DNA from: Cladocopium goreaui
Taxonomy: Eukaryota; Sar; Dinophyceae; Suessiales; Symbiodiniaceae
Direction: 5' to 3'
DNA length: 64,000 bases
Assembly: GCA_947184155.2 (NCBI GenBank)
Contig: CAMXCT020003368.1
Span: 1 to 64,000 of the forward strand
Below, in pieces: positions 1 through 64,000 of the stretch. How positions within the stretch are numbered: position 1 is the first letter of the stretch; the number at the start of each line of letters is the position of its first letter. The notes under the pieces are model-generated. The model made no database searches and was not told the DNA's origin. It saw nothing but the letters and a program-made list of their open reading frames with translations. Made by a program: the position numbers and the translations under genes.

Positions 1-216
1 AAAATCAGACGCATAGTGCCAGTTGCTTAGATGCATAGTGCCAGTTGCTTAGGGCCAAGCTTCAGGGCCAATCTGCGAGTCTATGGAGGCCTTACAGTAC
101 AGCAGGAACCTGGAACAAGAACTCTGTTATAAAGGCAGTCTTAAGGACAATAAAAGCCTATTCTGCCAATGCTGAGCTCCTTTTTGGCGCTGCGGGACAC
201 TGCTCTGAATTTGGTG
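1..216. other. Edge region, no gene seen
   Basis: No convincing coding frame is visible. A 20-base word beginning gcatagtgcc occurs twice in tandem with a 22-base period (about 11-30 and 33-52). Confidence 0.5.
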
Positions 217-1908
217 CTACTTCCAATTCACCAAGATTGCCAGAACAATGGCCGCAACTATGTTTGAATTAAAAGCGTTGCCGGCCAATTCCTGACTTTG
301 CCTTTGGTCAAGTCCACCAAGACCTGCTTTCTCTACTTCTTCTGGGCCAAGTCCTTGCAACCGCAAGTAGAGGTTGCCAGTCACATTGGAGTTGGTGAAG
401 CAATGGCCTTGAAATATATACAGATATTTCTTGGTAGGCAGAAGGCAAGGGTGGCAGGTGGAGTTGAAACGAACATAGTTGAGGGAGTCCCCAATGTTTG
501 CAACCAGGCAATCCTGGTCCACAGGGTTCTTGATGTTCTTTCGCATGTGCAGGGCCAACTTCAGGATTGCACATTCAACCTCCCGCTCAGTGAGGTTCAA
601 CTTGTCTTTCTGCTGCACCAATGCCTTCTGAACTCTGGTCTTCATCTCTGAGTCCGCAATTTTCCATTTTTCTTTGAAAGCAGCATGCTGTTTTTTCCAT
701 ACAGGTGGTTTCTTGGGTTTGTTTTTGTTCTCCACCTTTTTCTTGTCATTCTTTTTTTTTGGCATCTGACATCTCATCAGCAAGCATCGCAAATTTGGCA
801 TCTGACAAAAACTTGGCAAGAACATCTGGCTTGTCAATCTTGCAACTGGCCACAAAATCCCAAACTCTTTGCACCTGCTTCATGTGAATCTCCTGGCCAT
901 GCATGCCGAACCCTGCACTTCGCATCACAAAAACGCCGTAAGTTCTTGACCTGCTTTGGGGGAGCCCAAAGTCACGAGTGTTGAGCAGGTTCCATGATCC
1001 AGCGTATCCTAGCTCTGCCAGTTTGTCTGTTGCAACTTTCGTTCCTTTTTCATTGACAGCCTTGCGCAGCTTGTCCAGCGCAGACACACACTCCAGCATA
1101 ATGAAGCGGGGTCTTGCATCCATGCCACATGAAGACAATACGTCTAGCATTTCCATGAACTGGAGCCGCTTCTACCCTCTCTGTCCAAAATGGAGCGAGG
1201 AGTGGTTGTCAGGGGACTGACATCATCGCATTCGATGGCTCCGATCCAAAGGTCTACTTTTGGTTCTTTCAACCCATTCAGCTCTGCAGTCCTTGATTTG
1301 AACAGTGCAGGTGCGGCATGCTCTCCACCACAACTCTTATGCACTTCCTGGCAAAGAGCTCTCTTCCATGCCACCATTTCACTGTAGAACACTGTTTGGC
1401 AAGCAACTGTCAAACCATGTATCTCTGTGATCTTGGACTCCAAAGTTTTTGAAGCTATGGTACCCGTTGCCATCCCAGCGCAGAGCTCACCAATGTTCAA
1501 CGTGTGCTGACTGTGATGTGCCCGCAAACAATCAACATCTTTCGAGTCCAGCTTGTCCACAATCCAAGTCACATACCTCATCAGATTCGAAGTCGCATCA
1601 GGACTGGCTTCACCTTCACTGTGAGAGGAATCTAGTTCTCGTTTTTCACCTTTTCGGCATTTCCATTGCACTTCTTGTAGTCGAACTCTCTTTGTTTCTT
1701 CTGTCTCTGATGTAGCTTCGCTGGCAGACCTGTCAACAGCAAACCCATCAGAACAACCGCGGCTCCCACCGCCGCCATGATGGCCACGGCTACTGCTGCC
1801 ACCGCCACCGCGACCGCCACTGCGACCGCCGCCGCGACGACCACGACCGCGGGATGGCGCTGCCTCTGGCTCAGAGGTTGACACACTGCTGCCTTCTGAT
1901 TCGGTCAT
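217..1908 (-). pseudogene. C5 cytosine DNA methyltransferase-like gene, frame broken twice
   Basis: Three minus-strand frames follow one another and together show the order of C5-methyltransferase motifs. The first (1908-1144) has an RGG-rich, Ser/Gly-rich N-terminus, then NIGELCAGMATGT (motif I), FYSEM (motif II) and IECDDVSPL at the catalytic position (motif IV, Cys kept but the usual Pro-Cys replaced by Glu-Cys). The second (about 1156-746) has FIMLECVSAL (motif VI, Glu kept) and DFGLPQSRSR (motif VIII). The third (about 780-217) has CLLPTKKYLY (like motif IX) and ELAGNAFNSN (motif X). The known family transfers methyl groups to cytosine C5 in DNA. The frames meet at a one-base shift near 1160 and at an A9 run near 765. 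No intron is needed, so this looks like one uninterrupted gene with two indels: a decayed copy, an assembly error or recoding. Whether the enzyme is active or element-borne cannot be told. Confidence 0.75.
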
Positions 1909-1927
1909 CTTGAGCCATCAAAAAAGG
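1909..1927 (-). promoter_or_regulatory. Possible spliced-leader relic before the methyltransferase ATG
   Basis: On the minus strand the bases just before the ATG at 1908 read TGGCTCAAG after a T-rich stretch. The last nine bases match the 3' end of the dinoflagellate trans-spliced leader (ending TTTTGGCTCAAG). Relic leaders at ATG are known from retroposed dinoflagellate genes. The upstream part is degenerate, so a chance match is possible. Confidence 0.4.
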
Positions 1928-2267
1928 TTGCAAGGTGCACCTTGTTTAATCAGCATCACCGAGTTTGCAACTGTATTTTCCCTCAGTAGATCAGGGCAGG
2001 TGGAAACACAGCTGCAATAAACGAAGAAATGCAAGAAAGGCATCACCACAAACTTCGATGGTGTGGAACTAATTCAAGCGCCAAACATTAAATTACAATT
2101 CAAACATAACCAGTTCACAAAGAGCGACTCTCCTAAGGATGGGAGCTGTGACAAACACGGGCACGCAAGGCTAACCTTTTCTTCCCTGCTCCGCAAATGA
2201 TGCGCTGCATCTACAGATGCTGAACCCCAAAAACATCTGACCATTACAAATGATCAGCATGTGTCCA
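1928..2267. other. Intergenic spacer
   Basis: No coding frame or repeat of note was seen between the methyltransferase and the next minus-strand gene. Confidence 0.4.
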
Positions 2268-3188
2268 TCACTTGTTGCGGAAGGGCATCTTCATGGGCAC
2301 TGCATCCTTGTTCTGCTCCAACCATTTTCCACTCAAGAACCTGGCTTCCCCATAGTAATCGGATTTCGTCATGTTCTCAACACCCTCCCATTTGTCTCGG
2401 CAAAATTTGTAGAAGCTCGGCTCTGACTTGGCTGGGTGCACCAAAAAAGGCTTGATGAGATCATCATACGCCTCAACAATGGCCTCCCAGATCATCAAGA
2501 GCTTTTCATTCTTCGGCGGAGGCTTGCTGGCAAAAGTCGATTTGCCTCGTTTGGCCAACCTCTCATCATCAGCATCAGAAGCTCGCTCCTTTCTTTTTGG
2601 CAACGCACCTCCATCAGCAACTGGCTTTTTCCCTCCTTCATCTGGCATCTTGACGTCATCATCTGGCATCTTGACGTCATCATCTGGCACTGTGTCCACA
2701 ACAGGATCTGGCAACTTTGCATCATCTCTTGGTGAGTTTGCAGCATTCTTCATGGCCAAGTTCTCCTCACCGATCTGCTGGCTCTCTTCAGCAACTGCAT
2801 CAAAGTCTTGAATGGTCAACAGTCTGGGTTTATCTTCCAGATGCAGAGGTTCCTGCTTGCCAGGAGCTTGAGCATGATCTGCCTGTAGCACAAGATCTTC
2901 CCACAAGGACATCTGACGCTTCTCTGTAGAGTCAAGTTCTCCACGTAGATCTTGACTTGCGCTTGGGGTCATGACTTCCTCTGCTGTTGGATTCCAACTC
3001 AGAGCACAAGGCTTGCCAGATGGCTCAGCTATCTCAGGCTGTATTTGAGGCAGCCTGTCCTTGAAGACAGCATCGAAAGCCGCTTGCCCTGCCATTGAGC
3101 GAGAGGTAATGGAGGAGCGAACGCAAGATTGGTCTTGAAACTGGATGCTCACGATGCACATGAGCAGTGCAGCAGGAAGCTGTTGCAA
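2268..3188 (-). CDS. Hypothetical protein with KMPD repeats, 306 residues
   Basis: One open frame without recognisable catalytic domain. The N-terminus (about 1-25) is mildly hydrophobic; a start at the later MAGQAAFDAV (about residue 32) is also reasonable. The middle is acidic (DDDVKMPDDDVKMPDEGG), followed by a basic stretch (PKRKER, LAKRGK) that could be a nuclear signal. The C-terminal 90 residues are globular-looking, with aromatic and charged residues (IWEAIVEAYDDLIKPF, FYKFCRDKWEGV). The KMPD repeats are encoded by tandem copies of GATGCCAGATG-type words, the same word scattered through the first 11 kb. I do not recognise the family. The frame is long and protein-like, so it is probably real, perhaps as the main exon of a larger gene. 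Confidence 0.55.
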   Translation of the reverse strand: MQQLPAALLMCIVSIQFQDQSCVRSSITSRSMAGQAAFDAVFKDRLPQIQPEIAEPSGKPCALSWNPTAEEVMTPSASQDLRGELDSTEKRQMSLWEDLVLQADHAQAPGKQEPLHLEDKPRLLTIQDFDAVAEESQQIGEENLAMKNAANSPRDDAKLPDPVVDTVPDDDVKMPDDDVKMPDEGGKKPVADGGALPKRKERASDADDERLAKRGKSTFASKPPPKNEKLLMIWEAIVEAYDDLIKPFLVHPAKSEPSFYKFCRDKWEGVENMTKSDYYGEARFLSGKWLEQNKDAVPMKMPFRNK

Positions 3189-3342
3189 ATGACTCTTGAA
3201 ATCAGTTGAACATCGCTACACAATCTGATCAGTTGATTGGCTATCAGCTGTGCCTGGACGATTGTGCGCCAAGCCTGTCAGCAGCAACAAAATCACAACA
3301 ACTCATTGTCATCTGCACCTGTGGATGCACTGCCAGTCAAAG

Positions 3343-3642
3343 GAAGTCAAGACTGCACAGAGCATGTCAGGCTTGCACCAGGCCTGTCGCGGAGTAAAGA
3401 GGTTCAAGCCTGGCTTGCGACAGGGCAATGACAAAAAACATGGAAGTCAAGACTGCACAGAGCATGTCAGGCTTGCACCAGGCCTGTCGCGGAGTAAAGA
3501 GGTTCAAGCCTGGCTTGCGACAGGGCAATGACAAAAAACATGGAAGTCAAGACTGCACAGAGCATGTCAGGCTTGCACCAGGCCTGTCGCGGAGTAAAGA
3601 GGTTCAAGCCTGGCTTGCGACAGGGCAATGACAAAAAACATC
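3343..3642. repeat. Three tandem copies of a 100-bp unit
   Basis: Copies start at 3343, 3443 and 3543 and look almost identical. The period is not a multiple of three. Each unit holds two interleaved inverted repeats: caggcttg pairs with caagcctg, and cctgtcgc pairs with gcgacagg, in the order A-B-A'-B'. Confidence 0.9.
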
Positions 3643-3915
3643 AAAAAACACACCAAGTGGTCACTGTTTGATCATGACAAGTTTGACAAAACTGACCCTC
3701 TGGATTGCAGCTGATCTTTTTCTTGGCGATTCCAATGGGTCTGTTATTTGCAGAACAAACTGCAAAGACCAATTGTAGACTGCCTTGTTTCTCAGGCAAT
3801 CAATTCAGTTGCTGAGTCAAAAAATCCATCTGGCAGCGAACATTTGAGACAACTGACATCGGTCATCTCCTTCAGGTTTGCTGTCTTGAAAAGTTGGACA
3901 GCTGGGACAGCTCAC
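3643..3915. other. No gene seen
   Basis: Spacer after the 100-bp repeats. It contains one CATCTGGCA word near 3830. No convincing exon was found. Confidence 0.4.
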
Positions 3916-4062
3916 CTGGCACTGGAACTCCAGCTCTGACCGTGATTCCGGGACCTTTTGAAATTCTTGTAGTAGTCATAGTTCGAGGAATCTGTCGAGA
4001 TCCAACCGAGCTTCTCATTGACATGGCACATCACCACTTTGGAAGCTGCATTCGGCCCCGTC
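3916..4062 (-). CDS. Probable internal exon, unknown protein
   Basis: The minus strand reads an open, protein-like segment (KVVMCHVNEKLGWISTDSS, then NYDYYKNFKRSRNHGQ) that ends at a canonical splice donor, AG followed by GTGAGC, at 3915. It is below usual ORF length. The family is not recognised and no partner exon was found with confidence; the stop of the next minus-strand gene lies upstream at 4164. Confidence 0.4.
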
Positions 4063-4163
4063 AGTTGTTTGTCTGTAGTGAGTTCACCTTAAGTTCGGGA
4101 ACATCACATTGAAATTCTGAACCTTGGAATTTGGAAAGAAGGAAGACAGACAAGTAAGCAAGT

Positions 4164-5345
4164 TTAAGCAAAGGGTCGGCCCAGTTTCGTCGCCAGATTT
4201 TTGGCATAGTCCCTGCCCTCGTCATTGTACATGGCCAGGTTCAGACATGCCTGGGCCCACTGAAAGCATCTGACAACAACCAGATCAACAGACAAACAAG
4301 TTGAGCCAAGATACAGCACAAGCAACGGCATCAACCCCAAGCTTTTCCAAAAAAAAAGCGAGGGCAGGCACTTCCTGTCGCAGCTGCTGCCTCACCTGAG
4401 GGATGTCCAGTGGCAACAACTGCGCATTCGTGAAAGTGATGTGCATCCATGGCAAATGCATCCATGGCAAGTGCATCCATGGTACCCACTCATCAGGCCC
4501 GTCATCATTCTTCTGAGTCTCCGTCTGCTTGGGTGTGGCTTTAAGGCACTGTTCAAGGTCTGCATTGGCTGCCCGCAAATCCTCTAGCCAATACAGCCGG
4601 GTATCCTCTAGGTAGTTCTGGATTGCAACACCCAAGTCCTCCACCTCATTGTGGGAGACGGCCCCTCCAATGCATTGGAGCCTAGCAGGCAGCAAAGATT
4701 CAAAGGCAACTGATTACCAAACACCACAGAAGCTGTCAGATGATAAATGCCAGATGCTGCTGTCAGATGATAGATGTGAGATGTCATCAGCTTCTTGCAA
4801 GCAAGATTCCCGCGGTCATCCAAGCTGGGCAAATACAAAGCGCAATCCAGCATCCACGCAAGGCAAGAGGCAACTGTCATAGAGCGATGCCTGCCTTTGG
4901 AGCCTGAGGCACTGGGGCAATGACTTTGCAAGATTGTTTTTCAAATAGATTGAAATGTTGACCATTGATTTTGAAAGATAGAGCTAGTGCATTGGAAGGA
5001 GCAAGTGATCGAGAGGAACAAGAATTGGTTTGTGGATGATTGGACCCATCCAGCAATTGTGGATAGCCACTGACCCAGTAGTTCCTTGCATTCAGCGGTC
5101 TGGCACATCTCCTCCAAAGTGTACTTGCCATTGGGGTCTGATTTCCACGTTGACCTCACATCCGATTGGATAATTGCAGCATCACCAAACTCTTGGATCA
5201 ACTTGTATGGCACGCATTCACGCCCCAGCTTGTAACCTGACCCAACGCGATAGCGGAAGTCGATGCCCCATGAGACAATGGAGATTTGCTTGTTGGCCAG
5301 GTCCAATTGGCGCTGAAACTTGGAGGGCCACGGTTCGGATCTGAC
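4164..5345 (-). CDS. Multi-exon hypothetical gene
   Basis: Three protein-like minus-strand segments are separated by non-coding stretches. The first, about 5345-5038, includes IVSWGIDFRYRVGSGYKLG and TWKSDPNGKYTLEEMC. The second, about 4690-4330, includes EDLGVAIQNYLEDTRLYW and a PWMH triplication made by three tandem 15-bp units at about 4444-4485. The last, about 4260-4164, reads WAQACLNLAMYNDEGRDYA and ends at TAA (4164-4166). Splice borders are not all resolved; an AG acceptor is visible before the last segment near 4256. The intron near 4740-4790 holds several copies of the GATGCCAGATG/CAGATGATAG words. No known domain is recognised. Joining these pieces into one gene is inference from strand, order and composition. 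Confidence 0.45.
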
Positions 5346-6884
5346 ATGGCTTGAATTGAAAGTGATCGAGTGATCGAGCAGACTTCTGTCATAGGAACAT
5401 GGATAGCGAATGTTTTGATGTTGTGCAAGTCTTGATGGCTTCTCAATGTTAAAATGGCGTTTATAATTGCCTCTTTTCTAATCAGAACACATGACAGGGA
5501 ATGCCAGCAACTGACATCTAAAATGGCAACAGTGCAGTGGTAGGCTCATGACAGGCGAAAGGAGCAGCAATGAGACCAAGTGCAAGCAAAAGCAATGCAA
5601 AAACAAGTCAGTTCGGCCATGAAGAGCTGCTCGCAGCCATTGACCATGTTAGACCTGCTTCCACACAGAATGGAAATTCAGCTGAAATGCAGGGGTCAGG
5701 ACAACTGGAAGTGGCTTTTACCGCCACAAAACAAACATTGCATTCAATTGATTCCCCGGACAGCCTGACTGAGCCTGAACAAGCAGGATCTGCTGCAATG
5801 TTCCCGCCTTGAAGTTCACACTTGATTCTGAAACTACAAAGAAGAGAAGGGAAACCTGGAACAGCAAGTGCATTTTGAGTCCTGCCTCTTCTCCAGCATC
5901 TTGCATCTGGCACATGTTTGTCTCCTAACAAAGGACTCACCAGCAACTCACAAATTGGCAAAGCCGCAGGATGCTGCAGGTGGAAAAAGAACGGTGGCTT
6001 CAAGCAGCTGAAAGAAATCAACTTGATTTCTGCATCGAAGAACCAAACCTCAGCAGGACCATGATGCTGTTGCATGGATGGGCGCAAGACTGAATCTGAA
6101 ATCATGTTGGAATCTGAGGCATCATGTCCTTCACAGATCAATGGAAATCTGAGATGTCCACTTTGGAGGCACTTGCTTCATGGACAGAACCAAACCTGAG
6201 GTCTGAGGTGTCGAAAATGGTCATGGTCAAGTCCGCGCAAAACTGCTGGAGTTCATGCTAGAAACTATAACTAAGGCATGATGCACGTCACAGATCAGTG
6301 GAAAACTGAGATGTCCACTTTGGAGGTTCTTCTTCCTGGCAAAGAATGGAAATTGACAAATCTTCCTGGCAAACAAGGCTGGAAAACAAGCAGACCAACA
6401 ACTGTTTGATCCATCTGGCATCATGTGGCATCCACAACTGCACTCTACCACTCAATTTTTGAAATCATCTGGCATCCACAACTGTCTGATCCATCTGGCA
6501 TCATCGGGCATCCACAACTTTGTACAGCTACACATCATCATCATCACCATACCTGACTCTACTGGACATTGCACTCAAACCAGCAGCAACACAGTGACGC
6601 TTCAGGTTCAGAAAAGCATCATCACATTGAACTGAAAATGATTTGCAACACATTTCTACACAGAAAACATCTGTTGCAAAACAAGTTGCATATCACGCAA
6701 GTTGTACCTCACAAGCAGAACAACAAAGAACACCTCCCTCATGAACTTCAACTTACCCCTCTCATCTCGATCAGCCCTTGATCTGCCAGGCTTGTTGCGA
6801 AAGGTCTCGCAATACCTGAGAGACAAACAATAACCATACACTATAAAGAAACCGTCACACAAGAAACCGTCACACAAGAAACCG
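5346..6884. other. Spacer with scattered CATCTGGCATC words
   Basis: There are only short frames with poor protein character. Near 6411-6515 the words CATCTGGCATC and GGCATCCACAACT recur four or more times within about 100 bases. A 15-bp unit (aaaccgtcacacaag) is repeated three times near 6850-6892. Confidence 0.4.
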
Positions 6885-7148
6885 TCACCATTGCACCGGG
6901 TAGCGAATAGATGTCCGTCCTCCAAGCAAGTCATGGAGCCACACAGTGTGTCTGACAGGACATGACACAAATCCAAGTGTCCTCAGAAACCTTGCCGTCG
7001 TGTGCAAGCGGGCTGCAGTGTAGTCAATATGTTCACGGATCCTCAGACGGGCATTGGACAAACCATGTGAAATCAGCATGATGATCAAATCACGAAGTGC
7101 AACAAACCATAACCAAGTCTCGAGATCTGCACATCTTGGACATCCCAA
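6885..7148 (-). CDS. Possible exon, unknown protein
   Basis: The minus frame is protein-like in composition (WFVALRDLIIMLISHG, then IREHIDYTAARLHTTARFL, then RHTVWLHDLLGG), with regular hydrophobic spacing suggesting helices. It has no recognised domain and no confirmed splice sites. It could be a fortuitous frame. Confidence 0.3.
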   Translation of the reverse strand: MGCPRCADLETWLWFVALRDLIIMLISHGLSNARLRIREHIDYTAARLHTTARFLRTLGFVSCPVRHTVWLHDLLGGRTSIRYPVQW

Positions 7149-7594
7149 TCTCTCGCAGGATACCCACTTGGAAAGATGCGATGTTCGTAGACTCAGCTGC
7201 AGACAAGACAGTCATAGCTCCAAACCAATCACTGAATCATTTTCCATTGGAGTTATAGAACCAACGAAACAGTTACTGCGAGACACCTGAGTCAATCCAT
7301 GAGAGTCTTCGCTGCTTGGACAGAGTTTTGTACTTCTTCAACTTTGGCAGCAAAACATCAGGCAAGCTCAGTGTACCAGTGCTTTTCCTGTGAAACCCAA
7401 GAATGGAATTCCAAAACAGTAGTGTGCATGGTGAACGGAACATCTCAGGACAGCTTTGCCAAGTCTCTTTTTAGGTGGTTTCAACGAAGCTGGCTTCTTC
7501 ATAACTTTCATCACCGCCATGATCACTGCGAACCCAAAACCGCTTGTGCAGAGCAAAGGTGCTGCAACAAAGATCACCAAGTAGCCAATTCAAT

Positions 7595-8250
7595 TGCATC
7601 AAGATGTCAGTCAAAGCAGTCGAAGGGGTCAAAGAAACAGGCATCAAACATGTCAGGCCTGCCAACAAATGGAAGGATATGGAAGGAAACAGCTGCAAGG
7701 CATGGTGACCTCTGTCACAAACGGCTTGAAGAATATCTGCAAAACAATTCAGTGACTCAACTGTACTAATAGTGGAAATACACAGTCAACTGCACGATGT
7801 TGCGTTTCAGGTGCAAGTGGGTCAAATGAGACATGAAAAATGAGTGTCACTTGCCAGTTGTTGACATGACTCTGGATCAAGAATCTGAGCTCACAACTCC
7901 TGTGAATGCAGAACATCGGGGCACAGCCTCAAACATTTTCAAAGCCAATGTGCAAAGCCAGAGTGCCAGGGTGCAATTCCTATTAAACAGCAAGCAAGGC
8001 AAAAAAATGGAAACATTGCCAAAAAAAGCCAAACAGTGCGTGTGGAAAAGCCACATCCTGCATCTGGCATCTTGCAACTGGGGCCCAGACAAGCCTCACT
8101 GCAGTGGCTGCTTCTGGATGTCTCCTGCAAATCCGGTTGGAAAACTCTTTGCCGCATACATCCAACAAAGAAAAAAATCAGAAAATTGATCTCTCTTTGA
8201 AAACCATCCCTACAGACATTTCACAGGTTGACAACCACCGAATGCCTTGT
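7595..8250. repeat. Direct duplication, copy 1 (~650 bp)
   Basis: It aligns with 9472-10123 at high identity, from tgcatcaagatgtcag to aatgccttgt. Differences are scattered single bases plus a one-base indel near 8150. In the open plus frame of this segment most substitutions change the amino acid and the indel breaks the frame, so it is probably not protein-coding. It contains one CATCTGGCATC word near 8068. Confidence 0.85.
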
Positions 8251-8520
8251 AAACAAAGAAGGCCATAGAGCAAGTCCTTTGCCTCGGCCAGTATCACAGT
8301 AAGCAACAAACACAAGAAGACATCTGAACTTGAACGTGGCTTGATTTTGCAAACTGAAGGTCAGCCTGCCAGCTTTTGACACCCAGCAGTGCAGCAATGA
8401 TTGTCAAGGCATCTGACACAAAAACTATTTACATCTGGCATCCAGCCACACAAAATCTGGCATCTGACACAAAAACTATTTACATCTGGCATCCACAATA
8501 CACATCTGGCATCTGACATC

Positions 8521-9021
8521 TCATGGCTTCTCATTCTTTTTCACCGACTTGGTTTTATCTTTCTTGTGCTTCTTGTCGGTCTTCTTGTCTTTCTTGCTCT
8601 TGTCAGACTCAACATTGGCAAAAAACACAGCACCATCTTTCTTTGACCATTTGATAGGCTGGTCATACCGGCGAGCATTGCGCAGCACCCATGCAAACAA
8701 TTTGCTTTTGCTTGCAAAGTAATCTGGCATTGTTTCCATGTCGAAGCCACATTTTATTGCATTGTCAGGATCAAAGAGGAAGGGAGCCTCATCTGACACC
8801 GGACACCAACAGCCATCAACTTTTTCGGCGACTTGAAAGCAGTCTGTGAGCTCAACTTCACCGAGAATGTGTTTCTCCCCAACGACTGCGACTGCAAATT
8901 TGCCACGTTTTTGCGTGGCAAACGACCTTATCTCCCAAGTCTTCCTAAAACATTCATTGGGTTCCAAAATTCGGTCCACCCATGGCTGCCGAATCAAAAT
9001 TGCTTGTTCAGGCAGTGTCAT
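8521..9021 (-). CDS. ASCH/PUA-like domain protein with lysine-rich tail
   Basis: I chose the ATG at 9021 (MTLPEQAILIRQPWVDRIL) because the ASCH-like fold starts there; the open frame runs on to 9084. The N-terminal 60 residues show the ASCH pattern: ILIRQPWVDRIL, then KTWEIRS, then KRGKFAVAVVGEKHILGEVEL. ASCH domains are PUA-like folds implicated in RNA binding, and some members (YqfB type) hydrolyse N4-acetylcytidine; the Lys-Thr of KTWEIRS fits that pattern, but activity is inference. The last 30 residues are almost all Lys, Asp and Ser (KKDKKTDKKHKKDKTK), a likely nuclear or RNA-binding tail. The gene lies between the two direct duplications at 7595 and 9472. Two CATCTGGCATC words lie just past the stop. 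Confidence 0.65.
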   Translation of the reverse strand: MTLPEQAILIRQPWVDRILEPNECFRKTWEIRSFATQKRGKFAVAVVGEKHILGEVELTDCFQVAEKVDGCWCPVSDEAPFLFDPDNAIKCGFDMETMPDYFASKSKLFAWVLRNARRYDQPIKWSKKDGAVFFANVESDKSKKDKKTDKKHKKDKTKSVKKNEKP

Positions 9022-9084
9022 ATCCAAGAAGAAAGGAGCTTGACAACTTAGTTTAACTTGAGCCACACAAATCAAAGGGGTCAA

Positions 9085-9471
9085 AGTTGGCAGTTCTGAA
9101 GAAGCAATCTCCCCATTATGGTGGATTCATCACTGGAACTGGAAACTGGGCCCTGGACTGAAGACAGTTTCGATCTCCAAGTCGTGATTTTGACCATGAC
9201 CAAAATGCTCCTGCAGAACAGAAACCAAGGCATGACACACAATTTGCACTTGAAGCAATGGAGCTAAAAGACAACTCAGTCATTTCCGAGACAAAGTCAA
9301 GCACAAATTTGAAGACCACAGAAAGCTCAAACCACAGCTAATGCAATCTCAATCCTTGCTGAGTTCCTTGCTAGTTCACATCTGACAACTCACATCGGAC
9401 AACTGACAAGGGGGAAGTGACCAAGCGCATGCCTGACAGGATTGTCTGATGAAAAACCCAAAGCAGCCAAA
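9085..9471. other. Spacer
   Basis: No convincing gene. Near 9375-9410 it carries several CATCTGACAACT-type words. Confidence 0.35.
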
Positions 9472-10123
9472 TGCATCAAGATGTCAGTCAAAGCAGTCGA
9501 AGGGGTCAAAGAAACAGGCATCAAACATGTCAGGCCTGCCAAGAAATGGAAGGATATGGAAGGAAACAGCTGCAAGGCATGGTGACCTCTGTCACAAACG
9601 GCTTGAAGAATATCTGCAAAACAATTCAGTCAACTGCACAATAATAATGGAAATACACAGTCAACTGCACGATGTTGCGTTTCAGGTGCAAGTGGGTCAA
9701 ATGAGACATGAAAAATGAGTGTCAGTTGCCAGTTGTTGACATGACTCTGGATCAAGAATCTGAGCTCACAACTCCTGTGAATGCAGAACATCGGGGCACA
9801 GCCTCAAACATGTTCAAAGCCAATGTGCAAAGCCAGAGTGCCAGGGTGCAATTCCTATTAAACAGCAAGCAAGGCAAAAAAATGGAAACATTGCCAAAAA
9901 ATGCCAAACAGTGCGTGTGGAAAAGCCACATCCTGCATCTGGCATCTTGCAACTGGGGCCCAGACAAGCCTCACTGCAATGGCTGCTTCTGGATGTCTCC
10001 TGCAAAACCGGTTGGAAACTCTTTGCCACATGCATCCAACAGAGAAAATTTCAGAAAATTGATCTCTCTTTGGAAGCCATCCTTACAGACATTTCACAGG
10101 TTGACAACCACTGAATGCCTTGT
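9472..10123. repeat. Direct duplication, copy 2 (~650 bp)
   Basis: Second copy of the segment at 7595-8250, same orientation. The copies lose similarity just after aatgccttgt. The ASCH gene lies between them. Confidence 0.85.
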
Positions 10124-10385
10124 ACGGAAAGAAGTCACAGGAAACGCCTGTTCCAGCAACGACACAAAGAAAAGAAAACTTGACCAATCCAATTTGCTGT
10201 AATGCATAGAAAATCATTTAAATGCTGAACGAAACAAATCCTGCAGCTGCAGCTGGTGAGGCCTCGTTTTCCCTTTGATGCATCTACAATATGTGTCAAA
10301 ACACACAGGCACAAATTAAAAAGAATTGTCCCATCTGACAACTGATGAGAACCAACTGACAGCTAACAACTGACAACACGTCAAC

Positions 10386-10652
10386 TCAACGACTGTCATC
10401 TGACAAGGGGGCCGAAAGTTCTTCAATTTCATGAAGGCATGCTATGCTGAAATCTTGCTTCTTCTGCTTGGAAGTGGTGATTTGACCTCCATAGTCACAG
10501 CCACAGTCCCATGCTGTTTGCAGCAAACACCACCTTTCTTTCGGCGACAAAAATTTGCACAAATACGCATGGTAGCACACAGCGCATGCCCGGTCATGCT
10601 TCACTGACTCCAGGAAGTCCACGATTGCGATTGTATTCTGTCCCAAAACCAT
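10386..10652 (-). CDS. Possible small protein or exon, Cys-rich
   Basis: An 88-residue minus frame with plausible protein character: IAIVDFLESVKHDRACAVCY, a Cys pair (CAVC), later CGCDYGG. The C-terminus falls in a CATCTGACAA word. No family recognised; splice sites unresolved. Flanking sequence (10124-10385, 10653-11340) shows no clear gene. Confidence 0.3.
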   Translation of the reverse strand: MVLGQNTIAIVDFLESVKHDRACAVCYHAYLCKFLSPKERWCLLQTAWDCGCDYGGQITTSKQKKQDFSIACLHEIEELSAPLSDDSR

Positions 10653-11339
10653 GGCACAGTACGCTGAGGCAGATTTCAGTTACTTTGAGCAGTCAAATGC
10701 TTAGAAAGAAACAGACAGAAACAATTCCAAAGGACTGCAGCGTTCAGTCTCACAACTGAAACTTACCCTGCCTCATACTCGTCCATCCAAAGTGCGATCC
10801 TGTCATTAGGTGATAAACGACCATATTTCATCATCGAACATGCAAAGCTAAAGCTGCTGAATCATTGATGCAAAGTCTGATTATATAGTCAGTTGATAAA
10901 TTGGCCTGCCTGTTGCCCACGAAGAAGGATCCAGAAGTGGAGGAAGAGAACATCAGACACAATTGAAAGCTTCCCTCTGAAAGGAAGCAATGGAAGCAAC
11001 AAGGCACCACGGGTGATCACACACAGTCATATGACCAACCGAATGTTTCAGCAAACGAAAATATCTCGACTATGATGACGTTTCAGCATAAGGTTGTTGA
11101 AAGTTCCCTAGTTGATGCTTCAAGTCTGAATGCAGAGCAGATTCTGCCAGTCAGTTCGTGAAAATTGAATGTTTTTGCAATATTTTCCGCTGCTCGTTTA
11201 AAAACATTTGAGCAGGCGCAAAATGTTTTTGAACACTGAAAAAAAATTGGTATTTGAAAGACAGTGCTGATAAATTTGAAACATCGATTTGGATTTGCTT
11301 TATTTGAAGAAGAATGGTTCTGACATCAGAGCACTACTG
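10653..11339. other. Spacer, no gene seen
   Basis: Short frames only; moderately AT-rich towards 11,150-11,290. Confidence 0.4.
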
Positions 11340-11690
11340 CAGCTGATAGCAAGATGAAATTCATAGCATTCAACAGAGGGTAGCCAACTATGAAGCCCTT
11401 TTGCATTGCAGCAGATAGGAGCAGTCAGTGCCACAGCAGGTGGCAAGAAGAAATCAATAGTATTCAACAGAGGTAGCCAACTATGAAGCCCCTTTGCATT
11501 GCAGCAAATAGGAGCAGTCCGTGCCACAGAAGGTGGCAAGACGAAACCCATAGTATTCAACAGAGGGTAACCCAACTATGAAGCCCCTTTGCATTGCAGC
11601 AAATAGGAGCAGTCTGTGCCACAGAAGGTGGCAAGAAGAAACCCATAGCATTCAACAGAGGGTAGCCAACTATGAAGGCCCCCAAATGCA
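11340..11690. repeat. Four tandem copies of a ~94-bp unit
   Basis: The word caacagag recurs at 11371, 11465, 11558 and 11653 (periods 94, 93, 95). The core is attcaacagagggtagcc, followed by tgcattgcagcaaatagga. Copies differ by point changes and short indels. Open minus frames across it are by-products of the repeat. Confidence 0.85.
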
Positions 11691-11865
11691 AATGAAACCC
11701 CCAAATGCCATGCCCATGGCTTCAATGCCAAACATGCTAACAAGTCGGAAAATAACGAAAACACTCGTTCAAAAATGTTCAAAACTTATCTAGATTCTAG
11801 AAGCCTGTGGGCAGAGGTTTCTAGTATGTACCAGGGGGTCTGTGGCAAGCTTAGTTGGTGCAAAT

Positions 11866-12176
11866 GGCGACGGCATGACGACGACATGACGACGACATGC
11901 CCATGGCATGGTGACAGCATCGCGACGGCATTGCGATGACATGGCGACAACACGGCGACCACATGGCGACGGCTTGGCGACGGCATTGCGACGACATGGC
12001 GACGACACGGCGACCACATGGCGACGACATGGCGACGACATGGCGACGACATGGCGACGACATGGCGACGACATGGCGACGACATGGCGACGACATGGCG
12101 ACGTGGCCAGGACGACAACGACGACGGTGAGAACGACGATGACGGCGATGACGAGGACGACGGCGACGATCATGCA
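11866..12176. repeat. 11-bp minisatellite, left arm of foldback-like composite
   Basis: Tandem units of gacgacatggc, purest at about 11990-12100 and degenerate on both sides (gacgac/gatgac runs to 12170). Because 11 x 3 = 33, all frames give an 11-residue repeat, which explains the long frames on both strands. It lies about 150 bp before the 12,323-14,800 body. Confidence 0.9.
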
Positions 12177-12322
12177 CGAGACAGAGTTATATAGGGTATG
12201 GTGTAGACATAGATATACATATGGCTATGGTTTGATGATGCCGAAGCGCGTTTGTCACAACCAAATCAGTTTTTCGTATGTTCTTTCCCAGATGGGCGCC
12301 ATGCTTTCTGAATCGGGCAAGG

Positions 12323-14800
12323 CTAAATGGGTGTGTTTCGTGTGCTGGCAGCATTCAACTTGAATTGTGTTCGATCAATGGGTTTGAGACAACAGCAGTT
12401 TTTTTTGACAGCCCATGAGCTCTCATGTTGCTAAAGTCACAACTTGGACAAATTTAGTGAATCTCAATTCGGGGTTCTTTGATGTTTCTGTGCATAAGTA
12501 TATTCCCAGGCAGGAGGGATGAATTCGCCGGACAATGCAGGGAACAAATGGTTTATTCTCTTTTTGATCCCCCGCCCTGTCCGGAGATGAACTCCTTTTG
12601 TCTGGAGCTAGGGGTGCGGAAAAAGTGTTTCCCTTTTATGTGGTTTCTGAAACCCCTTCCTATATGTCTCGCCTCTGTAGGAAGCCGCTCCGTGGGGTTC
12701 CTCCCCAGTCCCACTGTACGTCTGGATTTTCGGTTCCAATTGGTATCTAGAAGGGGAGAATCTAGGCTACACTTATATTCAACTCTTTGGAACTTGTTTC
12801 GATTCAAGTGTTTAGGAAGAAAAGTTGATTGGCTTTCCTTCCTTCAATATGATCGCCGATTGTATCAAATTTTTCGAATACACTGAATATTGATTTGGTA
12901 ATTCCTGCACATTGCGTCCATATGGAATTTCACCGTGTCTCTGTGTGTGTATTGGGGTTAGAGAGAACGCGTGGGACATGTGGAAGCATTGGATATGACG
13001 CATTATCAGTATGTGAGTCCATGAATTTTATTCCGCACAGAGTGAGTGAGCTAGATTCCTTTTCTGAATGCGGTACAACATTACATAACCCACGCTCTGT
13101 TGACAAAGTAGGTGCCATGTGCTAAAAAGCATTCCTCGTAGTTTTGGGTGTACATTGTGACTACATGTTTTATTGTTTTTAAACAAGACTTCCTAGAAAC
13201 CCTTCCAGATTCAACCTGCGACCATGCATCTAGTGTCCCAAGTTGTAGTACTTGACATTGATATCATATTTTTTTAGCCGGCGCAAAATTCAAACAAATT
13301 GAACACAAGGAGAACGCAAAAACGATGGGGTCCTTGCAAGTTATGGCATTCAAGCTCATCAACCTTTGGTGTGAAAGGCTTGACTGTGTATTCGAGCATG
13401 TCTGGCTTAACAGTTCTTGACGTAGCACCTCTGCCCAAGCTTCACCTATGAAATATCACCTTGTCATGGGTCAGCATGCGGTGCCTATACAAAAAATAAG
13501 TTTATTATCGGAGTAGATTTTCATAATTAGAGCTGGGCTTGGGGAAGAATATCTGAGTAGAACAGCGCAATACTCATTTTGAAGCAAAATCCCAACCATA
13601 TTCAATAGCGCGCCCGTTTGGTGACCTTGGCCGTGGTACTTTCTCTTAGGAAAAATAACATGTATATAAACCTAATTAAACCTACCACTTTGTTGATTGG
13701 TGTTCCCAACCGGTCACCCGTTTTGCACGTTTTGCTGACAAGAAACTTGCTTTAGGGCACATGAAGATGGTGACTGAGCTTATTTGCCAGTGATTCACAG
13801 GCTGGCAATGATTCCTTGCAGTTGGCCCGAAAAGGTTAACAGCCCGGAACTATAATAGAAACCTATCTTGCGTGTCTTCCTTTCTCATTGCAGACATCCT
13901 GTTCAAAAAATTAGCTGTTGTTTACCATACAGGGTGCCAAAATGTGCCAAACATCGATTCATGTAGACGATTCACATCAGCGGTGTTCAAGGCCCATCTG
14001 GTTGCAGTATGCTGGTTGGTTGATAGGGGCGCCCTGATAGTCCCCAATACACTGGCTGGTAAAGCCGCCCGCAATCTTCAAACAACAGAGGGTTTTGAAC
14101 ATCGCTGATTTGACATTGATTGCAGCATCTAGATTGATGCGCACGTTTCAAACATGGCTAGGATGCACGCTGGACTCATGGTATTTCACAACGTGCGTGT
14201 TTGCAAAGGGGAGGTGAAGATAAAGGAGATACAGGACCTGTGATTGACACGTGCAAAAATTGGAATTGATATACATGTGGATCATGTTTTCAAGTCCATG
14301 CGTTTTATGTACAAAATGGTGATCGAAAAAACATATATCATGTAGGATTAGAGCGGGACAGACAGATTCAGGTTGCTGTAGCTGCTCGTTGTCAATACGC
14401 AAGCCTACGTACTATGTCTTCACAAATTCGATGAAGACAAGGTGTCAATGGGCAAGAATCTGTTCCAAACTAAATGCGTTTAGAAGGGATCCAACGTGTC
14501 ACAATCATCATTCAGCTGGCGCATAGATCCAGCAGACCCAAAGGCAGTTTAACAGTAAGCACAAAGAAGTTTTTGTACACCTTTGAATTCAATTTCACCA
14601 ACCTTTGGCGTTGAAGGCTGCTCCGTGTACTCAAGCATGTCTGACTTGAGAGTATCTGACTTGCAGGCACTGTACGTTGGCATGCTTTAGTAAAAAGAAA
14701 CGTCGCCTGCATTTCAATGATGCAACACCATATGCAAAGTGTGCAAAAACCAGTGGTAAAGTGCAAAGCATGCAAGCCAAAAGCTGAACACAAAATAATC
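12323..14800 (+). mobile_element. Foldback-like composite, copy 1 body (~2.5 kb)
   Basis: This matches 29,865-32,270 along nearly its whole length in the same orientation, beginning at taaatgggtg and ending near aagcatgcaagccaaaag. Copy 1 has about 75 extra bases near 12,777-12,853. Partial similarity continues to about 14,890. No long conserved reading frame is visible, so it is non-autonomous or non-coding. A ~70-bp segment (caacctttgg, then gcatgtctg) occurs twice inside, at about 13,350-13,425 and 14,585-14,660. It is flanked by 11-bp minisatellites in opposite orientation (11,866-12,176 and 15,161-15,690). The strand given is arbitrary. Calling it a transposon is inference from copy number and architecture. 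Confidence 0.6.
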
Positions 14801-15160
14801 ATCGAAGATACCCAAAACAATCAAACAGTCATAGCATCACAGCAAGAAACATTGCAAAACACACGCGAACAGATAGAGTCACACTGTCTAATGTTTGGGC
14901 CACGCCAGGACTAGAAGAGGCAACGCTGAACAATATGCAAGTGTCATCTGAAAACACGCAGGCGCACCCAAAGTTTGGGAATGGACATGACGGTGAATTT
15001 GCTGGGCTTTCTGGTTCGGGGTAAGAAGGACCGGCTTTCCAAATTTGCAATGTAAATATTTTTCTGCGGGGCAAAGTTTTCAAGACCGCAACTCTTCTGC
15101 TTTGTCTTATAGTGAGGGCACGCAATCATCGTCTTCCTAACTAAGTTGTCGCGACTTTGT

Positions 15161-15925
15161 CAACACAGCGTCACCGCATTGTCGCCACATTGCCACCACA
15201 TCGCCAACACATCGCCGCCACATTGCCACCACATCGCCATCACATCGCCGACACATCGCCGCCACATTGCCACCACATCGCCATCACATCGCCGACACAT
15301 CGCCGCCACATCGCCGCCACATCGCCGCCACATCGCCGCCACATCGCCGCCACATCGCCGCCACATCGCCGCCACATCGCCGCCACATCGCCGCCACATT
15401 GCCGCCACATGGCCGCCACATTGCCGCCACATTGCCGCCACATTGCCACCACATTGCCGCCACAGTGGCCGCCACATCGCCGCCGCATTGCCGCCACATT
15501 GCCGCCACATCGCCGCCACATTGCCGCCACATTGCCGCCACGTTGCCGCCACATTGCCGCCACATTGCCGCCACATTGCCGCCACCTCGCCGCCACAGCT
15601 GCCGCCACAAGTTGCGCCACATTGCCGCCACATTGCCGCCACGTTGCCGCCACATTGCCGCCACCTCGCCGCCACAGCTGCCACGGGACCTTATTTCTGC
15701 CAATAAGGTCTTGTTCTGGCCAAACAGGACCTTATTGGCAGAAATAAGGTCCTGTGGCAGCTGTGGCGGCGATGTGGCGGCAATGTGGCGGCAATGCGGC
15801 GGCGAGGTGGCGGCGATGTGGCGGCAATGTGGCGGCGATGTGGCGGCGCGATGTGGCGGCGATGTGGCGGCGATGTGGCGGCGATGTGGTGGCAATGTGG
15901 GGGCAATGTGACGACCACACGACGA
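15161..15925. repeat. 11-bp minisatellite forming a large hairpin, right arm
   Basis: Left half (15,161-15,683) is built of cgccgccacat-type units. The right half (about 15,760-15,912) is the same unit reverse-complemented (ggcggcgatgt). Between them (15,684-15,755) is a perfect ~25-bp inverted repeat starting ggaccttatttctgcc around a 16-base loop. Each stem arm is itself an inverted repeat (gaccttatt with aataaggtc). Long frames on both strands are repeat artefacts. Confidence 0.9.
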
Positions 15926-16177
15926 CGACATTTTTTACAATTTTGACAATGAAGGGACAATGACATGACGATGGAAATATCCTTTAATTTGAAATCTCTT
16001 CCTGGTCCTATCATCATGTCGCAGAAACCAATAAAGTAACACGGCGACACGAAATCCATGGATCATCGCATTTGCAAGCAAAACGCAACCCCTGCTCACA
16101 GAGTGTCACCTTCCACCAAAGACCCAAAATCGTGCCGACGCACAGGCAAATAAAAACATGTTTTTTTGATGATGACA

Positions 16178-16445
16178 CCCCCTAATCTTCCTAGAAGCTT
16201 TGTTTTAGAGCTGGCAGCTCTAATTTGGCATTCTAGGGTCCTAGAAGCTCATTTGGGAAGCTCTAATTTAGAGCTGGCAGCTTTAAATTAGAGCTGGCAG
16301 CTCTAAATTAGAGCTTCCCAAACAGGGCTGGCAGCTCAAATTTAAGGCAGCCGCCTTAAATTTGAGCTTCCAGGATTTTTGATAAAAAAGTCACCTTAGA
16401 AGCTCTAAAATAGAGCTTCCCAAATGAGCTTCTAGAAGCCCTATT
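16178..16445. repeat. Hairpin array, agctctaaattagagct type
   Basis: A run of short palindromes: agagctggcagctct, agctctaaattagagct, and ggcagccgccttaaatttg pairing with an upstream aaatttaaggc. It begins with ctaatcttcctagaagct, which reappears reverse-complemented at the end of the array at 29,465-29,668. Confidence 0.85.
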
Positions 16446-16522
16446 TTTCTTGGCATGCCTGCAGCCCATTTTTGAAAGAGAAAAATTAGCATATACACAC
16501 ATACATACTTATTTGCATTAAA

Positions 16523-16533
16523 TATAGATAAAT

Positions 16534-16571
<38 letters not shown>

Positions 16572-16632
16572 GGATAGGTAGATAGATAGATAGATGGATA
16601 GATAGATAGATAGATCGATAGATAGATAGAAT
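16523..16632. repeat. (GATA)n microsatellite
   Basis: tagatagatagata repeats with a few gatg and gtag variants, directly before the next tandem array. Confidence 0.95.
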
Positions 16633-16689
16633 ATCCGCCGACCCCGGCCTTCGCCAAGGCAGGGGCGGCGCCTGGGACCACCGCAGGTG

Positions 16690-18950
16690 TGGAACTTGTC
16701 TTTCTTAGCAACAGGCATCCCAAGGCCACATCCATGGCTTTTTATGGGCGTCCAAGCTTGCCGTTTGCCAGCCTTAAAACGCTCCAAACCGCTACAACCC
16801 CTCCAAGTCCACTTCCATGGCTTCTTATGGGCTTCCAGCGCAGGCAAAAGCTACCCCAAGGCCAGATCCATTGCTGTTTCTGGGCGGTCCAGCGTGCCGT
16901 TCGCCAGGCATTCGCAGCCAACGGGCATCCGAAGGCCACTTCAATGGCTTCTTCTGGGCTTCCAGCGGCTTCCAAGCTTGCCGTTTGCCAAGCCTAAAAC
17001 CCTCCAAACCTCTAAAACCCCTAAAAGGCCACTTCAATGGCTTCTTATGGGCTTCCAGCGCACGCAAAAGCCCACATCCATGGCTTTTTATGGGCGTCCA
17101 AGCTTGCCAAACCCCTAAAAGGCCACTTCAATGGCTTCTTATGGGCTTCCAGCGCAGGCAAAAGCCCACATCCATGGCTTTTTATGGGCGTCCAAGCTTG
17201 CCGTTTGCCAGGCCTAAAACGCTCCAAACCCCAAACCCCTAAAACCCCTAAAAGGCCACTTCAATGGCTTCTTATAGGCTTCCAGCGCAGGCAAAAGCCC
17301 ACATCCATGGCTTTTTATGGGCGTCCAAGCTTGCCGTGTGCCAGGCCTAGAACCCTCCATATGGGCTTCCAGCGCAGGCAAAAGCCCACATCCATCACTT
17401 TTTATGGGCGTCCAAGCTTGCCGTTTGCCAGGCCTAGAACCCTCCAAACCCCTAAAAAGCCACTTCAATGGCTTCTTATGGGCTTCCAGCGCAGGCAAAA
17501 GCCCACATCCATGGCTTTTTATGGGCGTCCAAGCTTGCCGTTTGCCAGGCCTAGAACCCTTCAAACCCGTAAAACCCCTAAAAGGCCACTTCAATGGCTT
17601 CTTATGGGCTTCCAGCGCCCACATCCATGGCTTTTTATGGGCGTCCAAGATTGCCGTTTGCCAGGCCTAAAACGCTCCAAACCCTCCAAACCCCTAAAAC
17701 CCCTAAAAGGCCACTTCAATGGCTTCTTATGGGCTTCCAGCGGCTTCCAAGCTTGCCGTTTGCCAAGCCTAAAACCCTCCAAACCCCTAAAACCCCTAAA
17801 AGGCCACTTCAATGGCTTCTTATAGGCTTCCAGCGCCCACATCCATGGCTTTTTATGGGCGTCCAAGCTTGCCGTTTGCCAGGCCTAAAACCCTCCAAAC
17901 CCTCCAAACCCCTAAAACCCCTAAAAGGCCACTTCAATGGCTTCTTATGGGCTTCCAGCGCAGGCAAAAGCCCACATCCATGGCTTTTTATGGGCGTCCA
18001 AGCTTGCCGTTTGCCAGGCCTAGAACCCTCCAAACCCCTAAAAAGCCACTTCAATGGCTTCTTATGGGCTTCCAGCGCAGGCAAAAGCCCACATCCATGG
18101 CTTTTTATGGGCGTCCAAGCTTGCCGTTTGCCAGGCCTAGAACCCTCCAAACCCCCCCTAAAAGGCCACTTCAATGGCTTCTTATGGGCTTCCAGCGCAG
18201 GCAAAAGCCCACATCCATGGCTTTTTATGGGCGTCCAAGCTTGCCGTTTGCCAGGCCTAAAACGCTCCAAACCCTCCAAACCCCTAAAACCCCTAAAAGG
18301 CCACTTCAATGGCTTCTTATAGGCTTCCAGCGCCCACATCCATGGCTTTTTATGGGCGTCCAAGCTTGCCGTTTGCCAGGCCTAAAACGCTCCAAACCCT
18401 CCAAACCCCTAAAACCCCTAAAAGGCCACTTCAATGGCTTCTTATGGGCTTCCAGCGCCCACATCCATGGCTTTTTATGGGCGTCCAAGCTTGCCGTTTG
18501 CCAGGCCTAAAACGCTCCAAACCCTCCAAACCCCTAAAACCCCTAAAAGGCCACTTCAATGGCTTCTTATGGGCTTCCAGCGTCCATGGCTTTTTATGGG
18601 CGTCCAAGCTTGCCGTTTGCCAGGCCTAGAACCCTCCAAACCCGTAAAACCCCTAAAAGGCCACTTCAATGGCTTCTTATGGGCTTCCAGCGCCCACATC
18701 CATGGCTTTTTATGGGCGTCCAAGATTGCCGTTTGCCAGGCCTAAAACGCTCCAAACCCTCGAAACCCCTAAAACCACTAAAAGGCCACTTCAATGGCTT
18801 CTTATGGGCTTCCAGCGCAGGCAAAAGCCCACATCCATGGCTTTTTATGGGCGTCCAAGCTTGCCGTTTGCGAGGGCTAAAACCCTCCAAACCCCTAAAA
18901 CCCTAAACTTTAAAACCCCTAAAAGGCCACTTCGGCGGTCCAGCGTGCCA
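16690..18950. repeat. Degenerate tandem array, ~120-bp units, with telomere-like words
   Basis: About 16 units, marked by recurrent ttttatgggcgtccaag. Each unit combines ccacatccatggc, a gccgtttgccaggcct segment, one or more cccctaaaa words and ggccacttcaatggcttctt. Unit length varies because short modules are present or absent. The cccctaaaa and ccctaaa words resemble TTTAGGG-type telomere repeat. Both strands stay open for up to 262 codons because the unit lacks stops; I do not regard these as genes. Confidence 0.9.
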
Positions 18951-18993
18951 TTGGCCAGGCATTCGCAACCAACAGGCATCAGGCATCAGGCGT

Positions 18994-19941
18994 TCAAGCC
19001 TGCCGTTTACTACTTTTTTCCTTCACAACGCCATCCTTGACAGAAAACTTGTTCCCACACACCGTTCGATGGTCAATTTGCCCTGTCTTCACGTCACTGG
19101 CCACATTCCCTTTGCAAGCGGGGCAAACGTACACATACGCTTTTTCCTTCACAACGCCATCCTTCACAGAAAACTTGTTCCCACACAGCGTTCGATGGTC
19201 GATTTGCCCTGTCTTCACGTCACTGGCCACATTCCCTTTGCAAGCGGGGCAAACGTAAACATACGCTTTTTCCTGCACAACGCCATCCTGCACAGAAAAC
19301 TGCTTCCCACACACTGTTCGATGGTCTATTTTCCCTGTCTTCACGTCACTGGCCACATTCCCTTTGCAAGCGGGGCAAACGTAAACATACGCTTTTTTCT
19401 GCACAACGCCATCCTTCACAGAAAACTGCTTCCCACACACTGTTCGATGGTTTATTTTCCCTGTCTTCACGTCACTGGCCACATTCCCTTTGCACGCGGG
19501 GCAAACGTACACATACCCTTTCGCAACGACCTGCGCGTCCCACACCTGGAAACGGTTACCGCATGCGCGCCGGTGATTTACCTGGCCCGTCCGTATACTG
19601 CTCCTCACAGACTTTTTGCAAGCGGGACAAACATATCGGAAACTCTTGCCTTTCCTCGCTGTTTTGACTTCATCTGCCAGCAACGTCACCGTCTCCGTCG
19701 CGCTGCCCTTGCTCTGCTGCTTGCAGCTCATTTCTGCCTGCCTGTCTGTGCTTCTTTCCGTTCTGCCGTCTTCTCTACGTTGCTTTGCTTGCGGCTGGGC
19801 TTCCTGCATTTGGGCGGTGTCCTTTGTTTTCCGTTTTCGTTCCACGCTGGCCCAGACATCAGTCGTCGCCCGCACCGCCCTCTGCCTTTCGTCGCTGTCT
19901 TCCCGTTGGCCATGTCCATCTTCAGGCCCGTCTGTGCTCAC
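18994..19941 (-). CDS. Five-module Cys/His zinc-finger repeat protein, 315 residues
   Basis: The N-terminal 100 residues are hydrophilic and basic (KQRREDGRTERSTDRQ), probably disordered. From about residue 100 there are five tandem modules of 43 residues (129 bp; the first-to-second spacing is slightly shorter). Each reads YVCPACKGN, VKTGQIDHRTVCG, FSVKDGVV: a CxxC pair, then HxxxC about 18 residues later, as in a small zinc ribbon or CCHC-like finger. The first module is the most diverged (YVCPACKKSVRSS); the others are near-identical, pointing to recent internal duplication. The C-terminus ends in basic KEKSSKRQA. A nucleic-acid-binding role is inferred from the zinc-binding pattern and basic flanks. 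The family name is not known to me. The start ATG at 19,941 is the first in frame. It abuts the tandem array at 16,690-18,950. Confidence 0.75.
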   Translation of the reverse strand: MSTDGPEDGHGQREDSDERQRAVRATTDVWASVERKRKTKDTAQMQEAQPQAKQRREDGRTERSTDRQAEMSCKQQSKGSATETVTLLADEVKTARKGKSFRYVCPACKKSVRSSIRTGQVNHRRACGNRFQVWDAQVVAKGYVYVCPACKGNVASDVKTGKINHRTVCGKQFSVKDGVVQKKAYVYVCPACKGNVASDVKTGKIDHRTVCGKQFSVQDGVVQEKAYVYVCPACKGNVASDVKTGQIDHRTLCGNKFSVKDGVVKEKAYVYVCPACKGNVASDVKTGQIDHRTVCGNKFSVKDGVVKEKSSKRQA

Positions 19942-19973
19942 TTCTGTTCGGTTCTCTTGTTTGGGATGCTTTG

Positions 19974-20051
19974 TAAGTTGGTTTATAACCCCATCTAACT
20001 ATGGTTATAACTACCATAAACTAACTTAGCTATCTTGGGGGCCCCACATTG
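19974..20051. mobile_element. Short dispersed repeat, partial relative of the 58,790 element
   Basis: taagttggtttataa, catctaa, ctaccataaac and tatcttgggggccccacat occur here in the same order as on the reverse complement of 58,790-58,890. Confidence 0.55.
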
Positions 20052-21912
20052 TAGGTCCTACACAAGAACCCCATGACACCAATCCCCTCCGGCATTCCAA
20101 GTGACTGGGGCTTTTTTCAGCTAGTGAGTTGACTCTGCGAAACATGGGGCTGCGACACGAAGGTCCCATTGGTTTGCCCAATAAAACCATCATTCCTACA
20201 ATGTTGGACTGGGTCAGAGTTGCATATCCATCTGATGGATGGGTCAGAAATGGGTGCCCAAGAGAATGAGAATTGAATAGTCTTTAGTTCTTGCCTCAAA
20301 TTTGGACTCGTACCCACTGGTTTCTTGATTAAATCATCGTTGTGTTGGCTGTTTCAAAGCCCATTCTTGGAAAGATCAATCTTAGTTGATTAAATTCATG
20401 CTAAGATGGTATTAAATGATCCCTATAGGGATAAACTTGATTTCAACCAACACTAATATCCCTTAGTTGATCAATCTTAGGACAATGTTGGTATTAAATC
20501 ATCCAAATATTGTTGTTTAATTGTCCTTACAGCATGTTGGTTGATGCTGTGAAATCTCCATAGCTGAATGGAATGTGTCTCACAGTGGAAACCGAAATAA
20601 GATGGCTTTGAAAAACTGGTTTTCAATTGTGTTTCTTACCCTCTGGTCAACGTTTACACAACTACGGAAAATCACATGTTCAATAGCTTTTTGTTTGTTT
20701 ACCAGAGGGTAACCGGGCGTTGCCATGACATTCCTGACACACATTCTAAGAGGCATCACCAATGACATTCCTTCCAATGGATATACATTCACCCCCTTTC
20801 ATGAGGGGAAAACCATCTTCCAACATGGAGGAAAACCCATCCAATTTCTGATTGAAATCATGGTTCATCATGGTTCATCCAAATCCATCACAGGGGATGC
20901 AGGGCCCCCGGACTGCCCCTGCGTTAGAGCGGATGAAACGTGTTTGACCTTCGAACTCCAAGGAATACCAAGCCTTGAAACAAGAGGAGATCGAGTGGTC
21001 ACTCGTAAATCTAGATGTAAGGTTAACCAAATATGTCAATAACATCAAGAAATGATTACAATTATTTATCATGATATCTCTCTATGTTTTTTCGTTGTAT
21101 TTCATTGTTAGATATACCGATTAACATAGAATAATAGTCTATATATAAGGATCATATATTTAGTACAAATCTATATATATATAAATATATTAGGTGTATA
21201 TATATATATATACATATATATATATACACATGAGTTCGTTTATTCACAGGGTATCATGACATAGGAGGTATGCTAGGGACCGTTTTAAGAAGAATATCGT
21301 TGGAGCAGGGGCAATGCAAAGATATAATTTTATGTATTGTTATATTATGCATTGTTATATGATCTACCACCCTTCCTCAAGGTCAATTTCATAGCTTCTT
21401 ATTCTTTTGTTATGTATTGGTACATTATGTATTGTTATATTATGTATTGTTATATGATCTACCACCCTTCATCATAGTCAATTGCACCAAGTGAGGTGAT
21501 GTTTAGACACCAAGGATCACTCACCAGTTCACCCACGCGTATCGAGTCGTCACAGCCAGCCACCCCACGTCACCACCGTCCGGTTTTAAGGCCTGGCCTG
21601 CGACGTCTCATCGTCCACGGTCCATTGGGTCCATTGATCCGCATTAACTGGCATTTCTGTCTGTCCAGTTGCGAAAATAATGTGAACACATGATATATTA
21701 TCTATCCATAACATTCAACATATTGAAAAAAAACATAATTATGAAATACTACAAGTGAGTGGAACCATCCAAGATCAATGTGTTCGACTTTGCTTCCGTC
21801 CTCAACTTGACGATAACTGTTTCTGCGGCATCGCAGCCGAAGCGATTTTATCAGTGCTTTGGAAAGGGGCCATGGTGAAAGTCACCCTTAGACATCGATG
21901 AAAAAATCGTGA
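20052..21912. other. AT-rich spacer
   Basis: No gene seen. It contains a (TA)n stretch at about 21,165-21,230 and a ~100-bp direct repeat around tatatgatctaccaccct (about 21,350 and 21,450). Confidence 0.5.
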
Positions 21913-22026
21913 AATATGGATGTGTCTCAAAATAGGGTATATTCCCAATGAAATAGCCATTTAATAGGGATAATGATCATTAACCATTGGGTTTAAGGGT
22001 ACACTATTTTCAGACACACCCATATT
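21913..22026. repeat. Inverted repeat, MITE-like (114 bp)
   Basis: aatatggatgtgtctcaaaa (21,913 on) pairs imperfectly with attttcagacacacccatat (ending 22,026). Arms are about 38-42 bases with a ~34-base spacer. No target duplication was recognised. Confidence 0.7.
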
Positions 22027-22132
22027 GGTGTGTTTCCCCCAAAAAAATGATGAAAAATGAATCACATGAATCAAACGTTGCTCAAGAAACAAACCAAGGC
22101 AGATAGTTTTTTGGATTTCAGATGATTGTGCC

Positions 22133-22302
22133 ATTGATATCAGGGATTTCCGTGTCTGTTTATTGAATGTTGTTTTCATGCATACTTTTGGTGCGCCTTT
22201 TCCTTGCGAAGACTACGTCTCACGCAAGGGAGGCAAGACACACCATCCCCAAAATATGAAAACAACATTCCATGAACAGCCACGGGTATCCCTGATATCA
22301 AT
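22133..22302. repeat. Inverted repeat with ~47-base arms
   Basis: attgatatcagggat (22,133) and gaatgttgttttcat (ending 22,179) are mirrored by atgaaaacaacattc (22,256) and atccctgatatcaat (ending 22,302). The arms differ at a few bases; the spacer is about 76 bases. Confidence 0.75.
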
Positions 22303-22569
22303 ACATTGCATTCATTGTACCACGATCTGTGTTTACGCTACCTAGACTTTCAAAAACTCTACAATATTTGCACGATTGGTGCGCATGTGGGCCGTTTTGA
22401 CCTTTCCCCGCCGCTCCGCCCTGAAAAGGGGGTCGGCGGCACCAGGGCGTTAGCCCATTCTATATACATGTATTTGGCAAAGGTTGCAAAGGAACCATAT
22501 TTAAATCCAAATATATGGTTTCACATACTTTTTGATCACAACTGACAACTGCTAGCTGATTTCATCGCC

Positions 22570-23586
22570 ATGGCAAAGCTGTTGCCTGTGAAGCCTGTGG
22601 AAAGGCTGGAAAAGGACAAAGTCAAGCAGCTGGCAGCATTGATCAAAGGCTGCATACCTGATTGCAAACTTGAAGACTTCCCAGCAGATCCAGAGAAAGC
22701 CTGCAAAAGGCTGCAAACCTTTCTGTGTTTGTGGTACCCATCCACAAGCAGCAAGAAAGCAGATGAGAGGAAAGCTTTCTCAGAAGCCTGTGGAAGGCTG
22801 GAAACCCATGAGACAAAAGCGATTGTGAACAATCTGCATGAATACAAAGCTTGGCTGCTCAGAAAAAAAGAAATTTGAAGACTGGTGAAAGAACAGACCC
22901 AACCCTCATGGCCTTGTTCAATGCAATCCTGCAAAAGGATAACCAGGGAATCAATTTAAGCAGTAGCAGCAGCAGCATGAAGATGCCTGGAGAAGAAGAG
23001 CTTGAGAAAGCTGATGAAAAGCCTGTGAAAAGGCTAAGAAGCAAACAGCCTCTGAATGACAAAGCAGAAGACAAAACAGAGGTGCCAAAGCCTGCAAAGG
23101 CCATATGCTTTGCTTTTGACACCCCTGGAAGTCAAAAGTCCAAAAGCTGTGACATAGTGTCTGTTTCCAGTGTTTCCAGTGGTGGCTTTATGGCACCTGG
23201 AGAGTTTTCAGAAGAGCTACCTGAGCCTGCAAAGGCTGGAAAGGCAGGCGCAGCAAAGAAGCCTGCTGCTCATGTGGCTTGCAAAAGGCCAGCTGCTGCA
23301 AAGGGAGTAACAAAGAAGCCTGCAAAGGCTAGAAATAAAAGTTTGGGTAGTGTCAAAAAGCTTTGGTTTCATCCATGAAACCAAGGCTTCCCAGAAAGCA
23401 TACATCAATGCAAAGCCAGAGATGGCTGACAAACCATATTGTGTAGTCAATGTTTCGCTGGCAGCAGGCCAGCTGCAAGACATGGTGATGAAGAAAGTGT
23501 TTGCAAAGGCACAGGAAGAAAATATGACAAAGGCAAGCCTGGTTCACTACAAGAATGAGCTTTTGGAAGCTGGGGACAGCTCATAA
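22570..23586 (+). CDS. Palindrome-rich locus, block 1: lysine/alanine-rich hypothetical protein, frame shifts at A runs
   Basis: Three overlapping plus frames read as one protein: 22,570-22,878 (MAKLLPVKPVERLEKDKVKQ on), 22,851-23,378 and 23,350-23,586. The ATG at 22,570 has a good context (catcgccATGG). The first change falls at A7 near 22,870 (aga aaa aaa g), which fits a -1 slip or one missing A. The second falls at A5 near 23,357 and needs the opposite shift. The middle is Ser-rich, then KPAKA/KRPAAAKG-rich, like a linker-histone tail. The last part (KPYCVVNVSLAAGQLQDMVM) looks globular. No known domain recognised. At least nine AGCCTG-n-AAGGCT palindromes lie inside. Same strand as the next three blocks. 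Confidence 0.5.
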
Positions 23587-24144
23587 ATTGCAAAGCCTGT
23601 GGGAGGCTGTCAAAGTCAAGCTGGAAACAGCTGTTGAAGCTGGGGACAGCTCTGTGTGAAGCTTGGGAAATGCTGTTTTTTTTGGGTTAAACACCAAACA
23701 GCTTGCAAAAGGCTACCAAGACCTATCAGCTTTCAAGTTTTGAAAAATGTGGCAGCTTGCTGCAGCAGCATCTGTAGAAATGTGAAGGGGGTCAGCTGGC
23801 AGTGCAGAAGTATGCAACTCTGTTGCATGGGCTCAAAACAGAACTTGTGCACTTGAGCACAAAAAGCAAAGCAACTAGGCAGATGGCACATATACAAACA
23901 AACAGTGTAGCAGAACCACAAAATAGAAAAAAAAGCACACACCACTACAAACAGAAACCGTGAGGAACATGTGCATATAGACACACACACACAGAGACAC
24001 AAAAGCACGCACACACACACACACTTCCTTTCAAACCTGACTCTGTAGCTTCTGCCTCTGCACCTTGCCCACACACAAGCTGTGGAGCCACTAGTGCCAT
24101 GGGAAGCCAAATGGCTTTTATGTTGCTAGCTCTTCTGCTAGTGA
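23587..24144. other. Spacer with CA-rich microsatellite
   Basis: No clear coding frame. CA-rich stretches at about 23,975-24,025. A few palindromes of the surrounding set (near 23,597 and 23,701) continue here. Confidence 0.45.
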
Positions 24145-25519
24145 GTGACTCAGCCAGGAATGGCTTGGAAGCCAGCAATGGCTTTGCTGGCCTTTTCAAC
24201 AGAGCCAGTGATGGCTACACGGTTTGCTTGGTGGCATCTGAGGACCTGGTCTGGGCAGTACTATTTTGTACATCCAGATGGATGGTTTGAAGAGCTGGAG
24301 CCCTGGGAGCTGGTGGCAATAGAATTTGCATTTGCCACAGAGCCAGCGATGGCTGTATATGTGGATGCTGTGTCTCATATGATGACACCAAGCCAGGAAT
24401 GGCCCCCTGTTTGGAATGCTGACCTCCAGATATGGCAGACCAGCAGGGAGGAGCCAGGAAGGGGCTCTACTGTTGCCCAGCCACTGGACCTCGACAGGCT
24501 GTGGCATTCCCAACAACAGCCTGCAACAGGCTCTGCTTGGAACCAGCCTGCTGCTTGGAACCAGCCTGGAACAGGCTCTGCTTGGAACCAGCATGCTGCT
24601 TGGAACCAGCCTGGAACAGGCTCTGCTTGGAACCACCAGCCTGGAAGAGGCTATGCAAGGTCAAGTTGAGCCTGGGCAAGGCTATTGGGAGCCTGGCCAA
24701 GGCTCTTGGGGCAGCTCCAGTGGCCCTTCAAGCAGCTCCACAGGGTGCGCAGGTGGAAGGGAACCTGAGCAGCCTTGGAGGTGGAGGGCTGAGGAAGGCT
24801 GGTACCAGCCCTATGTTGGTGATAAAAAGCCAAGGCCTGACTTTGAGGCTCCAAGGTTTGGGACCAGGGGCTTTGGTTCATCCTGCAGAAGGATGGAAAG
24901 AAGGTGGTTGCACAGGAGGGGTGAAGAAACACCTGACCACCTGAAGCCTGTGAAGGCTAAAATGACCAAGGAGGTCAAAACAAAGATGAAGGAGCTCATC
25001 AAGCAAATGCGTGACATTGATGAAGCTTCATCAGAATCAGAGCTGCCTGAGGTCCCAAAGCCTGAGAAGGCTCCAGATACAGACACAGAAAGCAGCAGTT
25101 CTTTTGATTTTAGGGGAGGCGAGGGGAATGCTAAAGCCAGAGATGGCTCAAGAAAAAGGGTGTGGAAGGGAACCCCCAGCAATGCTGCAAAGCTTTCCTT
25201 AGTTCCTGAAGAGCCAGCGAAGGCTGTAGAGCCAAAAGTTGAGGAGGAGGAAGATGAAGATGAGGACATGGGGGATGGGAAGGAGGAGCCTGCAGAGGCT
25301 GGTAAAAAAAGAAAAAGAAAAAGAGAAGAAAAAGCAAAAAAAATAAAGAGAAAGATGAGTCTGAGGATCCTGGGGATGGCCCTGATGGCCCACCAGGAGG
25401 CCCAGGAGGAGCCAGTGATGGCTCAAGAGGCTCTGGCCTGGGGCCTCCCTTGGTGGCTGCAACTTGAAAAAGTTAAAGCAGCCAAAAAAAGCCTGCAAAG
25501 GCTAGGAGTGAAAGCTTGA
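24145..25519 (+). CDS. Palindrome-rich locus, block 2: Trp-containing N-part and acidic/basic tail
   Basis: The first frame (24,145-24,669) opens without ATG, so it is probably an exon or lies behind an upstream start. It contains SGQYYFVHPDGWFEELEPWE and repeats rich in AWNQPGTGS built by palindromes. Coding then seems to continue one frame over from about 24,655 (YWEPGQGSWGSSSGPSSSS; basic KMTKEVKTKMKELIKQMRD; acidic EEEEDEDEDMGDG; KKRKRKREEKAKK). Near 25,336 an A8 run precedes a better-looking alternative frame (DESEDPGDGPDGPPGGPGG) that stops near 25,468, so another one-base break is likely. No catalytic domain recognised. Possible roles are only guesses; the tail is typical of nuclear proteins. 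Confidence 0.45.
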
Positions 25520-25812
25520 GAAAGGCTTAGGAGTAGCCTGGGAAGGCTGAAGGTAGGCAGCTTGGAAGAGGCTCCCAGCTGCAAACACTGCAGCTCCTGG
25601 CACAGACCAGTGAGAGTTTTTGAAAAACAGAGCTGCTGCGAAGGGGAAGGGGGTGGGCTGGTTGAAGACCACAAAAAAAAATAGGTGCAGTAAGTAAGGG
25701 ATAGGGAGTACCCACAAAAGCCGTTTGGATGGGGAAGGTTTCCTTTTTGGTTGCTGAGTTTTGCAGAAGCCTGCAAAGGCTTTAAAAAAAAACAAATGTG
25801 GTTTTCAGACAA

Positions 25813-25906
25813 AAAAGTCTGAATTTCAGACTTTCAGACTTTTTACTTTATATTTAAGTTATTAATTAAAACTATGAAAATCTGAAAGTCTGAAATTCAG
25901 ACTTTT
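25813..25906. repeat. Inverted repeat with ~30-base arms
   Basis: aaaagtctgaatttcagact (25,813 on) is matched by the reverse complement ending ctgaaattcagactttt near 25,906; the spacer is AT-rich, about 33 bases. It lies in the gap between coding blocks 2 and 3. Confidence 0.85.
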
Positions 25907-25995
25907 GGTTTTTTTCCTAGAAAATGAAGCTGATCACCAAAAATTCTGCAGCCCTTTGGCACAAACTAGAAAGGGTTTTAGGGATCTAGTCAGAC

Positions 25996-27195
25996 ATGAA
26001 GCGGCCTGCAGCAATGATAAAACAGGAGAAGCCAACTCCAAAAAAAAAGGCAAGAGAACAGGAGCCTGCAGAGGCTGAGTTGGGAACTGAGCCTGGAGAG
26101 GCTGAGCCTGGAGAGGCTGAGCCTGGAGAGGCTGACAGCCAGCAAGTGGCTGATCAGGAGCCTGCAAAGGCTGCACCTGCAAGTGGCTCCAAGCCTGAAA
26201 AGGCTTTGCCAGCAATGGCCACAGAGAAAGCCAAAGCTAAGGCAAAGGCCTTGGCAGCTCCTAGCAAAGCCCAATGGAATGATGTGCATTACACAATGAA
26301 GAAGCTTGAGAAAGCTGGCAAGATGGATTTGCCTGAGAAATGGAAGAAAGCTTGCTCAGGAGGTCACCAAAGCAAGCGTGAGTTTTACTACCACACATTT
26401 CTCCTAGATCCAGAGGCCAGCAAAAAAGAAGTTCATAAGAGTAGCCTGGAAAGGCTTTCGGTGGAATCAACCAAGTTGAAAGGTTGGTTCACCAAATGGC
26501 AGCTTGGGGAAATGCAAGGTGCAGTCGCCACCCACCCCATGTTTGAACAGCTCTGCACAGAAGCCTGCAAAGGCTTACCTGAAAGAGATCATGAGAATGA
26601 AGCCTGGGCAAGGCTGGGTGTGAAACAATATTACTTCGAACATTTTGAAGCTGAGAAGGAAAGGCATGCGAATGAAAGTACAACTGCGGCCAAGCAAACA
26701 GTGGAAGTCTCTGACAGGCAAGATTTCCAAAAGGCAGAGAAGGCCCTCATGGCTGAGCCAGACAATGGCCAAGTGGTTTTTGGAAAGAAAAGCCACAAGG
26801 CTGAGGCCAGTGCAGAGGAAGAAAAGCCTGAGGAGGCTTACAAAAAAGCATACCAAAGCCTGAGTAAGGCTGTGAAGGCTTTCTCAAGTGCAGTTGACAA
26901 GCTGCAGTTGCTGAAGACAAGCTTGGCAAACAAGCAGAAGGAGCAGCCCAATGCACAAGTGGCTGCCAGTGTAGGTGAAATGGAACACTTGCAAAAGCAA
27001 CATGAAGACTTGAAAAGTCAGTGGGTCACCAGGCTGGCTGCAGTTGCCAGCACATTGCCTGCAGATGCAGCCAGTGATGGCTCAGAAACTGAGAAGCTTC
27101 AGCAATGGAAGCAAGAAATTGAAGAGCAAAACAAAAGCCTGGGTAAGGCTTTGAACCCACACAGATTGTGGGCCAAGAATGCAGGTTTGATTTAA
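25996..27195 (+). CDS. Palindrome-rich locus, block 3: 399-residue protein
   Basis: An intact frame from ATG (MKRPAAMIKQEKPTPKKK). Residues 1-90 are a low-complexity EPGEA/EPAKA/AKAKA region built largely from palindromes read in the P-A-K-A phase. Residues 90-230 look globular (WNDVHYTMKKLEKAGKMDLP, KREFYYHTFLLDPEASKKEV, LKGWFTKWQLGEMQG, GLPERDHENEAWARLGVKQY). Residues 270-385 are helical, probably coiled coil (VKAFSSAVDKLQLLKTSLAN, EMEHLQKQHEDLKSQW). From memory it resembles an uncharacterised family that is abundant in Symbiodiniaceae; this is not verified. It stops with TAA at 27,195, 210 bases before block 4. Confidence 0.65.
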   Translation: MKRPAAMIKQEKPTPKKKAREQEPAEAELGTEPGEAEPGEAEPGEADSQQVADQEPAKAAPASGSKPEKALPAMATEKAKAKAKALAAPSKAQWNDVHYTMKKLEKAGKMDLPEKWKKACSGGHQSKREFYYHTFLLDPEASKKEVHKSSLERLSVESTKLKGWFTKWQLGEMQGAVATHPMFEQLCTEACKGLPERDHENEAWARLGVKQYYFEHFEAEKERHANESTTAAKQTVEVSDRQDFQKAEKALMAEPDNGQVVFGKKSHKAEASAEEEKPEEAYKKAYQSLSKAVKAFSSAVDKLQLLKTSLANKQKEQPNAQVAASVGEMEHLQKQHEDLKSQWVTRLAAVASTLPADAASDGSETEKLQQWKQEIEEQNKSLGKALNPHRLWAKNAGLI

Positions 27196-27405
27196 ACCAT
27201 GTGGCCTGCACAAGTTTTGGGGAAGAATTGAAGCCTGGAAAGGCTGCTAAAAGTTTTGCACATAGTAGAAGCTTGGAAAAGGCTCGACCGAACCTGCAAA
27301 GACAGGTACATAGCAACTTGTGCCCCTGCTGGAAAAAAAAGCTGCTGCTGCTGCTGCTGCTGCTTTGCTAGGTAACTGTGTGCACATGTTCAGCAGGTCA
27401 AAGGT
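27196..27405. other. Short gap with palindromes and a (CTG)n run
   Basis: There is no open frame. It contains palindromes near 27,231 and 27,272 and a CTG repeat at about 27,340-27,362. Confidence 0.5.
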
Positions 27406-29340
27406 TTGGTGGCACTGTCAGGTGAGCTCCAAATGGCTTTTTTCTTCGCAGCCATTTTAACTTCAAGCATGAAGCTCTGGTTTGTTCTAAAAGTTTTTTT
27501 CTGCATGTGCTGGTGCACGTGTGGTGCCTGCAAAGGCAAAAGGAAAAGGGAGGAGCCTGAGGAAAGGCTTTTGTTGCAACCCCCCAGGCCCAAAAGCCAA
27601 AAACAAAGAGATGCAGAAGAAGATTTTGGAAAGGAATTAAGAAAATTGTTTGAAAAGAACAAAGTGTCTGCTCAGGATAGCTACAGGATCTTGGAAAAAG
27701 CGCAAAAGTGTGGCTTAGAATTTTCAAATCCTGTGAAGGATTCAAGCTGGAAGGCGTCCAAAGGATCAGAGCCTGAAAAGGCTAACAGCAATGCAGCTAG
27801 GACCTTGAAGAGGTTTATGACAAGGAAAAAGAATTGGAGCGACTTTTACTGGGCCCAGATCCCACTATACAATCCAAAGACAAAAGCTGTTAGCCAGGAA
27901 TGGCTGCCCTTTCTGCTGCCACATGAATTTTTGTCAGATTATTTTTACCAAGAAGGGGCTGTGGAAGAGGCAATGCCTGCAGCAGGCACCTACAGGAGCC
28001 AGAGATTGGCTGAAGTTTGCAAAGCTTGGGAAAGCTCTGTGATGGTTCCACTGGGGCTTCATGGAGATGGTGTTCCCATCCAAGGCAGGATGAACCACAG
28101 CACCTTGGATTTCTTGAGCATAAACCTTCCAGCCAGCGAGTGCTTCCAAGCTCAAAGAATTCCAATGTGTTGCTTGGAGGCAAGGCACAATGCTGGGGAA
28201 GAAACATGCTTGGAAATTTGCAAAGTCATAGCATGGAGCTTGAGAAAGCTAGGGGAAGGAATTTATCCAACAGAAAGGCATGATGGGGAACCATTTCATG
28301 CAAAAAAAAATGCAGAAAGACGCAAACTGGCTGGGAAGCCAATGCCTGCAAAGGCATGTCTCTTGGAGATGTGATCTGATTGGGATTGGAACTGCAAATG
28401 GTATGGAACACCAGCCAACAATCAAAAGTGTGGCTGTTGTTGGCTTTGTTCTGCCAAACCTGACAACTGGAAGGCATTAAGTGTTGAAGAAAGAAAAGGC
28501 ATGAGCCTGCAACAGGCTGATTGGTTGAGCAGCTTGGAAAACAGGGGAAAGCAAACCAATCCTCTTTTTCAGCTGCCTGGTGTGACCAATTGGTCACTTT
28601 TTCCTGATTGGATGCATGTGGCAGATGAAGGTTGTGCAGCCTTGGCAGCTGGCCAAATCCTTCATGAGCTTCTACCTTCATATGCTGCACCCAATCAGGA
28701 AGCTCGGGTAGGGCTGCTTTGGGACCATATCCAAAGCATCTATGAAGCCAGGGACTGGCCAGCAGAACAGAGGTTGCCCAAGTTAACCTTAAAAGACATA
28801 AAGAAGCCTGGGAAGGCTGCTGAGCTAGATGTCAAAGCAGCTCAATGCAGACATTTTGTGCCAGTGGTGGCAATCCTCACTGAGGAAAAGGGTTTCAAAA
28901 TTGGAAGCCCAAGACAAAAGGCAATCCACAATGTTGCAAGATATTGTGCAAAGATGTATGCTGCCTTGGAAGCTGGAGACAGCATGGCCATAGCCAGCAA
29001 TGGCCATAAATTTGTTAGCCAATACCTGGCTCTAGAAGAGCATGCTGTAACTTGGGACCCTGATGACACCAAAACTTGGAGAGCAAGACCCAAGTTCCAC
29101 TTGCTGCAGCACATTCTGGATGAAGCCTGCAAAGGCTTGCACCCTAAAGATGTATGGAACTATCGAGATGAAACATTTGGGTATACAATGCAGCAGCTAT
29201 GGTTCAGAAGAGGTGGCAAAACCAAGAGCCCCAAAGTCGAAAGTGAATCAGTTTTGCTAAGATGGGCAAACAGCACAGAGACCTGGAGCTTGCAAAAGGC
29301 TATGGAAGCAAAGCTTGAAAAAGCTGATATGGAAGCCTGA
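27406..29340 (+). pseudogene. Palindrome-rich locus, block 4: DDE transposase-like gene with one in-frame TGA
   Basis: Two frames, 27,406-28,374 and 28,501-29,340, are in the same phase. The 42 codons between them are open, so the only break is TGA at 28,372-28,374. The first ~40 residues are probably intron or leader; convincing protein starts around KGKRKREEPEERLL. The middle shows VPLGLHGDGVPIQG. After the TGA comes a Cys-rich finger (KCGCCWLCSAK), then FPDWMHVADEGCAALAAGQI and RPKFHLLQHILDEACKG, then DETFGYTMQQLWFRRGG. The D-MH-D and late D/E pattern recalls Tnp2/CACTA-like and other RNase-H-fold DDE transposases; this is inference. The same pattern, with introns and without palindromes, recurs at 55,891-58,305. 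Palindromes lie within conserved segments (EACKG, ASNGH). Confidence 0.6.
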
Positions 29341-29464
29341 GAGAGGCTTAATGTATCAGAGCCAATGGGCTTCAAGACTTTCATGAATGCCAGAAAAAGA
29401 AGCTGCTGCTGTGTGCAACATGGTGAACATATGTAATACATGACCACTGTTAAAATCTAAAGAA
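29341..29464. other. Spacer after block 4
   Basis: Short non-coding stretch ending at the hairpin array. Confidence 0.4.
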
Positions 29465-29668
29465 AACATTGCCTGGAGAAGCTCTAAATTAGAGCTTCTA
29501 GAAGCTCTAATCTAGAGCTTCTAGAGAGGATTTATCATTGCTCTAGAAGCTCTAAATTAGAGCTCCTAGTGATTTTTGCTAGAAGCTCGAATTTAGCGCT
29601 GCCAGCGCTAAATTTGAGCTTCTCATTTTTGAGCTTCTAGAAAAGAGCTTCTAGGAAGATTAGGGGCA
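29465..29668. repeat. Hairpin array, second copy, inverted
   Basis: Repeated agagcttctagaagctct, agctctaaattagagct and gcgctgccagcgctaaattt-type palindromes, ending gcttctaggaagattaggg. That end is the reverse complement of the start of the 16,178 array. Confidence 0.85.
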
Positions 29669-29864
29669 CTGCTTGCCGTGTTGTTGCAAGGTCGTCGTCA
29701 TGCAGCTGCCCGATATGATTGGTGTGATTTGAAATGACCGCTATGGCCTTCCAATGCAGTCATCGAATGGGCCTTGATTCGTTTCAAAAACCAAGCGCGT
29801 GTGACCTCGGGAAGATGCAAATCGGCACTGTGTATGTGCTCAAAAAAGGAAAAGAGAAGTGACG

Positions 29865-32290
29865 TTAAATGGGTGTTTGTTTCCGGTGCTGGCAGCATTC
29901 AACTTGAATTGTGTTCGATCAATGGGCTTGAAACAACAGCAGTTTGTTTTTGACAGCGCATGAACTCTCATGTTGCTAAAGTCACAACTTGGACAAACGT
30001 AGTGAATCTCAATTCGGGGTTCTTTGAAGTTTCTGTGCATCAATATATTCCGTCTCCAGGCAGGGGGGATGAATTCGCCGGACAATGCAGGGAACAAATG
30101 GTTTATTCTCTTTTTGATCCCCCGCCCTGTCCGGAGATGAACCCCTCTTGTCTGGAGCTAGGGGTGCGGAAAAACATGTTTCCTGTTTATGTGGCTTTTG
30201 AAACCCCTTCCTATACGTCTCCCCTTTGTAGGAAGCCGCTCCGCGGGGTTCTTCCCCAGTCCCGCTGTGCGTTTGGATTTTCGGTTCCAATTTGCATCTA
30301 GAGGAGGAGAATCTACGCTACACTTATTCTCGCCGGTTGTATCAAATATTTCAACCACTTGCTCGCTTGATTTTGGCAATTCCTGCGCATTACGTCCATT
30401 GTATTTCGCGAGATCTGTGTGTGTGAACTGGTTTTAGATGAAGAAACACGTTGGACATGTGCTTGCACAGGGTATGACGCATTATCAGCATGTGAGCCCT
30501 TTTTTTCAGAAAACAATGGGTGAACCAGATTCCTTTTGAATGCAGTACTACATTACATAACCTGCGCTGTTGACGATGTAGATGCTATATGCCCAAATTT
30601 TCAAGATGAAACTGGGACTACATGTTGTATATTTACATGACTTCCTAGAAACCTTTCCAGGTTCAACATGCGACCATGCATCTAGCGTGCAAAGTTGTAG
30701 TGCTTGACATTGATATCATTGATTTTTTAGCCGGTGCAAAATTCAAACAAATTGAACACAAGGAGAACGCAAAAACGATGGGGTCCTTGCAAGTTATGGC
30801 ATTCAAGTTCATCAACCTTTGGTGTGAAAGGCTCGACCGTGTATTTGAGCATGTCTGGCTTGAGAGTTCTTGACGTAGCACCTCTGCCCAAGCTTCACCT
30901 ATGAAATATCACCTTGTCATGGGTCAGCATGCGGTGCCTATACAAAAAATACGTTTATTACCGGAGTAGATTTTCATAATTAGAGCTGGGCTTGGGGAAG
31001 AATATCTGAGTAGAACAGCGCAATACTCATTTTGAAGCAAAATCCCAACCATATTCAATAGCGCGCCCGTTTGGTGACCTTGGCCGTGGTACTTTTCTTA
31101 GGCAAAATAACATGTATATAAACCTATCACTTTGTTGATTGGTGCTCCCAACCCGTCACCTGTTTCGCAAAAGGTGCAGAAAGCGAAATTGTTTTGGGGC
31201 ACATGAAGAAGGTGACTAAGCTGATCTCTCTTTATTGCAAGTACTTGCCAGTGATTCACGGGCTGGCGATGATTCCTTACACCCGGCTCTTGGCCCAAAT
31301 GAGTTAACAGGGTGCTAATGCACCGAAGCTGTATCGAAAACACTGTGCCAGACATCCTGTTAAGAATCTAACCATTGTTCACCACTCAGTGTGCCAAACA
31401 TCAGTTCACGTAGACGATTCATATCAGCAGTGTTCAAGATCCATCTGATTGCAATATACTGGTTTGTTGATCAGAGCTCCGAAAGGCGAGCAAAATCAAT
31501 CACCAACAGCGGGTTTTGAACATCGCTGATTATGACATTGATAGCATCTAGATTGCTGCGCAGGTTTCAAAAATCGCCAGGGTGCCATGCATGCTGGGCC
31601 CATGGTATTTCACAACGTGCGTGTTTGCAAAGGGGAGGTGAAGATAAAGGAGATACAGGACCTGTGATTGACACGTGCAAAAACTGGAATTGATATACAA
31701 TGATATACATGTGGAACATGTTGTCAAGTCCATGCATTTTATGTAAAAAATGGTGATCGAAAAAAAATGTCATGTAGGATTGGAGCGGGACAGAACAGAT
31801 TCAGGTTGCTGTAGCTGCTCATTGTCAGTATGCAAGCCTAGGTACTATGTCCTCACAAATTCGATGAAGACAAGGTGTCAATGGGTAAGAACTTGTTCCA
31901 AACTAAATGCGTTTAGAAGGGATCTAACGTGTCACAAAAACCTATATAGCGCATAACTTACTTGAAATTCAGCTGGCGCATAGCTCAAGCAAACCCAAGG
32001 GCAGTTTGGCGGTGAACGTGCAGAAGTTTGTGCACACCTTTCTTTGCATTCAATTTCGCCAACCTTTGGCGTTAAAGGCTGTTCTGTGCACTGAAGCCTG
32101 TCTGACTTGAGAGTATCTGACTTGTATAGGCATTGTCTGCTGACATGCTTTAGTAAAAAGAATCGTTGTCTGAATGTCAGGGATGCAACAACATATGCAA
32201 AGTGAGTGTACAAAACCCAGTTGTAAAGTGCAAAGCATGCAAGCCAAAAGCCCAATACAAAATAATCAATACTCCAGGACCCACAAAAGC
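29865..32290 (+). mobile_element. Foldback-like composite, copy 2 body (~2.4 kb)
   Basis: Second copy of the 12,323-14,800 body in the same orientation. It lacks the ~75 bases present in copy 1 near 12,777. Both copies keep the internal ~70-bp repeat and end around aagcatgcaagccaaaag. On the left lies the inverted hairpin array, on the right (TA)n at about 32,299-32,333 and then the 11-bp minisatellite at 32,460. A short gtcgtcgtcatg remnant lies at about 29,690-29,702. No conserved coding frame. Confidence 0.6.
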
Positions 32291-32459
32291 AAACAACGTA
32301 TATATATATATATATAGTATAATATATATACTAGTCATCATGCAGAGAAAACACGTTAACAAACACACACGCACACACACCCAAAGATAGCATCACACTC
32401 TGCCAAGATGGAGGGCTAACAGTGATTGAGCATGATGGGGCAGGCAGGTTGCCCCTTGT

Positions 32460-32720
32460 TGTTGTTATCGCCGTTGCTTCGCCATTGCTTCGCCGCCATT
32501 GGCGTCGTCGTCGTCGCCGCACCGCCGCCATGTTGTCATTACGTCATCGCCATGTCGTCGCAATGTCGTCGCCATGTCGTCGCCATGTCGTCGCCATGTC
32601 GTCGCAATGTCGTCGCCATGCTGTGGCCATGCCGTCGCCCTTTAATTGCCTTGCCGTTGGCGTGCCGATACATTGCTGTCGTCATTTGGTTGTCCTGCCG
32701 TCGACTCATTGCCAGTGCCT
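32460..32720. repeat. 11-bp minisatellite, right arm of copy 2
   Basis: Units of cgtcgccatgt, the reverse complement of the gacgacatggc unit at 11,866-12,176; purest at about 32,545-32,630, degenerate outside. Confidence 0.85.
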
Positions 32721-32781
32721 GTTGCCTTCGTTTTGAGGGGCCAGACTAACAGAGGCCTATAGGCTGTAGCTAATTCAAAAC

Positions 32782-33024
32782 TCAATATAATTCCACAGAA
32801 ATCCACAGATGTTTTTCTTCAAGACATTTCAAGACCATTTGCTTGGGGATGGAAAATCCAACACAGGATCCACCAGGATCCACCGGGATCGGTTCCGGGT
32901 CACTGCTGTTGGATGAAGTTCCGAAAGACGTCAGCCTTTGGCTCCGATTGCCCAAAGCCTTGCTCTGTTGGATTGATGCAGTAGAGCTCAGCATCTTGGC
33001 AAATGCCTCGCAGGGATCACCCAC
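32782..33024 (-). CDS. Possible exon, unknown protein
   Basis: A minus frame with plausible composition (GDPCEAFAKMLSSTASIQQ, then DPEPIPVDPGGSCVGFSIP). A 10-base word (ggatccacca/g) is repeated inside. No domain, no confirmed splice sites. Confidence 0.25.
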   Translation of the reverse strand: MGDPCEAFAKMLSSTASIQQSKALGNRSQRLTSFGTSSNSSDPEPIPVDPGGSCVGFSIPKQMVLKCLEEKHLWISVELY

Positions 33025-34040
33025 AGGTGGGATAATACTGCATAAGGGTGATCACGCCAGAGCTATGAAAGGTTTGAGATTACAATAGATTACAGACGAT
33101 TAGAGTAAAACAGTGTAAATATAGGGCCTAAATAGGGGCCTAGAAACAAAAAGGGGAAGGCTATACAGGTCAATGTCACACCCTTCACGGTTTTACCCCT
33201 GTGCCCTCTGCCACAGAGTATGCTAGTGTCCCTGCGGCCACGCTGCTACAAGCGTCGAGTTGAAGCAAAATTCGTGGTACATTCGTCAGCTGCCGCAGCT
33301 TCGACAAGGTGGTGCTGATAGAGAAGTCCATCCAGCTCGGGAGGCTCGAGCACTTGCCTGGCACATCAAGTCATTGCACTCCAGGTGGATGATTTCATCG
33401 GTGACTTCTTGTAACGTCTTGAAGCCAAGACTAGCTGAGAAAAATCATGAAAAATCAATTAAAAAGCCACAAGGCTCCTGGGAGCGGTATGGAGCGGTCC
33501 TCCAATGTAAGTCGCTAGTTAGGCTTTACTTTCTCAACACCGGTCAATCTCGACACACCCTGATACAAGTAGGATCTTAGAAGCGATCTGACATATTTGG
33601 GGAGGAAAATATGTGCACAGCTGATAAGAACAATTGATGCATGTGCCCTGGCATCCAGCCGTACACATGCCAAGGTCGGAAGAAGAACATAGATGAGCTA
33701 CTGCTAAACTAATTAGTGAAAAACATAGAAATTGGAATACCTCTCAACACTGCAAGAAGTATAGAGTTCAACCATTCAAGGCCACCAAACAAGTCAGTTC
33801 CAAGAGGAGTAGTTCTAACTTGTTGTGTCAATTAAAGAGCGTATCTGAAATCCGATTGAAATATTTTTTTGAAAGCAGGTCATCCAATCTCTTTACAGAG
33901 CCTAAACGATATCTGCCTTTACCGTGTACATCCGAAAAACAATGAAAAACCACACTTCCGCAATCTTCCTTTAAAGTTTAAAATCTGCGAGGCCAAACTC
34001 TAGAGATCTCTACAGTACGTTTTTCTCAGACATTCTCAGA
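33025..34040. other. Spacer, no gene established
   Basis: Only short frames. The minus strand near 33,290-33,420 has a weakly protein-like stretch, but frames change and no family is recognised. Confidence 0.4.
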
Positions 34041-37000
34041 TTATTTCAGTCGTGGACAAGAAGTAAGGGGGAGGCCTGGGGCATCAAGCGTTACACTAGC
34101 AGGTCGGTCGAAAGGAACTTTAAAACAGAAAAGGACAGCAGCATGCAGATGCAACTTCTGAGACAAGGCACTCGCAGAGTCAAAGAAAAGACTTGTGATC
34201 TTCACCGAGGATGGCTCTGGATACATTCCTGCAGCCTCGTTGATGGCAGTTAAAACTGCATTTGCCCAACCTCCAACGTTGACCACGCGAAAATTTCTCA
34301 TGCCTTTCTTGAACAGGCTCCGCACGGCCCGCTTCACTGAAGCCTCATCACTGAAGCCATCGAAACCAAAGACGTTGACGCCCATGGCGCTGCAGTTACC
34401 GTTGGAGCTGCACAGTGGCTCACAAGGTCGTGCGCAATTGTCGTTGATGTCTTCCTGCCAAAGAAATTCCTGAACCTCTTCAAAAGAGCTTGATGTTGTG
34501 AGGCCATTGTACCACTCCTCATTTCCACCCAAATCATGGGGAGTTGTTCTTGAAAGCAAACAGCAGGCTTTTAAAAAATGTATAATGCATATTTCATTGG
34601 ACATGTTTTTGGAGAGGGCATTGCTAGAAACACAATGAAATGGACAAACACCTTTCCAAGCTTGAGCATCTGGATGTTGAGGTATTCCTGTATGCAGTGC
34701 CCACTTGACGTCTTCGTAGCATTTTTCACCACGTACTGCTGTGCGGCATCCTGGACAGGCCGGAGCTTCACAGACACCTGCCAAGGTCCGTTCCTTGAAG
34801 AAAAAATTCTGAAAATCTTCAAACGAAGACTCAGTCGTCAAGTCCCCGTACCATTCCTGGATTGAGCAATCTCTAAAGCGGAATGCGCTTCCCAACAAAC
34901 ATCTGGAAGGGCTAATGCACACACACACACTGGGATACACCCCGTGGGGGAGAAAATGAAATCAAATGAAATGAATCGTCACATGTGGCCATCATGTATG
35001 CAACATGACTCGCTAACTACCCTAGAAAACGCATGACATGATATGACAAACGGCAAACGGCGAGCCGGTTCTTGGGTTAGCCGGATCCCATACAAAGCGC
35101 AGGTGCAGGTTCATGCGTCCATGAACCCTTCCACCACATCTTCCATAGCTTCGTTGGGCAACATAGGAAGATGGGCTGTTGCCCCCCTGCTTACACCCTT
35201 TGGTTCAGGGTTTCCCACACACAACAAGCCGCTAGGGCACGATTTTCCATACGAGAAAAACTGTCCTCAATGTAGTTGCTTCCAACTAAACTAGTTATGG
35301 CATAACCACCCCTCAGTGCTGTTGGCCTCATGTCATAAAGTTGAAACAAGTACCAATCAGCGGGTGCGCCGAAGCATCTGGGACGCCTTGGCTCGTAGTG
35401 GTTGTTCGGGATATCCTGCCGGGTCGCATCTGAAAAAGCGGCGTTCAATCACAACTGACGTTGATGCTAAAAATCTAGAATGAATCGCAACTGATGTGCA
35501 TGCCAGTATGAATCATGGGATGACACGGGGAGTTCTGAGATGAAAAATCTGTAATTCTGGCTAATTCTGAACATGCAACCTGGCAAATTCTGAGAAATTC
35601 TGCTTCTGCTGGAGAACTCTGGATGCTTGTACGAACTCTGGATGCTTGTGCGAACTTTGCTTCTGGCAACATGATGTCTGGTAAATTTTGAAATAATCGG
35701 GTATCCCCGGTGGACGCACCACCAAGCTTCCCCGGCACTTTATCAGAGATAAGGGTGCATGAATAGACACACTTGGATACACCCCGAAGGGAGAAGATGA
35801 AATGAGATTAAATGGATCGTCACATGTGGCCATCATGTATGCAACATGACTCGCTAACTACCCTAGAAAACGCGTGACATGATATGACAAACGGCAAACG
35901 GCGAGCCGGTTCTTGGGTTAGCCGGATCCCATACAAAGCGCAGGTGCAGGTTCATGCGTCCATGAACCCTTCCACCACATCTTCCATAGCTTCGTTGGGC
36001 AACATAGGAAGATGGGCTGTTGCCCCCTGCTTACACCCTTTGATTCAGGGTTTCCCACACTCGCACAAACACACACACACACGGCGAAATAATGGTAAAG
36101 TGGATTGTTCTTTGTCTAAACTTCGGACCAAGAAATCAAAATTGGCTGGCCAAAGTTTCGAAATTGAACATCATTGAACCAAGATTCAGGGTTCGCAACG
36201 ATACCAGTTGTCATCGCCCATTGGACAGCATCATAGCAATCTTCACCAACCTGACATTTGACATGGACAAACTATTGCCTGTCATAGACCATGGACCGAT
36301 TCTTTTCTTATATCTCATTGAACTATCGTAAAGATTTGCAAATTCTTACCTGGGGAAGGACAACGGACGGACATAGGTAGTCTTCCATTTGAAATGACGA
36401 GAAATCAACATAAATCAACATGAACTTCAGCTTTGAAACGGACATGGCTGATCGCGAACTCCAAGGCTCGTGGCCTCTGATCTTCAATCACACTTGCACC
36501 TTGTATTGAAAACTGATGCCTAGGAGAGCTTCAAAAACATGGTGGCAGGTGGACTATGTTGGAAAAAAATGAAAGACTTTTTCATGCTGATTCCACAGGC
36601 CTGCGAAGGCCCTCGAAGGCCTTGAAGGCTATTTGCAACACAAAACCATTTTGATACTTGAATCCATCGCACAGCATCCCTTCTGCCGCTCCCCTGCCTG
36701 CGAAGTTCGACAAGGAGGCAGTGTGGTAGTTTGCGGAGCTATTGATGGTGGAGCAACCAAGTGTGGACCAGTGAAAGAAGCGTACAACTCTCCCAGAGCG
36801 GACAAGGTGCCATTACCTGACAGCCACTGAATTTGACATATTGACTGCTTACATGTACTTCGTCCGAAATGATGTTCCATGCTTGCTTTTCTGTCGGTGG
36901 CTGCAAATACAGTCTGCAAGAGGATGCAAAAGGTAGAGCTCACATGACACATGTCTTTGTCAACTATTCACATTTGAGCGGCCACAACATGGAAAGCAGA

Positions 37001-38276
37001 GAACTGCTATCGGACACAAGCTCTGTGTTTTCCATGACCAAGACAAATAGTCCGGCACATGGATTCTGTTGACTTGGAAAAATGAACAGTTCTGCCGCAT
37101 GGAAAAAGCTATGGCGGCTGTGAAACTGTCTATTGAATGTACATCATTGTGTCTTCTGGTACATCAAACTGTGCAACCATTTCGGAGCAATCACCGCCTT
37201 CAAAGAGATATGATATGCTACAAAGGGAATGTTTACTAACCCGTCGCTCGACAAAAGCCATGGTGCTGTAAACGAGCCCAGCATCTCCATTTTTGCCGTC
37301 GACAATGGGGAATGCCCAATCATCCTCAAACATGCTGAACCTCGGAAGTCGCGTGTGAATGTGTGTCCTCTCTAACTACAGTAGATGGACAACATATTCA
37401 AACTCTGCAGCACGCACTATGTTGAACCCCCGCACCCCAAAATCTCAATGTTTCAGCGCGCGTGTTAGCAAAAGTGATGTTACGGGTTTGATTTTTTTCG
37501 TACACTGGGGCTAATGCACTTCAGGTTACAATAACATTGAACTTTGGGGGTGAGGGGGTTGTACCGGATAGAAGGGGTTTGAATATTTCGTACATCTACG
37601 GTAGTTCCACACTTTAGGAGGCAAGCCAAGCGGCAAACAATGAAATTGTAATTAATTGTATATATAGATACAAATGGAAGAATATGATGCTTCTGAATGA
37701 ATACCTGCTTGACTAGATTGGAGGCACAACAACCTTCATCGCAGTCACGGCCCTATAGATGAAGATATGTTAATACCTTCCAGCAACATTTTGCAACGCT
37801 TCGGGGAACTTTTTCGCATCTTAATCATCTTATACTATCACTCGGATCTACTTCAAATAAGAGTGTCGGTATCAGTCGATAGAAGAATTTGTAGGTTCAC
37901 AAATCCCGAGCGATTCCCTGGCTTTTAAGTGAGTCCTTGTCTGAAGGACCTCAAATGCAAAATAAGATCCTGGCATACTCTGGAGCTACTGAGTCCTGAC
38001 TTATAAATTCCAGTTCGCCTAGCACTACATTCACTACATCTCACCTACATAGCAGCAACCCTAATGAGTTCAAACCCAATGCGTGTCCCTCAAAAGCTTC
38101 CTTGGCGCATTGCCAGGTGGCCATGAATACATCTCAATTGACTCATCTCGTTCCAGCAATGGTATCGCTTCCCGCATATAAGCCATCTGGCCTTCAGCTG
38201 GCAATCGCTCCAATGAGCTGGCTTCACAGCAAGCAAACTCCGTCAGCCACAATGGGCGCCTTAGCACAGGTGTCAC
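34041..38276 (-). CDS. Asl1/GH128-like glycosidase with EWYxGLT modules, multi-exon
   Basis: Exons run from high to low coordinates. 38,276-~38,080 reads RRPLWLTEFACCEA, then QMAYMREAIPLLERDESIEM and YSW, which matches the C-terminal half of Asl1-like glycosyl hydrolases (WLTEF holds a catalytic Glu in the family). ~37,333-37,228 (EDDWAFPIVDGKNGDAG) ends at a GTTAGT donor; ~37,202-37,130 (GDCSEMVAQFDVPEDT) follows. ~36,812-36,630 begins after ctgtcag and reads GNGTLSALGELYASF, like the end of the Asl1 domain. 34,856-~34,671 (EWYGDLTTESSFEDFQ, CYEDVKWALHTGI) and 34,517-34,041 (EWYNGLTTSSSFEEVQ, CARPCEPLC) are two Cys-containing modules; the intron between them is open, giving one long frame. 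The N-terminal exons are not resolved. A secreted carbohydrate-active protein is inferred; joining all exons into one gene is also inference. Confidence 0.5.
34928..35221. repeat. Direct repeat, copy 1 (~294 bp)
   Basis: Runs from ggatacacccc to agggtttcccacac. It matches 35,768-36,061 at high identity; the spacing is 840 bp. It lies upstream of the first EWY exon. Confidence 0.9.
35768..36061. repeat. Direct repeat, copy 2 (~294 bp)
   Basis: Second copy; followed by CA-rich sequence at about 36,061-36,082. In both copies the frame starting MTNGKRRAG is a shared by-product rather than an independent gene. Confidence 0.9.
37340..38069. other. Probable intron of the glycosidase-like gene
   Basis: No exon seen; moderately AT-rich. 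Confidence 0.3.
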
Positions 38277-39359
38277 GCAGTCTAGTCTGCATCAACAAAT
38301 ACAGAGTTCCAAATCTACAGTTGTCACTCACTGCGGCTCTGACTTTCGGTTCCAAACCTACCAAAACAAGACTCATAGTGCCTTGCGTTGCCTGATTGTG
38401 CCGGCTATACCAAAACCGAAGTCAAGTCAGGGAGTTTCATGCCGATTGTTCGATGGGAATCAGTTGCCGGTAGAACCAATTGATGAGATTGTAATCCCCA
38501 GGAATGAATCAGTGTGCTTTGTGAGTACGGCAACAAAGGCCATGGTCTCTGTCGCATTCCAAGCCTGCCAGGCTTGCAAGTCTATGGGATGTTTGGCCAC
38601 ACACATCCCAAAGATATCGCGTAGGCTCTTCCCACTTCAGACATGCTTGTCCCGTTGTGGTTCCATAGTTCCCCATTTCTCGCAAATTCCTTCAAACACG
38701 GACAAGAACGTCATGGTTAGTGTTCCTTGTCCCACCGCAGACAGAGTAACTGAAAGATCTTGTACATCTCGATGTGATCTTTGAGATATCTGCCAAAGCA
38801 GGTGTATGTATGAAATGCCACGGCGTCAACCTGCGCAAAGAAGTCATGGAGCCAGGTTCAAAGGTTTCGCAGGAAACAGCCCCCAGCGCTGGACAAAAGC
38901 GTCCTCAACAGTCCTCAAAGAATGCCTCTCCGCTCCGCTAAGAATTGATAAGAATTGGATAGCCAGGCTTAGCCAGGTAGGAATGATGAGATCATGGCAT
39001 TTGAGGCACAAAACATGGGGGCATCACAGAGACAGCGTTTTAACCGTTACTATTTTTGGGATTTTAACCGTTACTGGCTTTGGTTCTTAACCATGACTGT
39101 TGGGTGCCTTAACCATGACTGTTGGGGTGCCTTAACCCCGACTATGGGGTTTTTCCATCCGTCCCAACCAGTGCTTCTTTTTTTGTCCACTCGTCCGTTG
39201 TAGCCATCTCTGCCAGGTCCTGGAAAGGACTCGGTTTTTGGAGGTTTTGGGCGCAAAAAGGTTAAAAAACCAGGTTCTTTTTGGGGCCTAGATTGAGGAA
39301 GTAGAGGTTTTTTTCGTATGGAAGGAAAACACAATGGACAAGCTAATGCATTGAGCTAG
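38277..39359. other. Possible upstream exons and spacer
   Basis: On the minus strand GNARHYESCFGRFGTE ends at a GTGAGT-like donor near 38,330, and AWQAWNATETMAFVAVL lies near 38,550. These may be further exons of the glycosidase-like gene, but frames are not resolved. At 39,040-39,150 the words ttaaccatgactgttggg and ttaaccgttact recur in tandem. Confidence 0.3.
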
Positions 39360-42300
39360 GCAATGGCGGAAGTGTCTCAACTAACACAACTCATCCCACA
39401 CAAACTCATCTCACACAAACTCATCTCACACAACTCATCTCACACACAAACTCATCTCACACATCTCACTCATCTCACTGACTCATCTCAACACACTCAA
39501 CTCAACTCAACTCATCTCACACAAACTCATCTCACACAACTCATCTCCAGAATCATCTCACACAAACTCAGCTCACACAACTCATCTCACACAACTCATC
39601 TCACACAAACTCATCTCACACCTCACTCATCTCTCACACAACTCATCTCACACAAATCATCTCACACAAACTCAGCTCACACAACTCATCTCACACAACT
39701 CATCTCACACAAACTCATCTCACACATCAACCCACTCAACTCACCTGACTCAACTCATTTCACACACCTCAACCCACTCAACTCATCTCACACAAATCAT
39801 CTCACACCAACTCAGCTCACAGGAACTCATCTCACACAAATCATCTCACACCTCAACCCACTCAACTCATCTCAAACAACTCATCTCACACATACTCATC
39901 TCACACCTCAACCCACTCAACTCACCTGACTCAACTCATTTCACACACCTCAACCCACTCAACTCATCTCACACAAATCATCTCACACCAACTCAGCTCA
40001 CAGGAACTCATTTCACACAACTCATCTCACACCTCAACCCACCAACTCATCTCAAACAACTCATCTCACACATACTCATCTCACACCTCAACCCACTCAA
40101 CTCATCTGACTCAACTCATCTCACACACCTCAACCCACTCAACTCATCTCACACAACTCATCTCACACAAACTCATCTCACACAACTCATCTCACACAAA
40201 TCATCTCACACAACTCATCTCACACAAACTCATCTCACACAACTCATCTCACACAAATCATCTCACACCTCATCTCACACAAATCATCTCACACCTCATC
40301 TCACACCACTCAACTCATCTCACACACAACTCATCTCACACAACTCATCTCACACAACTCATCTCACACATACTCATCTCACACAACTCATCCCACACAA
40401 ACTCATCTCACACAAACTCATCTCACACAACTCATCTCACACAAACTCATCTCACACATCTCAACCCACTCAACTCATCTGACTCAACTCATCTCACACA
40501 CCTCAACCGACTCAACTCATCTCACACAACTCATCTCACACAAACTCATCTCACACAACTCATCTCACACAAATCATCTCACACAAACTCAGCTCACACA
40601 ACTCATCTCACACAACTCATCTCACACAAACTCATCTCACACCTCAACCCACTCAACTCACCTGACTCAACTCATTTCACACATCTCAACCCACTCAACT
40701 CATCTCACACAAATCATCTCACACCAACTCAGCTCACAGGAACTCATTTCACACAACTCATCTCACACATACTCATCTCACACCCCAACCCACTCAACTC
40801 ATCTGACTCAACTCATCTCACACACCTCAACCCACTTAACTCATCTCACACAACTCATCTCCCACAAACTCAGCTCACACAACTCATCTCACACATACTC
40901 ATCTCACACCTCAACCCACTCAACTCATCTGACTCAACTCATCTCACACATCTCAACCCACTCAACTCATCTGACTCAACTCATCTCACACAAACTCATC
41001 TCACACAACTCATCTCACACAAATCATCTCACACAAATCATCTCACACAAACTCAGCTCACACAACTCATCTCACACAACTCATCTCACACCTCAACCCA
41101 CTCAACTCATCTCACACAACTCATCTCACACAACTCATCTCACACAACTCATCTCACACATACTCATCTCACACAACTCATCTCACACATACTCATCTCA
41201 CACAAACTCAGCTCACACAACTCATCTCACACAACTCATCTCACACAAACTCATCTCACACATCAACCCACTCAACTCACCTGACTCAACTCATTTCACA
41301 CACCTCAACCCACTCAACTCATCTCACACAAATCATCTCACACCAACTCATCTCACAGGAACTCATCTCACACAAACCATCTCACACCTCAACCCACTCA
41401 ACTCATCTCAAACAACTCATCTCACACATACTCATCTCACACCTCAACCCACTCAACTCACCTGACTCAACTCATTTCACACCCCTCAACCCACTCAACT
41501 CATCTCACACAAATCATCTCACACCAACTCAGCTCACAGGAACTCATTTCACACAACTCATCTCACACCTCAACCCACTCAACTCATCTCAAACAACTCA
41601 TCTCACACATACTCATCTCACACCTCAACCCACTCAACTCATCTGACTCAACTCATCTCACACACTTCAACCCACACAACTCATCTCACACAACTCATCT
41701 CCCACAAACTCAGCTCACACAACTCATCTCACACATATCTCATCTCACTCATCTCACACCTCAACCCACTCAACCCATCACACACAACTCATCACACAAA
41801 CATCTCACACACAACCTCACCCACTCAATCTCACACAACTCATCTCACAACTCATCTCACACATACTCATCTCACACAAACATCTCACACAACTCATCAC
41901 ACAAATCATCTCAACATCAACACTCTCACACAACTCATCTCACACAACTCATCTCACACAACTCATCTCATCTCACACCTCAACCCACTCAACTCAGCTC
42001 ACACAACTGACTCAACTCATTTCACACACCTCAACCCACTCAACTCATCTCACACAACTCATCTCACACAAACTCAGCTCACACAACTCATCTCACACAA
42101 ATCATCTCACACAAACTCAGCTCACACAACTCATCTCACACAAATCATCTCACACAAACTCAGCTCACACAAATCTCACACAACTCATCTCACACAAACT
42201 CATCTCACACCTCAACCCACTCAACTCACCTGACTCAACTCATTTCACACACCTCAACCCACTCAACTCATCTCACACAAATCATCTCACACCAACTCAG

Positions 42301-45300
42301 CTCACAGGAACTCATTTCACACAACTCATCTCACACATACTCATCTCACACCTCAACCCACTCAACTCATCTGACTCAACTCATCTCACACACCTCAACC
42401 CACACAACTCATCTCACACAACTCATCTCCCACAAACTCAGCTCACACAACTCATCTCACACATACTCATCTCACACCTCAACCCACTCAACTCATCTGA
42501 CTCAACTCATCTCACACATCAACCCACTCAACTCATCTCACACAACTCATCTCACACAACTCATCTCACACATACTCATCTCACACAACTCATCTCACAC
42601 ATCATCTCATCTCACACAAACTCAGCTCACACAACTCATCTCACACAACTCATCTCACACAAACTCATCTCACACATCAACCCACTCAACTCACCTGACT
42701 CAACTCATTTCACACACCTCAACCCACTCAACTCATCTCACACAAATCATCTCACACCAACTCATCTCACAGGAACTCATCTCACACAAACCATCTCACA
42801 CCTCAACCCACTCAACTCATCTCAAACAACTCATCTCACACATGCTCATCTCACACCTCAACCCACTCAACTCACCTGACTCAACTCATTTCACACACCT
42901 CAACCCACTCAACTCACCTCACACAAATCATCTCACACCAACTCAGCTCACAGGAACTCATTTCACACAACTCATCTCACACCTCAACCCACTCAACTCA
43001 TCTCAAACAACTCATCTCACACATACTCATCTCACACCTCAACCCACTCAACTCATCTGACTCAACTCATCTCACACAAATCATCTCACACCAACTCAGC
43101 TCACAGGAACTCATCTCCCACAAACTCATCTCACACAACTCATCTCACACATACTCATCTCACACCTCTACCCACTCAACTCATCTGACTCAACTCATCT
43201 CACACACCTCAACCCACTCAACTCATCTCACACAACTCATCTCACACAAACTCATCTCACACAACTCATCTCACACAAATCATCTCACACAAACTCATCT
43301 CACACAAACTCATCTCACACAACTCATCTCACACAAATCATCTCACACCTCAACCCACTCAACTCATCTCACACAACTCATCTCACACAACTCATCTCAC
43401 ACAACTCATCTCACACATACTCATCTCACACAACTCATCTCACACAAATCATCTCACACAAACTCAGCTCACACAACTCATCTCACACAACTCATCTCAT
43501 ACATACTCATCTCACACCTCTACCCACCCAACTCATCTGACTCAACTCATCTCACACACCTCAACCCACTCAACTCATCTCACACAACTCATCTCACACA
43601 AACTCATCTCACACAACTCATCTCACACAACTCATCTCACACAAATCATCTCACACAAACTCACCTCACACAACTCATCTCACACAAATCATCTCACACA
43701 AATCATCTCACACCTCAACCCACTCAACTCATCTCACACAACTCATCTCACACAACTCATCTCACACAACTCATCTCACACAACTCATCTCACACAAACT
43801 CATCTCACACAACTCATCTCACACCAACTCAGCTCACAGGAACTCATTTCACACAACTCATCTCACACATACTCATCTCACACAACTCATCTCACACAAA
43901 CTCAGCTCACACAAACTCATCTCACACAACTCATCTCACACAAATCATCTCACACAAACTCACCTCACACAAACTCATCTCACACAACTCATCTCACACA
44001 TACTCATCTCACACCTCAACCCACTCAACTCATCTCACACAAATCATCTCACACAAACTCACAGCTCCCACATACTCATCTCACACAACTCACTCACCAA
44101 CCTCAATCTCACATCACAACAACTCATCTCACACAAATCAATCTCACACAAACTCACCTCACACAACTCACCTCACACACTCATCTTCACACAAAGCAGC
44201 TCACACCTCAACCCACTTCACTCATCTCAACGCAACTCATCTCACACCAACTCATCTCACACAACTCATCTCACCATATCATCTCAAACACTCATCTCAC
44301 ACAACAATCTCAACTCACACAACCTCAGCTCACATAACTCTCTCACCACTCAATCCTCAAAAAACCCCACAAACCAAAAAAAGGAAAAAACCAAACTCGC
44401 TCACTCGCACACACCTCAACCCACTCAACTCACCTGACTCAACTCATTTCACACACCTCAACCCACTCAACTCATCTCACACAAATCATCTCACACCAAC
44501 TCATCTCACAGGAACTCATCTCACACAAATCATCTCACACCTCAACCCACTCAACTCATCTCAAACAACTCATCTCACACATACTCATCTCACACCTCAA
44601 CCCACTCAACTCACCTGACTCAACTCATTTCACACACCTCAACTCACTCAACTCATCTCACACAAATCATCTCACACCAACTCAGCTCACAGGAACTCAT
44701 TTCACACAACTCATCTCACACCTCAACCCACTCAACTCATCTCAAACAACTCATCTCACACATACTCATCTCACACCTCAACCCACTCAACTCATCTGAC
44801 TCAACTCATCTCACACACTTCAACCCACACAACTCATCTCACACAAATCATCTCCCACAAACTCAGCTCACACAACTCATCTCACACATACTCATCTCAC
44901 ACCTCTACCCACTCAACTCATCTGACTCAACTCATCTCACACACCTCAACCCACTCAACTCATCTCACACAACTCATCTCACACAAACTCATCTCACACA
45001 ACTCATCTCACACAAACTCATCTCACACAACTCATCTCACACAAACTCATCTCACACAACTCATCTCACACAAATCATCTCACACCTCAACCCACTCAAC
45101 TCATCTCACACAACTCATCTCACACAACTCATCTCACACAACTCATCTCACACATACTCATCTCACACAACTCATCCCACACAAACTCATCTCACACAAA
45201 CTCACCTCACACAACTCTCACACAAATCATCTCACACCAACTCAGCTCACAGGAACTCATTTCACACAACTCATCTCACACATACTCATCTCACACCTCA

Positions 45301-47045
45301 ACCCACTCAACTCATCTCACACAACTCATCTCACACAAACTCATCTCACACAACTCATCTCACACAAATCATCTCACACAAACTCATCTCACCCAACTCA
45401 TCTCACACAACTCATCTCACACAAACTCATCTCACACCTCAACCCACTCAACTCACCTGACTCAACTCATTTCACACACCTCAACCCACTCAACTCATCT
45501 CACACAAATCATCTCACACCAACTCAGCTCACAGGAACTCATTTCACACAACTCATCTCACACATACTCATCTCACACCTCAACCCAATCAACTCATCTG
45601 ACTCAACTCATCTCACACACCTCAACCCACACAACTCATCTCACACAACTCATCTCCCACAAACTCAGCTCACACAACTCATCTCACACATACTCATCTC
45701 ACACCTCAACCCACTCAAATCATCTGACTCAACTCATCTCACACACCTCAACCCACTCAACTCATCTCACACAACTCATCTCACACAAACTCATCTCACA
45801 CAACTCATCTCACACAAACTCACCTCACACAAACTCACCTCACACAAACTCATCTCACACAACTCATCTCACACAAACTCATCTCACACCTCAACCCACT
45901 CAACTCATCTCACACAACTCATCTCACACAACTCATCTCACACAACTCATCTCACACAACTCATCTCACACAAACTCATCTCACACAACTCATCTCACAC
46001 AAATCATCTCACACCAACTCAGCTCACAGGAACTCATTTCACACAACTCATCTCACACATACTCATCTCACACCTCAACCCAATCAACTCATCTGACTCA
46101 ACTCATCTCACACACCTCAACCCACACAACTCATCTCACACAACTCATCTCCCACAAACTCAGCTCACACAACTCATCTCACACATACTCATCTCACACC
46201 TCAACCCACTCAACTCATCTGACTCAACTCATCTCACACACCTCAACCCACTCAACTCATCTCACATAACTCATCTCACACAAACTCATCTCACACAACT
46301 CATCTCACACAAATCATCTCACACAAACTCACCTCACACAAACTCATCTCACACAACTCATCTCACACAAATTATCTCACACCTCAACCCACTCAACTCA
46401 TCTCACACAACTCATCTCACACAACTCATCTCACACATACTCATCTCACACAACTCATCTCACACAAATCATCTCACACAAACTCAGCTCACACAACTCA
46501 TCTCACACAACTCATCTCACACAAACTCAGCTCACACAAACTCATCTCACACAACTCATCTCACACAAATCATCTCACACAAACTCACCTCACACAAACT
46601 CATCTCACACAACTCATCTCACACAAATTATCTCACACCTCAACCCACTCAACTCATCTCACACAAATCATCTCACACAAACTCAGCTCACACAACTCAT
46701 CTCACACAACTCATCTCACTCAATTCTCACCCAACTCATCACACACAGTTCAACTCATTCAACTCATCTTACCCAACCCATCTCACTCAACTCACCTGAC
46801 TCAAGTCAGCGCACACAGTTCAACCATCTTAACAACTCAACTCACTCAAGTCATCTCACGCAACTCATCTCACTCCACTCACCTCACACCACTCAATTCA
46901 CTCAACTCATTTCACTCAACTCACCTCACACAACTCATCTCACTCAACTCATTTCACACAACGAAACCCACACAACTCATCTCGCTCCACTCAAATCACT
47001 TAACTGATCTCATTCAACTCATCCCGCACTCACTCCACTCCCACA
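39360..47045. repeat. 7.7-kb satellite of ctcatctcacacaa-type units
   Basis: Short units (actcatctcacacaa and variants such as ctcaacccactcaa, ctcatctgactcaa, aaatcatctcacacc, actcagctcacaggaa) fill the region without a gene. The plus strand is almost free of G. The marker caggaactcat recurs in pairs about 178-181 bp apart (39,823/40,001; 41,356/41,537; 42,773/42,951; 44,510/44,691), and the pairs recur every ~1.4-1.7 kb, showing higher-order units. The array is degenerate at about 44,100-44,410 and after 46,720. Confidence 0.97.
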
Positions 47046-47325
47046 CAAAACGCTTCACTCAACTCCTGGAGCTGCGGCGCGCACGGTGGGTCACTGCAAT
47101 GCAGAACATATTTCATGTCACAGTGCTGCATTTCTATACTCATCTGATCCTACCCTTGCAGAAACTTCAGCGCTACATCTCATCTTACACACCTCATCTC
47201 TTACACCCACCATCATACATCTCTTCATACATCTCGTCTCACAAACTGCCCACGCGGGCCCGTACCACGGGCTGTCCGGACCCTACGGGCTCCACGGGCT
47301 CTGCGGGCTCTACGGACTCTACGGG

Positions 47326-48159
47326 CTATGCGGACTCTACGGGCTCTACGGACTCCACGGGTTCTACGGGCTCCACGGGCTCTACGCGCCCCACGGGCTC
47401 TACGGGCCAGGGCTTAATCTGTTGAACCAAATGAAAGTCTTTTGGCCAGACTGTGCTTCGGCCACAATGCTGACTGCACATATTCGCTTCATGAAAGAGT
47501 TGCGCCATACCAGCTTCCACAGCCAGTTGCAAACAAGAAAGGCCCTGAGCACCAATCTTTTTACCCTCCGGCAAGAGAGACTTCACGGCATTCTCGAAAG
47601 ATTGCTTGGGCAACAATTTGCTGGACGTTTTTTTGCCAAACTTTCGCCACAGAGCTGCTCTCCGGGCTTTCTTGCTCAAACTACCACGACAAGGGACGCG
47701 GGCCAGGTCTTCCTCAGCCGCTGCCATTGCTTTCTGCTCCGGGCCATGGGTGTCCAAGGCTTTTGTCAACACATTCATATCAGGTTCTTGGTCTTCTTCG
47801 AGAGGGGCTGGTGACTTCAACGCTGCAGTAGGCTGGTCCGGCGTGACAAACCCATTGCTCTTGCACACACCACACACACCGCCCAAGCGGCAGCAATCGC
47901 GACATTCTTGGCTTTCTTCAACAGGCTGTAGCTGAGGTTCTAGAGGCACAGCCGGCATTCTATCCTCCAGCGTTGGGAAACTGCATGTCATGATGATAGA
48001 GGCAAGGACAAACAGAAAAAATTGAAACACGACCTCCACAACATAAAACTTCCAAGAGGTCACATCACCAAGTTCGGAATACTTCATATCTGTGTGAACT
48101 TCAGATAGCCTTTCGTTCATGGACTTCTTCGACATGATCAACCAAGTCTGTAATGACAT
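47326..48159 (-). CDS. Membrane-anchored hypothetical protein
   Basis: A minus frame of 277 residues. Near residues 35-60 there is one strong hydrophobic segment (VVEVVFQFFLFVLASIIM), a likely membrane anchor. A Cys cluster follows (CRDCCRLGGVCGVC), then an acidic/proline-rich linker and a basic region (KKARRAALWRKFGKKTSSK). The C-terminal EPVEPVE repeats are made by a 12-15 bp tandem repeat (cacgggctctacggg type, about 47,275-47,410) and may not be native sequence. The first ~25 residues may belong to another exon. No family recognised. Confidence 0.45.
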   Translation of the reverse strand: MSLQTWLIMSKKSMNERLSEVHTDMKYSELGDVTSWKFYVVEVVFQFFLFVLASIIMTCSFPTLEDRMPAVPLEPQLQPVEESQECRDCCRLGGVCGVCKSNGFVTPDQPTAALKSPAPLEEDQEPDMNVLTKALDTHGPEQKAMAAAEEDLARVPCRGSLSKKARRAALWRKFGKKTSSKLLPKQSFENAVKSLLPEGKKIGAQGLSCLQLAVEAGMAQLFHEANMCSQHCGRSTVWPKDFHLVQQIKPWPVEPVGRVEPVEPVEPVESVEPVESA

Positions 48160-48205
48160 CTATCTATCTATCTATCAATCTATCTATCTATCTATCTATA
48201 GGTAG
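48150..48205. repeat. (TCTA)n microsatellite
   Basis: tctatctatctatc repeats with one caatc interruption, just upstream of the membrane protein on the minus strand. Confidence 0.95.
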
Positions 48206-48639
48206 GTATATCTATCTAATCAATGTTCCAGCAACATCAAACCGTATATAAAGTATAGTTAATAAGAGAGTACCTGTAAACACATATATTTAGATATGCT
48301 TTCGATGTTTTGACTGAAGAGCCATTGCCGTTCCACCTGATCAAACTGTTGTTGAAGGACATTGCAACTGCTTGACGCAACCTTCGAAGGCTTTGCTACA
48401 AGCTGCGAATCTGCTGAGCATTTCAACGCCTAGCACACACATCAAGCACAAACATCAATGCACCAAGAGCCTCAAGGACCCAAGGACCCCTGGATTCAAG
48501 ACTTCAAGGCAATCGAATCTTACAAACACTTTTGATGTCATTCACGCTCCCTGCAAAACAAGCGAAATCAAACGTCAAGAGCAAGGCAGCTGGAGGGAAT
48601 GATTTTCCATTTTCAAATCCTTTCATTCCAGATAGGCAC

Positions 48640-48699
48640 CTTGGACGAACGTGGCTTCCGCTTTGAGGTAGCAGCAGCAGCAGCAGCAGGGCGTTTCAT
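48640..48699 (-). CDS. Possible first exon (MKRPAA start)
   Basis: The minus strand from an ATG at 48,699 reads MKRPAAAAAATSKRKPRSSK and then reaches AAG followed by GTGCCT, a plausible donor. The poly-Ala comes from a GCT repeat. It could be exon 1 of the downstream membrane protein gene. The same MKRPAA start is seen at 25,996. Confidence 0.3.
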
Positions 48700-48839
48700 G
48701 TCGCCTCGCCGGAAGGAGTGGTTCCGATCCCCAAACAAGCTCAAAAGCTGGAGACGTAACTGACTTGCTCAAGTCGCATCTTTTTGGGCACAGGGCAGCT
48801 CACCAAGCGTCTGGTCTCGTGTTCCTAGAGAGAACTCTG

Positions 48840-51800
48840 CTATCCGCCCTGCTGTTCCGCAGGACGGTCAGCCCTCGCTCTGCCAGGGGTTCGAGAACGA
48901 GGTCTGCCAGGAGTTCGAGAACGAGCTCTGCCAGGGGTGCGTGACCGACTGGGCTTTTTCCTCTCTTTCTTCCGTGTCCGGGGCACACTGACTTTGGCAT
49001 TTTTCTCCTTTTTTTTGCGCTTCTTGCGGCCAGCTTCATCTTCGGAAGAGCCAAGAGCACAATCGTACTCAGGAACTGCCCCTTGCTTCAAAGCAGCTTG
49101 GCCACACGAAGCGACTGGTAGGTCTGGTTGTATATGAGTCTGCAATCCTTCGAGCTGCTGAACGGCATAGAGATGACTGCAATGTCCGTGATGGGCAAAA
49201 TGCCAGCAGCTGGCCCGAAGAGTCTTGGGTCTGCCAGCGCCACGGTCAATCGCAATCACCATGCAATGCTCTTGCCAATGTGCGCGCAAAGTCTCCATGG
49301 ATACCTTCAGTGGAGCGCGCTCGCACCCATCTGTAGGCTGAATCAAAATGCCACACGTCTGCCAGCGTTGCAGCAAGTCCTCCTGCGACTCCACTTGTAT
49401 CTGTCTCACCATGTCCTCTCCACAAGCAATCCTGTGCAGAAAGAAGCTTGGCAAAGTCACAACGGTTTGACTAAGACCAAAAAAAAACCTGCTGTCAACA
49501 CTTGTTTCCAAAACATATTTTGAAAAAGCGGCACTGTGGACAGCCAGTCAAAAAAAACTTGCAAGTATTTCACCAAATCTCTTCTGCGGAGCGCCGATAC
49601 GAAGCACATAGATGGTGCGGTCGCGCAACTTCTTGGCAAAGATCGTCTCTGCATCCTCAGCATCCCCTAGGATCCGGTTAGGTTATAGATAGTCTTTTTA
49701 GGTTATCATCCATGATTTCTTGATGATAGTCTATATAGATTATTTCGAAAGCTTATCACGAAATCACGATAAGCATTTGCAAGGTTAGTCTTTGTTTTTT
49801 TGGGAAAAAGTAGACACACAAGATAATTTGTGAAAATCGGAGAAGGACATGGACACTGGAAACGGAAACGCGATGACGAAAAAACCTGTCTGATTCCAAT
49901 GACGGAACTTTTTTCACTCAATGCATGACACTGAAAGTGCAGATTTTCCTTTGAATTAGCGCTTTGAATTAAAGCGAACTTAAAATTGCAGTATTGCTGT
50001 GCATTTAGTATAGGCCTGCCGTTGCACGATGCTAAAGTAACCAAGCAACTATGGAAAGAAAGATCTTGTGAGTAGATATGGTATCTAACCAACATGTTTT
50101 ATCATATATATATATATTAAAAAAAAATGATTTTTTTTGGTACAAATTTTGACAAATATTACATAAATCGAAAAAGTGAATTTAAAGTTTGTTCAAAGTT
50201 TAGTTCAAACTTTAAAAATAGAATTTAAAGTTTATAATAAACTTTGAAGGTTCACCTTCAAAGTATATAATTTAACATTAGAAACTTTGAAGGTATTATT
50301 TTAAGTTTAATATTAAAATATCTAAGACTTTAAAAGGTAACTTGTCAAGTTTTAAATTACTGATTTGAAATTTTGAATTTATAAATCAAACTTTGAACAT
50401 ATCTTCAAAGTTTAAAATGTTTGCTTTAAAACTTTGAATTTTGAATTCAAAGTTTTAAGAAGTTTCTATTCAAAGTTTATTCAAAGTTTGAATTTAATAT
50501 TCAAAGTTTGCTTAAAACTTTGAATATAAAATTTCAAAGTTTGATTTAAACTTTGAATCTAATCTTTTAAAGTTTGAAACAAACTTTAATCAAACTTTAA
50601 ATGCAACAAAACTTTTTTTAAAATTTCATTGAAACAAACATATGATTTAAAGGAAAGTTAATCTACTTATTTCTTTGCACTCATGTATGCAGAGTGATAA
50701 CTAATTAAAATACTAAAACATATATTTTAATTTATCTGCAGAGACTGTTGGTTGAAATCAAAGACAATTTGATCCAGCCTTCTGCGCAACATCGTCTCTG
50801 CAGTAGACAACGTACATGTTGCATTAAAAAACAAAATGTTCAATTATAAGATATATTGAAAATACTTCCAAAATTATCAGCATATATGTTCTTCATTCCC
50901 TGATAATAGACTATCACCAAGTATGTGATAACCCCCGTAAAGACTATCATAAAATGATGATAACCTAGACTATATCCTGTCTATTAATAACCTAACCGGA
51001 TCCTAGGGGATGATGCTTCAGAATCGAAGCGATGGATGCTACAAACATAGCATTCCCACCAGGAGGTTTGATCACTGTCCCCGAAGTCTCTAACATCCAA
51101 GCATCCGGCCGGTCAGGGCCGGAACATGTGTGGCAGCCTTCTTTCGCAAGCAAGCTATACGGTTCCTCCTCATCTTGCTGAGGTTTCTGAGACCACAACG
51201 GCAAACAAGATTCCACTTGCGACAGGACAGTCACATGATCATCCTTGCCTTTCTGCAAACGGCCTAGACAGTCATCTTTGAACTTTCTGTTCCATGACTC
51301 GATTGGCTGCTGGCTTGGAGGAGCACCACGATCAAAATCCTCTCTGAAGGCGCCGCAGTGCCACGAAGCCCAAATCACATCATCAACACGCGTCAAAAAC
51401 TGCTGTTCGACATAGTCGACAAAGTGAGCTGATTTCCAAACATGCCTGACTCTGCTGAGATATATGTCCATGGCAGTGGAAAAGAAAAGATGCATTGGGA
51501 GGTAAGCAAAAGTGTAGAAGCAGGCAATGACATACTCGATTTTGTGGGTGCCGCCGAGCTTGCTTCTGTTGCGGCGCAATGCACGCACCAAGTGCTCCAT
51601 CCCTTGCACTACCAGACCATCTTCAAACGAATCGAAGAAAGCACCGGGTATTTCCTTTCTCCAATCACAACAGAGCTTGCTGACTGGAGGCAAATGCCGA
51701 CGACGTAGCTCTTGCGCCAAGTCTTGAAAAGCCTTTGTCCATATCTGTTTATCCTCCAAGGATGCCAAACCCAGAACAGTTGTGTGCAGACTTTGTGTTT

Positions 51801-52775
51801 TTCTCAGGGAATTGAGAAACCTAATCTCCAACAAATTTCAAATTTGACGGTGCTTATCTCTGGAGTAGAAGATAAATAGATCATCGCATGTCTCCATGTC
51901 ATCTTTTTTCCTACCACTGCACGATCAAACAAGTTGCAAATCCCTGTCCTCTCTTGGGTGGGCAAGCATGAGCACGGGCATAAATGTCTTTCGCCAGCGT
52001 TCCCGTAGGCGTCGAAAAGTGACAAGTCCAACAAACCCCATACGTAGCCTTCCCAATCCACTTTGAAGGTGCAATCAGCTTGCATGATCAATTTGGTCGG
52101 CTTCCACTCTTCCAGCACTGACAAGAAAGCTGAGAAGAACACCACATAGCTGAGAACAGTTGCATTGAGACTGACGGACATGAAGCACATGGATTGCTCG
52201 AAGCTCCGTCGTGCATCCACAAACTCCTGGAAACATCCCACCGAGAGCCTCTTCTTGTTGCGCGCCTTGGATGCAAAGCCTTTCTTGTGTCGCACTCTGG
52301 TGACTACTCTCAATTTTTGCCGAGAAGCAGCCCATGTCTCGCCAAGCTCACGCCGGACATCGTTGGGAGATGGAAAATGGCCACGGGCTTGCTGAAGCTT
52401 GTCTATGGCAACTTTGGCTGCTCGAATCTCCTGGACCGAAGCTGCATCGCCCCTTCCTGGAGCCTTGCGGGCCTTCTTCAGCTCGCCACCACACTCTCCA
52501 GAGCTGGAGACACGAAGTGTGTATGCCCTCTCTCCAACCTCCCCGGTGAATCGATACCAACGTGCACAGTTCACATGTTCATTGCAATGGCAAGTGGTGC
52601 GCCAACCGGTTCCTGTTCTCTTTGGCTGGGACCAATGCGCAAGTGTCAACTTGTGCTTGTCAGCATAAGTCTGAGAACAACTCCGCAAGTACTGGCGGGG
52701 TATCTCCTCTGGCCCCGGCAGATCCACATCCACCGATGTGACTTCTACCCATTCGTGTTTTCGTCTGGGTGGCAT
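48840..52775 (-). pseudogene. Mutator-like (MULE) transposase gene, frameshifted and split by a transposon
   Basis: Reading down from 52,775 (MPPRRKHEWVEVTSVDVD), the protein has a basic N-part and then a DDE core: MQADCTFKVDWEGY (first Asp), LCCDWRKEIPGAFFDSF (second Asp), GMEHLVRALRR, and PIESWNRKFKDD (Glu in ESWN). A SWIM zinc finger follows in the last exon (CWHFAHHGHCSHLYAV), then a lysine-rich and an RSRTPGR-repeat tail ending at 48,840. This is the usual order in MULE/FAR1-type transposases. Breaks: a one-base frame change near 51,835, and an insertion of 1,346 bp at 49,664-51,009. The exon resumes at 49,661 (AEDAETIFAKKLRDRTIYV) and seems to end at a GCAAGT donor near 49,562, with the next exon starting at 49,431 after ctgcacag; the phase of that junction is unresolved. 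Confidence 0.7.
49664..51009. mobile_element. AT-rich DNA transposon with terminal inverted repeats, 1,346 bp
   Basis: Both ends carry CCCCTAGGATCCGGTTAGG and on to GGTTAT, inverted; weaker similarity (GGTTATCATC, TGATAGTCT) extends about 70-100 bases inward. The flanks show AT on both sides (49,662-49,663 and 51,010-51,011), a possible 2-bp target duplication. It carries no transposase; short frames only. The interior (about 50,180-50,620) is packed with ttcaaagttt/aaactttgaa words. It interrupts the MULE exon. Confidence 0.85.
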
Positions 52776-53320
52776 GTCCCCTTAAGCCACAAAAAACCGC
52801 TCAATGAACAAACCGCAGTCAAATTTTGGTGCGACCCTCAAAAGTTGGCTTGATCAACGGCAAGTCAGCAATTGTCCTGCAACGTCTTTCTACTTACACC
52901 GCATTTTCTGAGAATGAAACTGCAAAATGCATCCCACAAAGGTTTCACGGAGCACCCGTGTCTCACATGTGCTGATATCAGATGTTCCGCTTATCAGGAC
53001 TCGAAAAATACACAACAAAAACCTCTGCAGCCATTTCCAAATCTGCTTTCGCTCCGAAAACAGTTCGTATCATCGAAGGAAGTTTAGAAGCGAAGCTTCC
53101 GACCATATTGACAGATGGAAAAGCACAGCCAGGAAGAAGCTCCGACAGGGAGACAGTCAGAAGTGAGAAGATAAGAGATGGAGAAAGTCAGAAGAGAGAA
53201 GATGCAGGTGCGCGAAAAGGTAGGAAAGTCGCCGAGCACTGTGTGTTTTTTCCAATGATTTGTGGCTCGGGAGGGTCGAAAAGTAGGTTTGCTAAAGCGG
53301 CGGGTGCGAAGACATCTTCC
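52776..53320. other. Upstream region of the MULE gene
   Basis: Minus strand 52,781-52,788 reads GGCTTAAG after a T run, five bases before the ATG, one mismatch from the spliced-leader end GGCTCAAG. No gene is seen up to the 288-bp array. Confidence 0.35.
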
Positions 53321-55614
53321 GGGAATCCGACTGTTTGAGTAAGCGGGAGACAGAACCCGAGGACGACCTCACCAAAGACAAGAGAGAAGTCAGGCGTAGA
53401 GGTAAGGCGTATGTAGCATCAAGTTCGTGGACAAGGGCAAGTGAAGAAGTGAAGAGACCAAAGCGAACTTCCGCGTAGTGAGTCATAGGCAAGAACAAGG
53501 AGAAGGATGCGGGACGCGAAGCCTATCACAAAAGAACTCGCTTTTTGGAGGATTTAGGCTGCAAACCCTGGATTTCTGAGTCCTTTTCATTCGACACAGG
53601 ATGTTTCCGGGAATCCGACTGTTTGAGTAAGCGGGAGACAGAACCCGAGGACGACCTCACCAAAGACAAGAGAGAAGTCAGGCGTAGAGGTAAGGCGTAT
53701 GTAGCATCAAGTTCGTGGACAAGGGCAAGTGAAGAAGTGAAGAGACCAAAGCGAACTTCCGCGTAGTGAGTCATAGGCAAGAACAAGGAGAAGGATGCGG
53801 GACGCGAAGCCTATCACAAAAGAACTCGCTTTTTGGAGGATTTAGGCTGCAAACCCTGGATTTCTGAGTCCTTTTCATTCGACACAGGATGTTTCCGGGA
53901 ATCCGACTGTTTGAGTAAGCGGGAGACAGAACCCGAGGACGACCTCACCAAAGACAAGAGAGAAGTCAGGCGTAGAGGTAAGGCGTATGTAGCATCAAGT
54001 TCGTGGACAAGGGCAAGTGAAGAAATGAAGAGACCAAAGCGAACTTCCGCGTAGTGAGTCATAGGAAAGAACAAGGAGAAGGATGCGGGACGCGAAGCCT
54101 ATCACAAAAGAACTCGCTTTTTGGAGGATTTAGGCTGCAAACCCTGGATTTCTGAGTCCTTTTCATTCGACACAGGATGTTTCCGGGAATCCGACTGTTT
54201 GAGTAAGCGGGAGACAGAACCCGAGGACGACCTCACCAAAGACAAGAGAGAAGTCAGGCGTAGAGGTAAGGCGTATGTAGCATCAAGTTCGTGGACAAGG
54301 GCAAGTGAAGAAGTGAAGAGACCAAAGCGAACTTCCGCGTAGTGAGTCATAGGCAAGAACAAGGAGAAGGATGCGGGACGCGAAGCCTATCACAAAAGAA
54401 CTCGCTTTTTGGAGGATTTAGGCTGCAAACCCTGGATTTCTGAGTCCTTTTCATTCGACACAGGATGTTTCCGGGAATCCGACTGTTTGAGTAAGCGGGA
54501 GACAGAACCCGAGGACGACCTCACCAAAGACAAGAGAGAAGTCAGGCGTAGAGGTAAGGCGTATGTAGCATCAAGTTCGTGGACAAGGGCAAGTGAAGAA
54601 GTGAAGAGACCAAAGCGAACTTCCGCGTAGTGAGTCATAGGCAAGAACAAGGAGAAGGATGCGGGACGCGAAGCCTATCACAAAAGAACTCGCTTTTTGG
54701 AGGATTTAGGCTGCAAACCCTGGATTTCTGAGTCCTTTTCATTCGACACAGGATGTTTCCGGGAATCCGACTGTTTGAGTAAGCGGGAGACAGAACCCGA
54801 GGACGACCTCACCAAAGACAAGAGAGAAGTCAGGCGTAGAGGTAAGGCGTATGTAGCATCAAGTTCGTGGACAAGGGCAAGTGAAGAAGTGAAGAGACCA
54901 AAGCGAACTTCCGCGTAGTGAGTCATAGGCAAGAACAAGGAGAAGGATGCGGGACGCGAAGCCTATCACAAAAGAACTCGCTTTTTGGAGGATTTAGGCT
55001 GCAAACCCTGGATTTCTGAGTCCTTTTCATTCGACACAGGATGTTTCCGGGAATCCGACTGTTTGAGTAAGCGGGAGACAGAACCCGAGGACGACCTCAC
55101 CAAAGACAAGAGAGAAGTCAGGCGTAGAGGTAAGGCGTATGTAGCATCAAGTTCGTGGACAAGGGCAAGTGAAGAAGTGAAGAGACCAAAGCGAACTTCC
55201 GCGTAGTGAGTCATAGGCAAGAACAAGGAGAAGGATGCGGGACGCGAAGCCTATCACAAAAGAACTCGCTTTTTGGAGGATTTAGGCTGCAAACCCTGGA
55301 TTTCTGAGTCCTTTTCATTCGACACAGGATGTTTCCGGGAATCCGACTGTTTGAGTAAGCGGGAGACAGAACCCGAGGACGACCTCACCAAAGACAAGAG
55401 AGAAGTCAGGCGTAGAGGTAAGGCGTATGTAGCATCAAGTTCGTGGACAAGGGCAAGTGAAGAAGTGAAGAGACCAAAGCGAACTTCCGCGTAGTGAGTC
55501 ATAGGCAAGAACAAGGAGAAGGATGCGGGACGCGAAGCCTATCACAAAAGAACTCGCTTTTTGGAGGATTTAGGCTGCAAACCCTGGATTTCTGAGTCCT
55601 TTTCATTCGACACA
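53321..55614. repeat. Eight tandem 288-bp units, nearly identical
   Basis: Units start at 53,321, 53,609, 53,897, 54,185, 54,473, 54,761, 55,049 and 55,337; the last is about 10 bases short. Only the third unit shows clear differences (near 54,025 and 54,066). As 288 is a multiple of three, each unit gives the same 73-residue plus frame and 86-residue minus frame, each closed by stops. No rRNA, spliced-leader or other RNA gene was recognised in the unit. Confidence 0.97.
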
Positions 55615-55890
55615 CCCAAAGAATCCAAAAAGGATTGGGTACGTCACAGAGAGGTACCATGGCATCATGACAATGTTGAAGGACCATGAGGTCCCATGAG
55701 GCCCCTGTAGGCCCCCCAGAAGGGAGATAATGAAGATTTAATGATGATTTCATGTGCCCCAACAGAAGCAACACTTCATGTTCAGGTTCGAAATGGGGAC
55801 ATTCAGGTAATTGCTGAGCCTCCCAGTTGTTTGCTCAAATCCACTCCCCAGAGCCTAGATGTGCCGTTTTTTTTTCGCTGGCACCTCAGC

Positions 55891-58305
55891 TCACTTTGGC
55901 AGCTTGTGGATCATCAAAACCTGGTAGCGCTCCAACGTCCTTGTAGAGACACTGGAGCGATGGCAGGATCTAGCAATGCGGCCAATGATTCCTATAAAGC
56001 TTTCTGCAGTGAGTAGGGTGACAAATTTGGGATTGATCCTGGATCTGACAGTGTCATGGCACAAGTGCCACAAGTGATGCAATTTGGGAAGTAGTAGCCA
56101 TGACCTGCGCCCTGGCACATGGAGCTGAGCTTTCATACCGAAATCATGCAGCCATGCGTAACAGCGTAGGTGTCGCAACGTGAAGTAGCCAAAGCGATTA
56201 GCCTGTTCTTCTGTAAAGATATGCCGTCCCTCATCCATGGTTCGAAGCATCATATCATAGGCAAAAATGCAGCTCGCAACTACTTTGTCGGACTCAGTAG
56301 CATCGACCCTTTCTGCCCACTGCTGTGCGCGACATGCCAACCAGTGAGTCAAAATCTTGCCAGGTGCTGCTTTGCTCTGCAAAGATGGAAAACCTGATAC
56401 CGGTCATATGCGCTCATCATCAAAAGCACTGAAGATCATGCAAAAACAAGGAAAACATAGGAACTAGCGATGGATGAACAAATCTAGGAGCTGGTTTGGA
56501 CATGCCTGCTGAGCCTTGCTGGTGTAAATCGAGGCTGGCTACACTGCATGCCACGCAGCTTCTTGAACAGCAAAAAATCCCGATGAGCACGTTTCAGTAC
56601 TTTGGCCAACTTGTCCTTGTACACCCCCGCGCCCTGCATGGACCCGAACATCCCCGCTTCACATAAGTGAATCAGAGTGGCACCTGATGTTGCGATTGGG
56701 TAACCCGTGTGAAAGGCAAACTTGTCTTTTCCCATGGTTGTCTAAATCTTCATGCCGAACAAAAAATCAAATGCACTTAAAAGTTGTCCGGGGAACCGTT
56801 TGTTGTTTTGCCCGTGCCAAGCAGTTGCGAATGGCAGGTGTCATGCAAGACACGGTCCAGAGTAAGTGGCAGGGAAAAAAGGACAGAAAATTCTTGCACC
56901 ATATCCACTTCTGTGTAATCCTGCTCTGGAAAGGCTGTGGGGTCAGAGCTGAAATTTGTAAGGGAGTCATACACATTCTCTGCCGTCTTTTTGCACGTGC
57001 AGCGCGAACAAAAGTTATTCGAGCGAAAGTTGTGTAGCCCCATCTTTTCATTCAACCATTTGAGATCACCTTGAGCAGAAGTGAAGGTCACATGATACCC
57101 TTCAGCTGTCCAAGGCCAGGTAGCAGTGGGATCCATTAAGCGCCTGAAACTGCGCACCACGTACTTCATGGCGTCATTGTAGGTGTGCTCGCATTCATGA
57201 TGCTCGCTCCACAAACAAATGGGGTAGTACCGGTTGCACGGATCGTTCTTGTATGCAAGGTCGGGAGTAAAAGCGCACACAGCTACAGCACCACACTCGG
57301 AGTTGCGGTAGGCTTGCACTTCATCCCCGTAAGTCGCAACACCAGCCAGTCGAGATCGGTCGTGCCAAGCACTTGCAGGGTGATTGCTAAACCAATTGGT
57401 ATGTGTTTCAAGGTGATCCCAATACTCTTTAACTTCAGGTGGTGTCAACGCCCCGAAGAGGCACTTGTCGAACACCTTCCTCCCTTTGGCCCACAAGGCT
57501 AGTAACATATCATGTGGCAAGATCATAGGCAGCTTTTGCATAGAAATTTCAAGAGTCGACGGGTTCACCATCCGAACATCTCTGTAGGAGATTTTAGCGC
57601 CCAACCAGTTGTCCATTTTCCGCATTAATCTATGGCAGTCGCGCTCAGCATTAGCAGACCACTTGCCACTGCAGCCAAGCTTTGAAAGCCGAGCAACAGT
57701 ATCGCCAGAATCTTTGACACGACCACCATGCGAATCCAGCCATTGCATAGCCGAAGCAGCAGTTCGTTGAACCTAAGTTGCAGCAATGAAGAAGTGAGTC
57801 AGTGGTAATGTCAATGTTAAAGAGTGACGCTGCAGGGGGGAAACACAAGAAAACATACCGTTTAAGCATAACTGAGAACACCTGGGCCGCAGAACTGGAA
57901 CCACTAGCAAACGAGTCAGTTAGAAGCTCCCCAAATTCGGGTGCAGGGGTCTTCGGCTTGCATGATGCTCGCGCAGCCACAACTTCAGGGGCAGAGAGAG
58001 GCCGAAGCACCGGCCGAGGCATCTTGCATGGCCGCTCCACATTGCTGCTTTGGCCAGCCAGAGCCTCAGGGGGGCAATCCAAACATGTGGCCGGCAGTCT
58101 TGTATACCTCCAAAATTGGGCGAACAACCCAGTCACACCCGCGGGTATGTATAAATTCAGTGATTTTCTTAAACTCGAGGTCCACATACATGTTTTCTGA
58201 AATGTTTGGATGATTTCTATCATTCCTGGCCTCTGCTTTGCGTTTTGACTCATCACGTAGGAGTCCTGCACAGAGAGAGAGGAAATCATAAAATTGGTTT
58301 GACAA
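55891..58305 (-). CDS. DDE transposase-like gene with introns, relative of block 4
   Basis: Exons from high to low coordinates. ~58,305-58,108: QFYDFLSLCAGLLRDESKR on, ending at a GAG/GTATAC donor. ~58,050-57,860: PRPVLRPLSAPEVVAAR, ending at a GTATGT donor. ~57,772-56,790: AMQWLDSHGGRVKDSG, GDLKWLNEKMGLHNFRSNN, then the Cys finger FCSRCTCKK and LTLDRVLHDTCHSQLLGTG. 56,735-~56,514: ATLIHLCEAGMFG, HRDFLLFKKLRGMQCSQPRF. ~56,376-55,900: LLPKLHHLWHLCHDTV, then TAESFIGIIGRIAR. The last exon aligns by eye with RPKFHLLQHIL and DETFGYTMQQL of the 27,406-29,340 gene. The intron at ~56,514-56,376 fits a GC-AG type in frame. No stop or indel was noticed inside exons. An RNase-H-fold transposase is inferred, not proven. 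Confidence 0.55.
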
Positions 58306-59520
58306 AGTGGCATAGCGGGACTTCTAATCACCCCATGAGTTTGCACATAGGTACGGGGTCATTGTAATAGTTTGTCAAACCCTACAAATACCACCCACGG
58401 AAGGCACCAATTTTTGGCGTGCGGGATCTAAGCTTCAAACGCGTGTATTCACGCGGTAGTTCACTCATGGCTGACCTCACAACCCTGCGTCAAAAACAGG
58501 AACCTTTAATGCCTGCAGCTATGGCAAAGTTTTAATGTAATTATAAGTTTTTTCTCTAGGGTCATGCTATGGCCATGCCAAATTGTCCATGGATTTCAAA
58601 GAAGTCGGGTTGACTCCTGTAGATCTACTGAGCCCCTAGATCTCAAAAAAAACCCTGTGTGGGAACACTCGCACCATGTCGCACAGCTTTAGGTCTCAGG
58701 GTTTTCAGTTCCTTCACTGGCCTGGATCGCTGGTTGGGTGTGTCCAAAACTTGGGTCATTCAATCGCACTTGCAAAAACCGCAATGTTGCAATGTGGGGC
58801 CCCCAAGATATAGGTGAGTTGTTTTATGCCATAAATAGGGTTTATGGTAGCTTTAACTGTGCTTAGATGGGTTTATAAACCAACTTATAGCTAGGGGGAC
58901 CCACATTGTGAGGATATATCAATGATGTCAATGTTCGAATTGATCCAATTTAGGGATTGCAGAGGGAGGAGCTCAACTGGGGATATGTTACTTATAGTCG
59001 CTAAGGGGGCCCTCCTATTGGATATGATAGCTAACCTCCGTGTCCATCTTTACATGATGGCTATTGCTGTTTGTCCCCCATTTTTTGAATTCTGCAAATT
59101 TTTGACAAAATATGGTAAAGCTTGGATACAGGGGTATCTAGCAAGAATGGTCTACCCACATGCAACAAAAAACAACCCCCAATAGAAGTACATTATTTGG
59201 CATGCACCTTTTGGGAAGGTGCAAAATGATCCCCAGACGGTTGGTTGATGTGATGGTCTATTACTGGGTTTATTCCACAGAAAACATGTACTGTATGCCA
59301 GTATTTGCAACTATATGATCCAGTCCCAATGTATAGTGACATGTATATCTATCCATGTTACCCCATTCTGTGTTGGTAATCCCCATTGTTTTTTTTAATA
59401 GATTCACGAACCCCCCTGTAAAATGAAATGTGATTTGATGTAATTTTAATCCATTCTTTGTTGGTCATCCCCATTTTTAGACATTCATGAGCCATCCCTT
59501 CAAGGTGCATAATTTTGAAC
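58306..59520. other. Spacer
   Basis: No gene seen. It contains a MITE-like element (58,790-58,908) and a short direct repeat around ccattctttgttggtcatcc (about 59,364 and 59,451). Confidence 0.4.
58790..58908. mobile_element. MITE-like inverted repeat, 119 bp
   Basis: The left end caatgtggggcccccaagat is mirrored by tatagctagggggacccaca and ttg at the right end. The interior (atagggtttatggtagc) matches the reverse complement of 19,974-20,051. Confidence 0.6.
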
Positions 59521-59566
59521 CCAGACATTGGACGTTATGGTGTGGCAACCCCCAACCCAACCTCAC

Positions 59567-62500
59567 CTTCCGTTTCCCTCCCTTTGGCTTGCACAGCTGC
59601 GTTGCCATCGCTGCATTTTCGAGGTACGAATCCCTTCCGGCATTGGCATCAATAAGGATCTCTGCGGCACGGTCTTCGTCGAGGCTTTCGGGATTCTGGC
59701 GGGATAGAACGGTACAAGGCTTTGGTGAGGATATGTCAATGTGGGTTCCAGAATAAATTGAGGTTCCAGAAAAAAAAGAATCCAAACTAGATGGTTCGTG
59801 ACCACCTTTTTTTTTAAATGGCGGGTGGTATCGAAAAGGGTTTGGAATCCCCATAATTCTTGGAACTATAGGGAAAATTTACCCATGCAAAGCTATTGAC
59901 ATCCTGAAGACTCATGGTTAAACCGGATCCCCCCAATGCTGTGATTTCTCCTTCTCGAACTGGTCCAAAATGGATTTCAGAGTGTAATAGTAATCTTCCA
60001 ACTCCTTCGCCGCTGCCACTAGGTTGTCACCTAAGTGGGCAAGAAAGGAATAAATTTCTGGCAAAGCTAGTCCAAAAAGGGGAGGCAACATACATGCAGA
60101 AACTGATTGTGTCTAGGGGCGAAGTTTGTCTTGGTGCTTAAGATGGGCCAATTTCACGGGCCACATCTTTGCCTGGCTCAAATCCTTGAGAATCTGGGGA
60201 ACCATCCATTGAAGACCTGGTACGACCTCATCCGGCATCTCCTTCCTTAGAGTTTTGAAACTCACCGCTTCGCCATGCTCGGACATGCGTGGAATATGAA
60301 GAGAAGATCACATGGAAGTCTAAATGCCAGATCATTTTAGAGACGGACACAGTTCATCATATTCTTTAAAGGGGCTGGCAAACTTTGGAAAATTATAGGT
60401 GACCAGACTCGTCTTTGCTTGCTTGGGTTTGGACTTCGCTTTGGCCTTTGGAACTCCCAAAACCGTCGCGGGCGCGGGAGCTTCCTTTTGGTTGGTACGC
60501 AGGTTCAGGCACTCTTCGGGCTTGCAACCCTTCGTCAACTTCAGGGAAGCCTCTACACATGGAAATGAAGCGCAAACTGTTTAGCCACTTGCAGTTATAT
60601 GTGCCAAATACCTCACGCACATATATATATATATACACACACACTTACATGATTCCACATTATATGTAATCAAAAATCATAAAATACCAATCACATCATA
60701 TCATTTTATTATATCATATCATATTAGTCCAACTAGTTTTCAGGTGGGAGAAGGGGGACAGAGGAGAGAAAAAGAGAGAGAGAAAAGAGAGACAGAGAGA
60801 GAGAGAGAGCTGTGGCTTTGGCCACAGAATGGGCTCAAGATGGCTGAGGAAGCAATCATTGTAGCTGTAGCTTTGGCCACGGAGTGGGCTCAAGATCAGC
60901 CATGCCACAATCATTGTAGCTGCAGCTTTGGCCACAGATGGGCTCAAGATGGCTCAAGGAGCAGGCATTGTAGCAGTAGTTTTGGTCACAGAGTGGGCTC
61001 AAGATCAGCCATGCCACAAGCTGCAGCTTTGGCCACACATGGGCTTAATGATGAGTCATGCAACAATCATTGTAGCTGTAGTTTTGGTCACAGAGTGGGT
61101 GAAGATGGGTGAGAACACCAACGCCCCAGATGCACAACAAAGCCCCGGAAAGCAGGAACAACAAACAATCCAGGAACCCAACTGTTTCTGTTGGCGCCTG
61201 ACCACCACAGTTGATCTTTGCCTTAGCCGCCATCTTGAGCGTGTTGGCGGTCTCCTCTTCATCCTTTTTTCCAAGCTCCACAGTCACCTACGGAGCATGG
61301 CGAATAAAACCCCTAACCTTGAGGGCAGGAGTGGATTGGAAACAAAGTGTGTTGATGATGCAGGAAAGGCACATAGTAAGTCTTCAAATCATCATCGTCT
61401 GGGTGATCTTGCACTAAACCAGCCGCAATCTTCTTCTTAATGATGCTGTCTGCAGCATCCGTGTCACCACCGTGATCAGCAATGATCTGAGCTTTGGTTC
61501 GCCAACCTCATTTATAACATGAATGCATATTTAGGGCCTTAAGCGTGCAGTTGCCTTTTTTTAATACTTCGCATATAACTTCCGCAAATTGGGGTAATTA
61601 CTCTTGCAATTTTTTGTATATATGTATATATATAGATTATAGAAATATAATACATGGATCTGAACCACAAGTCGATGGAAAAAGTCCATTTCCATTCCCA
61701 TGGCAACAAGCGGGATTCCAGCCGAGAGGCGCATTTTCCTCGTGGAAGTGGATCGATCGGTGTGGGTCCTGGAATTTTCCACGTGCAACCTGGGCAGGGG
61801 GCTGGCTTGGCAAAGCTTATCCCCATTTGAAAGTCCATAAAAAAGGGAAGAACATATTTATGCAGCTTGATTGAACCCCAGCCAATTTTCAAACATATTC
61901 ACTTTTGAATTTATTGAACCCGAGTCCACGCTTAGATTGACCAAAAAACATTTGGAGCCACTGCGAACCCAAAAAAAATCGCATCCTGGGAGCAGGCTCC
62001 AATTCTTTCCGGCTTTCAGCCATTTTTCGAACAGGGCCGTCTTTGCAGCCTACATCAAACACAGATGGTTTTGATTTATAATGGAGGGTGCGTTATAACA
62101 AGCATTAGATTTCATTCGCATGTGTGAAAATACCTTCGTGTTGGTCTTCACTGCAGCTTCCCATGCTTCCACCACTTCATCCGGTATGTCGTGCGCTTCT
62201 GGGTCGCGAAGACGCCTCCCACAAAAGGGTGCATAATAGTTTGGGGTGAGTATGATAGCGTGACTGAGGCATTCTATAATTAGAAACCTGCCTTTTGAAC
62301 TCGCCCTGCAAAGCTTGCCGTTCGTTGTAGGTCGCGGGTTCAATGGGCTGTGGTGCCCCATCCTGCAAAACAATCGCTTTTATATATACATGTATATACA
62401 CACATCTCTATCTAGTTATCTAACTACGCGCAAAGGTTGAATACAGCAGTTCTAAGTCCCCAGGCCTCCCCAGTGGCAACGGTGATTTGAGCAGCAGGTC

Positions 62501-63347
62501 GTCGTACAGGCTGTGCTGGTTGTGCTGCTGCTGCTGCTGCTGGTGCTGGCTGTGCTGCTGCTGGGGGTGCTGGGGGTGCTGGGGGTGCTGGAAGCTGCGC
62601 ACGGGTCAGGGGAGGTTGCGCTTTGGCTTTTGCCAAGGCTGGAGATTCTGCTTGGGGTGCATTGTTGGGTGTCTCCAGGTCTGGTGGCAGAACAGGCGGG
62701 GCCGGGGTATCAAGTTCCCACTTGACAGACAAGCCGGATGGCTGTGCTTTCTTGTGGCGCAAGATGCCAGCTCTTGCTGAGTCAAGCTGAACTTTGGCTG
62801 GTCCATGGGAGTCCTTGGCTGGGTGCATCTGTGGGGGTGTTGACTGAGGTGTTTCTGTGGATTCATGGCTTGGTGTTGGCTCAGGTGCTTGGGTTGCGGG
62901 TTGGCATGCAGCAACTTTGGCCGTTGGAATTGGCTTCGGGACTGCCTTCGCAGTTGGCATTGGCGACTTTGGTTGTTCTGCCATGTGCGTGTCATGTTCA
63001 GCATCAGCATAGGCATGGGCCTTTGCAGGGGGGCAAGCAGGCAGAACAAGGGGTGTAGCTGCAGAGGCTGGGGTGGCAGGAGGCCTACGCTTCAACACCA
63101 TTGTGCTATGTGCAAGGGGTGGGCTGGCTGATGTTTTTGCTGCAGTACACACACCGCGACAAGCTGAAGCTTTCTTTGTGGGAGGCGTTGGAACACCCTT
63201 TGTGTAGTCTACTGTTGATGACCGGGAGTATGCTGCTGGCGACATTGACCTGTCACAACTAAACAGTCTTTTGAATTCGGTGCATGGTTTGCTGGACCTA
63301 TGTGCGCATTCTAGAAATTGGATCATTGGGTGCCCCAATTTAAGCAC
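59567..63347 (-). CDS. Multi-exon gene of an uncharacterised family, Pro/Ala-rich N-part
   Basis: Candidate exons with splice signals. ~63,249-62,424: Pro/Ala/Gln-rich (PAPPAPPAPPAAAQPAPA), start unresolved and a TAG at its end, so possibly an alternative or separate end. 62,362-62,288: DGAPQPIEPATYNERQALQG, flanked by tttgcag and a GTTTCT donor. ~62,220-62,134: AHDIPDEVVEAWEAAVKTN, GTATTT donor. 62,049-~61,990: AAKTALFEKWLKAGKNWS after gatgtag. 61,506-~61,368: WRTKAQIIADHGGDTDAAD and KKKIAAGLVQDHPDDDD. 61,287-~61,200: VTVELGKKDEEETANTLKM after ccgtag. 60,552-60,332: LTKGCKPEECLNLRTNQKE and KAKAKSKPKQAK. 60,286-60,113: SFKTLRKEMPDEVVPGLQWM. ~59,730-59,567: NPESLDEDRAAEILIDANAG, GTGAGG donor. 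The W-x-TKAQII...KKKIAAG...HPDD segment resembles a family I associate with Symbiodiniaceae. One or two genes; exact joining is unresolved. Confidence 0.5.
60744..61110. repeat. Purine tract and ~60-bp tandem repeats in probable intron
   Basis: A GA-rich tract (about 60,748-60,810) is followed by 4-5 degenerate units with gctttggccacagagtggg, ctcaagat and cattgtagctg, up to about 61,100. Frames across it are repeat artefacts. Confidence 0.75.
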
Positions 63348-64000
63348 GCAGGGTATTTCATTTCCTTAAGCCCAAATGTGGATTATTTTTCAAAAATTGG
63401 AACACCCAACAAGTAATAAAACAACCTGAGAAATAGACTCAGCAAGGGCCAGTGCTGGTTCTAGTTCACGGCTCGATGGAAGCAACGCGGGCCACTGAAC
63501 TGGCGAAGGTGCACTCATCGAACCACTGGAAGCCTCCCATGAACTTGAAAAAGATGGGCTCACATAAATGGCATGGCTCATGGATGTGATAATATATGCG
63601 TCCCATGGGCAATGCAGCCATGTTATGTTGGCTCTCTAAACTTGTAAATACCATGCAGGCCATTTAGGACCACACCCTTTTCGATTTCTCTCCTGAAATT
63701 CCAAGCCCACCCACAGCCGGAATGAGGCCAAAGATGCCTTGGAAGTGAACGAAGTCGATGGCGAAATGACACGTCGTTTCGGCGGAGGCGTCTCCGCATG
63801 GTCAGAAGCTTCGGGTTGAACCTGAGTCCGCAGGCAGCGCTACTTTAGATATACCATGGAAATTGATGAATGGATATACACCAGGATAAGCCTAGTTACT
63901 GCTCCGCTCCATGGGGCAAAGAATTCCGCAACCTCCCCTTGCTTTGGTACATGAAAAGGAGGTAGTTTTGGAACAGGTGGAACTTTTCCTTCAGCTGAGT
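63348..64000. other. Upstream region, possible 5' exon
   Basis: On the minus strand 63,581-63,426 reads SFSSSWEASSGSMSAPSP and ends at a CAG/GTTGTT donor, a plausible exon, but its phase does not fit the AG acceptor at 63,250. The rest shows no clear gene. Confidence 0.35.

Follow-up and report, generated by a model that had tools for sequence, protein, structure and literature searches.

The boxB sites of phages lambda and P22 combine a short stem with a GNRA-like pentaloop and are read by a protein; they are few, lie in phage leader RNA and are bound by N peptides. The P22 boxB loop is given as GACAA (PMC12550061). For single-stranded RNA viruses (MS2, parechovirus, STNV), many degenerate short stem-loops with a common loop motif have been described along the RNA as dispersed packaging signals, which are read by viral coat proteins. 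Palindromes within ORFs are known from Rickettsia, where the palindromic elements are read in different frames. According to PMC6649704, these elements are inserted mobile units whose repeat identity fades with time, and perfect inverted repeats whose arms reach as much as 142 bp lie inside protein genes of Nematomorpha mitochondria.

We analyzed a window of 64,000 nt from Cladocopium goreaui, in which an initial annotation had described about 60 palindromes inside a four-block coding locus. This locus, eukaryotic as that annotation held, is one copy of a DNA transposon that has a RAG1/Transib-like transposase, terminal inverted repeats and four ORFs, which are the four blocks (Table 1). Near-full copies were found in C1049 (98%) and C5430 (99%), together with partial copies, and right flanks differ between copies; as 40 of 1041 candidates were scored, the copy number is a lower bound. 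The window copy retains the right end of the element, lacks the left ~360-430 bp, and has only the right one of the terminal inverted repeats seen in other copies (CCCTAATCTTCCTAGAAGCT ... AGCTTCTAGGAAGATTAGGG). Four of the five copies with both ends read show a 2-bp target-site duplication (AG, TA, GG, AA), the exception being C1049. Other copies have palindromes similar to the subterminal AGCTCTAAATTAGAGCTTC ones near their left end as well. The element is RAG1/Transib/CACTA-like, but differs from DDE transposons of that type in its CCCTAA termini, four ORFs and hairpin array; to our knowledge, no element of that type carries an RNA hairpin array.

The DDE transposase fold was found in ORF4, which is interrupted by an in-frame TGA (28372-28374) in the window copy, is broken at another codon in C1049 and forms one frame of 576 codons in C5882. 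In C1049, ORF1 is unsplit, one frame running from stop to stop over 347 codons, and the counterpart of ORF2 in C5882, matched by position, is one frame of 416 codons. At the cut-off, Pfam gave no match in eight window stretches (ORF2 being scanned by Pfam alone) or in four transposase homologues, and hence no transposase family of the CACTA superfamily in either set; no Pfam family was among the matches listed for the ORF3 and ORF1 alignments. Sequence searches of the PDB returned weak matches for ORF3 (best E = 0.009, a kinetochore protein) and none for ORF1. The structure model of an ORF3 homologue (P0043) has a disordered N-terminus followed by folded parts and long helices, and structure comparison of the ORF3 model gave helical-bundle matches only, with no capsid protein recognized. 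No known RNA-binding domain was recognized in ORF1, ORF3 or the transposase; the ORF1 and ORF3 consensus sequences do contain conserved basic stretches.

A hairpin was called where a 5-bp Watson-Crick stem encloses a loop GNRR, or one of 5-6 nt starting GNR. By this rule the element carries 67 hairpins on the plus strand (37 GNRA, 7 GNRG, 14 pentaloops, 3 hexaloops and 6 with the stem extended to 6 bp) and three on the minus strand. The array starts at 22592 and ends at 29348, within one base of the interval annotated initially, at a density of about one hairpin per 100 nt. Each hairpin is 14-16 nt long, the stems are mostly AGC-Y-N, and AGCCT, AGCCA, AGCTT and AGCTG make up 32 of the 37 GNRA stems. 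The short hairpins described as palindromes are real, but they are not symmetric DNA palindromes: a GNRA tetraloop or other GNR-type loop (4-6 nt) is set on the coding strand only. GNRA loops number 37 on the plus strand vs 0 on the minus strand, and pentaloops compatible with the GNRA fold (insertion classes as in PMC12550061) 14 of 26 vs 1 of 26. Neither this loop rule nor the identity of the locus as a transposon was part of the initial annotation.

The array extends over the four ORFs and the intervening spacers, with 9 of the 37 GNRA hairpins outside the ORF blocks and the rest inside, in agreement with the annotated occurrence in exons and gaps. The two full elements examined have no GNRA hairpins in their first ~970-1020 bases or in their last ~340-540. 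The frame tolerance noted at the outset was confirmed, all three codon phases being used within ORF blocks (17, 7 and 5 of 29, phase 1 commonest). Local tandem arrays of hairpins are present. In local folding, the mean closing-pair probability was 0.63 on the sense strand vs 0.41 when these sites were taken on the opposite strand; local pairing probability was below 0.25 for 12 of 37 hairpins. Rfam at gathering scores gave no match, and a tRNA scan found nothing.

Table 1. Features of the transposon copy in the window (hairpins as 5' stem arm[loop], all by the rule given in the text)
Feature	Position	Strand	Remarks
DNA transposon copy	22461..29665	+	near-full and partial copies; right flanks differ
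ORF1 region	22546..23586	+	split into overlapping frames 22546-22878, 22842-23378, 23311-23586
ORF2 region	24145..25519	+	several overlapping frames
ORF3	25996..27195	+	399 codons
ORF4, DDE transposase, RAG1/Transib fold	27376..29340	+	stop to stop
Subterminal AGCTCTAAATTAGAGCTTC palindromes	29477..29623	.	without GNRA hairpins
Right terminal inverted repeat	29646..29665	+	partner CCCTAATCTTCCTAGAAGCT at left end of other copies
AGCCT[GTGGAA]	22592..22607	+	
AGCCT[GCAAA]	22698..22712	+	
AGCCT[GTGGA]	22785..22799	+	
ATCCT[GCAAA]	22926..22940	+	
AGCTT[GAGA]	22999..23012	+	
AGCCT[GTGAAA]	23020..23035	+	
AGCCT[GCAA]	23224..23237	+	
AGCCT[GCAA]	23317..23330	+	
AGCCA[GAGA]	23414..23427	+	
AGCTG[GGGA]	23568..23581	+	
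AGCCT[GTGGG]	23594..23608	+	
AGCTG[GAAA]	23619..23632	+	
AGCTG[GGGA]	23638..23651	+	
AGCCA[GGAA]	24152..24165	+	
AGCCA[GCAA]	24170..24183	+	
AGCCA[GTGA]	24203..24216	+	
AGCCA[GCGA]	24341..24354	+	
AGCCT[GCAAC]	24518..24532	+	stem extended to 6 bp
AGCCT[GGAAC]	24563..24577	+	stem extended to 6 bp
AGCCT[GGAAC]	24608..24622	+	stem extended to 6 bp
AGCCT[GGAAG]	24638..24652	+	
AGCCT[GGGCA]	24669..24683	+	
ATCCT[GCAGA]	24880..24894	+	
AGCCT[GTGA]	24945..24958	+	
AGCCT[GAGA]	25059..25072	+	
AGCCA[GAGA]	25135..25148	+	
AGCCT[GCAG]	25287..25300	+	
AGCCA[GTGA]	25410..25423	+	
AACTT[GAAA]	25461..25474	+	
AGCCT[GCAA]	25490..25503	+	
AGCCT[GGGA]	25535..25548	+	
TTGCA[GAAGCC]	25761..25776	+	stem to 6 bp; overlaps next hairpin, probably chance
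AGCCT[GCAA]	25768..25781	+	
AGCCT[GCAG]	26063..26076	+	
AGCCT[GGAG], three in tandem	26090..26133	+	period 15 nt
AGCCA[GCAAG]	26137..26151	+	
AGCCT[GCAA]	26159..26172	+	
AGCCT[GAAA]	26192..26205	+	retained in C5882
AGCTT[GAGA]	26303..26316	+	C5882 has GAAA
AGCCT[GGAA]	26443..26456	+	retained in C5882
AGCCT[GCAA]	26562..26575	+	C5882 has GTGA
AGCCT[GGGCA]	26601..26615	+	
AGCCT[GAGG]	26825..26838	+	C5882 has GAAA
AGCCT[GAGTA]	26857..26871	+	
GCTTG[GCAAA]	26921..26935	+	
AGCCA[GTGA]	27069..27082	+	C5882 has TGCCA[GAGA]TGGCA, outer pair altered on both sides
AGCCT[GGGTA]	27136..27150	+	
AGCCT[GGAA]	27232..27245	+	
TGCCT[GCAA]	27525..27538	+	
AGCCT[GAGGAA]	27554..27569	+	
ATCCT[GTGA]	27728..27741	+	C5882 has GCAA
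AGCCT[GAAA]	27770..27783	+	C5882 has GCAA
AGCCA[GGAA]	27892..27905	+	
TGCCT[GCAGC]	27974..27988	+	stem extended to 6 bp
AGCCA[GAGAT]	27997..28011	+	
AGCTT[GGGA]	28023..28036	+	
AGCTT[GAGA]	28237..28250	+	C5882 has GAAA
TGGCT[GGGA]	28328..28341	+	
TGCCT[GCAA]	28343..28356	+	retained in C5882 and C5980
AGCCT[GCAAC]	28504..28518	+	stem extended to 6 bp
AGCCT[GGGA]	28805..28818	+	
TGCCA[GTGG]	28859..28872	+	
AGCCT[GCAA]	29124..29137	+	retained in C5882; C5980 has GTGA
AGCTT[GAAA]	29312..29325	+	
AGCCT[GAGAG]	29334..29348	+	

The codon-preserving shuffles suggested with the initial annotation failed to reproduce these counts. When codon usage and protein were both kept in seven ORF blocks, a mean of 1.35 and a maximum of 5 GNRA hairpins were obtained (500 shuffles) vs 29 seen (28 distinct, one falling in two overlapping blocks); dinucleotide shuffles of the whole element gave a mean of 0.53 and a maximum of 4 (200 shuffles) vs 37 seen. 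Selection on repeated peptides (KPAKA, EPEKA, SLQRL, ACKG), for example as in histone-H1-like tails, would suit the predominance of phase 1 readings such as KPAKA, but the three phases encode unrelated peptides and a quarter of the GNRA hairpins (9/37) lie outside ORF blocks. The loss of hairpins in protein-keeping shuffles excludes such selection as sole cause, and we give it almost no credence. Peptide traces of the hairpins were also counted in homologous proteins, seen vs shuffled: 119 vs 2.4 for ORF1, 82 vs 3.6 for ORF3 and 30 vs 1.0 for the transposase. None of the IMG/VR contigs matched the six peptide patterns tried.

Distant relatives that are barely alignable as DNA (ORF1 ~30% identical) bear the same one-strand hairpins. 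A search by hairpin pattern alone recovered clusters on C191 and C291 that turned out to be distant relatives of this transposon, with GNRA hairpins (plus:minus) numbering 18:0 and 7:0 in the respective stretches; the C5882 element has 36:0 and the deleted C5980 element 5:0. Pentaloops compatible with the GNRA fold make up 17 of 24 on the plus strand of C5882 and 1 of 24 on its minus strand. Between subfamilies (~70% identical), third codon positions are identical at 81 of 98 sites within hairpins (83%) vs 666 of 1298 elsewhere (51%; Fisher P = 7e-10); the comparison of relatives, likewise suggested at the outset, thereby showed sites that are not plain conserved protein sequence. Within the loop, identity is 42/44 for G, 28/44 for N, 21/44 for R and 39/44 for A. 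Two-sided stem changes comprise five paired, one GU and two broken, and 15 of 27 changed stem pairs are one-sided breaks, a pattern that fits turnover and is weak as covariation. Substitution accounts for most of the gain and loss of hairpins, with some local tandem duplication in addition; of the 19 sites not shared between subfamilies, 16 differ without a gap inside the 14-nt hairpin. The stems of eight partial copies are about as variable as the background (13/207 vs 180/3834 columns), so there is no sign of a hairpin role in those copies. An ORF1 fragment in C3480 lacks the array (one plus and two minus GNRA hairpins in 9.5 kb), another in C935 (L029) has two plus and two minus in a 3.3-kb locus, and L033 has none.

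These comparisons bear on two of the three possibilities that the initial annotation had raised. Mobile palindromes of the Rickettsia kind, inserted into ORFs, would account for the frame tolerance, the repetition and the local tandem arrays. Here, however, the hairpins are 14-16 nt long with no longer shared unit, change mostly by substitution and obey a one-strand rule in which loop letters differ yet GNRA holds. Inserted units would show as indels between homologues, yet most unshared sites (16 of 19) have no gap inside the hairpin. Dispersal through unrelated genes was not seen in the small part of the 1.17-Gb genome that was sampled: eight arbitrary stretches, 66.6 kb in all without N, hold one GNRA hairpin, and two of three further hairpin clusters fetched belong to this transposon. 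We consider insertion of this kind very improbable. The remainder of the window (56.7 kb) contains seven GNRA hairpins, five plus and two minus. Hairpin-templated repair that perfects quasi-palindromes, a mutational by-product, agrees with the excess of perfect stems over chance, but predicts neither the one-strand GNRA loop nor the conservation of the loop G and A, and stems in the partial copies do not stay perfect; it can hardly be the cause. As in Nematomorpha, inverted repeats are tolerated in protein genes; here, they sit in a transposon instead of mtDNA and have stems of 5 bp and a set loop.

Turnover by substitution, the one-strand loop rule and third-position conservation argue against Rickettsia-like mobile palindromes and against repeats at the protein level, and favor selection that acts on the element's RNA. 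Selection appears to maintain the ~60 hairpins of one design at the level of this RNA, not of the protein. The annotated option that they may fold in the mRNA was, in our judgement, right; that they work there is inferred.

We are inclined, if only by a little, to regard the hairpins as repeated docking sites for a putative RNA-binding protein that coats the transposon's own transcripts. The sense-strand array of ~60 short GNRA-type stem-loops would act in the element's RNA, and the protein would dock on it repeatedly, in the manner of boxB or of viral packaging signals. It may be encoded by the element (ORF1 and ORF3, with their conserved basic stretches, are candidates) or by the host; by coating the multi-ORF RNA, it would mark or protect this RNA, export it or aid its translation. 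The likeness to boxB lies in coding-strand stem-loops, as judged by sequence, and the GACAA loop occurs three times in the C5882 element; the difference is that a eukaryotic DNA transposon here carries ~60 of them along its ORFs. An N-like peptide was not identified. Like the viral packaging signals, the array consists of numerous scattered stem-loops that share a motif, but its carrier is a DNA transposon that has terminal inverted repeats, not an RNA genome, and no capsid gene was recognized. A bolder version, in which a single transposon protein reads the ~60 boxB-like hairpins through an RNA-recognition code and wraps its own multi-ORF RNA in a ribonucleoprotein, is conceivable, but we hold it to be doubtful.

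The RNA-level evidence (shuffles, strand, third positions) fits equally well with hairpins selected for RNA architecture, their GNRA loops docking into receptors, or the hairpins compacting or stiffening the transcript and hiding it from silencing or decay. GNRA loops often give long-range RNA contacts (PMC12550061). The stem sequence is restricted as well, however, and the limitation to AGCCT, AGCCA, AGCTT and AGCTG exceeds what architecture alone needs; we therefore regard this explanation as unlikely. Hairpins of single-stranded DNA on the non-template strand, used in transposition or replication, would suit a DNA transposon, and the strand bias would suit one exposed strand; DNA, too, can adopt a GNRA-like fold (PMC12550061). 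Against this stand the missing GNRA hairpins at the element ends, where the transposase would act, the eight partial copies without detectable stem constraint and an array that tracks the ORF region, which make a role in DNA quite improbable.

We found no earlier description of a one-design RNA hairpin array on a cut-and-paste transposon, and no GNRA hairpin array in a transposon is described in the titles and abstract openings of the papers listed in literature searches. Cut-and-paste transposons are regarded as DNA parasites for which RNA is merely a messenger. This family accepts a coding cost, across three reading frames and four ORFs, to retain dozens of RNA stem-loops, which makes self-recognition at the RNA level a testable proposition for a DNA element. 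If its own protein does read the hairpins, the element would have self-recognition (cis-preference, protection or packaging) of the sort known from RNA viruses. The KPAKA, SLQRL and ASDG peptide repeats in its proteins would also be explained, as shadows of RNA structure and a trap for annotators.

A link to m1A in dinoflagellate mRNA was considered and dropped, since its NNCA context (as given in PMC11549093) would suit only GCAA loops.

The genome-wide count that had been suggested was made (737 vs 29 for the reversed pattern; 2577 vs 616 and 231 vs 4 in two further counts), but the sole control, the reversed pattern, includes CpG and lacks a matching composition; these ratios are therefore not used as statistics. 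The loop-matched form of the control pattern is AGCCTANRGAGGCT; the ratios given rest on the reversed one. Many single AGCCAGNRATGGCT places across the genome may be chance, and the 737 include an unrelated repeat that carries a lone hairpin. Hairpin clusters fetched after the pattern search were C191, C291 and C236, others such as C224 being left out. The C236 cluster is unrelated to this transposon and has mixed strands, with four plus and two minus hairpins.

In the transposon copy of the window (22461..29665, + strand; four open reading frames (ORFs), RAG1/Transib-like transposase), hairpins that combine a 5-bp stem with a GNR-kind loop were found 67 times on the + strand and 3 times on the minus strand. 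GNRA tetraloops close 37 of the + strand hairpins versus none on the minus strand, and four stems (AGCCT, AGCCA, AGCTT and AGCTG) together account for 32 of these 37. Pentaloops compatible with the GNRA fold, scored by the insertion classes of PMC12550061, were likewise skewed in the window element (14/26 plus, 1/26 minus) and in C5882, a full element of a diverged subfamily (17/24 plus, 1/24 minus). A DNA palindrome would be expected to show no preference for loop strand. The strand preferred by the hairpins is the coding strand in all elements compared for both, namely the window copy, C5882, the near-full copy C1049 (98%) and the hairpin-bearing contigs C191 and C291.

The initial annotation had described short palindromes recurring throughout this coding locus, and their excess survived a codon-preserving control: synonymous shuffles of the seven ORF blocks gave a mean of 1.35 hairpins (maximum 5 in 500), compared to 29 observed (28 distinct). 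Dinucleotide shuffles of the window element yielded a mean of 0.53 (maximum 4 of 200) versus the 37 seen. Outside the element, the remaining window holds 7 GNRA hairpins, both strands summed, eight arbitrary genome stretches (66.6 kb) hold 1, and five stretches around single motif matches (20 kb) hold 3 plus and 4 minus. C5882 carries 36 plus and 0 minus GNRA hairpins (0.77 in shuffles), and the deleted element C5980 carries 5 plus and 0 minus (0.22 in shuffles).

Alignment of the window element with C5882 (65-71% identity) revealed 10 common, 9 window-only and 4 C5882-only sites, and alignment with C5980 2 common, 4 window-only and 2 C5980-only sites, with one GU pair permitted per hairpin. 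By manual count from the alignment rows, 16 of the 19 unshared sites lack a gap inside the hairpin. Most hairpins are therefore gained or lost through substitution, and some have been multiplied in local tandem arrays. At common sites, loops swap inside the GNRA rule (GTGA/GCAA, GAGA/GAAA, GCAA/GTGA), and one outer stem pair is replaced on both sides (AGCCA-GTGA-TGGCT versus TGCCA-GAGA-TGGCA). Over 44 site comparisons, which are not independent because they comprise three element pairs with each alignment read in both directions, the loop letters were retained 42 (G), 28 (N), 21 (R) and 39 (A) times. The 220 stem pairs of these comparisons include 187 unchanged, 17 broken and 6 facing gaps; 6 still pair after a two-sided change (one as GU), and 4 are retained as GU after a single change.

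Third codon positions were identical at 81 of 98 positions within hairpins versus 666 of 1298 outside (P = 7e-10, assuming independent sites, although some window sites were compared twice). Among 12 closer contigs, themselves not independent and with matches below 150 columns or 85% left out, loop differences affected G in 1/230, A in 0/226, R in 2/226 and N in 7/231 cells, with 43/2288 for stems and 1007/40942 for background. In these comparisons, nucleotides are conserved beyond what the protein requires.

Taken together, the restriction to one strand, the constraint on loop letters and the conservation at third codon positions make action in the sense RNA the best reading, and a highly probable one. 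In C1049 and C5882, GNRA hairpins begin near position 970-1020 and end near 7290-7300; they cover spacers as well as ORFs and leave the DNA ends of both elements free. In the window copy, pentaloop and hexaloop variants start at 22592, near the ORF1 start. Restricted stem letters, the number of hairpins and their resemblance to boxB, the phage RNA hairpins read by N peptides, suggest that they may serve as docking sites for a protein. No RNA-binding domain was recognized in ORF1 or ORF3 by Pfam and PDB sequence searches or, for ORF3, among model matches, and local folding gave a pairing probability below 0.25 in 12 of 37 hairpins. In eight partial copies, restricted to columns with at least four copies, variable columns made up 13/207 in stems versus 180/3834 in the background (P = 0.31); among the loop letters, G and A varied in 0/41 (P = 0.26). 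This variation lends no support to a hairpin role in those copies; it is compatible with a role confined to coding copies.

A genome search for the pattern AGCCTGNRAAGGCT returned 737 places, and from 100 of these we picked three new clusters. C191 (18 plus, 0 minus GNRA hairpins, on both sides of an N run) and C291 (7 plus, 0 minus) are relatives of the same transposon with little alignable DNA; against homologous proteins they reach about 30% for ORF1, over most of its length, 39-51% for ORF3 and 57-67% for a transposase fragment. The third, C236 (4 plus, 2 minus), showed no relation to the transposon. Additionally, peptides of the hairpin-encoded type occur far above shuffled expectation in homologous proteins of other assemblies, with at least one in 30/38 ORF1, 26/29 ORF3 and 22/36 transposase proteins, counts that are raised by shared ancestry and include close relatives. 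Judged indirectly, from these protein peptides, the feature probably spans several species. An unrelated repeat carries AGCCTGGAAAGGCT followed by TTTCCCCGA on either strand, with two occurrences at locus L034 and one each at L037 and L038, and inflates genome-wide motif counts. At G000:C289:246441-248989, AGCCTGAGAAGGCT occurs five times at intervals of about 633 bases, probably as a tandem repeat.

The window copy has a left flank (22400-22476) whose first 60-76 bases match about 20 other places: another repeat occupies the place of the missing transposon left end. AGCTCTAAATTAGAGCT palindromes at 16259-16315 resemble the transposon subterminal repeats and are possibly a remnant transposon end. 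An imperfect inverted repeat (GTCTGAA...TTCAGAC) lies between ORF2 and ORF3 (25813-25906), with matches in other copies too.

Tandem repeats and satellite sequence in the window
Feature	Position	Remarks
Two closely spaced 11-bp tandem arrays, CATTGCCGCCA and TGTGGCGGCGA	15177-15910	
Complex tandem array with AAACCC-type pieces	16967-18907	several nested periods
7.6-kb CTCATCTCACACAA satellite	39376-47023	+ strand almost G-free, GC skew about -0.94
288-bp tandem repeat	53317-55614	8 copies, 99% alike
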